Positions 1-64,000 of a stretch of DNA of 64,000 nucleotides are shown piece by piece. Positions within the stretch are counted from its first letter, which is position 1; each line of letters begins with the position of its first letter. Origin of the DNA: Climacium dendroides (Eukaryota; Streptophyta; Bryopsida; Hypnales; Climaciaceae); the NCBI GenBank assembly GCA_950106755.1, contig OX467089.1, positions 23,479,345-23,543,344 of the forward strand. The letters are read 5' to 3'. The notes below the pieces were generated by a model. The model was not told where the DNA came from. It saw only the letters and a program-made list of their open reading frames with translations, and made no database searches. A program made the translations under genes and the position numbers.

Positions 1-3000
1 AACTTTATTAACACTAGCCAATATAGTTATGATCCTTGTCATCAATAAACACTTGCCTTCAACTCATTGGCTAGAGTTTCCTAAACCAATGACTATTTGC
101 TACAGCCTTTAGACCTCCTATGCTTTAAATTTTTATGTAAATTCAATATTGAACTTTTTAAATCCTTAACTTTGGTCTATTTTCAAAATCAATATTTACA
201 CTCATGATGTTTTAATGAATCAAAAGATAAATAGTAATTCGAATAGTAATGGTGTGTGCATTTAAAATGGTTAAGTATTCCAATCATAGTACATTAAAAC
301 AACACATTCAAAGTGGTAAAAGGCATCAAATTCATTGTATCAACAAATCCAAACTTAAAAAACAATGTCAAACAATCATCGCATTAAATTATATAAATCA
401 ATGAATTAAAAAGATATAAAGAAACTCCAACCAAAAAGCTATCATTTATTAGAATAATTGATAGACAATTTATCTTATATTATATATACATATTTTATTA
501 GGGCTTTGCTTCTCTTAGTGCTATCAATGAATGATCAATTGGAAAATTTGGAGTTTATGATGTTGAAACTTCAGAATTTTAATATCTTAAAATCTATGAT
601 CATATAAAATTATAAATTTGAATCTTGTAATTTGCTAATTGACAGTTTATAAATTTGTAACAATTATTAAGAATGTTGCTTATAATATTTATAAATTTTA
701 TTCTATCTCATTTTTTGTAAATTTGTAAATTTATGAATTTTTTGTCTTTTCATTTCTACAAAACTTAAGAGTATAAAAGATTATTTTTAGAAAGTTTTAA
801 TATTACAAAAGAATAGGATTTGACTTATTAATGGAACAAATTGCAAATAGTTATGACTTAATGCATCCACAATGAAGGGACAAAGCTCAAATAGCCTAAT
901 CCATTGTAAATGAAAGGACATGCAAAAGCGTCTTAGACTTTAAATGATTAGCTGGATTCTATATCAAAGCAATAGAGTCAAAATGCATCCTTGATATAAC
1001 TACATGGAAAACAAACTTGGAAGTCTAAATGAATAGTAGTAGATGAAATGACAAATAAAAATGGTGTCATAATATTGGTGGCTTCAAATGTAAGAACATC
1101 CTCAATGCACATGACATTTTGGTTTGATAAAAGTATTACTAAATGTTGGTTGGTTTATAATTAGAACTTAAGAGTACTATCATTGAAAGACCATCACAAA
1201 TCGCTTAAATTGACCACAAAAATATTCTAATATGGACTTTAGATAACTAAACTAAATTCTATTAAAAGTAAGCTCAAAGAAAAAAAATAAAGTAGGCATT
1301 GGTATATCGTACTTAAACAAGGAGAACCATCCAAATGGCATGGAAAAATTACCATGCCATTTGTGTGATTTAATGAGGCCTCTTACATTTTGACAAATGC
1401 ACTAAATCCTTTATTATAATATATTATTAATATATCATGTGTCATCGTAGTTAAAAAATATTTTAAAAATTGATATCAAATTTTTTGGGATATTATTGTC
1501 TTCTCCAAAATTGGTATGAAAAAAAGACAAATCTTTCTATGCTTAGTCATCTATTAAATCACATTTGCTAACTTTAATTAATTATTTGATAGAGAATTTT
1601 GACCTTGACCATTGAGTATATGGTATGCATATATATGATTTGTTGAAAAAGATGAGAGGTTGGAAATGATTTTCTAAATTTTCACTTTAGTCATTAAAAC
1701 TTTGAATGTCTTGTTTATGTAAATCCAATAATGACAATAATTAATTGAGAAATATCATATAGAAAAGAATATGCTAAACCTTAAAAATTATTATACATAT
1801 ATATTTGCAAGGTTATATATTAGACTTTTTGAATTCCTAAATATTATATTGAAAATACTCTTGATGGAAACACTCACTATTAAAATTTGGTACATTCTAA
1901 GGGCAACATTAATCATGATTTGACTTCTAACATAAAAGTTTAATAATTTATGAAGTTAAAATACAAAATTTATCCAAAAAAATTTCAAAATCATGTGGAC
2001 TTTTATTGTAAGATATTGAAACAAATATGTAAATTTAAACTAAATCTAAGATAAATAAGAGTTTTTCCTTTGCAATCTTCATTTTCTTCTCAATATTGAC
2101 AATTTGTGTACAATAACAAGTATATGACTAGAAATCAATTGCCAATTTTTTCCTTATATTGTATTTGATTTTTAGTGAGATATTTGATTACTTACAAGTA
2201 GAATTGTAGATGGAAATTCACAAAATATGAGATGAAATCAATATAATATGATTTATACTATTTCACTTTTGAAATAGTATGATTGGCATCCAAACTTCAT
2301 CATGCATCACCCCATTTTCATTCATTCAAAAGTGCCATTTTTTACATCCAGAGTTTAATGACATTTTCATGCACAATTGGTAATATTCATGTTTAGAATT
2401 GAATCAAATTAAGTGAATGATTCTATAATCAATATTCTATTTTGTAGATTCACCCTCGTGAGTAGATGTTCTTTAATATGAATAATTGACTTCTATGTGC
2501 AAGTATTGGATTACATTGAAAGACATCATATAGAACATGAGGAACACAAAAATAACTCTGGTTGTATAAATATTATTGTAGGCTAAAAGAACATTGTAAT
2601 GAGATTTGCCTTAGATTTTGTGTTAAGTTACACATTTTTTAGTTGAAGATCCTATTCCTAAAGTCTACATGACAATAAAAAAGAACTTCAAAGCTATGTA
2701 ACAATCATAATTAAATGATTGCTCTTTGTACTCTGAGCCATGTAGTGTGGGTTTCGGTAGAGATTAGAAATGGCTTGATTAATTACCATCTTTAATTTGG
2801 TTGCAATGCACACTCTTCAACTAAAGAACTCAAAACTTAAGCCAAATTATCCAAATAATTGACAGAGTTCCAACTAGTCATGAAATGATCCCTAATTGGT
2901 GATGGGATTGTATTTCTTCTCTTATAGATATCTAGAGCTACTTCTTTGAAGAACTCATCTTTTTTGCAAGACAAATCGTCATGACTCACCCCACAATGGC

Positions 3001-3414
3001 ATAAAATACATGGAAAGAAAGAAGATGCACATAGTGAAACTTTTCCTCATTAAATTTCTTTAGCTTTTCTTTCTTAAATTTTACTATGGGATTTTGAATA
3101 GACTACCTTGAAATCTCTATTCATACAAAAATGTTGGGGGAATGGCAAATTTTGTAGCATTGAGTGTAGCATCAAGTGCAACATCTTTTACAAGACATAT
3201 ATAGTTTAATTTGAACATTCTTTAGTTTATGCTAATTTTTTAAATATTCCACTAGAATATTTGTAATGATCTCTAGAATGATTTGTATTTTAAGACTCAA
3301 ATATTTGTTCATATAACATTATAGAATGCTCCATGTAGGATATGTTTTTTATACCATACTAGTGTCATTTTAGAAAAACAACAACTATAAAACAAGCTCC
3401 CTCTTAGCCACTAA
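1..3414. other. AT-rich non-coding DNA
   Basis: No open frame of useful length, no splice-bounded coding stretch and no RNA gene was recognised here. The composition is strongly AT-rich, with many poly-A and poly-T runs. I see no strong tandem or inverted repeat. This is probably old, decayed repeat DNA. Confidence 0.6.
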
Positions 3415-4410
3415 ATGTAAGGTTCTTTCTTACTTATATGATAATGCTACATGAAAAGTTTCAATTGATTTCTTAAAATAATTTCATTTTGAATATATTG
3501 GGTACTTCTTGAAATGTATTCAGAATACATTAGAGGACAAGCTCAAAGAAGATGCACAATGAAAGGCAATTTTGAAGATGCCTCAAAAAGAGTACATTGG
3601 TGATTTAGTGAATTGTTATATAATTATAAAGCAATTCACGACTTCAAGTAGTTTTTGTAATATTCTTTATTCTTTCAAAGCTACAATAATATAAATAAAC
3701 AAACCAAGTATGTTTGTTGACACTGAATTTAGATTATGTAAATGAGGATTCCTTTGAGATCTTTTTGTGAAGATGGTTTGATTTATTTGGATTTGTAAAA
3801 TGCAAGTTTAATACCTACTTCAAAAGATCATTATTTATACACTAAAAAATAATAAACTTGAACAATGTATGAGTATCAATACTTTAAAGTATTTGAATTA
3901 TGTCATTTGTAATCAAACCAATCATTGCATGATCTATATTATGGCCACTAAATGATAGATTTTCATGGTAACATTTGACTTTTGACTCATAAGAAGTTGA
4001 AAGACATCATCATCAGTTTAACACACAATGTGAAGAATAAGCTCAAATAGTCAAATTCTACTAGTTTCAAATATTTTTCAAATAATTATTGAATTGAATA
4101 ACATTATTTTCATTAATTAGGCTTTGTTGTTCATTGTCGCCAAAATGTTTATTATTTGACTAGTATTCCTTCTAATATATTGAATTGTTGTTATTTTATA
4201 TCTCTTTGTTCTTTTTTTTCATTATAAAAGTTATTGTATTCCTATCAATATTGAGATATCTCCTTGGTGTAAAATATAATGTTGAGACAAATACATTTTT
4301 TATTTAATGGAAGTTGTTTTTGTTTTAGGTACTAAACAAAAATTTACAATTGTCATTGATAAAGGCAATCACAATATCAATGAGATATCTAAAATTAGAG
4401 CCTCTGTGAG
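3415..4410 (+). repeat. Direct repeat, copy 1 of a ~1-kb duplicated segment
   Basis: This stretch matches 6,095-7,313 in the same orientation over almost its whole length. Shared landmarks include AAGAAGATGCACAA, ATTCCTATCAATATTG and CAAATACATTTTTTAT. The copies differ by many point changes, so the duplication is old. Copy 2 carries an extra element of about 230 bp that this copy lacks, so copy 1 shows the empty site. No conserved open frame is seen. It may be a fragment of a dispersed repeat family or a local duplication. Confidence 0.85.
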
Positions 4411-4417
4411 TTTTTCT

Positions 4418-4445
4418 CACTACAAAAAAATGACCACATATATGA
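4418..4445 (+). mobile_element. Possible left end of a CACTA-type element
   Basis: Homology between the two direct repeats stops where CACTACAAAAAAATGACC begins, a typical CACTA-type terminal repeat. Downstream to about 4,860 there are several AGTCATT motifs that could be subterminal repeats. I could not find a matching right end ending in TAGTG, so the element may be truncated or the match accidental. Confidence 0.35.
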
Positions 4446-6094
4446 TTCCAAATTAGGACTTCATAGTAGTCATTCTGAACACATTTGCCTGCAAAATAAT
4501 GTAAGATCCTTGAAATCATTGTAGACTAGTTGTTTATAATGATAATAATTTTTATCATCACCAACAATGAAGGGCCGTGGATGTATATGTAGGTGATTGA
4601 CTATTTTGTTTAAGTGATACACAAAGTTTGAGTTAAGAAAATGGCTCTTCAACTACCATGTGAAAAGTGTTGGTCATTTGTGTTGACATAGACATCTACG
4701 TGGCTAGTAATTTGGAAGTCATTCTAAAGTTATGATAGATTAATGTCATATCTAATGAAGATGGCTATGTTGAAAGTCATTATATAGTCATTTAGAACTT
4801 GCAATGGAATCTTTGCACTATTTAGATGGACTAACATGTGGCAACTCATTTTGTAGTCATTCTAAATTAACATGAATTGAAGGATTAGGTTACCAAAAGA
4901 CTAAGTACAGTATAGAAATAGCTCAAAATATGTTTGAAATGTATAACATAATATTTAAAAAGGTTGCAATTAGGAATGTTTGACAATTATATTTGAGCAA
5001 TTTGTCTACCATATTTGACTTTCATCTAACTTTTTAGGGGGCGGACAAAATATATATGTGTGCCTCACTAGAAGATATTTTATGGCATCCAAGGAATGAT
5101 ACCCTTATAATAGAATTATTCAAAAATATTCTAGAATATTTTAATAATATATTCATGCATGATATTGTAGATCTTATATTTCTTCTAAAAATATAAGTTT
5201 TTAGGTCTAAGGATTTAAATGCACTATATAGGTTAAACAAACTTAATTTTCTATTTTTTTCTTGATGCCTCTTCCTTCCAATCTAAATATCTAACTTACT
5301 AAGAGATTAGATGTCTTAGGTCTAAGAGAGCATTCAATAAGTCTAACTTGTCACAAACTAATCTCACTCAATGAAATGGCAAATGATGTTCAAATAATCA
5401 AAGAAGTGCAAACAAACACTTTGTCTTCAAATATAGATGTCAATGAAAATGAAGAATTACTAAAAGAAAACAATAAGAAAAATTCACTTCAACAACAACA
5501 AAGTTTATTACAAAAATTATTAAAAAATCAATTAAAAATTTAAAAAAATTATTGTATTTAAATGCCAACCATATTTTGTACAACCATTAATAAGAAAAGA
5601 TCATTTAAACCTTAAACTAACTTATAACATGCATTGCAAAATCTTCCAATGAAAATTTAAATGCAGACATTTTTCGAAGTCTTCAAATTGGACTTCATTA
5701 TAATGACCTCAACCAATAATAGTGGTGAGCTATAAGGACAAAATCAAAGATGAATATGAAAGACTACAAACATCAAATCAAGGGTTCATCTTTAGAAAAC
5801 ACTAACAAACACCTACATTACTAATAAGAGGCTTTGTTCCTAACTCCTAATGACATTTTGAGTAAAATATATAGATTTTCAAACTTCTTCAAGGTATTTT
5901 GTGCCAATGGAAAGACTACTTTAGTCCTCCTGGCTTTTGTCTAGAAGCCAATAAAGGGAGAGATATTGTTCAATTCTCCTTTTCCACTAATCCTTTGGTT
6001 ACAAAGAGATGATCACAACTAGAGAAGACCAAATCTATGCATCTGCAATATAATCATTTTATCAAATTAAATGTGAAAATTTAAAAGCCTATTT

Positions 6095-7313
6095 ATTCTA
6101 AGTCCTATTCATATTTATATGATAATGCTATGTGAAAAAGTTCCAATTGACTTCAATTGTTTCATTTTTAACAAATTCGGTACTTTTTGTAATGTATCTA
6201 AAAAACATTAGAGGAGAAGCTTAAAGAAGATGCACAAGGAAATGCCATTTTGAAGATGCCTCAAGAAGAGTATGTTGGTGATTTAGTGAAGTCAGCTATT
6301 ATATAATTATTGAGTAGTTCATGTAATTTTTGTAATATATTTTATTCTTTCAAAGTTGTAGTAATATAAATAAACAAACCAAGTATGTTTGTTGACACTA
6401 AATTTAGGTTGTATAGATCAGGATTCCTTTGAGATCTTTTTATAAAGGTGATTTGATTTGAATTTTCAAATAAAAAACAAGGGTATAAATGACTTGTTTA
6501 CAATGACTTCAAGCACAACAATGACTACAAAATGATTGTTTTGTAGTCATTGTCAACAAGAAATGACTATTATAGTCATTGTGGAAAAGAAATGATTATT
6601 ATAGTCATTGTCAATAAGAAATGACTACTATAGTCATTGTAAGCAAGAAATGAATACTACAGTCATTGTGAACAAGTCATTTATACCTTTTTTCTGTAAT
6701 AAAAATGCATGTTTAATACCTATTTCAAAAGATCATTATTTATACACTAAAAAATAATAAACTCGAACAATGTATGAATGCCATACTTTAAAGTATTTGG
6801 ATTATATCATTTGTAATCAAACCAATCATTGCGTGATCTATATTACAACAACTACATGATAGATTTCCATGGTGACACTTGGTTTGTGGGTCACAAGAGG
6901 TTGGAAGACATCATCATCAGTCTAACACACAATATAAAGGATAAGCTCAAATAGTCAAATTCTACTAGTTTCAAATATTTTTCAAATAATTATTTGGATT
7001 GAGTAATATTATTTTCATTAATTGAGCTTTGTTGTTCATTGTTGCCAAAATGTTTATTATTTGACTAGTATTCCTTCTAATATATAGAATTGTTCTTTTA
7101 TATCTCTTTTGTTCTTTTTTTTCATTATAGAAGTTTTTGTATTCCTATCAATATTGTGATATCTCCTTGGTATAAAATATAATGCTGAGACAAATACATT
7201 TTTTATCTAATGGAAGTCTTTTTTGTTTCAAGTACTAAACAAAAATTTACTATTGTCACTCATAAAGGCAAACACAATATCAATGGGATATCTAAAATCA
7301 TAGCCTTTGTAAG
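6095..7313 (+). repeat. Direct repeat, copy 2, with an inserted MITE
   Basis: This is the second copy of the segment at 3,415-4,410. Flanks either side of 6,467-6,700 align with contiguous sequence in copy 1 near 3,790-3,800, so the middle part is a later insertion. No conserved protein-coding frame is seen in either copy. Confidence 0.85.
6467..6700. mobile_element. MITE with internal ~30-bp tandem repeats
   Basis: The ends are inverted copies: GGTATAAATGACTTGTT on the left and AACAAGTCATTTATACC on the right. The interior is built of about five units of roughly 30 bp, each pairing AATGACTA with TAGTCATT. The outer rim (TTACAGAAAAAAGG on the reversed right end) resembles a worn CACTA terminus. 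It is absent from the paralogous segment at 3,415-4,410. The exact target duplication could not be fixed. Confidence 0.75.
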
Positions 7314-9048
7314 TTCTACCAAACCTTTTGTGAGTTTATTTTTATTTCCATTTACAATGTATTAGGTGGCAATGAATCCATAAACTTTTAGAGTAGAGAC
7401 TAGGGAGGCTCAAGATTGTTATTAGATGTATTTAAATGCTACTTTTGAAGATTTCAAGAACATTTAGGCTTTACATCCATTTTGAATGAACATTATGGAT
7501 CTAAAAACTTCAATCTTTGTTTCAATTATCAACCAAACAAATTTTCAACATGCTTAATTGTATACTTTTGTTAGTTGGTCACTTAATTTGGAAAAGGCAT
7601 AGCCAACATAATACAATCATAATCTCAATGGTGCCTAAATTTATTGAATTGACAATCATGTAGTAGATTAAAAACATGGATATATTCTTTAACTTCATTT
7701 TCCTCTAGCATTGTGATTTTTTTTTATGAATATCTAATCAACAAGATCAACCATTGAAATTATGTCATTGATGTTAAATAAGCTAATAATCTCATTGTAA
7801 ACCTCATATATTTCACTAATGATATCCTCATTTAGAATTGAATCAAACAAAATGAATGATTCTATAAATTTTATTTTGTTTTGTAGATTGACACTTATGA
7901 TTAAATGCTTTTTAATTTGATTGATTGACTTCTATGTGCAGGTTTTGGATTACCTTAAAGGAACTAGTATAGATCACAAGCAACAAGAAAAGAACTATGG
8001 CTATATAGATATTATTGTATACAAAAAGTAGAACATTGTAATGTAATTTACCTTAGATTTTGTCTGAGCCATTAAGCTTTTAAAGTGTTTTTATTTGAAA
8101 AAAAAACTTCTTTGATCTTTGGTCACATTATCCTTAGTTTGTATTGCTTCATATTGAATTTGCAAGACTACTTTTAAATTCTTATTTTTCTCTCAGATCC
8201 ACTATTAATTTTGATTTTCTCTATCCCAGGTGTTTTTAAACCTAGAAAAGAATTTATACATATGAAATACCAATTTCTATTTTAGTTAGACTTTGACATG
8301 TGTGGTGTAGGTTTGGAGTTTGGTTGTGGTTTGGGAATGGTACTTTTGCAATTGATCTTGCCACCTAGACCTAAGTTGTCTTTAGATTGCCTACTTTATT
8401 TAAAAGCAAGAAATTAGAGCGTTTTAGACACTCCAGGCTTTCAAAGGTAACAAACTATGTTAGTAAGTACTTTATCAATTACAATATAAAAATTTTCTTA
8501 GGGATTTTGTGTATAAAACCTAATAATGAATTAATGAGATGCAAAAATAAAAATAAATAAAAATAAAAATTCTAAGTCGAAAGTACCAACTTAGGGGCTC
8601 ACATGCCTCTAATTAGTTATACTTTAATTTAAATAATCATCTTCTCCCTATAGGTTATCAAGTATTTTATTAGAAACTATATATGGCTTAAAAACAAAGT
8701 AACAATGTTAATAATATAGATAGTCAATTTGGACATAGACTAAAATTTTATCAAGAGATTATAGTTCAAGTTATAGTTAGACCAATGAGATTGTTGTCAC
8801 CTAAAGGAAGAAGTGGAGTGGAGAGCATCAAAGAAATTCAAAGAAACGACAAATGTGCTCACCTTGTAATTTTATCAAGCATTGCTCTTATTTTCTTGAT
8901 CATTGTAGATTATGAGTTGTAACAAATCTTTAAAATGATCTTCAATATTTTAAAATTATAGGAAATCATGTTCAACCCTTTTATTAATTACAATTTTGAA
9001 ATACTTTTATAAAAAAAACTTTTCAAAGATGGCAAAAAAGTATTTGTC
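7314..9048. other. AT-rich non-coding DNA
   Basis: No gene, RNA gene or clear repeat was recognised. Short frames are below what AT-rich random sequence would give. Confidence 0.55.
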
Positions 9049-9087
9049 GGCATCATGTCATAAAAGGTAATTTTATGACATGATGCC
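9049..9087. repeat. Perfect 17-bp hairpin
   Basis: GGCATCATGTCATAAAA at 9,049-9,065 is followed, after the 5-base loop GGTAA, by its exact reverse complement at 9,071-9,087. A perfect 17-bp stem is unusual in this decayed region, so it may be young or the core of a small foldback element. No terminator context or coding neighbour is present. Confidence 0.8.
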
Positions 9088-9892
9088 AATTTATTCTTTG
9101 AATGCTCTTTGTGAAGTGGATGTAATGTAGACATATTATAAATTGTTTGTACAAAAATAATTTTGTTATCTTAAAAATAGCTCTATGTATTTCATCATTA
9201 ATAATTATATGAATGTATTACTTTTTAGTTGTTTAGATAATTAGTTGTATATTATTTATAATTTCCAATATATTTTGATTTTATCAACCAATCATATAAA
9301 AAAAATTATAAAGGACTTAATGAACTTATTGCATATAATGCTTAAACAATATTTGTGAGCTTGAAAATTTGAAATTTGAATTTTCATTTACTTCAAGTTA
9401 AAGCTATGCAACAATCATGCCAAATGAACAAAGACCTATAGATGAAATCTACTTTTAACAAGTGCATTAGATTTCAACGATTGCCACAAATTAAAATAAT
9501 TAGTCTTTGTAGTCTTTGAAGAGAGTGATACAAGTGAACTTCAATGACACAAAATTTATAAGTTGGGTACCTACGTAGTAAATCTAATCTAATAGAACTT
9601 GATCTAATAAGTCATATTTTATTTTGACACCTTCATATATAGAACTAGAACAAAGCCTATTGCAACATAACACCATCATCCAATAAGCATTCATTATGTT
9701 ACAAGAGTTCTTTGAGAAGTTTGAATTTCTTCATGTCATTAGGGTTTAGCATGAATGGATGGATGAAAAAACTATAGATGAAAACTTGATGGATGAAATC
9801 ATGACATGTTTGCATTTAATATGATATGTATATATACTTTTTTACTTTAAAATTTAATTCCAATAATAAATTCATTTTAGAACTAGTTGTTT

Positions 9893-10064
9893 GAACCTTT
9901 AGGAGCTAATTCATATTCAATTTATTTCAAAGATTTATTTTGTAAATCATATGAATTAGCTCCTAAAGGTTTATATGAATTAGCTCCTAAAGGTTCATAT
10001 TTATGAATTCATATGAATTTACATTTTATTTATGAATACAATTTATTTCAAAGATTTATTTTGT
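9893..10064. repeat. Mixed inverted and direct repeats
   Basis: A motif containing TTTAGGAGCTAATTCATA occurs at about 9,896 and twice more in inverted orientation near 9,950 and 9,974. ATTTATTTCAAAGATTTATT occurs directly at about 9,920 and 10,041. The pattern suggests a small rearranged foldback insertion. No gene is present. Confidence 0.75.
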
Positions 10065-13000
10065 CACATGTTTTTTTGTTATAAAAAATGAACTTGATAA
10101 ATGTTAAATATTAAAGTGAATACTATTAAACATAAATGTTATTTTAAATACATTATAAAGTTTGCTTTATCAATACATTACAAAGTAGAGATTCCAAAAG
10201 ACATGTTGTGATTTGAAACTAAAAAATTAATTAGATAAGATTACATCTTGGATAACAAGCTATATATACAAAAAATGTCTAATACTACTTTGATGAAATC
10301 AAATATCTTAAGTTAATTTTTTAAAAATGCATTAGATTTGGATTAAAGGTATTTTCAAATTTTACATCATTCCACAAGAATTTTTTTCTTAATGGTTATA
10401 CATGAAGGATGATGTTCTTTTTTATTTTATTTTGTTTTATTTATTGATAGTTGTAGTTGAAAAAGCAATAGGAATATTTTTGATACCATTCAAAATCACT
10501 TTGTAAGGGGTTTGTGCACATATAGTGATTTAAATAGATAGTTCCAATTTATGAAATAAAAATCATTGAATCTCAAAGAATTTTTATTATTATAAATTTA
10601 AAACTTAAAATGTGGGATTTAAACTTCATAAACCTTGTATAACAACTTCATAAATCTTGTGTAACAACTCCATAAATCATTCAAACTTCATAAATCTTGT
10701 ATAACAACTCCAATAGTTTGATTTGATGGAAGATTCGAGTTTCTCAAATCTTAAATATGTGGTAGGAATCACTTTATTGAAATATCAATAGTATTTATTT
10801 ACAAAAGTGAAAGAAAACTTTTAAGGGGCAATAAACATACAAGTTGATTTTTGGTCTTTTACATTCTATATTTCTTGTTTTGTAATTCCACTATTTGATT
10901 TGATTGCAATTTTGAGTTACAAATGTGTTGTTATTTTTAAAAGTTATATATATATATTACTTTTTATTTTTGAATCTTTATCACTGTAGTTTAAGATACA
11001 TATTTGTTTTGAATGCAAAAGAAAATACCGAAATTGTAGAAAAATAGATAGAGATTACAATTTCAAATTCTTCTATTGAATTTCAAGCATTCTTGTAATG
11101 AGCAATCATAGTTTTAATTTGAAAAATGATAATCACCTATAATTGAATTTTGAATTGATTGCACAGTACAATTGATGGATTAGTTTGAAAATTACTTTGA
11201 AAGAGGAAGTATACGTTTATGTGTATTTATGATGTCTTATACTTTTAAATGAAAAATGTTGAAGATAAAAGTAATTATACTAATTAAATGAGGCTAGATA
11301 ATGTCTATGAATATGAAAATATTCAATTATTTTATAGAAAAATATCAAATTTAGAAGTTTCATAGCAAAATATGAAACCAAATTGATAAATATAACACAA
11401 AAATCTAATTAATTTGAATTGTCTTCTTGAGAAAAAAAATAGTAATGAAAAATATTATTGAAGAATACTAATTTATTTTTTATATTTTTACATATTAAAC
11501 ACTATTAATAATTACTTTATATTTAGCTCATTTCTATAAGGATGCTCAATGTAAACTTTGTAATGATTGACTAATAAACATTTGGTATTAACCCCTAAAA
11601 GACTAGCCTTGTATTTTGGGCAAGTACATATGAGCATAGATTTGTTATTTAGCTTGAATTGTCTTTACAAGGTGTGGATGAGGAATATCTTTTATAAGTG
11701 CTAAATTTTATTTCATTTGAGTATACAAGTGAAAAGTTATGATGTAAAATGTTGTTTGTTTTTCAACTCGAGCAAGCCTGAGTAAATAAAAAAATCACCT
11801 TTTTCATAAATACGAATTTGAAATTGCTTTTCTAGATTTATATATACGTAGAAAACTTTGAATCATTCCATTTTGATCAATGAGATGATAGTTATGAAGA
11901 GTTTTAGTTTGTAGGCAATTATGGAATCTATAATCTAAAATAAACTTTGAAGTCCTTTAATTAACTCAATTTTAAGTACTTTTTGGAAAAAAAAAAAATC
12001 ATATGATGTAAATTGTTTATTACAACATTACAACCATTAGGATTGGCATTTTTCAATTCCAATTCACGACAAAATTCTTAACAATTTAGTATTTGAATCA
12101 TTCTCTATTTTCTTCTACTTACTATTTTTTTCCTACTTGTTGTAAAATTCTGAATGAATTGAAAATTTTCAAGCATGTAGCCAACTTGCCTTGAAGAATG
12201 AATTCAAAGAAGTACCACAATTTTAAACATTTTGAGTTGTGCAGTTGTTTGTTTTTTCGTAGGGCCCCAAAAAAGATTTTTGTCACTTCAAATGCTAATA
12301 TCTTGCAATCCACATGATGGAAAATTCTGAAATCTTTTCCACATCTTCTCAAACTAGTGTTCTACAAGATCCTAAGGTTTCATGTGTCCAAAAATATTTT
12401 TTTCCTAAATTTTTTACCTGCACTAGAAATGGTAGTTTTCAAGCATTTTTGATGAAAAAATAGTTAAAGAACTTTAGGGGGTAAAATCATAGCTAATCAA
12501 AGCCACAAGTGATTTGGATCCATTTTGTCTTAGCTAGCTCTCATCAATCTTTTGGCCTTAATACTATAGTAACCATTACTTCTACTATTGACTACTACAA
12601 TTTTTAAGACCATCCAATATAATAAGAGTTGAAAAGCATTTCAAAGAACAAATTTATTCATGTACTTATTGAAAATTATAAAAAAAAAAATTATAAAATT
12701 TAAAATATTAAAATGAATTAAAATTTAGGATTAAAAAATTTGTTAATAGTTTAAAGCAAAAACCTTGAGCTTGTTATTATAAGTAGTACAAAGAATACCA
12801 AATTCCTACTTTAGATTATTAAAAGACATATACAACACATTAGCAAATCATAAGCTTCAAAATCCACAATTCATTGATTGCACGGAACACTTCTCCTATT
12901 TTATATCACACTTTGCATGCTAATTTGTTTTTTGGCTCTAACTTTTGCGTTACAACTCCAAAAGACTCAAGTTACATAGGTTCATAGGTAAGGTATTCAT

Positions 13001-13398
13001 GATTAGACACATATTAAAAATATCTCAAAAATACATTACTATCCAAAAATTTGAGGTTTTAATACTATTTTTAGACCAAAAAAAATTGGGAGCTGGAATT
13101 AATTGGAGGGAATGGTAGTCAAGTAGAATAGTAACTAGGATTCAATGGAATTCTCAAATTGCTAAATGTATGTTGTATGAATGTTCGCAAAGTAAATTTT
13201 TTTGTGCAAGCTTGTACTTTGAAATATGTAGTATTTTAAATATTTGGTGGTTCTTTTGGTGAATGACCATCATTCTCTATGGAATTGTTACAAATGAACA
13301 ATTTAAAGCTCAAATACTAAAACAAAATTATACTTTTTACAAATCATACTACTAAAATCATAAGTCCCTCTGTAATATCACAAATGCTACCATTAATA
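10065..13398. other. AT-rich non-coding DNA
   Basis: Nothing codable was recognised. A 76-residue minus-strand frame at 12,122-12,352 has no family features and is treated as chance. Confidence 0.55.
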
Positions 13399-14198
13399 CT
13401 AGGGGCTCGTGCTTGCCATGCTACGCATTCGTTGTATCACATGTTAGTAAAAATTTAATATATTTGAATAGAATGCATGATAATGATTTTGATAAATCTT
13501 TAAAATAATTATTTTAATTATTTTATAAAAATATTTCCAATCATGCATACATGGAAATCATATTTTCACACAATGTAATATTATTGAAATAGAGTAGCAA
13601 TTTGCAATTAGTTCTGTAATATCACTTTTTACAAAGGGTGATATTATAGAAATAATATAGTCGTTGCAATTGAGGTGATATTAAAGAGGATCGATATGGT
13701 GATATTATAAAGGTAGCAATTCCATTGCTTTTCTTGGCTTTATACTTCTTTTGCATTTTTATGATTTTGTGCTTTGAGCTTTTGATTTCAATTTTCTATT
13801 GTTACTAGCAAATGATTTGAGAAATTTATTAGATTGAACCGATTTTGGATTTCACAACAATTAAATTGTTGACAAAGCTTTTGAGGTTTACAAGTTTTTC
13901 CTTTAATTTCTTCTATTTGGGTTGCTATGGTTTGTAACAATTGAGTCAAATTTCTAATGCATTCTAATGTATGTGTATCTTTTACCGTATTCATCATTGC
14001 ATATATATCATTCATCATTCATTAAATTTCTATTGTTTATATCAATATATGCTTATTTATAAAAAAAATTATATGAAAATTTTAGTAATTTTTATCTGAA
14101 GATTTTTTGAAATTCTTGCTCTTCATTCTATCTAATATATAAAAATTCTAATGAAATTCTAATAGTGAATGCGTAGCATAGCAAGCGCCAACTGCTAG
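13399..14198. mobile_element. ~800-bp terminal-inverted-repeat element
   Basis: The left end reads CTAGGGGCTCGTGCTTGCC followed by ATGCTACGCATTC. The right end reads GAATGCGTAGCATAGCAAGC followed by GCCAACTGCTAG. These are imperfect inverted copies over about 32 bases. The interior is AT-rich and holds one minus-strand frame (13,788-14,018, 76 residues) with no recognised domain. Flanks are TA-rich and a target duplication cannot be assigned. It is probably a non-autonomous DNA transposon of unknown superfamily. Confidence 0.6.
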
Positions 14199-14807
14199 TT
14201 AACTCCTAAAATATGAAGGCCTCTTTTCCACCCAAAAACATTCAAAACTTCCATTTCTATAGCAAAGAGCAAAAAAAAATTTTAAATGTTTTTTTGCATA
14301 TCTAACTTTAGGATCTTGTACTAGACTGGTGTAAGAATGTATGGAAGAAATTCTACAAACCTTGATAGTGTAGATTGCAAGTTATTTGCATTTAAAGTGA
14401 TGGAAGCAAGTTATTTTGCACATTTTGCAACTACATTTTTGACTTTGAACCTTCATAACTTATAATTTTTGTTGTATTGAATTTGAATTTCTAATGTTTT
14501 ACATTAAATAATTGAGTTGAGAGTCTAGGAAAACAAATTTAAAAAAGAACCCACTTAATTTTCACTCATTAAAAAATTGTTAAATAGAAGTAGGTTCAAG
14601 ATTGAAGAAAAATCTAAAATTTTAATAGCTCTACAATGGAATTGAAATACACTAATTTCAATAGTGAGATTATTATAGCAAGAGATCTTAATATCCTTGT
14701 GATTTAAAAAAAAAAATTAAAATTAAGGTTAGAAATGAATTCTACAATGTAATTAGGCCTTTTGGCCTTAATTTGTTCAAGTTTGTTCAAGTTTATTATT
14801 TTTGATG

Positions 14808-15462
14808 TTAACCCCTAAATGCCCAAGGCACCAAAATCTAGTGTTTGCAAAACTTTGAAGTTAAATAAAACCTAATCAGGTTTCTATTTTTAGTAATTTT
14901 TATTTTTAGAAAGTTCTTCTTGAAGTCTAATTTTAGCAACAAAAATCCAATCTTGAAAATAAATGATAGTGATTTTTCTATTCAAGATTTTGTGCAAGGG
15001 TACCCATTGTAATTTTGACTTCCTGTAGTGTTGAGAGCTCTTGAAAATGAGCCTCAAATACACTAGATCTTGAAGAAAAAATCACATTCAAAATTCATTT
15101 AAAAAAATTATAGAGTAGATTTTAAGAAGCCATAAATTGATTGGGGTTATATATGTTAGGTCCTTTAACCTCATATTTTTTTGATCACCAACTTTTTAGA
15201 TTTGACTTGTGAAAAGAGGATTGAAAGACTTGACATCACTTTTGCAGTTTTAATACCCTCATAGTCAAACATTATAATCTTTCACTCCATAAGTGGTATT
15301 GTTGTGTTTTCTTTTCCTACGATATCTCTAACATGTCTAGTTTGAATTTGTATGGCTACAATTCCAAAAAAATTGATACAACTCATCAAAAAATTGGCAT
15401 TTTGTTCAATTCAAAGCAAATTCGAAGAAGCTCAAAACAGGGCTTGGGCATTTAGGGGTTAA
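14808..15462. mobile_element. 655-bp segment bounded by perfect 20-bp inverted repeats
   Basis: TTAACCCCTAAATGCCCAAG at 14,808-14,827 has an exact inverted copy at 15,443-15,462. A partial copy (TTAACCCCTAAA) also occurs near 11,588. No internal coding sequence is seen and the immediate flanks do not match as a target duplication. It looks like a non-autonomous foldback or MITE. Confidence 0.6.
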
Positions 15463-17040
15463 TCTTTCTTTAGGGCCGAGACCAAGGGTATAGTCAGATC
15501 GCTAAGAAGGTATGGTAGTACAGATTTGAGTCTATAATCTCATAGTAGAGGTCAAGAGCTTTCTAAAAACATAAAATACAAAGAAATCCGAGCTAAAATG
15601 AGTAAGATGTGAGCGGATGAAGTTTTAATCACTAATTAATAATCAAAACTTCATCCTTGCATAACTTCTAGTAGGAAAGTCCGATTTGCAAGTTCCGCAT
15701 CAACTTAGAAAACTCCTTCTCTCTTCTAACCTATTTAGTGAGTTCTCAAATTCAAGTGATGAAATTGTGAAGAATGAGTGAGAGAAGTGAAGAGTTCATT
15801 TGGTAGTTGAAAAGAAATTAGAATTGATAAGAGTTGGAAGGAAATCCTTGAAATCCAAGTAGAACCATCAAAAACTTAGGTAGAATAATAATGACTTACA
15901 AATACCAAGAGTCAATTATTATTTAAAAGTTGGTATAATTATTTAGTATTTCAAAGTCAACCCTAGGCACTGAAATAATTGAGAGGAATAGTGGAAAAGA
16001 AAGAGGAGATAAAGCCATAAAGGAAAGAGATGGGAACTTGAAAAATTTCGAAGTTGAACTTGTATTTTTCAACCTCCTTTAGCCGTGAGCAAAAAATATC
16101 AATTAATCTTGAAAGATGGTGAACAATGGGGATTTTAAACAAGCATACAATTACCTTAACATTGACACCAATTTCAAGGTGAGTTACTAGCTACAATCTA
16201 TACTTTTTAATTATCAAAATTAGACATTTTCAAATAGGTTCAAATTACAAAGCTAAGTTAGAGTACTTAGAGTAGGTATTTTATAAAAATAAGATAGGCA
16301 AAACTCTAGATCATAGTTAGAGGTTTTTGAAACCATATCACACTTAAGAATCGAAGTTAAATTGAGAAAGATATAGATGAATGAAGTTTAAGTTAGAAAT
16401 CGGATGACTTGTAGCAAAAATCATCCATTAAGGTCAAGACTTGGAATTTAATCAAAAAATCATAATTTAAAGATAGGAGTAAAATTTCAAGGTAAATTAA
16501 AATAGGAAAGAAGGGTAAAACTTTGGATGAAGTTTTTAGAGCCTTTTAAAGGCTAAATTTCATCCATCCATAACTTTTGCGAGGAAAGTCGGAATAGAGT
16601 GACTTTTATGTTTTTAGAAATGACATGAAGTGTTCTATCACTTAGAATATTTAAATTTAGACTATCTTTGTATTAACTAAAAATCACCAGGCCTAAAAAA
16701 TCAAGTTAGTAAAAAATATACACTTCCAATTTCGCTAGGTTTCATTGGTTAAATTTCAAAATTAAAGAGTTAGTACAACATTAGGGAAAGATCCATTACT
16801 TGAAAGGCACAATGAACCGACATTAGGCACCTATAGGAATTAACTATAATTTTTAGAACTTGGTTGTGCATGCTAATTTACCAAGGGTGGATAAATAAGC
16901 ACTCACATAATGGTGTGTCTGCTAAGAGACAAGTGAAATTGTTTGTTTGTTCCACTAACTTGTGAGTTTAAATTGTGAAGGATAACCATTGAGATTCCGG
17001 CTTAGATTTGGATGATTTGAGATTGCTCTAGCAATCGCAA
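15463..17040. other. Non-coding DNA before the retrotransposon region
   Basis: No gene was recognised. This may include remains of a 5' long terminal repeat of the Ty3/gypsy element, but no TG...CA ends, primer-binding site or second copy could be found. Confidence 0.45.
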
Positions 17041-17081
17041 AAGGTGCTTTTGGTGTGCCAAAGCACAAATTTAATTAGTAC

Positions 17082-17830
17082 ATGTTGTTTTATTGGGGGG
17101 TTGTTTTGGTAGTGTGGAACTTTGAAAATATATACGTGAAAGAGTGCTTTGATGCCAAGTGCCCGGCTCAAACCATAAACGATGTGCTAAGTGAGATGCC
17201 CCACATTGACATTCACTACAACGCACCGGAGCTCTTGTTTGACGGAGAACTTTATCGATTTGATGCCTCAAATGCTGAAAAGCTCCGGTCAAGCGACAAT
17301 CCGTACATACGACTCTACCTTTTCTGTGCTTGGCACAACGGCATTAGTCATTTGACAGTGGATTGTTGCAAATGCATCTCTACCAAATACATATTAGCCG
17401 ACTTCTCCATTGTGGTCCAATTCCAGTACATTACTGAATACTAGGAGGCGTGTGAACTATACCAGGACGTTGCCGATTATTAGGCTTCCATCTTCACTGT
17501 CCCGGACCTTTGTCATCTCCATCAACCAAAGTTCCACTCATTGTTCTACCCATATCCAAGCAGAAAGAAATGAAGCCGTAACGGTCGAATCAAGAACGCT
17601 ACGTATTTTATAAACGAGGAGTCCCGGGATTGACATTAGAATGACCACAAATACATCAAGGAGGAATAAGAGCCATACATCTTCGAGTATAGGTCAAGTG
17701 CAGAAGAATCCTTAGTACATTGATTTGTGCTGACCATATGATAGGACCATTGGTAATTATACCATCGATGGCACAATAATTCTAGATATTTCAACCTATA
17801 TAGTGTTGTATTGGATTTTCTCATATGTAC
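17082..17830 (+). pseudogene. Unrecognised coding remnant, GC-richer than its surroundings
   Basis: An open frame at 17,082-17,444 (120 codons) is followed by further coding-like stretches broken by stops and shifts to about 17,830. Examples are a run reading KQKEMKP, stop, RSNQERYVFYKRG near 17,560-17,620, and IFEYRSSAEES near 17,680-17,715. Base composition rises clearly above the AT-rich DNA to the left. I recognise no domain. It lies just upstream of the gag start, so it may be part of a retrotransposon leader, a captured host-gene fragment, or an older element into which the retrotransposon inserted. The identity is open; the claim is only that it once coded for protein. Confidence 0.4.
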
Positions 17831-17887
17831 ATGTATATATGTACATGTATATATCTATCTATCTATCTATTTGTGTGTGTGTGTGTG
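17825..17887. repeat. Compound microsatellite
   Basis: Two ATGTACATGTATAT units run into (ATCT)n and then (GT)n with no spacer. It ends about 30 bases before the gag start codon. Confidence 0.95.
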
Positions 17888-17917
17888 AATTGGATTTGTG
17901 TGACATTTAAGTTTTAA

Positions 17918-19400
17918 ATGCCACCTAGACTTTCTAACACTTCCAGGTCAACAAGAGCCGCAAGAGTTAGAGCAGGTAGGGGAAGTACCTCATAGCTAGA
18001 GCCACCTACAACACCTTTTGAAAAAAGGGTAAGCCCTCCTACATTAAACGAAGATCAAGGGAGTTCTTTTGAAACTCGTAAAGAAAGTGATAATTTATCG
18101 GATCCTTTTGAAGAAATGGACCATGAATTTAGGCCGCCTCCTAGACCACTAGGTCCTCTAGATCGAGAAGAAGGTCCATGAGAGGCACCATTTGATCTGG
18201 AAATCAAATCCATGATACTACCAAAAGGATTGCCTATTGTAGTACTTCAAGGTTTGCAGGAAATTTCAATTTCCCATCACCTCCTTAAGTTTTCAGGGTC
18301 TAAGGATGACGATCCCACAGCCCATGTGGAACGTTTTAAAGAAATACTCATTTCTAACTTGGTTACTGACCCTGATTACTACTTAATTTGGTTTCCTAAT
18401 ACTTTGACAGAAACCACATACTTATGGTATTGCTCATACGATGCAGGAACTTTTGACACATAGAGGCACTTGCAAGCCTCTTTTCTACTCTATTTCCGAC
18501 CAGCAACTGGATAACAGCAAGCTCTATTTGCATTGACTAGCATTTGAAGAGGATCTACCAAAGATTTTACTACCTATATACGGCGTTTTCAAATGGTGTG
18601 TACCCATTATGTAGGGGGCCTACTCAACAACGAGACAATTTGACATTATTTCATTCAAAAAGTTGATTCGGCTTCAACTATTTGAGAAATCCTATCATGG
18701 AGACCAATCATGTTAGAAGATGTGATACAAGTAGCATTAGAAATCGAAAGTATCAACAAAAAGAATAAGTGAATGGTAAGATGGGTAGATGATCCTATTT
18801 CGGCCTTCATTCCTATTCACCATCAAATGACTAATGTGGTACATTATCGCCCTTCTCCATCTAAAGGAGACCCAATACTATTATCTAGTCAAGAACCCAT
18901 GCTAATGCTAACTGTATCTGTTGATCAACTCCGTACAGAAATGAGACAGGTATCTAACGAAATGACGCGAGCAGTACGAGAGCTGATAAAGCAAATGGTT
19001 TGTTTAGTAAAAGGACAAAGCCAACAAGTTCCTCCAAGGTGCCACGAAATTGGATCACATTCAATAGGAGTTTGGTGTAGCCATTGCGGCCAATCCAATC
19101 ATACTCCTGCATTCTGTCTATTGCTCTGGGACAACCTGCCTCCACCACGGCTGTGTGGACCTACTGAACCATATCGGCATCCAAATGCCTAAAATCAAAT
19201 ACAACCTAACAATTCTTTTGACCAGTCACAACTTATCAAATGTCTCACTTGCAAAAAATTACATGGTCTAGGTCAGTGTTGGGTAGAAAATAATGTGATT
19301 TGTGAGTGTTGTGGTGACCATCACCCGACGATCCGTTGTAACACCCCAGACCTAAGCATTCTTTTAGAATTTCCTAAAGCAGATTATGCACAGTAAGTTA
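17918..19400 (+). pseudogene. Ty3/gypsy retrotransposon gag, degenerate
   Basis: Reading starts at ATG 17,918 and stays in one frame to about 19,400 apart from several in-frame stops. The capsid-type retrotransposon gag region covers roughly 18,270-18,700, with the typical features FSGSKDDDPTAHVERF and the W-and-Y-rich stretch after it. Two nucleic-acid-binding cysteine-histidine boxes follow: CSHCGQSNHTPAFC near 19,078 (CX2CX4HX4C) and a second less regular one near 19,290-19,335. The protein would package element RNA into virus-like particles. The stops make this copy non-functional. Downstream pol pieces in the same orientation support the call. Confidence 0.85.
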
Positions 19401-19567
19401 AGGAAAACCAACAAGGTGTTTGATTTATAGACTTTAGAGAAGCAATTGGGCCACCTAATATGTATTATGATTATTCTAACAATCGTTAGATTCACAATCC
19501 ACCTGTAGGAGTACAAACAATCCAGCGAGTCATTCCAATATCTACAGCTCAGGGTATACAAGACGCT

Positions 19568-20107
19568 ATGTTCATAGCAAGTGAGGTATTTGAGAGCTCT
19601 AGGGTCAATGAATTTGAAACTTCTTTATTTGTTGGGGTTGATGGTTCGAATATCATAGACATCCAAAAATCCCTACTAGCATTGGTAGATGCAAGAACCG
19701 ATCTTGCTCCTCTAATTGATCCTAAAGAGATTGATTCCCTGGATTCTAGCTCCTATAGTAGTACGCATCTTTATTCTTCCCAAGATTCTCTACAATTCTC
19801 TGAGTTGTAGAGTATATTGAAGGAAACTACCAAAGAAGTGAGATTCAATGAAAATCTTCCTACACAAACTGAGTTGGATGAAAATGAGTTCAAATTTATT
19901 CAAGCTAGAATTCCCTATCATCCTCTAAATCCTAAATCCAGAGCTAAGACAAGGAAAAGTAGTAACCCCTCTTCTCCCTATGATCTATGGGATGATCTGT
20001 CTAGAGTAAAAGCTAACATTTCTTTTGGACAACTTATCAACGTAGCACCAACATTACGGAAACAATTGAAAGAGGTGCTACCGTTTTTAGAACTCCCAAA
20101 ACGGTAG
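19568..20107 (+). pseudogene. gag-pol linker region of the Ty3/gypsy element
   Basis: Two open pieces (19,568-19,810 and 19,817-20,107) lie in the gag frame, separated by a single stop. They carry no recognised domain and are rich in serine, glutamate and lysine, as spacer regions of plant Ty3/gypsy polyproteins often are. A frameshift follows before the protease region. Confidence 0.6.
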
Positions 20108-20175
20108 GACAAGTCAACAAAATAGAACCCTTACCAATCCTTAATCAAGCCGATTTTGATCTAGAAGAACCAAAA

Positions 20176-20718
20176 TTGGGAGTTGAGAAGTCTAAACCAC
20201 TAAAACCAGACCTTTGGAAGTCTAAAAAAACCTTTGAGCCAGTTGAAATCGAGGTTGAAATTTTGGATAAGATTATTACAAATATCCTAGTGGATGATGG
20301 AAACAAGGTTAATATCATGCTTGCATTCACTATGCGTAAATTAAGCCTCAAGATCACTCATCTATCTTTTCTAACTTTAAAATGTGTTGATCAAAGGTCG
20401 GTCAAAACTTTAGGTTGGATTAAAGATCTTAGGATCCAGAATGGGGGGATAAATTACAATGTTACTTTTGAAGTTTCACAATTTGAAGAAGAAACCAAAG
20501 GATCCTATTCTCTTCTTCTAGGCCATGGATTCCTTCGTCAATGTGGTAGAGTAGTTAATTGGGCGGACAAACATCCGACCTTTACCTACGGACCACAAAA
20601 TGCTAGGACCATGGTTGAAATCGCATTTAAGGCACTATTGGTGAAGGGGGAATTAGAGTTAGGATTACCCTCGTTCCAAGCTATTCGAGTGGACCCTCCA
20701 TGGATTTGGGAACCATAA
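20176..20718 (+). pseudogene. Ty3/gypsy aspartic protease region
   Basis: This 180-codon open piece contains ILVDDGNKVNIM near residue 37, matching the retropepsin active-site neighbourhood (normally LVDDGS or LVDTGA). The usual serine or alanine after DDG or DTG is asparagine here. The later GHGFLRQCG stretch fits the glycine-rich C-terminal part. The protease would cleave the Gag-Pol polyprotein. The frame differs from the gag frame, showing an indel near 20,110-20,170. Confidence 0.65.
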
Positions 20719-20822
20719 AATGTATTGGTCCTAGTTTGTATGATTATATTGATGATGGAACATACTAATAGTGGCTTCAAGACCACCTTTATTCTAGTAA
20801 TGATACATATGTCATTTGAAAA

Positions 20823-21830
20823 GTGACTTCTAATTCAGCATCAACGAAAGGTACCAGAGAAGCATCAATTGAACTCTCTAATGATATGACCACCAAGCAG
20901 CATCCACCTACATACAAATCTATTCTTGTAGATAATTCTCTTCACTTTTCAAAGAATTCTACTATCACAACCAAGGAGATTGGTAGTTCTAAGGTAATTA
21001 GTCCCATACCATTTTGCCTAGGAGGACCCCGAAGGAAAGAAGAATGCCCGATATGTATGACACCACAAGAAATTGAGCAATGTATATCCATTCAAACCTT
21101 GTCTCTTCCTGCTCATTGTCACCAACACAAAAAAATGGGATCTTTCATTCACATTGAGCAGCCATCACCTTCTTGAGAAAATCAAATATTTAACTAGTTT
21201 TTCATGAACCTAAAGACCGACAATACTTTAAACCTTATCCAATTATATCTATTAACTCTGATATAGACGAACCTATAGCTATCAAAGATTTTCCTATTGG
21301 TTGTATTCCTTCTATAAGGTGGACAACTGAAGAATGTGGAAAATAGAGAGAAGAGGCCATTATGCCAAGTGATAAAGAAACCATCCTATCACTTTCAATA
21401 ATAGGAAGGGCACCTTTTGTGCCATTGGAAGTAATTTCTTATGAAATACACAATGTACCAAAGAGCCTACAAGTAGTCATGAATGCGGGAAGCTCAAAGG
21501 ACTTAAAGAAAGCAACAACACTACTCCCCAAAACAATGGAGGATTCCTCACCAAACATCCAAGACTTGTACATCTCGGCTACCACAATTTCAGCTACAAA
21601 GTCTTTTCGTAAAACAGGTTCTACTCTTACCATCAACCCGAGTGAAGAAAAAGAGAAAGATGTCCTTCCAGAAGAAACCAATATTGGACTTATGACCTTT
21701 ATAGATGACATTTCTATAGAGATTGATGGCACTCAAGATTTATCTTGGGATTCGATCTTTACAGAAGAAGAAATTCTTCCTAATCTACAATTCCGTATTT
21801 CCGTAGAACGTTGAAAAGTTTCCAGGTAGG
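20823..21830 (+). pseudogene. Protease-to-RT spacer of the Ty3/gypsy element
   Basis: Open pieces at 20,823-21,176 and 21,362-21,814 in different frames are low in recognisable features. They lie in the expected place between protease and reverse transcriptase. The second is acidic and serine-rich. No independent function is proposed. Confidence 0.5.
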
Positions 21831-22135
21831 AACTAACCTTCCTACTTATCCTCCCATACCAAATGATCGGTACTATGGCCCTAGTGATCTTGTTCATATT
21901 CAAACTTCTGATTGAAAAGAGATAGATGTTTCTTTCCCAAAAGAGAAACCCAAACTGATTAAAGTAGGGGCACACCTTGAAGGGGGAGAGTTGCATGATT
22001 ATCGGTCATTAATCAAGGAATACTAAGATGTATGTGCATGGTCTTACTAAGAGCTGAAAGGTATATCCCCTCACATTGTTGAGCACACCATTCTAGTATA
22101 GTCGAATACAATTCTGGTTAGATAAAGGTAGAGGC

Positions 22136-22990
22136 GAATGAATCCATCCCTTCAATTGATAGTTAAAGCAAAAATTGAGCAATTATTGGAGGCAAAATTC
22201 ATTTGAACTATAGAGATCACAGATTGGGTTTTTCCAATGGTTTTGGTGAAGAAGAAAAATGGGAAACTTCGAGTGTGTGCAGATTATTGCCAACTAAACA
22301 AACACATTCAAAAGGACCATTTTCCCCTTCCCTTCATCAACACCATTGTGGATGAAGTGGCCGGTAACGAACTATTTATCTTCATGGATGGATATTCGGG
22401 CTACAATCAAATTTTGATAGCACCGGAGGATTGGTCAAAAAATAGCCTTTATCATTTAGTGGGGAACATTTATCTATGTAGTAATGCCATTTGGTCTTTG
22501 CAATGCACCCTTCGCCTTTCAACGGGTGATGAATTTTGCATTTTTTGATTTACTACATAAGTCAATGATAGTCTACATTGATGACTTTAGCACTCAGTCC
22601 ACTAGCAAAGATCATCTTTCACTCGTGAAAGAAAGTCTTATTTGTTGTAGACAAACTAGGATCGCTTTGAATCCAGACAAACTATTCCTAGGATAAAAAA
22701 AAAGAGTTTTACTGGACTATGTGGTATCCAAAGAAGAAAAGATGGCTGACTCCGAAAAGGTCGAGGTTATAGTAAACCTTCCTGCACCTAAGGATGTTAA
22801 AGGGGTACAAAGGGTTTTAGAATATGCAAGATACTATCGAGAATTGATTGAGGATTTTGCTACCCATACACAACCTTTAACCAATTTGATCAAAAAGTCA
22901 GTTAAATTTGATTGGACACCCTTGTGTCAACAAAGCTATGATGAACTTAAGAAAAGATTGGTAAATGCCCCTATCCTCAAACCTCCCAAC
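22136..22990 (+). pseudogene. Ty3/gypsy reverse transcriptase, broken
   Basis: Reverse transcriptase copies element RNA into DNA. The fingers-palm region lies at 22,200-22,548 with KKKNGKLRVCADY and the FMDGYSGYNQI stretch that carries the first catalytic aspartate. After a frameshift near 22,480, a second piece (22,484-22,696) carries MPFGLCNAPFAFQRVM and the YIDDF box. A third (22,721-22,993) covers the connection region. Single stops and at least one frameshift separate the pieces, so the copy is dead. Order and spacing match plant Ty3/gypsy pol. Confidence 0.92.
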
Positions 22991-23300
22991 TAGAACCAAC
23001 TATTCCATGTATATTGTGATGCTTTTGCATTGGTCGTAGGAACTACCTTGTGTCAAGTTGCAAAAAACACAGGGAAGGAGCATCTAATAGCCTTCTCTAG
23101 TCGCCAGATAACATTAGCAGAGCGCAATTATACTACCACTGAGAGAGAATGCTTTGCAATGATTTTCTCGATTAAGAAATATTGGCACTATTTGCTCGCT
23201 AATATTGTAGTCTTCTTTGTTGATTACATAGCCATTAAGTACATTGTCAACAAAGTAGAATTGAGCGGAAGATTAGCTTGATGGGTCTTGCTACTGGTAG
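22991..23300 (+). pseudogene. Ty3/gypsy RNase H, interrupted by a MITE
   Basis: The piece 23,030-23,281 carries AFSSRQITLAERNYTTTERE and the following SIKKYWHYL stretch, typical of the Ty3/gypsy RNase H domain that degrades the RNA strand during reverse transcription. A stop (TGA at about 23,279, where CGA is expected) and then a CACTA MITE at 23,301 interrupt it. Removing the MITE and one target duplication restores continuity into the stretch at 23,531. Confidence 0.88.
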
Positions 23301-23527
23301 CACTAGAAGAAACCAAAATTTTCGATGTCTAAGGGAACGGATTTTAGGTGACGTTGAAGAAAACAACCTATGTTTTTCTGTCAACAATTATCTTCATTAA
23401 TGTTCCATTGGACATCATTATTGACATGAAAAATACAGGTTGTTTTTTTCAACGTCACCTAAAATTTGTTCCCTTTGACGTCGGCTGTTTTTTTGAATGT
23501 CACCTAAAACAAGGTTTTCTTATAGTG
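23301..23527. mobile_element. 227-bp CACTA MITE inside pol
   Basis: It begins CACTAGAAGAAACC and ends GGTTTTCTTATAGTG, and is flanked by the 3-bp target duplication TAG (23,298-23,300 and 23,528-23,530). Internally, GGTGACGTTGAAGAAAACA and TGTTTTTTTCAACGTCACC form a further inverted pair. Its right terminus is nearly that of the 19.8-kb CACTA element at 28,275-48,031 (CACTATAAGAAAAC), which could be the enzyme source. Reading across the reconstructed empty site restores the pol frame. Confidence 0.92.
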
Positions 23528-23530
23528 TAG

Positions 23531-24345
23531 AGTTTGACTAAACAATAGAGTTTAAATCTGGAAAAAAACATGAGAGGGCCTATCACTTATCCCAAATATT
23601 TGCAGAATTGGGGACTCAAGAACTTAATGATGACTTTCCGGATGAACGACTCTTCATCGTTAGGGTTGTACCCACCTCATATGAACATCTGGCACAATTC
23701 TTGAGCATCCAAAAGTATCTTAAGGGCTTGGAAAAAAATGAGCGAAGAAAGATTTGGGTTAATAGCACCCATTTTGCCCTTGTGGGTAATAGATTGTACC
23801 GACAAGGTATTGATGGGGTACTTCAATGTTGTGTTTCATATGACAAAGTCTAGTTCATCTTAGAAACTTGTCATGAAGGCATATGTGGAGGGCACTTATT
23901 AGGACAAATGACATTGCAAAAATACTCCGAGCTGGATATTTTTGGCCCACCTTGTTTACAAATGCAGAGGCTTATGCGAAAGGGCGTGATGCCTATTAAA
24001 GATATGCACGCAACAATACAAGGTTGGATCTTCCTTTCCACCCTTTGTTATCCATTGCTCCACTTGAGAAATGGGGTATTGATTATGTTGGACCTTTTGA
24101 CTCCATTTCATCACAAAAAATCAATACATTATTGTAGCCATGGAGTATTTGACTAAGTGGACAAAAGTCAAAGTAGTGAAGAAGGCCAATGGTAAGCAAA
24201 CTGCTATATTTCTCTATGAGAATATCATATCATGCTTCAGATGTCCCAAAATTTTGGTCAGCAATCCTATGGTCATAGGATGGAGACCCCATGTTATAGG
24301 TCAAAAGCATAGAGAAGGGTTCTTCTCTCCCATCTCGAAATCCTA
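23531..24345 (+). pseudogene. Ty3/gypsy integrase, truncated
   Basis: After the MITE, pol continues through the RNase H to integrase linker (23,608-23,853). It then enters the integrase zinc-binding region (CHEGICGGH near 23,872-23,898). The start of the catalytic core follows (WGIDYVGPFD near 24,072-24,101, containing the first aspartate of the DDE triad). The core stops at about 24,265 (ILVSN, just where the second aspartate should follow). The remainder, the C-terminal domain and the 3' LTR are missing. A 24-bp minisatellite takes over from about 24,360. Confidence 0.82.
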
Positions 24346-24359
24346 GTTTTCTTTCTAAG

Positions 24360-24810
24360 TTTTCGGGGTTTGTGAGTTTTTTGAGTTTGTGAGTTCCTGA
24401 GTTGATTGAATGTGAGTTTTCTAAGTTTGTGAGATCTCGAGCTATGAGTTGTGAGTTTCCAAGTTTTCGAGTTGTAAGTTTCCACTAGTCCAAGTTGTGA
24501 GTTTCCGCTAGTTCAAGTTGTGAGTTTCCGCTAGTCCAAGTTGTGAGTTTCCACTAGTCCGAGTTGTGAGTTTTTACTAGTCCAAGTTGTGAGTTTTTAC
24601 TAGTCCAAGTTGTGAGTTTTCACTAGTCCGAGTTTCTGTTGGTAGTTTTCGCTGGTCTAGAGTTGTGAATTTCCGAGATGTGAGTTTCTGAGTTGTGAGT
24701 TCCCGAGCTGTGACCTGTAAGTTTCCGAGTTGTGAGTTTCTAAGTTGTGAGTTTCCGAGTTGTGAGTTGTGAGTTCTCGAGCTGTGATCTGTAAGTTTCC
24801 GAGTTTCAGG
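24360..24810. repeat. Minisatellite of ~24-bp units
   Basis: The unit GTTGTGAGTTTCCGCTAGTC recurs with small changes about ten times between roughly 24,460 and 24,660. It is flanked by shorter GAGTTGTGAGTTTCC variants on both sides. The array starts where the integrase remnant ends. Minus-strand frames across it are products of the repeat and are not genes. Confidence 0.95.
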
Positions 24811-24876
24811 CACTGTGAGTAGTGGACGTAGAGGCATTCTAAAAAGTTTGTTTTGTTGCGAAAAATCACAGTGGTG

Positions 24877-26246
24877 TCATGTTGTATATACGTCCACTAT
24901 GTAAAAATACATATTTGTTGTTATAGTAGAGGATTTTTTGGAGAGTTTAATGATTTAAGTGAAGTAGACTCTACCTTTTTTACCTCTATTAGACAACTAT
25001 TTAGCATTAGTTCTTTTATTTTTATGTTTAAAGACATTTCAAAGATTTATTTTGTATTTGAGGTTGTTGAAATGAAAAGTAAAGTTTGTTTTAGTTTTCT
25101 TTTAAGTTTTTAAATGGATTATCAGTCTATGTAGGGGATAAACTGATAAAGATAGAGTTATGGGGCAAAAGAGATGGTCAATAGTCTATGTGGTAGTTTT
25201 AAAGTCGAACATCTACTTGCTTAGGTGGATGATATGGAAGTTAAGGTGGCGGATAAGGTGGTAGGGGGGTTCTTCTTCCTCCTTTTAGTTTTGTTGAAGA
25301 ATGGGTTTTTGGAGAGCCATAGGAGATTGTAAATGAAGAGTTTTGTAATGAAATTTTGGGAGGTTGTTCATCATGTTTTTGTGATTCCAAAACTCTATTA
25401 CTTGCTCAATTTGGAATTTCTATGTGAAAGTTGTGCTTGAGGGAGGGAGGGAGGGATGATTGTCATGGAGTATGGAGGGCAGAATCTTTGAGGGCTCATA
25501 AATACTTGATGGAGTGGTATTTTATTTTGAGATTTAGTGTGTTTAAATATTGAGTTGTTAGCTTTTCAAAATGCTATCATTCTCCTTGTTTGAAGTTAGA
25601 ATGCAAAAGTTATGGGTGTAGAAGTGAAGTGGTGAGGAGTTGCCTTTGAGTTGGAGAGAAAGTACTTTGAGACACTATAAAAGTGAAACAGTATGAGATT
25701 TTGATTTGATATTTGGAGGCATGGTTGTCATACTGGACAAGTTACTATTCATTTTTTGTCCTGTAGGACGAATTGCTATTCATCAAATGTACTTGAGAGG
25801 TACATTTGATGAATAGTAACTTGTCCTATGGGACAAGAAATGAATAGTAATATGTTTAATATGACAACCATGTTTGAAAGGTTTGTAGATATTTTTTTTT
25901 ATCTTTTCAGAGAGTTATCACACTCTCAATTTGGAGTCTAAGAGTGTTTTTGGCTCTCATTTTAGTATAGGGTGTTTCTTCAAAGGGAGTTTAAGATGTT
26001 TATGTGCAACTTCTACTACTATTATGCAAAAAGATGACATCTTTTTAGCCTATATGACACATTATGGGAGTATTCGAGCACGTGGTGTTTTGTTTTGTTT
26101 ACTGAATATTATATGGAGATTTATGTATATATATGTGAATTTGTGGGTATATTTGACCTCGTAGTCCTTCATTTTTTGGGGCCAAATCTTTTTGCAGCTA
26201 GATTCCCCGCATTTTTTCAAGGCAAGGCCTCTCTACCCGACAGCGG
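24877..26246 (+). repeat. Dispersed ~1.4-kb repeat, copy A
   Basis: This segment matches the reverse complement of 48,384-49,767 end to end. Shared landmarks are TATACGT near the left edge, AAATTTTGGGAGGTTGTTC in the middle and CAGCTAGATTCCCC near the right edge. Ends read roughly TGTCATGTTGT and GAGAGGCC...TACCCGACA. Copy A contains a 153-bp hairpin insertion that copy B lacks. It could be a solo LTR or a non-autonomous TIR element. I saw no coding sequence and no certain target duplication. Confidence 0.8.
25720..25872. mobile_element. 153-bp foldback MITE
   Basis: CATGGTTGTCATA at the left and TATGACAACCATG at the right are exact inverted ends. The pairing continues inwards, with mismatches and indels, to a 7-base loop TTGAGAG at 25,793-25,799. 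Copy B of the surrounding repeat lacks this segment, so it is an insertion. Transcription would give a long hairpin RNA, a usual substrate for plant Dicer-like enzymes. Confidence 0.9.
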
Positions 26247-26703
26247 CTTTAAGGTTTCATTTTAGGGTGTCGACAATGTACAGCGGGCAATTTTCAAACG
26301 TATTCAGCTCTTTTGGTATGTACTCAACTATCTTAGGGTTTGTTGGTTTGGATTCTATTTCCAATCCTACTTTTCTATACACGACTGCAATAGTCTAAGT
26401 AGATTTTTCTTTGTGTGTACGTTGCTATTTGAGTATACATCGTTGCTTGTTTGTACGTCGATTTATATATATATATAGGTGGATCTGGCATTTGGTTGTG
26501 TGTTTTCATAATGCAGATCCTTAGTGAACATATGTGGTTTCAAAATCTACATTGTTAGTGAGTACATGTAGTTTAGGGTCCTTGAGTGTACGTGGTTTTA
26601 TAATGTGCATTGTTAGCTTCAAATTGTACTTTCCATTTTCAAATATTTGGCTCTTTATTTCCACATTTCAAATTGTTAGGATTCAAAACCTAAAGTGTCC
26701 AGA

Positions 26704-27745
26704 AATTTAACTTGATCATAATTTAACTCGAACCATGTAGATTTCTAGATCATGAACATAGAGTTATAGAAAAACTACTAACATGACTTTAACTTGAATT
26801 GAGTCAAAAGCGCCCCACATAAAATGAAGACATTTAACTCGGATCAAGTTAAAATTTTAATACACGGCAACGTGAATTCAGATAACAACAAATGATACAC
26901 AGCATGAGATAAATCTTAAAACAAGATTTTATCTCGATCTAAGTTAAAGCGCCATCGCTAATTAAGGAAATTTAACTCAAACTGAGTTAAAACCTCCATA
27001 CTAGAAAAACAAAAATCAATGTGGTTCCAGATAAACCACAGGAAGCCTCTATAAGACAAACATGCCAAGGTCACCATCAGGTGAACATTTAACTCAACTC
27101 GAGTTAAATGTGCCTATGAACATCAACACTAAATACCAAAAACATTTCTAGTAACTGACTTTGCACAAGATACTCAAGGATCGTGTAGAAAATGGTCGTG
27201 ATTCCAAAGGGCATTTAACTCAGTCGAGTTAAAGTTTCATCCGTAGCAAGATAATGAACTAATTTCAAAAACATAACATCTATAAGAAGAACCAAAAAAA
27301 TTATAGCCCAATAATTCCTTATGAACAATGTCGGCACTAGGAGAATCATTAGTCAGTTTAACTCAAACTGAGTTAAACCACTACTAGTAAGATGACAAGG
27401 TACACTATTGAGAAATTCAGAGGGGAATAATACCCATGCAACCAAAACACAAACTTGATTCAATTTACTAATCCACAAAGAATAATGCTCAATAATATCC
27501 ACACCCTAATCAAAATCCAATCCAATCAATGAATAAGAACATTCTACCGGCTGAGAATGCATTCGTAGAGGTTGTACTTACAAAGTAGTTGAGTTTAACT
27601 CAGATTGAGTTAAGTGAGATGTTAAACAACTAAACCTCATGTATCCCACAATATATAATTGTAGCTTTTTCATAGCTATTGATAGATAATGCAATCGGCA
27701 TACAATAGCGCTAGGTGAATGTTTTTAATTTGACTCGAGTTAAAC
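26704..27745. repeat. Array of ~10 quasi-palindromes, TTTAACTC-N-GAGTTAAA
   Basis: Interrupted palindromes of the form TTTAACTC, 3-5 bases, GAGTTAAA lie near 26,710, 26,790, 26,832, 26,928, 26,970, 27,087, 27,213, 27,357, 27,594 and 27,728. The bases between neighbours are not repeated, so this is not a simple tandem array. Some copies have one arm changed (TTTAACTTG, TTTATCTCG). Clustered short palindromes are typical of the subterminal transposase-binding regions of plant CACTA and similar elements. The last copy lies just before the coding remnant starting at 27,770. Confidence 0.85.
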
Positions 27746-27769
27746 GTTGCTATATGACATCTTGCAGAT

Positions 27770-28274
27770 ATGGAATCCCAAATCAAAGGGCTTGAGGTCT
27801 ACTTGAAGCGATTCAAAATTCTTGACGAGAATAAGGAGGAATACGGGAAATCCAATATGTTGGGCAAATGTTGGGAGTAGATGGATCTAGAGGAGGTCGA
27901 CTACTGGACTCTTGTCCTCGTCCCCATGAACAAGAATCTATCTTTCAGAACAAAGTACATTAGTACAAGAAGGTCAAGGATAACTTGCCGGTGATTCTAA
28001 CGGAGGTTGTTCGAGAGGTTACGACTAGTCCGATTGGACTCATCTTTGTATACTACAAGACGGCGGATCCAGACCAGACCGACAAGTACATCTTCTCGTA
28101 TGTAGTCAACAGCCAAAAGATAACATTCTCTGTGTTCACGTACTATCGAATATTGCAAAATACGGACTATCAAGAGCTACAGAAGGATATTGAGCTACAT
28201 CTGAAGGTGAATTGGTGGAAGGCAAAGGATGGGGGGCTACTACAGTTGATTACGTTGGCATCTAGAGTGAATGC
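27770..28274 (+). pseudogene. Host-repeat coding region, 5' part, cut by the CACTA element
   Basis: A reading frame begins at ATG 27,770 (MESQIKGLEVYLKRF). It has a stop at about 27,878 (TAG, plausibly from TGG), shifts frame near 27,975, and is then open to the CACTA terminus at 28,275. The clear stretch contains GLIFVYYKTADPDQTDKYIF and is rich in tyrosine, threonine and lysine. I recognise no domain. Continuation is expected at 48,032, but the frame does not join exactly if a 3-bp duplication is removed, so either an indel has occurred or the two sides are not one exon. Confidence 0.5.
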
Positions 28275-29290
28275 CACTATAAGAAAACTGTCTCCGCCAA
28301 GACATCGCAATTTTGACATCCGGACATCGCGCTTGACGTGTCTACGTCAGGGTGGACGTCCAATTAGACCACGCTGCCATGGACATGCATTTTGCATGCT
28401 ACGTCCACACAGATTTTCAGGCTGGACATCGTGATGTCCAAAAAAACTTTGGTCAACGGGGGGCTTAGGAAGTTGACATGTGGTTGCCACATAGGCGCGG
28501 GAAAGCCAGAGTGTCATTTTTTTCATCCATTGCCCGTCGATGATGTGGCGTCTGACGTGTATCTGACGTGGCATGCCATGTCAGAGCTGACGGAATCAGC
28601 TGACGTGGCATCCGCGGATGCTGATGTGGCATTTTTGAGACCACTTGTCTGGTCTCCCTAGCAATTCCGGATGTCTCCTGAGACATCGCTGTGGACATCC
28701 GCATGGCTTTTATGATGTCAAATGAAACATTTGTATGTTAAATGAGATGTCCATCCTGACATGTGGAATTTGCACATGCGTGCTTCTCAAAGCAGTCCTT
28801 GTCATAGGAGATGTCTACTTGCACGAGGCAGCACACCTACATGGTAGGGTAGGAGATGGATGGATGCATTGTAGGATGTCAACGGTAACGTCCCGTTAGA
28901 AGATCTAAGTAGGAGGAGATGCAATTATGAACACACTTGTTTCGTGGGACATCTTCTGCAACGCATGTATGCATTTTGTTGGACATTCCACTATTTTCGC
29001 GGATGCATTTTATTGGACATTCCGATGTTTTCTGTGTGCATTGTGTTGGACATTTTGATGTTTTTTGTGCATTGCATTAGACATTATGATGTCCGATGGA
29101 TTTGTTGTCTGGGACACTCCGATGCTTTGTATTTGCATTGAATTGGACATTAAGATGTCTGAGCGGATGTGTGCTACGAGACACGTCATGCTTAATGAAT
29201 GCATTGTATTGGACATTTTGACGTCACAATTCATTGCTTGGCGGGACACGGGATGCTGCTTCAGACATCAACAACATCCACAAATTGACA
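28275..29290. repeat. Left subterminal repeat region of the CACTA element
   Basis: GACATC, GATGTC, GACGTC and TGACGTGG-type motifs recur every 15-40 bases, in both orientations, from the left terminus to the 3' end of the TNPA-like gene. In En/Spm such motifs are bound by TNPA. The several short frames across this region on both strands are by-products of these motifs. Confidence 0.85.
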
Positions 29291-29561
29291 ATGATTTGAA
29301 ATAGGAGTATGTCCATATTCATAGAATAGAAAATCCAATACAAAAAACAACCATGTCTCACAAAGGAGGGTCACGGTAGAACACAAAGCCAAAGCTGAAA
29401 ATGAAACTAAGCCGAATAAAGAAATCAACACAAAGCAAAACACATATAAGAGAATTTCAACTAAAGGCAACCTCTTCAGTTTCATTTCCCGTCCGCTACT
29501 TTCTAGACACGCGAATGTCTGCAGCGACGTCCCATTGCTAGGGCTAACGTCCTCCTGTCTC

Positions 29562-32269
29562 TCAAGACGTCCTCTGCAGCACGCTCTGCATTCCATTTGA
29601 CACAGGTATCAACGACTCCATGTTCTTGGAACCACTGTTCACGTTTGAGAATGGCATAATTTCAGTACAAACTTCAAGATTGGTAAGAATCTCACCGTGT
29701 GTTAATTTCTTGCGTGGTGCCTCTCCCTTCTTAGGGGGATCTGCCACCGTAGAAGGGCTTGCCTTCGAAGACTTCGGTGTAGTTGCCTTCAATGTCTTTG
29801 TTGGGGCCACAAACTTGGACGGCTTTGCACTTGGTACAGTCCTTGTGACCCGATTGGAATGGGTAGACGACCCGGAGGATTGCATATTTGCCACCTAGAA
29901 CAAAGCGATAACATAAAACACTTTAGAGAATGTAGACTCGTCGCATTTTGGGCTACATGTGGATGCAAAGACACAAAGCCTAATTCTTATGAGGAAAAAA
30001 ACATGAATGACATTCAATGACTTCTTGTCATACGGTTTAGGGTGTGTAAAATACCTCTTGAACTCTACCGGTTTGTGCTGCAAGAGCAGACGTTTGCACT
30101 TCGGCGGGGGGAACTTCATCTACGGAAATGGCATACGGGTCTGTGGAGGACTTCTCCGCGTCCTTTCCAACGTCTGCTGAAGCATCGCTATGCTTAGGAA
30201 TGGTTTGCACAACGCACAATTGGACGTCTGCACCAGCGTTGTTGTCAGTCTGGATGTCCGAAACGGTATCCTTCAGGTAGTCCACTTCTTCTTCAATGTC
30301 ATCTGCGATGTCTTCAGCAACGTCACCACCGACGTAAAGATCCCCCTCGACGTCTGTGGGGACGTCCTCAACAGCTACCTTCTTCACAGGAGTGACATCG
30401 CATCCAGCATTCTGACCACCACCTCCTGCATTTGAGACAACATGACTTTGAAGATTGTTGCCTCCAAGGGAATGAAGGAGTTGTTGGAGAAGCTCTTCTA
30501 CTCGACCAAGGCGCCCTCCCAACTCTGCATTCGACGTCCGCAGTTCTTGTATATCTGGACTGTAGTCATGAGGTGACTTGCGGGTCTCCGCTTGGCGCTG
30601 AGCATACTCCTTGTCCGTTGCCTCCTTTACCTCCGACTCATAAGGTATGTATCCAAGTTGTAGGGTCTAGCACACGAAAACAATTAGAGGTCTTGACATT
30701 GATGTCCACGCAGATATCATTTCAGACATGAGGTTCATAAATGTAGACATCTTACAAAGCAACATGATGTCTGAATGGACATCCGAAACAGATGGAAGTG
30801 GAGGACTCTCACCAATTCACTTATGACATTCTTTTCAATGAGCCTCAATTGTGCCTCCTTGAACCCCTTCGCCTTAGAAACTGCACGCATCTGTGCGGAC
30901 TTTTCTTTGGCAAAGTCCGAGCTGCGCCTCTCTTACAACCTCCTCCACACGGAGGCATCAACTTTTGGTGGTTTAGGGCAGTTCCCATCGATCAACTTCA
31001 TCAAATGATGGCGAACATTGATCAAAGTCTTCATCACATGCTTTGGAAACCACGAAGGATTTATCTCCACTTGGTCGCCTCCAACTTCTCAGTCTAAAAT
31101 AAGACGGTCACAATACAAAACACTTGCAAACGATAAGACTTCCGAGATAGTTTAATTTTGCAGACACAATGATGTTTGCACAGACATCATTGTAGACATC
31201 TGGACACCACTGCAGACGTCAATACAGAAGGCATGGTGATGCTCATCCAAATGTCATATTCAGCATCATGACGTCCAAGAGGACATCAAATTCAAAAAAA
31301 GAACTCACAACCTACTCAAGCTATTTCGGTCACGTCACATTACCTGCGTAGATTCTATCAAAGAAACGTTGTCTCTCATCCAATGGCTGGTCAGCCCACC
31401 CAAACAAAGGATTCAATCCCTTGGCAAAAGCCTTCACATCTGCTATCAAATAGCTTTTTGCCTTCCCACGGGGAGAACCGCGTTTGTTCACCTCCACATA
31501 TTGCTTGCGCTTGCTGTTGCACTCCTTCTTCACATTGATCTTTCGAAGTAGAGGTGTGGTAGGCTCCTTCTCCATGACCATTACGTCGTCTGATTCTTCT
31601 TCCTCGTCCGTGTCAAGAGATCGAGATGTGCTCCTATGAAACCTCAAATACAAACAGCTCTTGCAAGTCAACGGCCACTCGATCATCGTTAGAACATCAA
31701 CTCAGACATCCACTTGGACATCTACTTAGACAGAAGACTAAGACGTTGAAATGCAGAAGCCAGCGTGCTGTGTCTGACACAATGTCCATATAAACACTGT
31801 AGACGTTGAAGTGCATGCGGTTTAGCTATAGAGCCCCCATGCCACGGACATGAAAAGAATTTAAATTGGGCAACTCTGTGGTGTAAATTATGCCACAAAA
31901 TCGAATATAAACATCCAACCTCCTTTCAATAACACACCACATAAGAGGTTTAGGTGGCACTAGTCACCTGGGCTTAGATTCAACAGAGTTGTCCTCGCTC
32001 ATAGACAACTGTGCTTCATTCCTTCTTGTGCGTGACACTCCCGTGCGATGCCTCTTGGGTGGTGGAGTACTTGCTACAGCTTTGCCCTTGTCCTTCACAC
32101 GACTACTCACATGCCGAGGATCGTTACTTTGCTTCGACCGTTGCTCTGTGAGTGGCCGACCTCTAGCGTGTACCTCCTCAGCGGTAGAGTCGTCATTGTC
32201 GCTGTCAACATGATGCCGAGACGGTGCTGCCCGTTTCACGGGCAACTTTCTCTGAGAATCGGGAGCCAT
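29562..32269 (-). pseudogene. TNPA-like CACTA gene (Ptta/En/Spm-type), 5 exons, nearly intact
   Basis: Exons on the minus strand are 32,269-31,968, 31,633-31,344, 31,093-30,813, 30,666-30,055 and 29,894-29,562. All are bounded by GT/AG and total 1,818 bases, exactly 606 codons. The N-terminal part is basic and serine-rich with an NLS-like PPPKRHR. Exon 2 has an acidic patch (DTDEEEESDD) followed by a lysine/arginine-rich stretch. Exon 3 has the tryptophan and basic pattern of plant En/Spm accessory proteins (INPSWFPKHV, then ERRSSDFAKEKSAQMRAVSK). Exon 4 is a likely coiled coil (GRLGRVEELLQQLL) with an acidic tail. In-frame stops occur at the start of exon 3 (TGA) and at about 30,916 (TAA). 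By analogy with TNPA it should bind the subterminal motifs and regulate transposition; this is inferred. Confidence 0.75.
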
Positions 32270-33179
32270 CTCAACTAGCAGCCAACAATGAAAATCCTCA
32301 CCCAAAACCTGCGCAAGGCAATCACAGCTCAAAACTAAAAGAACAAAACGGCCAACTAACATGCTATAATGGTGTGCTTTCGTGGACATCAATTCCAGCA
32401 CCTAGACGTCCAATTAAACATTAGGACGATTCAACGGACTCCCACCGTTCGACTCCTCTGTATACAAGATACTTAAGAACCAAGAACGTGACATGTGATG
32501 CACTGCAGGACATCACATTGGACATCTGCATGTTTATAAAAACATTACTACGCCACAGGGGAGTCCATATGGTAGTCTCATCTGCAAATAGGACACGAAA
32601 AAATGGACATAATGTCCCCTGCAGCTCTTTGTGACATCATCAAGGACACATAAGTGTCCGGAAAAGCACTACCACGCCACCATGGATGTTCACCCACCTG
32701 CAAGCAGAAAATGAAAAAGAAAAAGAAAATTGGCCAAGTGGACACATTGATGTCTGCTTTGACATCCACAGAAGCATGTGCAAGTCCCCCTTGACATCCA
32801 CAATGTCACAAGGAAGCAAATGAGTACTTCATTGTACACGATGGAAATAAAATCAACTATCCTTAAAAGTCTAACAACATGTGCCTGCAAGCAATGTAGA
32901 TCCTCCGTTGCAGTAGGTTGGACACTCATGGATGGCTCAACTCATAAACTTGCTAAACTGAAATCCAAGGTGATTCATGGCTCCTGAAAACCGCTCCTAA
33001 ATCAAATAATCTCATGAAGGATTTTCTCATGCTACTCTCAAAAGCCAACACAAGGATCACTCCTGCAAATCGAAACCAAAATAGTGGAGTGTAAGGAGAG
33101 AGATTGAAAATTCACAACAACACAAAACTACAACAAACCAAAACCAAAAAAAAAAATTACATACCTGACCTGCTCCCGC

Positions 33180-33298
33180 TGTTGGAGGAGCTGCGGCGCG
33201 GGAGGGGCTCCCTCCTCCGGTGCAGGGGCTCCCCATGGCAGGGGCGCTCCCCGCGGCAGGGGGCTCCCCACAGGGGGGGCTCCCCGTAGGGGCGGCGC
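33180..33298. repeat. GC-rich minisatellite, left part (split by the hAT-like element)
   Basis: Variable units near GGGGCTCCCCGCGGCA (about 16-20 bases) run up to the hAT-like insertion and continue on its far side at 39,836-39,960. Before the insertion this was one array of roughly 240 bp within the CACTA element, upstream of the TNPA-like gene. Confidence 0.85.
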
Positions 33299-33319
33299 CA
33301 GGGTTGTACGGACGCTGGG

Positions 33320-33840
33320 ACGCCCGGACGTCCAACGTCCGCGTCCGCGGGTTTTCGAGCGTCCGGGGACATAGAAATTTCGGACTCGCGTCCGTCCAGT
33401 GGACGGGCGGTCGGCCGGTTCAGTGAGTCGACCGAGCGGTCGGACGGCGAGGACGGGGCAGACGGGGCCGACCGAGCGGACGGACGCGGAGCACGGGGCG
33501 GACGGAGCCGACCGCACGGACGGGGCAAACGGGGCCGACCGACCGGACGGACGCGGACCACGGGCGGTCGGGGCCGACCGCGCGGACGGACGGGGAGGAC
33601 GGGTCGGACAGGGCCAACCGAGCGGACGGACGAGGCGGATGGGGCCGACCGAGTGGACGGACGGGGCGGACGGGGCCAACCGATCGGTCGGTTGATCGGG
33701 TGGCCCGTCCGACCGGTTGGCAATCCAATCGGACGGACCCAATGGGGCGGCCGATCGGCCGTCTGCTAGGGCGGACGGGATGGCCGTCCGCCTCATACAA
33801 AAGAGGCGGTCGGGCCGTCCGCCTCTCACTTTTACCTTCC
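33320..33840. repeat. GC-rich GGACGG/GGTCGG array, left arm of the hAT-like element
   Basis: Units such as CGACCGAGCGGACGGAC recur with variation for about 500 bp. Long open frames run through it on both strands in several registers, which is what a stop-poor GC repeat produces. I treat none of them as a gene. Matching arrays occur at 35,160-35,490, 38,190-38,610 and 39,480-39,800. Confidence 0.9.
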
Positions 33841-33974
33841 CCCTTGCTTGCAAGAGAGAGCGGAGAAGCTTAGTGCCTTTGGGCCCTATTGCTTCCTCTC
33901 CTCGGGAGGGTAAAGGTGAAATCTTGGGGGGACCCTTGCCATTTTTTTTCTCGAATCGTGCGACATTCATCAAG

Positions 33975-34304
33975 ATGCCAAGGGCGAAGAAGAAAACGAA
34001 GTTTGTGGAGGAATCTATTGAGGCCGACATCATGGACAACCCCTCGCACACTTGTACCGCATTTTTGAGAAAATGCATTGTTGAATTCTATGAGAGAAAA
34101 ACTACCATGTCTCTTGACTCTAAGTATGTTCGTTATCAAGAGGAGGGCATTGAGAAGTTCAAAGGCGATATAAAGGACATGATGCATGAAGCATTGCGGG
34201 TGGGAGGGTGGTATCAAGAAATGGAAAAGAAGAATTTCACTAGTTGGTTGGACAAACAAGCGCATGATGCACTATGGAATGCGAAAGGGACCGTCGAAAA
34301 ATTT
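33975..34304 (+). CDS. Unrecognised first exon, hAT-like element
   Basis: An ATG at 33,975 opens a 110-codon stretch without stops, starting MPRAKKKTKFVEES. It ends at a good splice donor, AAATTTG|GTAAGG, at 34,304/34,305. The N-terminus is lysine/arginine-rich like a nuclear-localisation signal. The rest is charged, with an aromatic helix-like region (LRVGGWYQEMEKKNF). It follows the GC-rich arm, which could serve as its promoter. The downstream exon was not found because a minus-strand coding frame overlaps this end. It may be an accessory or transposase exon of the hAT-like element. Confidence 0.5.
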
Positions 34305-34976
34305 GGTAAGGTTCATCGCATTGATGATGAAGCCGTCGCATTGATGATGAAGGCGTTCGTGCCTCTCCGGAGGTGGAGGTGGAGGTGACAACTGTTCAGC
34401 TGGTTCTTCATCATCGTCAGCATCACTGTCCTTTGCATCTCGCATAGGCCAACTTGGGCACCCAAATTGACCTCGGTTCGACCAAGCCGGCATGCAATCA
34501 CTTTCGCCACGCCAGTTAGTGAACACCACAGTTGAGTGACATGTCATCTTCGTCTCTTTATTCATCCCTATAACTGTACACCAATCAACGTCTTTTTGGA
34601 GTACAATCTCCGCCCAAACCATTGCCATGGTAGAATAGTTCATGATGGTAGGCTTCGAGGGACCTAGATTTGAAGCTGCCCAAATTTCTTCGTATCTCTC
34701 TACAAAGTGTCTACTCGTACACGTCTTCATAGGGCCTTCCCACCGTCTCACTTGCTTCTCCAAACTGTCATTTGCTGGCCATAGTTTGGCTATGTGTGAC
34801 ATGGTCACATATTTCTTGCACATTGTATAAGTTCACACTTTGTCGGACTTGTACTCCCACCCCTCCTTTGCCACATTGAATTCATCGAAGTAAACATCCC
34901 AATCTAGTTCTTGTGGTTTCCCCTTCGAACTTTTCTTCGAAGAACTGGAAAGAAACGGAATTCCTTTGTGAGGCAT
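34272..34976 (-). pseudogene. Unrecognised gene of the hAT-like element, one stop
   Basis: Reading from ATG 34,976 on minus gives MPHKGIPFLSSSSKKSSKGK, then a single TGA near 34,839 (in KVxTYTMCKKYV, plausibly from TGG), then an open run of over 180 codons. Recognisable stretches are CKKYVTMSHIAKLWP, a tryptophan-rich middle (VERYEEIWAASN, MVWAEIVLQKDVDW) and an acidic then proline-rich end (DADDDEEPAE, SPPPPPPERHE). The start resembles the frame at 39,234-38,962, so the element holds two related gene fragments. No known domain was identified. It overlaps the plus-strand exon by about 30 bases at the tail. Confidence 0.55.
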
Positions 34977-35658
34977 AGTACCCTTCTCTATAAATGACCT
35001 CAACGTTAGAATGATTAATGTGTAGTGGTTTCAGATTATAATAATTAGTGAATACCACTCATTCATTCACAATTGTTCACACACCAAGGCGGAAAGGGCG
35101 CACAGAGACCAATAGCCGCTGAATCACCCACTCTGCAAGGGAAACAATTGTGCGGAATGAGTCATCCGCTCCGCTTTTTATACCGACCGACGAGGCGGAC
35201 GTCGTTGTCGGCTTGAGGGTCGGACGGCAAGATCGGACGGACAGCGTGAATCCGCATCTCCCATCCCACGGTCGATAGAGACGTACATACGGCCGAGTCG
35301 AACGGACGCACCGACCGCTTGGCCGTCGAGCCGTCCGCCGAGCGGACAGGTGGATGGGCGGACGGATGGACTTCGTCTGCCCCGACCGATCGGCCGTCGG
35401 CCCGTCCGCTCAACAGACAGGTCGCTGCTTTCGCTGACCGCTTGGTTGGCGCAGTGTCCGCCAAGCGGACGGCCAGGCAGCCCATGACTTGTGGATTCTC
35501 CAAACTTAGTTATTTGTGAGTAGAGAATCCAAAGGAGTGAGCTGGCAGCTTGTTAGACCATTAGTTCGTCATGAACTTCAGGTAAGGACATAAAAACTTT
35601 GAAAACTGAAGGCGGAAATTTTGCCCCTTCAATGTGAAACTTGAAAAATAACTCCGTG

Positions 35659-35694
35659 CCCTAAACCCTAAACCCTAAACCCTATACCCTAAAA
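35659..35694. repeat. Interstitial plant-type telomere repeat
   Basis: About five consecutive CCCTAAA units, one with a change (CCCTATA). Too short to be a chromosome end. It could mark a repaired break, or act as telo-boxes (AAACCCTA), which occur in plant promoters. Confidence 0.9.
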
Positions 35695-35699
35695 ACCAT

Positions 35700-38160
35700 G
35701 AATCCTACCCGTAATTCTGATGACTACTCACTTTTAGAATTTCAATATTTCTCTTCATCAAATATGTTTGCAATTGACTCATTCTTACATCTTATAAGTA
35801 CTTTGAGTACAAACTATAAATATATATAGAGGGAGAGAAACTAAATTTTCATTTTTTCATGGTGAATTTTAAAAATATGTAATTGAAGAAAAGTGAAGTT
35901 TGTAGTCATTTTCTAATGCATATAATCATAAAATAATGATTCTTTGTGAAATACTTAAAATCTGAACTGTAAACTTCAGAACTCGTAAAAGCTTGTTTCT
36001 AAAAGAGTAAAAGTATTGCTTTCAGTAGTCAAAACTTTAGTAAACTCAAAAAAAATCAAGTATGAAAAGTTATAAAAAAAGACATTGCAACTTGCAAGCA
36101 CTCAATACATGACTCTAAAATAATATGAGTATTTCTTAAAATCACCCTTCAATTGCGAATAAAATCCAACAAAAACTAAGAAAGTATGATTATACAAAGT
36201 TACAAACTATGGTAAAATACTCATTCAATCACTTTTCACTATAGTCAAATATAGAATGACCTTATTCCATCTCCAACTCCAATTCCATTTCATAAAATTG
36301 CATCTAAACAATTAAACAAACTGTCCTTTAAAGTTACAAATCTCAATGCAATAATGCATTAAATAATTCGGTTTCTGTTTATAGGTCATATTTAGGTATT
36401 TATGTGAAGTCAACTCAAGGGATTAGAGTTAGAGCCCCTTGAAGTTGTTGTTAGTAATTTAACAAAAGAATAATATTCTAAATCTTGTATATTTTTGCTT
36501 CTATTCTTTGTGTACATATTGGTTTATTGGTTACCTCCATTTCATCAAATTGGTCATTGAAGGTTTGCACTCTCTAAAATCATTTTGGATAAAACATCTT
36601 GATTTAGATGAAACATCTTCCTAGTCACTTAGTTCATCATTCCAAATATAGAATTGGGAGCCTTTTGACATTGAAATGTAAATAAAATACAATGAAAATT
36701 CTAAATTTTTTCTAATTTCTAATGGATCTAGGTGACTGCAAAAAACATTTGGTAATTTTGTTGTGCTTCGTCCAATACTCATGATTTTTTTGTAGAATAC
36801 TTTCAAAATTTAAAAGAAAAATATTCAAAAAACATTGAAGAAATATGTCCAAGTAATGTCCAATGTATTCACTTTCAAGATGAAAGCAATTACCAAAAAA
36901 AAAACCACCAAAAAATTCTATAAGTAGGAGAAAGTTCTAGAATAGTTCCAATTTCAAGAAAATATATGCTCTAACGTGTAATTAAAAAAAAAAGGGAAAA
37001 ACTATACAAATATTATAAAAATCCCATTTGTAACAATTTTCTGAAGATGGTCATTTATGAAAAGAACCATTCAAAGAACATTACGCGTTTCAAAAGTCAT
37101 TAATAAAAAAGTTCATTTAGTGAACTTGTACACTACATAAAATTCAATATTTTTAGGATTCCTTTAAGTTTGCTACAAAATCATCTTCTTCAAATCTCAG
37201 ATTCAAATTTGTTTATTTGGGTACTAAATAGTCCTAAAAATCCCAAATATTAAAATTGCCAAGAAATTAGATAAGCTGTAAAATAGTTATAAATACCTTA
37301 TTAATAAATCTTGAGTCATGTAGATCTAAAATGCAGAATTTCTGGCCAACAAACAAATCAACATGCAAGGTGAGATAGTAAATAGTATAGGTGTTTCTTC
37401 ATTCATTTGAGCTTTCCAGCTTGGATTAAATATTTTGCGGAACAATTTGGTTGGAGGTTTCAAATTACAAAGAATACAAATGTACTTATGTAGGGATTTC
37501 ACATAGAGCTTTCTCCGCTACATGAAACCTTGTTTTCATTTAAAACCGGTTCCATTTATAGTTTGACCATATAAATATATGCATTGTAATTATGTAAAGA
37601 ATGCTACATGGTGACATAGCCGATTGGCCGTGAAAAACTGTAGCCCTGAAATCGAAAAATATTTAAGTAATTTACTCTTTGCATTTTCTAGTGGTAATTT
37701 TCATTCAAGATTCGTTGGCAAGGGCTTTAGCTTTGTTATTGTTCATTCCCAAATTATGTATAAATGTATAATTTGTACAGTTTGCTAAACCAAATTCCCC
37801 CCCCCCCAAAAAAAAAATGTCATGGTAATATGGTATTGACGTTCCCTGAAGGCTGGAAGGGATGATTTTTGCCTTCCGGTCGGAGACTACTGAATCATAA
37901 TAGTGATACAAAAATCTTTGAATGGAATTCAACTTTCACTTCTTCCAACCTTATAGGAATATCTACTTAAGCAAGAGGATCAATTCATTTGTCCAATCAT
38001 CCCCCCCCCTTTCCACAAAGAATGAATAGATCACCCATTTTTGAGAAATGGGAATTGGTTGTTGGAAGTTGAAACCAAGCCTCATACCACCGCATGAACT
38101 CAAGTGATCGAACATCAGACCTGAGACCTGAAGACAAGAATCACAGTAAGTCCCAGTTTC
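35700..38160. other. AT-rich core of the hAT-like element, no gene recognised
   Basis: Composition switches from over 60% GC in the flanking arms to AT-rich. No coding exon with plausible splice sites was found. It may be an intron, or an unrelated insertion inside the element. Confidence 0.5.
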
Positions 38161-38189
38161 CCGAATGGCAGATGACCTCTTAATCATTT

Positions 38190-38610
38190 GGGTCACCTTT
38201 ATGCGGCCGCTGCGGTCGGACAGTCCGTTGCGGACCATCGGTTGGCCCCGTCCGGCGCGGTCAGCCCATCATCGTGGTCCGACAGCCCGTTGCGGACCAT
38301 CGGTCGGCCCCGTCCGGCGCGGTCAGCCCATCCGTGAGGTCCGACAGTCCGCTACGGACCATCGGTCGGTCCCGTCCGGCGCGGTCGTCCCATTCGCGCG
38401 GTAGGACAGTCCGTTGCGAACCATTGGTCGGCCCCGTCCGCTGCAGTCGCCGATCGGACCGTCATTAAACCTGCGGTAGGCTCGGTCGGCCAGTTCGCGG
38501 CCCCTGCCTCTCTTCTCTTTCTCTCGTGGACAGTCCGCTACGGACCTGCGGTCGGCCCATCCGCGGCCTTCCACGCGGTCGGAGAGTCTGTTGCAGTGTT
38601 GTCGTTGTGC
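38190..38610. repeat. Tandem ~60-bp GC-rich repeats
   Basis: About five units of roughly 60 bp, each holding TTGCGGACCATCGGTCGGCC and GTCCGGCGCGGTC, are arranged head to tail. Related in word use to the arms of the hAT-like element. Confidence 0.9.
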
Positions 38611-38961
38611 CCCCCTGCCATTCCGCCAACCACGATCTTCAATTTTGTAATTTGGTATTTACAGATTTCAGTTTCTATGCAAGCTTTCTTTCTGAGGTTC
38701 ATTATTTCTAACGCTTCCCAAGAAATTATTTGATTTATTTGTTTTGTACATGGAGAATGAATAACCAAAATACATGCAATGAAGACTTCTTCAATTTCCT
38801 ATTCAACCATTCAACCAAAGATAATGAATAAAAAAGGTTTATTACATTTTTCAAAATGAACACGCAAATTCCTATTATAGAGCAATGCGTGTCAAATGTC
38901 AAACCTCATTTCTCCTGCATTCATAAAGTCTTCCAAATTCAAATCATAAAGATTTGAAGAA

Positions 38962-39234
38962 CTATCTATGAGGGCTGAGACAACTTGCGGGTTTAAAAGA
39001 AAACTCCCGAGTGTGACCAGCATGTAATTCTTCAGGCCACAACTTCCCAATGTGATACATCTTCACATATTTCTTGCACAACTTGGAAGTCCAGTATTCA
39101 TCGACCACCTTCTCCCACTCAGGCTCTGCTAAAATGTTCTCATCCTTTAAAATGTCAAGACGGAGCTCGTGACGAGCTCCTTTTTGTTTCGATCTCTTGC
39201 TGCTTTCACCTTTAATGCCGCCCTTTTCTTCCAT
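38962..39234 (-). pseudogene. Second, related gene fragment of the hAT-like element
   Basis: Starts at ATG 39,234 on minus (MEEKGGIKGESSKRSKQKG) and contains CKKYVKMYHIGKLWPEELHA. This parallels CKKYVTMSHIAKLWP in the frame at 34,976-34,272. A splice donor (CATGCTG|GTCACAC) may follow near 39,022, beyond which similarity is lost. It begins about 600 bp inside the right terminus and reads inwards, so it may be the element's own first exon, with the other copy derived from a nested relative. Confidence 0.5.
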
Positions 39235-39835
39235 AGCTACTTGATGCCTTGATTCTTCTCTTCAACAGTGTGTAAATGACCGATTCAAAACCCCTCCGGT
39301 GTAATCAAAGATGTATGACCCCAACTCTCTACCACATAGGAGCAACTGGCACGGTGAGGCAACTGTAGCACATCCGATGTGGTGTTGTTTCCCAAGGAGG
39401 AGAGTTGACGTGAGGAAAAATGCCTTGGCCGTCCCCTCATATAGCCGTCCGCGCCCAAACCTAAAACTTGTCTTCCCGAATCTACCCCGGACGACGTGAA
39501 CCTACCCCGAACCTACGGACGGCGTTCGATTGGATGGTCCGTCCGCTCCCGAACTTGCGGACTGGCGGTCCGCCCGACTGCTGCGACGTCGGTCCGCCCG
39601 ACCGCTCTGTCGGACGTCCCCCCGACCGCTCCGTCGGTCGCCCTCCCGACCGCTCCGTCGACCACCTGACCGACCGCTGCGACGTCACGTCCGACCGCTC
39701 CCACGACCGTCCGACCAACCGTTGGACGCCGACCGACCACAGTTCGGCCGCGTCCATGACGCCTAGACGATGGACGTCCGGACGTCCGGATTTTGGACGC
39801 GATTTCGTGATGGACGTACGTTCGAGACAACCCTG

Positions 39836-39960
39836 GGCGGCGCCGGGGGGGCTCCGTGCGGGGCTCCCCGCCGCGGCACAGGGGCTCCCCGCCCTTGTGT
39901 GGGGGCTCCGTGCAAGGGTGCCGGGGTTCCCCGCTTGGGCGTGGGAGTCCTTGCCGCCTC
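39836..39960. repeat. GC-rich minisatellite, right part
   Basis: Continues the GGGGCTCCCCGCGGCA-type array of 33,180-33,298 after the hAT-like insertion and its second GGCGGCGC copy. Units drift towards GGGGGCTCCGTGCAAGG. Confidence 0.85.
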
Positions 39961-40242
39961 CACACTTCGCCTCGACGCTCCCACGCTCCACCTCCGCACG
40001 TTGTTCCTCCACCTTCAAACAAGAGATGCATCAACAAGAGAACAAAGATAATCCCAATGTCAAGCCTAAACTCCCCAACGCTCCTAGTGATGTTCAGTTA
40101 GACATCAGTTGAAGCCTCAGTGTGTTACGGATGGAAAATATGGATGAAACCCTAATCTGCCAACACAATTCAATGACGCCAATTTTAATTCCTAGAATTG
40201 ACGGGAGCTGTTGGAGGCCATGACGGAGGCTTGCGGGGCAGA

Positions 40243-40279
40243 GAGGGGAGGGGAGGGGAGGGGAGGGGAGGGGAGGGGA
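40243..40279 (+). repeat. GGGGA tandem repeat, G-quadruplex candidate
   Basis: Seven consecutive GGGGA units on the plus strand followed by purine-only sequence to about 40,320. Four or more closely spaced G4 runs meet the usual sequence rule for a quadruplex. It lies between the two divergent CACTA genes. Confidence 0.9.
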
Positions 40280-40837
40280 AGAGAGGAGGGAGAGGAGGAA
40301 GCGAAGGAGGGAGGAAGTTGTCTACACGGTGCTTGGTCTTGTTTAGGCGCCTGCTGCGACGGGGGCTTCCATCTACTACAGCTACTGATTTTTCCATCCC
40401 TGAGGTGAGTGCAGCAGCAACAATGCTGTCCACAAACTGGTGAAACATGCTCTACTCCTTAGAAGTTTGCAAATTCAAGTGTAGGTGAAGGAAGAAGAGC
40501 GGTTGCAGGAAGAGGAAGGCCGAATGTGGGCCTAGGGTTTGTCTAAGTCCCATGACGGAGCGACAGCCCCATGTGTGACGTCGGGTGCTGTACTTTTCAA
40601 GAGGGCCCTTAGGTCGGAAGTTGACATTCGTGTGCTTCAGCAGACATCACAATTGACATGTAGACATCAACTCAGACATCATGATGTCTGACTTGGTGTT
40701 AGTAACGATGCGTTTTTTGCCAATTTGAAATGGACAAGGGGATATGTTGCGATGATGTTTTGCATGACATCACAAATGACACTATCGTGTCCTAGTAGGC
40801 ATGATTGCGTCTCATTGCACATGTTCTCAGGAAATTC

Positions 40838-41230
40838 GAATTTGGCTTTGACCTTCCATTTTTATTCTCCAAGTGAATAATTAGAAGTTGTGAAATAGAA
40901 CTTGGCTTTGACCTTCTATTTTTATTCTCTAAGTGGGGTCTAAAGTAAAAGAATATCCTAGAGTTTGAATTAGGCTTCTTCAAAATAAAATTTGTGAAAT
41001 GGAACTTGGCTTTGACCTTCTATTTGTATTCCCTAAGTCATTTCTTTGAAGCTTCTTCAAAATACAAATTCTAAATTAGAACTTGCCTTTCACCTTTTAA
41101 TTTTTTTTTTGGCTCTAAGTCATTTCTTTGAGGCTCTACCAAATTAGAGCTTGAAAACTAGAAGCTTTAGAGTAGAACTTGGAATTCACCTTGTCTTTAT
41201 CTTTTCTACATCTTTTCTGGGGGACTTATT
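40838..41230. repeat. Degenerate ~85-bp tandem repeat
   Basis: The phrase AACTTGGCTTTGACCTTCTA followed by TTTTTATTCTCTAAGT recurs about four to five times with growing divergence. It is non-coding and lies in the spacer upstream of the TNPD-like gene. Confidence 0.8.
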
Positions 41231-42336
41231 GAAATGAAACTTGTAACCACTTTTTCTTCTTGGAAGTAACGAAGTCCCATCAATACAACTCATTCTTCTT
41301 CTGCTGTATTGTATGGCTATCCTCTACCTAGGTAGCTTCTAAATGATGCTAAATTAGCTTCTTCTAAGAAAATAGTGCCTATAATGTACTATAATTTCAA
41401 AGCGCAAACCTTACTGCCCTCCTTAGCCATGGAAACCACTGACTGCTTAGAGCTGCAGTCCTTAAAGTGCATGGGATGTAGTATTGCGTAGCTTAACCCA
41501 ATGCTTTTTCTGACCTACCTGTACAAGACTTAACGTCAAGCAAAACATGTCAATGTCCTTATGAATAAACTTATATAATATTCCGGTGCCTTCTAGGATG
41601 TTAGGCGTAGCACCCCATGTCAAACGTAGCACGTGTAGCAAATACCTTTTTATCTTCTATTCAGACGTGGTGATGTCACGTACAAGCCTGTGGGTGACAT
41701 TGTGGTATTCTTGTAGACATAAATGCGTCTTACTGGACATGATGCTGGACGCACCTAGGGCCTTTGGAAGTCAACTCCAGCACATTCACGTGTCCTACCT
41801 CTATTTGAGTTGATGCCTTGTAGTTAAAAGAAGAGAGTTACAAAGAGATTTCAAGGAATAGAAGCCACTTATCAATTACAATTTGCAAGAAGTAGGCGTT
41901 TGGGCGTCGGGTTTCATTGCTTGGCATTGCTTTTTTATCCCATTCTGAAGTACTAAGGAAATGAACCTCATTTGCAGTTTACGCTCATGTTCTTTGGAAA
42001 CAAGACCTAATATTTGTGGAAAATTTTCTTTCTTCCTCAGGACATATACATTTGGTTGCCACCAAAACAAATAATTCATAGACTGTGATGTTGGATGTTA
42101 TAGGTTCACAAGTCTACAGTACTGCACGAACTACTATCCACGATCTAAGAGATAGTGATGAACAGATAGGTGCAGTGGACATGACGGTGTCAAAGTAGAT
42201 GTCTACAGTGACAAACATATGTTCACAAAAACATCCAGATGTTCAAAATTGTCACTGGGTAATCAGAAGTGTTCCTTTTCAACCACCCTTGACTTCCTTC
42301 TGATTGTCTACTATATCTTTCTCTTCGTCTTTCCCA

Positions 42337-45300
42337 ATGCATGTTGTAGGAAACAAGTTTAATTACTTCAAGAGTGGACATTTCAAATTGCATGATATCA
42401 GCAAGTGCACGTACGTGTTGATGCCTGTGACGGACATGGAGGGCAGGCGTGGACATCGTGTTGTAAGAGTGCGCATTAATGCAAACGGCCGTGTCCTTCG
42501 CCACATTCCTATAGGTGACCTCATTCTACAAACCGAGTTGAGGGTGGCAACGTAGCTAAATTTGACGAGGTTTCCATGTCCATGCAAATATTGTCATGGA
42601 GGAAGACGCCGGACTATCCATGTGATTCGGAAGCATCATGGAGAGGTGGGACGGGATGTTTTTTTGACGAAGTCAATGATTGGGGGGACCCACCCAATGG
42701 ATACCCTCCTAATGGCATATGGGTGGAAGATCTTGTGTATGACGATGACATCGTTGAGAATGACGCAGACATAGTAGAGGAAGACATTCAGATGCAGGAT
42801 GTGAACGGAAGACCAGAATTAGGAGACACTGATGTCGGTGACGCTGCTAATGACGACGACGCTCCTTTAGATGTACAACACGACGTCCAAAGGCAAGTCA
42901 TGGAGGCCTTTGATCGTGGCGATGCATTGCATTCAAACACCTTGGCGTCTAACGGAGCGTCAGGTGCTGAAGCAGACGTTGACGTTGACACTATTGAAGA
43001 CATGCAGCGTTTATATGAGCACGCAACAACAGCACTGTACGAGGGGGCATCATCGAGTATTCTGTCAACAACAATCATCATCATAAATATGTGCGTGGTC
43101 TTCCGCGTGAGTAACCATTTCACTAGTGAGCTCCTATGGTATTTGTCATCAGACTTGCTCCCGAAGAACAACAAGCTCCCTACTAGTCATTATGAGGCAA
43201 GGAAAATGATTAAGAAGTTGGGCTTAGAGTACAACAACATCCATGTGTGCCCAGGTGGTTGTGTGCTATTCGAAGACGAGCATGCAAATCTAAGTACGTG
43301 CCCGAAGTGCTCTAAACCAAGGTGGGTGGAGTGAACGAACTCGGTACCAACAAGGGTCGTTCGACACTTTCCCTTGATCCCAAGACTTAAACGCATGTTT
43401 CGATCTTCGGAGATCGCTCAGATGCTGACGGGCTGGATGCGGCATGTCAGCGATGACAGCATCATGCGGTCAGTGGTGGATAGCCCTGCTTGGAAGCATG
43501 TCAGCGTGGACGTCCACTTTGACAACTTCAGTACTGACGACAGGAACCTGCGTCTGGCACTAGCACTGGATGGTGTCAATCCCTTCAAGCTGAGCAACAC
43601 GAATTGGTTGACATGGCTGGTGCTCATTTTGATTTACAATTTTGAGCCATGGTTTGTGACGAAGAAATTCTTCATCTCCCTTAGCCTTCTCATTTCTGGG
43701 AAGCAGTCCCCAACTTCTAAGAACATGGATGTGTTCTTGCGACCATTGTTGAAGGAGCTATATACATTGTGGGAAGGTGTGGTGGCTCAAGATTTCTCAC
43801 AGCCCAAAGGTGCTCGTCACTTTATCATGCGTGGCTTACTAATGTGGACCATATTCAATTTTCCTGCGTATGCTCTGATCTCTGGCTTGTCTTGCAAGGG
43901 ATATAAAGGATGCCCGGATTGTGGTCTTGAGACAGATTCTCGACTTGCAAGAACCGGCGATGTGAGGACGGATCGAAGTACCAGAGGGTCCAAGATTGTG
44001 TATGGGGGCATACGAAGGTACTTAAGTCGACACCATCCTTATCGTCGAAATCGTCGCTTCAATGGAAAAGTAGAGCATCGCTTCAGGCCAAAGGGCATGA
44101 CTGAAGATGTTATCCGATATGTTGCGTGGCGGCAAGCGTTTCTAGATCTGGGTGGAAGAGAAGATGGAAAGGATGACCCAGTGCATTTCACAAGGGTGAA
44201 ACGCTTGAGTGCATTGTTTGAGCTGCCCTACTGGAAGGTACAAAGTGGTCTAACCTGACTTTGACATGTAGGTAGTGTCCAATGTCTGAGTGGTACGTCC
44301 TCTCTGACGTTCTGTGTTATAGTACTGGCGCGTTGATGTCCAAGTAGATGTCATAGAAGACATCCCGCTGTACAAATTGCAATAGCTGTAGACAGTGGCC
44401 GCCTATTTAGCCGTGCAATGTGAACATCTCATGTTGTGTTACATGTCCCTTTAGACGTAGTCGTGAATACAAAGTGAAGGCTGAATGTCGTTGTACATTT
44501 TCTTAGTAGACAACACGGGAAGTGACGATACACATTTTTTCGGAGGGCAGAGCATACTTAAGATTTACGTGTGTTCCCTTCTACAGTATCTGTTGATCCA
44601 ACACATTTTGGATGTGATGCATTGCGAGAAAAACTTATGCGAGAACATGGTGAAGACCCTTCTTGCTATGAACGATAGTCCTGGCAACCGCATTGATGCA
44701 CAACAGCTTGGAATACGTAGAGAAATTTGGCTTCAAGACCCACGAAGACACCAAGACGATTTCTACATGCCAAATGCGTCGTATGCAATGACAGTAGATG
44801 AGCACAGGGAGTTCGTGGATATAGTGTCAAGTATTCGTACCCCAACAAACTATGTTGGTACAATTCATAAACATCTACAGAATGGAACGCTACAATATAT
44901 GAAGACGCATGATTATCACATTCTCATGCAGCAGGTGAGGTTGCCATGGGATGTGACACAAGGGTTCGTTGAACTTATCCAAGGAAGGGAGGGAGTTCAG
45001 AGATTGTCACTGCTCCAGAACCATTGTGGACATCATATGTCTTTAGTAACGTTGTTGAAGGCAGTAGTATGTTAATGATAGTGCACGGGAAGACGTCTTC
45101 ATAAACATGATAGTGTTTCATTTGGCTGTGATGCGTTTTCTAGTAGTCTGTCATATTCAGCACAAAGACGTTGTAGTGGATGTCCAAAATTAATGTCCGG
45201 GTGACCCTCATGCAAGTTACAGGGAAATGTGTTAAAAATGTAGCAGTGGGAGAGTGACTTACAGAGATGTTGTTCATGTGTAGATTGTACCGGTGTCTGT

Positions 45301-46982
45301 CCGGAACATCTTGGATGAGAATGTGCGCTTGGCTATTATAAAAATGAGCAGGGTTTTCCAAAGACTTTGTGAGAAGGAGATCAAGGAAGCTGACAAAGAT
45401 GTCCTCATGCAGGATGTTATTATGGCAACCTGCCTCATAGAGAAGGAGTTCCCCACGACATTCTTGAATATAATGACCCATTTTCCAGTGCACCTTGTTG
45501 AACAGTTATTTGTATGTGGCCCAGTGCATTGTAGGTGGATGTACCCCATTGAGCGATACATGAAGACTTTGAAGGATTATGTGCGGACTTTGGTGCATCC
45601 AAAAGGTAGCATAGCAGAGGGATATCGCATTGAAGACACGCTTGGCTTCTGCACGGAATACATGAGACAATTTCAAGGGACTAGTGAGCGTGTTTGGGAT
45701 GTAGACGAAGATCCCATCATGAATGACGAGGTGATACGTAGCAGGAAACCAAAAGAGAGGGCATTATCCGACACTTTGCGAGCATATGCACATGCGTTTG
45801 TAATTGACAATGCGCCATGCTTGGAAACTTGGCGAGAGTAAGTAACTGGCACTGCTTTCCAGTGCCACTTTGGACATCACGTTGCCTTATATACACTCCT
45901 AGCAGACGTCATATCCGATGCTGGCGCATTCAATGATGTCATGTAGGAAGACGCATTGATGTTTGTTTTGGCCCCAATGTGGACATCTCAGTAGAAGAGG
46001 GAACCCTCAACACACGATCGTTGTTAAGGACTACTTGAATTCTTGCACACCTTTGCAGATGTGCCATGCACACTGTACTTGGCCTCGGCATACATGATGT
46101 CAAATCTTCAATCCGTTGTCCTAATTTCATTATTGCTGAGTGTGATGTAGGGACTACACTACAGCAAAGTCCCAAAGATGGGAGCGGGAAGCTTTTCGTG
46201 TTGCATGGCGGCGCTCAAATCCAGAAAGAGCTGTCCGTTATCCAGTTGAACTAAGTGAGTTTCCATCCTTCGCGCAATGGCTGACGTTAACGGTGACGGA
46301 GGCTGATCATTTTGGACGTCCAGTGGATGAAGACATCAGACATTATGCGCAGCTTCCTGAGCGAAAGGCAACATCCCACCGTCAAATGTACTGTCATGGC
46401 ATGCACCTCTGTGTCCGAAGCTCTGAACGTGGGCTTGTTATCTGTGACTCTGGAGTAGTAGCGAGTTTCACATGCCAGCTTCATTGGGGTTTGCAAAATG
46501 GGAGGCCACTGGAATCCACGCAGGAGTATGTGGGGTACATTGAAGAGATTTTAGTATTGGATTATCGAAATCATTGCATCACAGTGTTGTTGTGTGATTG
46601 GGTGAGGGGCACACAAGGTAGTCGAGCTCCTAGTGTGCAACAGGATAAGTATGGCTTCACGTTGGCAAACTTCAACCATTTGGATGGAACGGTCCATGCA
46701 GATTCATTTGCCTTTCCTTTGCATTGCCAACAGGTATTCTTCTCCGACGATCCACATCGGCCTGGTTGGAAAGTAGTTTGCCGAACTGAGGTGAGGGGTA
46801 GACGTGGCTCATTGCACCCTCTAATGACAACCCCGAACATGGTGCAGTTGGTGAATGATAGGGACTTCGATGGACTACAACCAGTGCAACAAGTCGTGGA
46901 CCCGGTGCGCCAACCCATAGACCATGGTGGCGAGTATGTTGCCATAGTTAGCGATGACATCGCATCTGAGGAAGAAGCATAG
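42337..46982 (+). pseudogene. TNPD-like CACTA transposase, 4 exons, two stops and one frameshift
   Basis: Exons are about 42,337-44,237, 44,587-44,934, 45,284-45,837 and 46,151-46,982. The last three GT/AG junctions keep phase exactly. An N-terminal piece is followed by a transposase-associated cysteine motif (FPCPCKYCHGG, near 42,574). The Transposase_21/TNP2 core (43,100-44,900) includes KLGLEYNNIHVCPGGC, FPLIPRLKRMF, LSCKGYKGCPDCG and, across the first intron, LPYWK then HILDVMHCEKNL. Exon 3 is DUF4218 (WMYPIERYMKTLKDYVRTL, GSIAEGYRIED). Exon 4 is DUF4216 (NHCITVLLCDWV, YGFTLANFN, QVFFSDDP). Damage: TAG at 42,553, a shift near a run of six G at about 42,683, and TGA at 43,332. It would cut and join the CACTA ends in the nucleus. 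Confidence 0.93.
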
Positions 46983-46989
46983 GGTGTTC

Positions 46990-48031
46990 ACATCATTGAC
47001 ATGTGTATGCTGTGATAGCATTTAGACGTCACATAGGACGTCTGCGAAATACAAGAACATCAACATGTTCATGTCTTCCAAGTATTCTTGATGCATCTTG
47101 AACATGCATTTTGTGACAGAATCTGTCTACTTCGGTAATGCACGTGACATCATAAGAGTAGGTTGCAATCTTATCCTAATGAAGTTTGAAGAACGTGCAC
47201 AAGTTGTATGACTTGAAGAGCCCAGAAATGCCCCTGATCTAAGTAAACACATAAGTTTGCCTGTACTACATAGGAAGGATGTGCATCATGTACAAATTCA
47301 CCCTTTTTCATAAAATAATGTCATGCATCTGGAGTTATTTTTGACATCAAAGTGGACGCCTACAATTGCTTCCACAACGCCCACACGTCCAGTCAGATGT
47401 AATGAAACGCACCGTGAATAGCATGTGGTTTGAAGTTACAGTCGTAAGAAGTACAAAATGTTAACGCTAGAAGTGATGTCAATGTAGACGTCAGAACGTC
47501 AGATGTGATGTCCACAGAGACATCCGAGGTCGGAACATGGACTGGTTATAGATGCTGACGTGGCATGCCACGTCATCATCCTTGTCCACGTCATACAATA
47601 TCCACGTCATCATGCCATGTCACACAGTAGCCATGTCATCTCGCCACATCAAATGCCACATAAGCTTTTAGGAGTCACAACCTGCCTATTGTCCTCTTTT
47701 TAGCCTTGGGCAGTCACTTTACCTCTGACTACACCAAAATTCTATTTGAACTTGTGAGGTATGTTTGACCAAAGATGATGACGTAGCTAAACATGTTATT
47801 GTGGACATCCTGGAAAACATCTAATGTCCACTTGGATGCCTTACATTGCATGGACATTTTTTGTAGCATCAACATGCTGTGACTGCAATCTAGCAATGCT
47901 AACACAGACATCATCACAAAATCTCCACTTTCTCGACCTGACACCCTGACGTCTTGTGCAACGTATCATGTCTACGCGGATATACGTCGTTTTTGGCTGG
48001 ATGTCCAGGCGGACACCGTTTTCTTATAGTG
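46990..48031. repeat. Right subterminal repeat region of the CACTA element
   Basis: GACATC/GATGTC and GACGTC words, together with CCACGTCAT-type units (47,560-47,660), recur up to the right terminus. This mirrors the left end. Confidence 0.85.
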
Positions 48032-48383
48032 AACCCTCACAAGAGATGGGCACTGACGGTGGCGAAGAGGAACTTCCGCCCCCGAGGAAGGTTAGTCGCC
48101 GTACCTAAGCATCGGGAGATCTCCTGCTATCGGTTCTACACTACACTTGATGAACATGACCACTTCAAGAAATCTGACATCTTTGTGTCGCAAGATAAGT
48201 CGACAAGGCCAGTGGTGCCTTCTGGAAAATCGGTGCAGTCATCTCCAAGAGATGCCTCACGCACTGGAATGTTTGGGGAATGACACGCGCCGAAGAAGCC
48301 GGGCACGAAAAAGGCGAAGAAGGTTTCAAGGTCTGCACCGGTGCAGACGACTTCAGATAGGCGACCGAAGTTGCAGACAAGGC
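48032..48383 (+). pseudogene. Host-repeat coding region, right of the CACTA element
   Basis: Two frames look protein-like. One reads EEELPPPRKVSRR near 48,060-48,100. The other continues through SCYRFYTTLDEHDHFKKSDIF to a lysine-rich end (APKKPGTKKAKKVSRSAP) with one TGA at about 48,282. The tail resembles a nuclear-localisation signal. CGGGAGATCTCC occurs inside (48,111), linking this piece to 49,790-50,436 and 60,126-63,000. No domain was recognised. It probably continues the frame at 27,770-28,274. Confidence 0.45.
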
Positions 48384-49767
48384 ACTATCGGTTAGAGAGG
48401 CCTTGCCTTGGGAAATCGTGGGGAATCTAGCTGTAACTACATTTGGCTCAGAATAATGAAAGAACCCTAATCAAATACTCCCATCATATATATATACTCA
48501 CAAATGCCCCATATAATGATATATAGGCCAAGTAGAGTAGCCTATTCACATATAACTCCCATAATATGCTATAGAGTGTAAGAAAGTATCACATGTTTGT
48601 AGAAAATGGTAGAAGATACACCAAAACCTCTATAACTTCTCTTAAAAGAATACCTGACACTAAAATGAATGCCACAAAAGTTTCACAACTTCAAATCAAG
48701 AGTGTGATATCTCTCTGAAAAGATAACAAAAATATCTACAAACCCTGAAAATCTCAAGTAAAACTAAGATACTTTTAGTTTTACAGTTGTTCAAAGTTCA
48801 CTATTCACAACTCAAAGGCAACTCACTACTATTCTGCTTCCATGACTATAACTTTTGCATTCTAAATCCAAATTGAGTGTGAAAGGTCTTTTTGGAAAGA
48901 TAACAAGAATATCTACAAACCCTGAAAATCTCACGTAAAACTAAGATACTTTCAGAATTCTAAAGTCGTTCAAAGTTCACTATTCACAATTCAAAGGCAA
49001 CTCCTCGCTACTTTGCTTCTAAGTTCATAACTTCCTCATGCTAACTTCAAATTGAGCAAATGATATCTCTATCGGAAGCTAACATCTCAATAAAAAACTT
49101 CACCAAGTATCATGATAAAATACTTCCTCACCACATAGTTATAAGCCCTCGAAAGTTCAGCCTCCATTCTCCATGGCAAACATCCCTCCCTCATTTCCTC
49201 AAGCATAACTTTTGCACAAAAACTCCAAATAGAGCGAATGATAGGGTTTTGGAAAAACAAAAGTATGAAGAACAACCTCCCAAAATTTCATAGCCAAAGT
49301 CCTTTGTACAAAATACAATGACCCTCTAAAGTCACGGTTTTTTCCAAACAAACCTTGAGGAGGAAGAAGAAGACCTTCCACCTTATCCTCCACCTCACCC
49401 TCCATACTTTCCACCTAAGCTAGTGGATTAAACCCCTACAAGTGCCATATGGACCACAATTTGTTCATTGGTAACTTCTTTTCTCCCATAACCCTATCCT
49501 TATCTCCTACGTGGCCTTCTAATCTTCTAAAAGTTAATAGAAAGGTCAAACAAGCTTCACCTTTCTATTTAAACAACTTTAAATACAAATTAAAAAATAC
49601 CAAATGACTTCAAGTGTAAAAACAAACATTATAAACCCAAATAATTGTTTAATGGAGGTAAAAAAAGGTTGAGTCCAATTCGTATGGATGGATTAGGCTC
49701 CCCAAAAAACCTTTTATTTCAACAAGAAGTATTTATTTCTACATAATGTACGTATAAACAACACGAT
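48384..49767 (-). repeat. Dispersed ~1.4-kb repeat, copy B (inverted)
   Basis: Reverse-complement match to 24,877-26,246 over its full length, inserted between two coding pieces of the host repeat. It carries an internal tandem duplication of about 177 bp (near 48,715-48,890 and 48,892-49,065, both with ATCTACAAACCCTGAAAATC). It lacks the hairpin insertion found in copy A. The frames inside show no domain. Confidence 0.8.
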
Positions 49768-49789
49768 AGCGTAGGAAGGATGTGCAGAT

Positions 49790-50436
49790 CGATGATGCTT
49801 AGCCTACAGACATTCCTCCGCATTCTGAAGTGGACCCTACCAGAAAGGAGGGCGCTAGCATATCCTCCCCTATACCATCAAGGGCAGACGGTGCTGCAGG
49901 TGGGATTCCGGAATCGACCAACGCGGCATCTATTCTTCTGACATGTTCAGCTCCTACTGTTGTTTTTTCTCCCACGGCCCCTTCGAGTGCGTCTTTGGCC
50001 AAGGACCCAGTTCGCACTCCTCGTCTTCATGAGCAAATGGAGTCGGAGCAACATACTGATGTATCGGGAGATCTCCCGGTGCCTCTAACCGAAGATGTCA
50101 CCCCTCCCACGGAAATGGCCAAAAGTGTAATGGAAGACACAATGGCAGACCTCCTTTGAATGAGTCCGAAGCTCAATCCAATGGTACCTGTCCCACATCC
50201 TGGACTCACACATGCAGACAGACTTGCCATAAGGAATGGGTTTGGAGATCTACTTGACTTGCCCAATTATCATGCTAGTATGACGCCTGATCCGCGAAGG
50301 TAATCCTCGCAAATGATCCAGGCCATGTGGGCGGCCAACTTATATCTTTATAATGACATTGTTCAAATTTTCTCTAACCCTAAACCGGTGGAAGCAAAGG
50401 AAACGGGCGTAGGACATGGGACTCATTTGCCGATGG
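49790..50436 (+). pseudogene. Host-repeat coding region, proline/serine-rich
   Basis: One frame runs from about 49,790 to 50,446 with stops near 50,157 and 50,300. It begins with a low-complexity serine, proline and alanine stretch (SAPTVVFSPTAPSSAS). It then becomes globular-looking (HPGLTHADRLAIRNGFGDLL, MWAANLYLYNDIVQIF). The frame is cut in mid-exon by the 9.7-kb element and resumes at 60,126. The palindrome CGGGAGATCTCCCG lies in the coding sequence at about 50,066. No domain was recognised. Confidence 0.6.
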
Positions 50437-50462
50437 GGGTCGTAGACAGGGTTGCTAAAGTA

Positions 50463-50528
50463 TGAGCAAGGAGCGATGAGCGTTGAGCGTTGAGCAATGA
50501 GCAATAAGTGTTGAGCATTGAGAATTTT
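50463..50528. repeat. Left subterminal heptamer array
   Basis: About nine units of 7 bp (GAGCAAT, GAGCGTT, GAGCGAT and variants) in strict register inside the left terminus of the 9.7-kb element. The right end carries the inverted counterpart at 60,050-60,105 (GTTGCTC units). Probable transposase-binding sites. Confidence 0.9.
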
Positions 50529-52244
50529 TTGAAAAATTTGTGGAAAACCTATAATTTTTTACCATAAGGGTTTTGGGTCTATGGTTTATTATAAAAGCAG
50601 AAAACTATAGATGCACTTAAAGAGGATGAATGGAGATGTATGGAGATGAATGGAGATGAACAAAGTTGGATGAATTATTTTTTAGTTGACTTTATTGAAT
50701 GAAATACATTTGTTCATGACATTGGATGAAATGAGTTTGGATGATTAATCAATGATTTGAACTATAAAATCATTTATTTTAGATAAATGTCATTTATCAA
50801 GTATTTTAAATCCAAGGTTTAAGTGGGATTTTTTAAGCTAAGGACCTATGCTTATATGATATTCTAAAACCATTTTAGGGTGAAGATACCATTTCTAATT
50901 AAAATTCACAATTCTTTTCAAGCATTTGTAAAGTTCACCAAATTTATTTTTATGCTAACACCAACATTTACTATTTCTAATTACATGTTTTCATCAAAGA
51001 GAAGTACCATGTTGCTAATAGAAAGAAATAGATTCAATCCAAAAAAAATTCTACTAATTGACAATAGTAACCATTATCTCTTGAAGTAGATGCCCTTTTC
51101 ACTACCACTTTAAAGATCACCAAAATGCAAAATAACTTAAGAATATGGTAAAGTGCAAGAATGTAGTGGCCTTTTTAGTCTCACTACATGACATTAGAAA
51201 ATCAAGTAATAACAATAGTCTTTAGAACAAAATCAATTTAATCCAATGCCACATATGGGAGAAGAATGATCACTAGCTTCACTATTATCACTATATGTAA
51301 GTCTTGGTGTCTCAACATTTGCTTCAAGGTCTAAAAACTTCTTGACAACAATATTGTATGAACGATGTTTGGCAATAAAAATGGGTGATGGAGCCTCTGC
51401 CATAGATGTCGCTAGAGTCTTGATGTAACATGACAAACTCTTTGGACTAGGAGAAGGCGAGAGCACCAAATGCTTGAGAAGATTGCCTCTACAAGATGCA
51501 ATGATTAAATAATTAGAAACTTTGAATAAATTAAAAGACATTGCACAATAAAAGAAAATAAACACATGCCTAAAAGCATCAACAAGCTTACTTACAGCAA
51601 CGTCTTTTTCGAGGCCTTGTAGAAGGCTTGACAATGTCATCGTCATCAAAATCATTCAACACTATAGGCAAAAGCCGCTTAGTTTAGACGGTGGCAGTAG
51701 AAGTAGGAAGGATGGTCAAAGGTTGAAGAAGACCTTCAAAAATCTCACTATCGTTCTCCAAGGCCACCAAATGACGTCCACTGTTGCAGCATGCATGGAT
51801 AGAGGCCCCTGTTTATTGAATGCAATGTCATCAGTTGCACCAAATATGTTACATACAATGTAAAAATTATATGGTTTCAATAATAAAAAGTAATGACTAA
51901 TGAAAGGTACCTGTAGATGCAAAACAATCCAATACCACATCACCAGGTTTTGAAAATGCCTCGATTAATAGTTGTACAAATAGAGGATCTTTCTCACGGG
52001 CACCTCTCCACGGAATTGTACCATTCATAAGCTAAGTCTGCAAGGAGGTATAGTTGTGGAGAAGGTCAACTTCTTCAAGGTTTGTACCTGCATCACTAAG
52101 TTGTTGGTTTATAGTGATAGAAAATTTGAATTCCACCGATGTTTCCTCCCATTGTCTTCGTACAAATAAGAGGATCCGAAAGCGTTGTGACTGCAAGGGA
52201 TAAACAAGTATGACAATTAGTATTTGACAAATACAATTTTACTA

Positions 52245-52553
52245 GTACTATACCAAAATGTGGTAAAACGACCCACAGTCAAAATTCATTGTAGTTTTTT
52301 TCCCCACAATGTTGTACATGTTGTTGACTATTGCTGCAACTTTTTTTTTTCATTTTCTAACTCAATTTTTGGAATTTGATGACATGTAATATACCATTGG
52401 AAAGGTATTACATGCTATGAAATTCCAAAAATTCAATTCAAAAATTGAAAAGGAAGGCTGCAGCTGTAGTTAACAGCATGTACAGCATTGTGGAGAAAAG
52501 AACCACAGTGAATTTTGACTGCGTTTCCTTCTTACCACACTTTGGTATGGTAC
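52245..52553. mobile_element. 309-bp MITE in a methyltransferase intron
   Basis: Ends GTACTATACCAAAATGTGG and (reversed) GTACCATACCAAAGTGTGG form the terminal inverted repeat. The pairing extends inwards through TTGACTGTGG/CACAGTCAA and AATTTTTGGAATTT-type arms. It lies in the intron between exons 7 and 8. Half of the same MITE is present at the same place in the second gene copy (63,585-63,745), so it entered before the copies separated. Confidence 0.85.
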
Positions 52554-54409
52554 AACTATAAGATAATAATCAAAATATTTATAAACTTGTAAAATGTAAA
52601 ATTTTTGAAAAAAAAAATTAATTATATACCTCAACCTAAAATGAGGCCTTATAGGGCCAAGTCTCTAAGGTCATTGTGTTGAAACCGACGGCGGGGAATT
52701 TGAAACCCTCCCTAGAAGTCTCACTTGAATTCCACCACCGAAGCCAACGAATCTTGTGGTTTGGTTGAACTTGGCATGTAGAAATCCTTTGAAGTTTCTC
52801 CAAAGACATCTTAGGCTTCTTGTTGGCGTTGTAATACAAGTTAATCTGAAATTTGAAAAGACATAAGTACAGTAAAAATCAAGTCCAAAAATAATCATAT
52901 AAATAAATAAAAAGCAAATAGGCATAATAATATACCTCTTCTAAGAATTCAACGCCATTTTTTGGATTTGCAATGGCGGATTGTTTATCAAACTCCGTTC
53001 AAAATCCTTTGATAGTTGTAGTGGTGGCTTGAGTCATGGCTTCATGAACGCCCTTCGGAGTTCATTCTTCCAACCGTGTCTTCTCATAGTAAGTTCGTAC
53101 AGCCACATCTAAAACAATAGCAATTTCTTGCTGCACATGAAAAACATGAACTTGAAATCAGTATAAAATAAATTTTACAAATCACAACAATTGAATGAAA
53201 AAGTATTACAAACAAAAGATATTCACCAGATGAAGGAATTGTATGAAGATGGGAGATGTCAATGGATACCAAACACCTGGTAGCTTTCTGGCCTCACATT
53301 TCTTGTAATCTTCATCACTTAGAAGCCCCTTGAACTCTTCCAATTGCAAGTTGTCATAGGTACTCATTCTATGCAATTATTGAACCAAGTTGTTTTTGAC
53401 ATGGGAATGCTCTGTAGATCTGCAAATATCAATGAAAATAGAATGTAAGATGAATGAATGTGAAAGCATAGAATATTACAATACAATTGAAGAAGCGGTA
53501 AAATAAAATAAATATTGATTCAACAAACATTGGAACTCACCAATTAATGTCATTCATAGCCTCCAATAGAATGCATGTACGACCTTTGGACACCAATAAC
53601 ATATAATCAACAGGTAAATGCCACTTGCGGTCATGACGATACATTCTGTGGATGTAAGCATACCAAGTCACCAATCTGTGATTGCCATCCCATACAAAAA
53701 ATATGTGATTTGACAAGTGTGAGATGGTTGGTTGAGAACTCAACCAACACTCAAATTGGTCATTCTTGTGTATTCAGTGTTCATCCTACGTCTCTACGAT
53801 CTCAAGTGTCACTAACTTAGAAGCTCCCTTGTCATTTGTTGTTAACACGTAAAGTACACGATCACCTTGTCGATATCCATGAACAAACTCAGCCTCCAAT
53901 CGTTTCACTTGACTTTGGAGGAGAGGACAGACCAACGGAAGCCCAATCATCCTGCAGAAAGGAATATCAAATCGAGATCCTAAACGACCACCATTGAAGA
54001 GCATGCTGTTGATGATTGCATTGGAGTCCAATTTCTAACCATTTCGCACATTTACTTCCACCTCATCTATCGTTCGCCCTTCAAAAACTTGATCAACACT
54101 TTGAATATCAATGGTGCTGTTAACCTACAATCAATAGAAAATTGAACTCAAGTTATAGTTAACATTAAGAAGTCATGGAAATGAAAACAAATATGACGAC
54201 AACTATAATACAAAATCAATCATAGAATTTATCATACAAAAATAAATAGAAATGCATCTAACCTGAGGATTGCCGACCACAAGCTAAGAATCATCATTGG
54301 TGACTAGCTCCAAGTGCTCCATTTGTGGAAGCCCTCCATCGATGTCCATAAAGCTCTGTTTTGAAAAAACAAGAATAAGTACTTTTTACATCTTTATTAA
54401 AAATCAGCC

Positions 54410-56640
54410 TAAGTAGTGATCATGTTAACGAGGTTACATTTTCAGCCCAAAGCAAGCATCGGGAAAATACATTTTGAACCTTAGACTTAAGTTTAGATTC
54501 TCTAAGTGAGTGTTTAGAATACATTAGTAGAAGTGACCTTGTTAACAAGGTCTGTTTTGCCAATGTATTTCAATAGTGTAAAGAAAGAACAATGAAGGCT
54601 AAAGTGAAAACTGAACTATGTAAGTGATCCCTAAAAAATCCGAAGAAAGAAGCCTCATCAACGAGGCTACTTTTTCCAATGTATTTCAGTAGTGAGAAGG
54701 CAAAGAAATGAAGCCTAAAGTGAAAACTGAATTCTCTTAGTAATCCCTTTAAACCCTGAAAAAATGACCTCATTGACGAGGTCACATTTTGCAATCCATT
54801 TCAGCAGTCTCTTAGAGAAAACTGAAGCCTAAAATTAGAATTGAACTGTCTTTGTCATCTCTCTAAACCCTTCGAAAAGTGATCCCATTAACAAGGTCAT
54901 ATTTTGCAATCCATTTCAGCAGTCTCTTAGAGAAAATGAAAGCCTAAAATGAAAACTAAACTATCTTTGTCACCTCTCTAAACCCTTGGAAAAGTGACCT
55001 CGTTAACGAGGTTACATTTTGCAATCCATTTCAGTAGTCTCTTAGAGAAAATGGAAGCCTAAAATGAAAACTAAACTATCTTTGTCACCTCTCTAAACCC
55101 TTGGAAAAGTTACTTTGTTAACGAGGTCACATTTTGCAATACATTTCAGTAGTCTCTTAAAAAAAATTGAAGCCTAAAATGAAAATTAAACTATCTTTAA
55201 CACCTCTCTAAACCCTTGGAAAAGTGACCTTGTTAATAAAGTCACATTTTGCAATCTATTTCAACAATCTCTTAGAGAAAACTGAAGCCTAAAATGAAAA
55301 CTAAACTATTTTTGTCACCTCTCTAAACCCTTGGAAAAGTGACCTTGTTGACAAAGTCACATTTTGCAATCTAATTCAGTAAACCTTACGAGAAAAGCAA
55401 AATCTGAATCCTAAACTGAAATTGTCTTAGTAATTTTAGAAATCTCGGAAAAGTGACCTCGTTGACGAAGTCACATTTTGCAACACTACTGGAAAATGGT
55501 GTTCAAGTCAACAAAAATTTAATAAGTTTTTGTTGACTGCGATACTATATTGACCGTTTTAACAATTTTTTTTTTATTTGAACAAGCTAATAAAATGGGC
55601 ATTGAATTTTGGTTGCTTTAAATAGTACAACATCCACATCAACAAAAAAGTTAACACTTCTTTGTTAAGAAGACAACCTCTTACACACTAATGATGTAAG
55701 AGAGGTGATTTTGGTGACATAAGAGAAGAGAAGACAAGCTCTTTATACAAATGGAGTGATAAAAGGTCAAAACAAACCATATGGGATACATGAATCATTC
55801 ATAGTCTTAATTCACATATCCCATATGGTTTGTTTTATCTCCTACCACCCCATTTCTATAAAGAGATTGTCTCCTTTAACCTTCTATCACCAAAGTCACC
55901 TCTCCTCTATCACTAAATACTTAGTCCTATGAAACTTGTCTCCTAAATTATTTGTAAATTCTAGCTTTCTTGTAATTAAATTGTAAAGTCTAATTTTCTT
56001 CTAATTAAATTGTAAAGTTTAATTTTTGGTCATTTATATGTGTTATTTTTGGCCTACATGGCAGTTTGTACTGGGTTGGTTCTTGGCTTGGCACGTGGTA
56101 GTCATTCATTGAGCAAATTTAAAAATGAATTAATATTATTATTTTTCTGATTTGGCCACCATAACAAAATGGACAACAGTTTTTTGTTAGGTATTGTCCA
56201 AGACAACGCAATCACGGGTACAAACACCCTCAATACTTTTTTGTTAATTTTTTGTTGACATGGTCATTTTTTTTCTACTAGTGCAATCTAATTCAGCAAA
56301 CCTTACGAGAGAAAGCAAAATCTGAATCCTAAACTGAAATTATCTTAGTGATTTCAGAAATCTCAAAAAAGTGACCTCGTTGACAAGGTCACATTTTCCA
56401 ATCTAATTCAACAACCTGTAGAAAGAATTTGAAATTATGCATCAAAATTAGAAATTGTCTTCGTAAGATTGTAAAGAACTCAAGAATGTGATCTCGTCAA
56501 CGAGGTCACATTTCAAACCCTGAAATTGCAATCTTCTGAAAATCATACATCAAAACTGGAACCGTTTGAGTGATCTCTTAAATCCTTGAAAAAGTGACCT
56601 CGTCAACGAGGTCAAGTTTACAACCTGAAAAAGGGGTGTT
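54410..56640. repeat. ~114-bp minisatellite with a GACCTCGTTAACGAGGTC palindrome per unit
   Basis: About twelve head-to-tail units with starts near 54,763, 54,876, 54,989, 55,103, 55,219, 55,333 and 55,448, giving a period of 113-116 bp. Each unit opens with AAAGTGACCTCGTTAACGAG or a variant and then TTTTGCAATCCATTTCAG. Many palindrome changes are paired or conservative (GACGAAGTC, CAACGAGG). An 800-bp CACTA MITE splits one unit. The array sits in a single intron of the methyltransferase gene (exons 2-3). Confidence 0.93.
55484..56283. mobile_element. 800-bp CACTA MITE with a large internal foldback
   Basis: Starts CACTACTGGAAAATGGT and ends TCATTTTTTTTCTACTAGTG, with the 3-bp duplication CAA at 55,481-55,483 and 56,284-56,286. 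GTCAACAAAAA and TTTTTTGTTGAC extend the terminal repeat. The interior folds back around 55,795 (AAACAAACCATATGGGATA versus TATCCCATATGGTTTGTTT), pairing about 100 bases each side. Removing it restores the minisatellite phrase TTTTGCAATCTAATTCAG seen in the neighbouring unit at 55,363. Confidence 0.95.
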
Positions 56641-57801
56641 CAGAAATGGCACCTCTTGAGGATTTGTAGGAACTTGAACTTCCATCACATTGCTGCCTTT
56701 AATGGTGTCGGAGACACTCTCCCGACCGTCGCCGCGTGCCTCTCCATCCTTGTGTAGCATGCCACTCCGTAAGTTCATTTCGGAAGCAACCCTAAGCCAA
56801 AACACAGCAATGGAGAAGGAAGAGAACTACACCAAAGTAAGCCAAAGATCAGCCCATGGAATTGTTCTTTGGTCTCAAAAAAATGGTTTCAAGCAATGGA
56901 GAAGGAAGAGATGGGTAGATTTAGGCCAAGGGAATCTTTCTAATAAAATATGCGATTTCATAGATTTCTGGTCCAAATTTTTTGGAGCACATAGATTATA
57001 ACCTCAAAAGTAACCCCATTTTTTTTTCAGATTTTTTGAAGTTACAAGGAATTTTACAAAAATCGGCAAAGTCTTCTACAAATATTTGGGCAAGATTTGG
57101 CTGAAAAATCAGCCGATTCTGAAGATTTTAGAGAAGATTCCAAGATGCTGAATTAGTTTTTAGGCCGTAGAACATTCAAAAATGCTTCATTTTTTGCGTG
57201 CTATATACCGTTGGAATCGTCTTCTCAAAATACCTGAAATGAAGTTTGGTGTTAAATTCACCTTTAACAAAAAATATTCAATACATACAATTAACTCCTC
57301 ACAGTCTAATGGCTTCAGTCCTACCAATGAATACATAAACTTACCAACTTTGCGTTGATCACTAGGGACATGTTCTTCTTTAGCATACTCGGTTGGCATA
57401 CGTCCACTTCAGTTTCATCAATAGTGTCAAGCTTGGCAATATCCATTCCTTCACTATTTTGTGTCAAACTAAACTCGTGTTCAAAAGGTGCATTTTCAAT
57501 CCCATCATTCTCATGCGACAAGGTCCGAACAATGCTACTAATTTCACCACCATTGGATTTCTATAAGCGTCTAAACATCTTCAATCTTTCTAGCTGTTTT
57601 TTGCTAGAGAAGCGAAGTCCTGCCTTACGTCTCGTTCTATGAGAACCCTTCGGCATCCCTTCAACCAAAAAATCCAAGAAAGTGAATTAGACTTTCTCAT
57701 TAGCAATACCGCAATCTCTCCGATATATAGCACTCTTCAAGTCTAATGAATGTATTCTCATCCAATTCATTATAACTTCTCCAAATAAAACATCTACTAA
57801 C

Positions 57802-57913
57802 CAGGATATAAATGGTCAATAAGATCATCCATTCTTCGCTCAATTGCTTCATAATCACTCTCACATTTGAATATACCACCACTACATTGGAAGAGGACTC
57901 CATTTGGAGCCTT
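57802..57913 (-). pseudogene. Candidate upstream exon next to the methyltransferase gene
   Basis: On minus, an acceptor (GTGATTAG) is followed by an open stretch including NGVLFQCSGGIFKCESDYEA and RRMDDLIDHLYP, ending at a donor (CCTG|GTTAGT). It could be the first coding exon of the methyltransferase gene if the ATG at 57,656 is internal. No domain was recognised. It lies 110 bp from the plus-strand SWIM gene. Confidence 0.4.
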
Positions 57914-58018
57914 CTAATCACCCTTCAATGTGAAAGTGGCGCTATGTACAATTCATTATTCCAAAGATCGGGTATTGATAACTAAATTTAAAAAATTCAA
58001 TTGTTGGCCGTGCATTAA

Positions 58019-58959
58019 ATCTTTAAATATGGAGCCCTAAATCCTTTTAAGCTAAGTGGGGTACTTGAAACAAACTACAACCCTACTTTGTGGCACATTG
58101 CTAGATGCAAAAAGGAAGGAAAGACTTGTCATGGAGTTCAAGTTGGGATGAAGAAGAAATGTGGGGCCAAGATAAACAAGTCAAGTAAGAATAGAACAGC
58201 AGCACCTACCTACAACGGCCACATGACAGAATATGGAACCAAGGCCATCATCAACTTTGATTTTGGGTTTTGTGCAGATGACTTTATGCATTGTGCAGGA
58301 GGCTCTAAAATCAAGTGGGTTCATGACTGGCCTCCTTTGCCAAATGTATGGCCTATTGCATGTGGAACACATCTCACCAAATCAGAGATCCTTTCTCTAG
58401 AGGAAGCAGGATTTCAATTGCAAACTGAGGAACTAGACAAAGCAATGCTCTTATGCTCCATCTCTTTAATGAAGAGAGTACAGATGGAGGTGTATCTTTC
58501 CTTCATTCAAAACATCTAAATAGCAATTTTCAACCATCTGATGGTGATATGCACCCGATAAAGCGATTGGGTAGGACCATACAACGTAATCCTAATGCAT
58601 CGACAATTGACCATTGCAACAAATGGGAGACAGCACTGAACCTAAAAGCTGTCATTCAATCCGTAGTCGTTATTCCATATCTTGGCTATAGTAGAGTGAT
58701 AACTCTACTGTCCGGCATCTTTTCCAACCAGAAGGTCTATCGAGTCACAATTTCAGACTTTCTTGCTTGTACCTGTGAAGACTTCATCACCATGAGTACA
58801 ACTGCACTTGGTAGTAGGAAATCTTGGGTGAACTGCAAGCATTTATATTATGTCTTTAGGTTCATTTGCAAGGCAAATTCTGAGGACAATAAGTACATAC
58901 ATGTACCAAGTTTGAGCTTTGATGAGGTGAAGCTACTTCTTGTAGGTAGCAATCTATAA
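58019..58959 (+). pseudogene. SWIM zinc-finger gene of the 9.7-kb element, frameshifted once
   Basis: Open from 58,019 with no ATG in frame nearby, so a 5' exon may be missing. The first part (to about 58,450) contains CKKEGKTCHGVQVGMKKKCG and HDWPPLPNVWPIACGTHLT. The second part, in another frame, ends with a SWIM finger: CTCEDF, then NCKHLYYVFRF (CxC...CxH). The shift coincides with a near-duplicate 8-mer (ATGCTCTT at 58,445 and ATGCTCCA at 58,453); removing 8 bases restores the frame. SWIM fingers bind DNA or proteins and occur in Mutator-like transposases, but no DDE core is seen. It diverges from the methyltransferase gene and could be the transposase C-terminus or a captured host gene. 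Confidence 0.65.
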
Positions 58960-60049
58960 GATGTATATTCATCTTATAGTACTAGGTTGAAAAACTACTT
59001 TTGTTTAGAAGTAAATATAGAATGGCCCATTGAAGTAGTTGACATGTATGCTAAATCCTAATTAGTTTAAGGTGGAAATAGTTTGTAGCAGCTTACAAAC
59101 AACTAAAATGATTTGTAAAACCATAAACATAACAAAAATACATTAAGAAAAAGCTAAATTTAGCCAAAAAAACATTGCAGGAAGAAATGTTACAATTCTA
59201 CAAATGAATCTTGAAAATGCTACTACATTCTAAGGAGAACTTATTATAATGAAACAACATTATACAACTGATTGTTACATATCTCTAAATGAACCTTCTA
59301 AGAGTTTCTTAAAGTAGCCTCACCCATAATTGTTACTTTACCTATAACCATCACTTCCTTACATCTTGGAAAATCTTGGGGAGTAGGAAGATGTAATTGC
59401 AGGAATGTACTTCATCTAAAAATTTGACGTAAGTGGTGGTTTTAAGTCAATGTACAATTGGCTCTTTTAAAAATTCAAAACTTATTCATGTCCAAAAAAT
59501 AAATTTAAAAATGCATTGAAATTCTTTTTCTCTTCTAAGTACAATTCAATAATTTTTTGGATGTCTATTAATCAACAATATATCCCAAACCCCTTATTTT
59601 GACAATTATGGGTGCTTCTACCTTAGTTACAAAAAACACAACCAACCTCAGATTAGTTAACAAAGTTTTAAGATCAACAATGCAAACTTCAAAAAAATTA
59701 TAAATTATTATTTTTACAAGGAAAAAAGTTCATTTATTTTAAGACATATTACAAATATGTAAAGAAAAATTTGGGAGGATGGATGATGAATGGATGACAT
59801 GAATGAAGCTCATTCATTCATCAAATTTATGGTTGAAAAATCATCTACTTGTGGGAAATGCTAGTCTTCATTCATGCCCATTCATGCAACATTTGAATGT
59901 AAAATTCATTATTTTCAATAAAAAAAATTGCAATTTCTTGGATTTATTTTTTTATTTTTGGTTTCTAACATTTCTATATTTAGATCTGACAACCCTATTT
60001 ATTACTCTGACATGTCTATTTTTAGTAAAATTCTTCACAGTGAGCGCTC
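58960..60049. other. Non-coding right side of the 9.7-kb element
   Basis: AT-rich, with no gene recognised. Near 59,770-59,890, repeated GGATGAATGGATGA and CATTCATTCAT words echo GGATGAATGGAGATG words inside the left end (50,620-50,670), consistent with subterminal repeats. Confidence 0.55.
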
Positions 60050-60105
60050 AAATCTAATTGCTCGTTGCTCGTTGCTCAATGCTCGTTGCTCAACACTCAC
60101 ACTCT
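60050..60105. repeat. Right subterminal heptamer array
   Basis: Seven to eight units of GTTGCTC, AATGCTC and AACACTC in 7-bp register, the inverted counterpart of 50,463-50,528. Confidence 0.9.
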
Positions 60106-60125
60106 AGCACCGTTGGGGTCGTAGA

Positions 60126-60225
60126 CGTGGATGACATGATGCCTCAGAAGGACGTCCCGAAAGGTACTTGGGGTGACACCCTGCGTAGTTTAGGCCTTTC
60201 ATTGAAAGATCTAATTAAACGTTGA
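60126..60225 (+). pseudogene. Host-repeat coding region, continuation after the 9.7-kb insertion
   Basis: Continues in frame from the piece ending at 50,446 through a stretch including KGTWGDTLRSLGLSLKDLIK to a TGA at 60,223. The agreement of frame across a 9.7-kb gap shows that the region was one exon before the insertion. Confidence 0.7.
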
Positions 60226-60430
60226 AGTATCTATACAAACGTAGAGAGATAATCATCGGGAGATCTCCCGATGTTCTACGTAGTTCATTTTGTAGACCAC
60301 ATGTAGTTAAATGATCACACTTCTTGATGGACTCATCTCTGACTGGGCTATACTCTAATGTACTGCAAACTATGGCGGGCCGTCGACGACGCAACCGAAG
60401 ACATTGAAAAAGGTAGCTCACTACAAGTAC

Positions 60431-60961
60431 TTAGTAGTACTTGATTTCAATGGAGTTCTTCTTTACAGGTCCTATAGCCGTAATCAAGTCCATGTTGAGC
60501 GTTGTCCGAGGGTCTCCACGTTTCTAAATTGGGTGCGTGGTAGAGTGGAAGTTGCATTCTAGAGTAGTGTCACGCCAAAAAACATGGACTACTTGTAGGA
60601 CATTCTCCTTCAGAATTGCTCCTTCGGCCGTCGGGATGTCATCTGTCTAGCTCAAGGAGCATGCAGGAAGTCCATGTATAGGGACCCAACTGCATAAAAT
60701 AAACCATTCTTCCTGAAAGAGCTGTCAAAATTTGTGCGCATTGCTGGTTTATCTTCTTGGGACAATGTTCTTCTAATTGACGGCAATCTAGAAAAGAACC
60801 TCCTGAATGATCCACATAGCATTGTTTCCCTTAAGACCTTCTATGGGAAAACGCATGACAACTTCCTCCGCATGCAGTTGATACCATGGCTTGATGGCCT
60901 CCTATTGTCTAATGAGCCAGTGCTGTTGTATGTGAGGAATAATCTGCTTCCTAGCGGATAG
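60431..60961 (+). pseudogene. HAD/FCP1-type (NLI-interacting factor) phosphatase domain, three stops
   Basis: One frame of 177 codons. LVVLDFNGVLLYR at the start matches the DxDGxL nucleophile motif of HAD phosphatases, except that the second aspartate is asparagine. VEVAF, stop, SSVTPKNMDYL matches the V-x-x-W-T/S-s...n motif II region. NVLLIDGNLEKNLLNDPHS and IPWLDGLL match the acidic motif III and C-terminal end of FCP1/SCP-like domains. Stops are TAG, TAG and TAA; the first replaces the expected tryptophan. Real family members dephosphorylate the RNA polymerase II tail or other proteins. Here the domain sits in the host repeat next to CGGGAGATCTCCCG palindromes (60,257 and 61,049), so it looks like a transposon-captured gene. 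No activity is expected. Confidence 0.7.
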
Positions 60962-61519
60962 GATCCAATGGATCCCTTATCTAGTTTGGGCTTCAACATC
61001 ATGGCAGAAATTCAACATCGTTGATTCATGTTCTCGTGGAGCTTCATCGGGAGATCTCCCATCACTGGATACGGTGTTCCACGTAAGTGACATCACATGT
61101 ACACCGGAGTACGAGTTGTAATTTAAATTGTAAATGCACTTGTAAATGTCTAATAGCCCAAACATTATCAAATATGGATCATTAGTGAAGTGCTACTTCC
61201 CGGGAAATCATTGTAAATGCAAACTCCACATCTTTCTAAATGGTTTCACATGTACACCCACTGCGAATGGTATGTCAGTTTCTGTCCTTAGATTTTAGTG
61301 CCCTTTTGTTTCCAAGTTGAGGACTCGTGCGTGTAAGTCGTTCATCAATTGCTCTGTACATTTGTTTTACATATCAGTAAATAGTGGCCACAACATACAT
61401 TTTTTTGGTAGTTCACCTAAAACATATTGCAATTCCGAAATGCTGAGTGTGGACTGATTTTCTTTACGGCTTCGGAAATGCATTGGCTGCCTTCAATGTC
61501 TTTCAATATGTGATTGTTT

Positions 61520-61920
61520 TTCTACTGTATAGGGAGATCTCCAGTTGGCTGGGGGTTCTCCGTTACGTTGACTGCGTATGTCAACGTCATCGAGAGATCT
61601 CCCGTTGTGTAGAGGTTCTCCATGGAGTTGACTGTCCATTTTAACATCGGGGGAGTACGCATTGTTTAACGAATTTCCATTAAATAGATTGTCTATTTTG
61701 ACGTCATCGGGAGATCTGCCGTTGTTTAGAGGTTCTTTCTAAAGTGAGTGCCCTTTTCAAGCTCATCGCAAGATCTTACCCTTTTCCTGGTTCTCATTGA
61801 AGTGAGTGACCATTCTACATTCATCGGAAGATCTCCTGTTGTTTTGAGGTTCTCAGTGGAGTCAGTGTCCTTCGGAAAAACATTGGGACATCTCTCGGTG
61901 TTTAGGGATTGTCCACTGTT
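61520..61920. repeat. ~60-110-bp repeats each holding a CGGGAGATCTCCCG-type palindrome
   Basis: Six units, each with a version of CATCGGGAGATCTCCCGTTG followed by TTTAGAGGTTCTC and GGAGTGAGTGTCC-like words, near 61,530, 61,590, 61,705, 61,765, 61,823 and 61,885. Single palindromes of the same kind occur at 48,111, 50,066, 60,257, 61,049, 62,767, 62,880 and 63,000, all within host-repeat DNA and none inside the inserted elements. Confidence 0.85.
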
Positions 61921-61941
61921 TGATGAATTTACTTCCTCACT

Positions 61942-62448
61942 ATGTTCTCCGTACAGAAGGCAGTTCTCGTCGTCCTCACAGGTGCTTTATGCGTGGAGGG
62001 AGGTGTTTCGGATCTTCCTCAAATAGTCAACATTCCTTCTGATTTTCGTCACTTCCTTAGACAATTGGTTGAACAAACTAACTGTGGGTTGTGTTCCTCT
62101 ATGGATATATCTACTTTGGGGGAGCTTGCACGACGTCTACTACTGCGAAAGACTTTGAAGGGGTTCCTCTACTTTGCCGGTTTGTGCAACCCTAGTTAGA
62201 GTAATCCTTATCCAAACCGTGCTAGATTATTGAAGCGTATCTTAGGTAGCTCTAGAGAGTGCAGCATTCTTTGGAATCAAACTATTGTACTACTAGAGTT
62301 AGATCCTCTGAAGTGGCCACACGCTAATTTGATAGGTCCCTCCATATGCGTGAGGGATGATATAGATCTCTTAGAAGTAGAACCTCCGTGTTATGTACGG
62401 AAAGAGCTAGTTCACCCCTTCACGTGTCAGTCAAATTCACTAGTTTAG
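61942..62448 (+). pseudogene. Last coding piece of the host repeat, one stop
   Basis: A single frame of 168 codons ending at 62,448, broken only by TAG at 62,197. Stretches such as SMDISTLGELARRLLLRK, RILGSSRECSILWNQ and PSICVRDDIDLLEVEPP look like real protein. No domain was recognised. A possible acceptor lies at CTCCGTACAG (61,949-61,958), so the true start of the exon may be 61,959. It is the 3'-most coding sequence before non-coding DNA. Confidence 0.6.
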
Positions 62449-62731
62449 ATACTGTAGGAATTGCCTCACTTCTTTTTGTGGGCAACTACTTGTTACCTTC
62501 TTTATCAATATGAATAAAATGGGATGAACCCTTCCCTTTTAATAATTACTTTCAAGTTTCATTCAACTGTACTAACAGTTCCCTTGTAGAGTACAATGAA
62601 TGCAAAAATTACATTAGGAGACTTCCAGATACTAATTCTATGGGGACATACTAACAGGTCATTCCTTACTTAGTTCTTCTAACAATGTAAGTGAATAATA
62701 ACCGTTTTCATCGATTTATTACATCACTTGA

Positions 62732-62945
62732 GATCCCAATGTCTTAGATGTATACTACATTGACAAATCTCCCGATGATTCATCTCAATGTGTACAATTA
62801 AATGTTTAAATGTCTTTATTAGTTGTTAATATCTTCCTTTGTTCTTTCCCAATTTCTTGGATGTATACTACATCGACAAATCTCCCGATGATTCATCTCA
62901 ATGTGTACAAATAAATGTTTAAATGTCTTACTTGTTATCATTATT
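62732..62945. repeat. 113-bp tandem duplication with half-palindromes
   Basis: Two copies with GATGTATACTACAT, ACAAATCTCCCGATG and AAATGTTTAAATGTCTT, starting near 62,747 and 62,860. Each keeps the right half of the CGGGAGATCTCCCGATG motif, placing them in the same host repeat. Confidence 0.9.
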
Positions 62946-63584
62946 TGTTCTTTTCTTCCCACTTTCATAGGCATTGTGGTCTCCAAAACCAAAACAACGG
63001 GAGGTCTCTCAATGAAGTCTCCCTGGACAAAGTCTATAATTCCTCACAAAGTCCAAAAGTAGTTAAATATGGCATGTAGGGCACACTAGTACCGCCTTAA
63101 GGTAGGCTCTTTATGTGTTTGTTTGTTTTGTTTGTTACAATGAGATTTCTTACATCGGACGTCCCCAAGTCTTCTTTGGGGTATTGTCAAAAAGCTCTTT
63201 GTAAAGAAGAGAGCACGGGCTTTGTTTTATGGCATTTGGTCCTATGGTGTGAAAGATATTGAATTACAATAAGGTTAAGTTTTTATGAATTAAAAAACTA
63301 CTTTTATTTTGACTGTGGCAACAACATGAGGCACACTAGTGGCGGTTCAAAATGCGACTAGAAACCAGTGTCAATCAAAACCAGCCACAAATATCAGATT
63401 GACGGATATATTGCTAAAAGATGTTGTAGGTTCAAGAAAAGCAAAGGCAAGCCAAATTCAGACATAAAAATAAGTATTTTTTGGAATCTCTAAATGATTG
63501 TTTAAAATATTACAAGTGAAATGTCTAAAATGCTACAAAAAAATTTCATCCATATTGCCTAATTTTTTGAATATTTCAAAAAAA
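62946..63584. other. Non-coding DNA at the edge of the host repeat
   Basis: No gene was recognised. GGCACACTAGT occurs twice (63,083 and 63,333), followed by different sequence each time, which may mark ends of further CACTA-like elements. Direct evidence is weak. Confidence 0.5.
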
Positions 63585-64000
63585 TTTAATACCTTTCCAA
63601 TGGTATATTACATGCCTTCAAATTCCAAAAACTGAGTTAGAAAATGAAAAAAAAGGTTGTAGCAATAGTCAACAACATGTACAGTACTGTGGGGAAAAAA
63701 ACTGCAATGAATTTTGACTGTGGTTCTGTTTTCCACATTTTAGTATAGTGCTAGTAAAATTGTATTTGTCAAATACTAACTGTCATACTTGTTTATCCCT
63801 TGCAGTCACAGTGCTTTCGGATCCTCTTATTTGTACGAAGACAATGGGAAGAAATATCGGTGGAATCCAAATTTTCTATCACTATAAACCAACAACTTAG
63901 TGATGTAGGTACAAACCTTGAAGAAGTTGACCTTCTCCACAACTACACCTCTTTGCAGATTCAGCTCATGAATGGTACAATTCCGTACAGAGGTACCCGT
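63585..64000 (+). pseudogene. Second, inverted and truncated copy of the ParB/methyltransferase gene
   Basis: From about 63,585 the sequence matches the reverse complement of 52,410 down to about 51,965. It starts midway through the 309-bp intronic MITE, runs through the intron to the acceptor TTGCAG (63,800-63,805), then through exon 8 (63,806 to the window end). The 65 codons of exon 8 visible here are open. Where the first copy has TAG (52,032-52,034), this copy has CAG (63,962-63,964). The gene continues beyond the window. The breakpoint at the left lies inside the MITE, so this copy is truncated at its 5' side. Confidence 0.9.

Follow-up and report, generated by a model that had tools for sequence, protein, structure and literature searches.

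The 64,000-nt stretch of the Climacium dendroides genome analysed here (the window) very probably carries a beta-class amino-methyltransferase gene in a transposon setting. The element as a whole is best read, with reasonable confidence, as a decayed cut-and-paste DNA transposon of ~9.7 kb containing a divergent SWIM-like gene and an accessory gene that joins a ParB-like part to the methyltransferase (Table 1). The exons and peptides quoted in the initial annotation are present in the window as described there. This copy is, however, a pseudogene, with 11 in-frame stops over eight exons (A and C to I). The basic N-terminal peptide was also recovered, but exon A, which encodes it, does not join in frame to the candidate exon that follows and is possibly an unconnected piece.

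Table 1. Features of the methyltransferase-bearing element and its surroundings (window coordinates)
Feature	Position	Strand	Evidence or remark
Flanking direct repeat GGGGTCGTAGAC, 12 bp, left copy	50436..50447	.	Putative target-site duplication; true length 8-12 bp
Element left end, AGGGTTGCTAAAGTATGAG and GAGC-type subterminal repeats	50448..50537	.	
Exon J, open C-terminal tail	51234..51486	-	
Exon I, remainder of motif I and motif II	51591..51806	-	One stop; PF01555, phage HMM
Exon H, motif X and first half of motif I	51911..52190	-	One stop; PF01555, PDB, phage HMM
Palindromic insert, 325 bp	52237..52561	.	Self-comparison, 78% inverted identity; at site of missing motif IV segment
Exon G	52632..52842	-	One stop; fern protein homology ends here
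Exon F, middle region	52935..53130	-	Two stops
Exon E, WYPLTSP	53228..53419	-	One stop
Exon D, probable ParB-like segment with WDGNHR (~53.7 kb)	53541..54124	-	Three stops
Exon C, MDIDGGLPQMEHLELV	54263..54355	-	One stop; boundaries by eye
13 imperfect copies of 22-bp palindrome GTGACCTCGTTNACGAGGTCAC, ~115-bp spacing	54412..56615	-	Intron or 5' region before exon C
Nested CACTA-type insert, 800 bp	55484..56283	.	Splits palindrome array; CAA duplicated
Exon A, basic N-terminus MPKGSHRTRRKAGLRF	57345..57656	-	One stop; donor GTAAGT; same-gene membership uncertain
Divergent second gene, two frames	58019..58959	+	SWIM-like CxCx19CxH finger, by eye
Element right end	60018..60114	.	Matches left end as imperfect inverted repeat
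Flanking direct repeat, 12 bp, right copy	60115..60126	.	Repeat-pair comparison
Second partial copy, methyltransferase half, start	63561..64000	+	Continues in L021 past window; self-comparison

The exons at ~52190-51911 and 51806-51591 hold motif X (NGTIPWRGAREKDPLFVQLLIEAFSK), motif I (GDVVLDCFASTG) and motif II (GRHLVALEND), and the order by which the gene had been assigned to the beta class, motif X preceding motif I, is seen in the Pfam, PDB, HHalign and phage HMM results. The joined exons match PF01555 (E 5.9e-7; 30.1 bits against a cut-off of 26.7) at profile positions 167-217 of 221, the fold being of the PF01555 class, and exon H matched M1.HpyAVI/DpnA, RsrI and CcrM in the PDB. The methyltransferase match exceeds chance: when an HMM of nine phage methyltransferases was compared with all 1113 stop-to-stop frames of at least 30 aa in the window (E <=1), only two frames matched, 52031-51900 (E 2.7e-5; profile positions 187-211) and 51812-51687 (E 3.4e-4; 209-235); these adjoining frames take consecutive profile positions, indicating that the match continues across the intron. 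The HMM held no window row, and its E-values are somewhat flattered because five of the nine proteins were chosen by their match to these exons, the other four having come through a ParB probe. HHalign matched the fern and phage methyltransferase halves at 94.9% with the window row and 84.6% without it. None of the 26 relatives reached the PF01555 cut-off (best E 0.084, P0020), the fern profile gave two irrelevant matches at E about 1 in the PDB, and the fern family gave nothing below 0.03 in PHROGs. The structure model was poor overall (mean pLDDT 57.5).

Fuller relatives were found in ferns, with 23 protein clusters in Adiantum. Compared with these by eye, the window copy lacks a segment between exons G and H, from ~280 aa relative to P0001 up to 380 aa relative to P0003, and with this segment the catalytic D/N/S-PP-Y/W is absent. 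It was considered that motif IV might be hidden between the two exons; ~440 bp are left there, of which 325 bp are the palindromic insert. Motif IV was seen in none of the three copies in this genome, two of which begin after that segment anyway, and an exon-by-exon search of the 412.6-Mb assembly with PF01555 gave 0 matches at E 0.001, so that no intact single-exon copy was found. P0003 had no match among viral contigs and P0004 none among prokaryotic contigs. By eye, the stretch with motif IV is also missing in 14 of the 26 relatives, while the other 12 hold it as D[LVF]P[FYIPT] (pattern D-x-P-x), in no case canonical. The initial annotation had named the lack of the tetrapeptide in all intact relatives as grounds for giving up the claim; to the letter, this is what the relatives present, yet we do not count it as refuting, because the fourth residue is still aromatic in eight of the 12, and D[LI]PYGxT...WD is found in two phage methyltransferases matching the window exons. 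Three fern proteins come near this phage pattern (DLPFxxTQ...WD).

The same motifs bear on a somewhat unlikely alternative, namely that the methyltransferase fold was kept and its chemistry lost, leaving a DNA-binding accessory factor, VANC-like or METTL14-like, that shields or recruits; METTL14 is non-catalytic. Such a loss would suit the non-canonical motif IV of every relative that holds it, four of them reading DFPT, DFPT, DFPP and DFPI, as well as the window motif I, which is FASTG and not the consensus FxGxG, but D[LI]PY is present in the two phage enzymes annotated as methyltransferases, and NLPY and NIPY serve in rRNA adenine dimethylases. Judging by the fern motif IV sequences, a third of which lack the aromatic residue, activity may have been lost across the family.

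The N-terminal half is probably ParB-like. The motif and the order of strands make the earlier ParB/sulfiredoxin-like assignment plausible, but Pfam, HHalign and the fold search did not confirm it. ParB proteins have a GxxR-type motif after a strand-helix-strand, and here WDGNHR or WEGNHR and the order of elements were seen in the alignment and in the predicted structure, a poor model (pLDDT 49.6). Exon D shares 34% identity over 120 aa with P0022 (tblastn in the window, E 2.3e-12), and an HMM of 22 relatives (A3) matched 53773-53540 at 6e-14, with a weak match in exon G (0.03) and matches at 0.8-1 in three further frames. Neither the window protein nor its 26 relatives had a Pfam match to ParB/Srx, and of the two profiles initially proposed for the joined exons only PF01555 was matched above its cut-off, with no match to PF02195. 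HHalign of the fern against the phage ParB halves was not significant (0.3%), P0022 had no tblastn match in phages, and no ParB was among the matches listed by the fold search, for which the ParB-domain model was too poor to count against the assignment.

That the gene is transposon-borne, as had been claimed, was confirmed by the flanking direct repeat, the inverted ends and a terminus common to three copies with different flanks. The direct repeat pair ranked first of the 561 repeat pairs in the window for inverted ends (repeats made of one or two kinds of letter were left out, as were pairs lying too close to the window ends), and the window holds just two occurrences of GGGTCGTAGAC. The left terminus recurs in two further copies (L021, near 6310 and 9590), beyond which the flanks differ, and the three element copies are located within ~23 kb. 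A duplication of 8-12 bp is compatible with Mutator-like or hAT elements. We rejected the possibility that the window's CACTA element encloses the gene, because the best CACTA-type ends enclosing tnp2, at 28275 and 48031, lie to the left of the methyltransferase-bearing element. It is very improbable that we are dealing with a host gene overrun by repeats instead of transposon cargo; the spliced structure of about ten exons, the annotation of the Adiantum relatives as ordinary hypothetical proteins and the closeness of the three copies, which local duplication could produce, would agree with a host gene, but the direct repeat with inverted ends, the common terminus in different flanks and the number of Adiantum clusters argue against it. 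Within the transposon, the sequence of the divergent second gene makes it a possible transposase remnant; no transposase domain was matched there in Pfam. An Rfam scan of the window gave 0 matches.

The copies in the palindrome array pair at 6 to 10 of 11 positions each. In the outer units the palindrome is kept at 107/132 positions against 292/542 outside it (Fisher 6e-9, taking positions to be independent), and taken one by one, five of the six units keep it and one goes the opposite way. The six inner units show weaker conservation in the palindrome than in the flanks (112/132 against 514/563, p 0.03); unit 55474, one of the 13, belongs to neither group. A strong contender, at slightly under even chances, is that the protein has no connection with the array, which would then be a plain intronic tandem repeat. 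The weaker conservation in the inner units and the commonness of single palindromes (at 54 window sites, of which the array accounts for eight, at least 9 of 11 positions pair) favour this reading, but the conservation in the outer units, pooled and singly, and the absence of array copies outside the element within the window speak against it.

The initial annotation held that amino-methylation by a plant transposon would be new, which is too strong, since algal transposons with the same domain pairing have been published: DNA transposons of algae carry a ParB-like/DNA methyltransferase accessory gene (PMC12477816). As described there, Sola1-1_Ec32 of Ectocarpus resembles the moss gene in having both domains in the same order, with predicted N4C or N6A transfer, as DNA transposon cargo transcribed opposite to the other gene; it differs in being a 21.5-kb Sola-1 element with a 1104-aa protein, whereas the moss element is 9.7 kb long, is flanked by a 12-bp direct repeat and has fern relatives. 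The likeness is drawn from the descriptions; three protein searches that need shared exact words returned no algal proteins. MboIIA, CcrM, M1.HpyAVI, RsrI and M.BceJIV share their fold and IV...X-I-II order with the relatives of the moss gene; unlike such beta-class N6A/N4C enzymes, the relatives have D[LVF]P[FYIPT] instead of DPPY and extra N-terminal and helical parts, and the window copy is without motif IV. The phage fusions AcaML1, Javan447, NatCom_35866, Javan424 and Javan316 also place a ParB-like part before the methyltransferase, but by eye lack the helical middle region of ~200 aa. VANC of the Arabidopsis VANDAL elements is likewise a transposon protein, with tandem target motifs in introns and upstream non-coding DNA, but it is a different protein, and the excerpts of PMC5735166 name no methyltransferase for it. 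Retrotransposon-captured C5 cytosine methyltransferases, as summarised in PMC5890265, are also transposon-borne and differ in enzyme class and element class. Among the matches listed in our literature search, none described a land-plant transposon with a gene of this kind. There is reportedly work on 4mC in Marchantia, and to our knowledge it is an open question whether land-plant transposons write amino-group DNA methylation.

Were a copy functional, its protein would bind the element's own repeats through the N-terminal ParB-like and helical parts, with the array upstream of the gene as the best candidate target, and the methyltransferase would put N6-methyladenine or N4-methylcytosine on element DNA, where the amino-methyl marks could keep host silencing off or flag the ends for the transposase. 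This self-marking mechanism, by analogy VANC-like in logic, is put forward tentatively. A target in RNA or host DNA instead of the own element, the captured gene being merely carried as Pack-type cargo, is unlikely, and distinctly unlikely is a partition-like system in which the protein would read the 22-bp palindromes as a parS-like centre and spread 6mA or 4mC against silencing. Under this last reading, the parasite would be writing an epigenetic mark in a chemistry that escapes the host's reading machinery. Accessory genes of a class known from algal transposons are now extended to a moss genome, with the nearest relatives found in ferns, and the fuller Adiantum relatives together with the candidate palindrome target make amino-methylation by land-plant transposons testable.

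The 64-kb window (C38:23479345-23543344; 37% GC; assembly of 412.6 Mb in 123 contigs) contains a spliced gene on the minus strand, running from 57656 to 51233. The initial annotation had proposed about ten exons; nine (A and C through J) could be placed with AG before and GT after every block within a few bases, both partly by eye. In the reading frames chosen they are interrupted by eleven stops: three in D, two in F, one each in A, C, E, G, H and I, and none in J. The proposed basic N-terminus is present as exon A, but it does not share a frame with the MNLRSG block (56778) and is therefore only a candidate part of the gene.

PF01555 was the one Pfam match of joined exons C-I (E 5.9e-7; 30.1 bits, cut-off 26.7 bits; profile 167-217 of 221). 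PHROG methyltransferase families also matched the joined exons (best E 2.1e-7), and the nearest PDB entries by sequence were M1.HpyAVI/DpnA (E 4.1e-4), RsrI (1.4e-3), CcrM (5.1e-3) and MboIIA (0.013). A control HMM, built from nine phage methyltransferases and no row of the window, scanned all 1113 stop-to-stop frames of the window with 30 aa or more and matched only two at E up to 1, namely exon H (profile 187-211) and exon I (209-235), so that the match is continuous across the intron. This control is only partly independent, because five of the nine phage proteins were found via a match to exons H-I and four via a ParB probe. Judged by these matches, the gene is a real methyltransferase remnant, whose class, DNA amino-methyltransferase, had been called correctly.

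The gene had also been described as transposon-borne, which its surroundings bear out. The 12-mer GGGGTCGTAGAC flanks the element at 50436 and 60115, and inside it lie imperfect inverted repeats and GAGC-type subterminal repeats; among 561 pairs of exact repeats (at least 11 bases, 2-20 kb apart, within the window), this pair ranks first by inverted-end score, at 48 against 34 for the runner-up and a median of 15. Extending the sequence by 9.9 kb to the right of the window reveals two partial copies of the 3' half. Copy 2, which contains a 4.4-kb insert and is 93.6-93.8% identical, begins at 63561, still inside the window; the identities for copy 3 are 79% and 71%. All three copies end in CTTTAGCAACC[CT]TG and then diverge, which confirms the terminus. 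Local duplication is a possible origin of the three, which lie within about 23 kb. The insert of copy 2 occupies 752-5188 of L021, the stretch rightward beyond the window, and parts of it are similar to window 15.5-16.9 kb. Across 161 codons from exons H and I, no stop occurs in copy 2 and two occur in each of copies 1 (window) and 3; the nominal dN/dS values of the three copy pairs (0.51, 0.47 and 0.42) suggest some constraint on these exons before decay.

Features located in the window
Feature	Position	Remarks
Likely CACTA-type element, about 19.8 kb	28275-48031	ends CACTATAAGAAAAC
tnp2 transposase in CACTA-type element	43335-44255	PF02992, E 2.7e-57
DUF4218 in CACTA-type element	45284-45838	
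Palindromic insert, 325 bp	52237-52561	between exons G and H, at motif IV gap
22-bp palindrome GTGACCTCGTTNACGAGGTCAC, thirteen copies	54412-56615	inside methyltransferase element
Divergent second gene of element	58019-58959	SWIM-like CxCx19CxH

The second gene of the element had no Pfam match; the superfamily may be Mutator-like, hAT or another. Strings like GGGAGATCTCCCGATG were seen by eye in both flanks (50068 and 60240-63000), so the element seems to be inserted into a single repeat-rich block. Directly to its right is a broken NLI-interacting-factor-like phosphatase (PF03031, E 2.6e-5, 60359-60958). No 3-bp duplication was found at the CACTA-type element, which is bracketed by a 1.4-kb inverted repeat pair (24877-26249/49766-48379, 68% identical) that could form the long inverted termini of some larger element.

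The catalytic tetrapeptide (motif IV) expected by the initial annotation, D/N/S-PP-Y/W, is gone from the window copy, in which about 280 to 380 aa are lost between exons G and H. The starting points of copies 2 and 3 correspond to 52433 and 52244 in the window copy, both at its palindromic insert, and hence these copies lack motif IV as well. The stretch was present in 12 of 26 relatives (search for D-x-P-x; absence in the other 14 by eye), as DLPF (five), DFPT (two), and DVPF, DLPY, DFPY, DFPI and DFPP (one each), the canonical form occurring in none of the 12. Twelve phage proteins were sampled from 72 records matching exons H-I, and motif IV was readable in 11, the twelfth piece being too short: eight had DPPY (four of these near relatives), one SPPY, and two others were non-canonical. 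Motif IV is ADLPYGKTQCAWD in Pseudomonas phage Orisa03 and ADIPYGTTRCRWD in Escherichia phage JL22, and the DLPFxxTQ...WD of three fern proteins (P0001, P0002 and P0004) is near this pattern, so the fern site is taken as motif IV and may be functional. Four Adiantum gene models among the relatives (P0008, P0014, P0019 and P0021) contain LTR-retrotransposon-like pieces (by eye and weak sub-cut-off Pfam matches), to be explained by run-through of the annotation or by a second type of carrier.

The N-terminal half runs strand, helix, strand, insert, strand, GNHR, helix, strand, an order that fits ParB/Srx. The ParB/sulfiredoxin-like motif first proposed there agrees with GNHR and this order, but the searches did not confirm it: Pfam gave no ParB match in the window protein or in the 26 relatives, an HHalign comparison of eight phage ParB rows with nine rows from ferns and the window reached 0.3%, and fold searches with a poor structure model (pLDDT 49.6) gave no ParB among the matches listed. 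The label is therefore held to ParB-like, unproven. The corresponding part of an algal protein is named ParB-like in a passage of PMC12477816.

All thirteen palindromes are imperfect, pairing at 6 to 10 of 11 positions, and at the thresholds used there were no copies elsewhere in the window. Their spacing is 106-117 bp, about 115 being near eleven helical turns, except for one gap of 918 bp, the site of an 800-bp CACTA-type insert (55484-56283, CAA duplicated). In the six outer units, consensus positions were kept at 107/132 (81%) in the palindrome versus 292/542 (54%) outside, and the palindrome was the better kept in five of the six taken singly; the six inner units had the opposite trend (112/132, 85%, versus 514/563, 91%), which CpG decay could explain. 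In Arabidopsis, the anti-silencing protein VANC has as its targets tandem repeats that lie within the introns of its element's genes and upstream of them (PMC5735166); the array here likewise consists of tandem repeats in the element's non-coding DNA and is for this reason named a candidate target of the ParB-like/methyltransferase protein.

Such a protein would bind the element's own repeats and amino-methylate its DNA, and the element might thereby escape silencing or mark its ends. The decayed copies found here cannot bind or methylate now. PF01555 had no match at E 0.001 in the 412.6-Mb assembly read exon by exon, a search that gave matches in 11 of 14 control genomes; this argues against an intact copy encoded in one exon, though not against a copy split by introns. 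The methyltransferase remnant inside a genuine transposon is real, and its homology, element ends, copies and decay are shown. That the host is a plant is based on the relatives in ferns together with the introns and transposons present. Transposon-borne genes of this kind are already known, and this one is apparently new for land plants.
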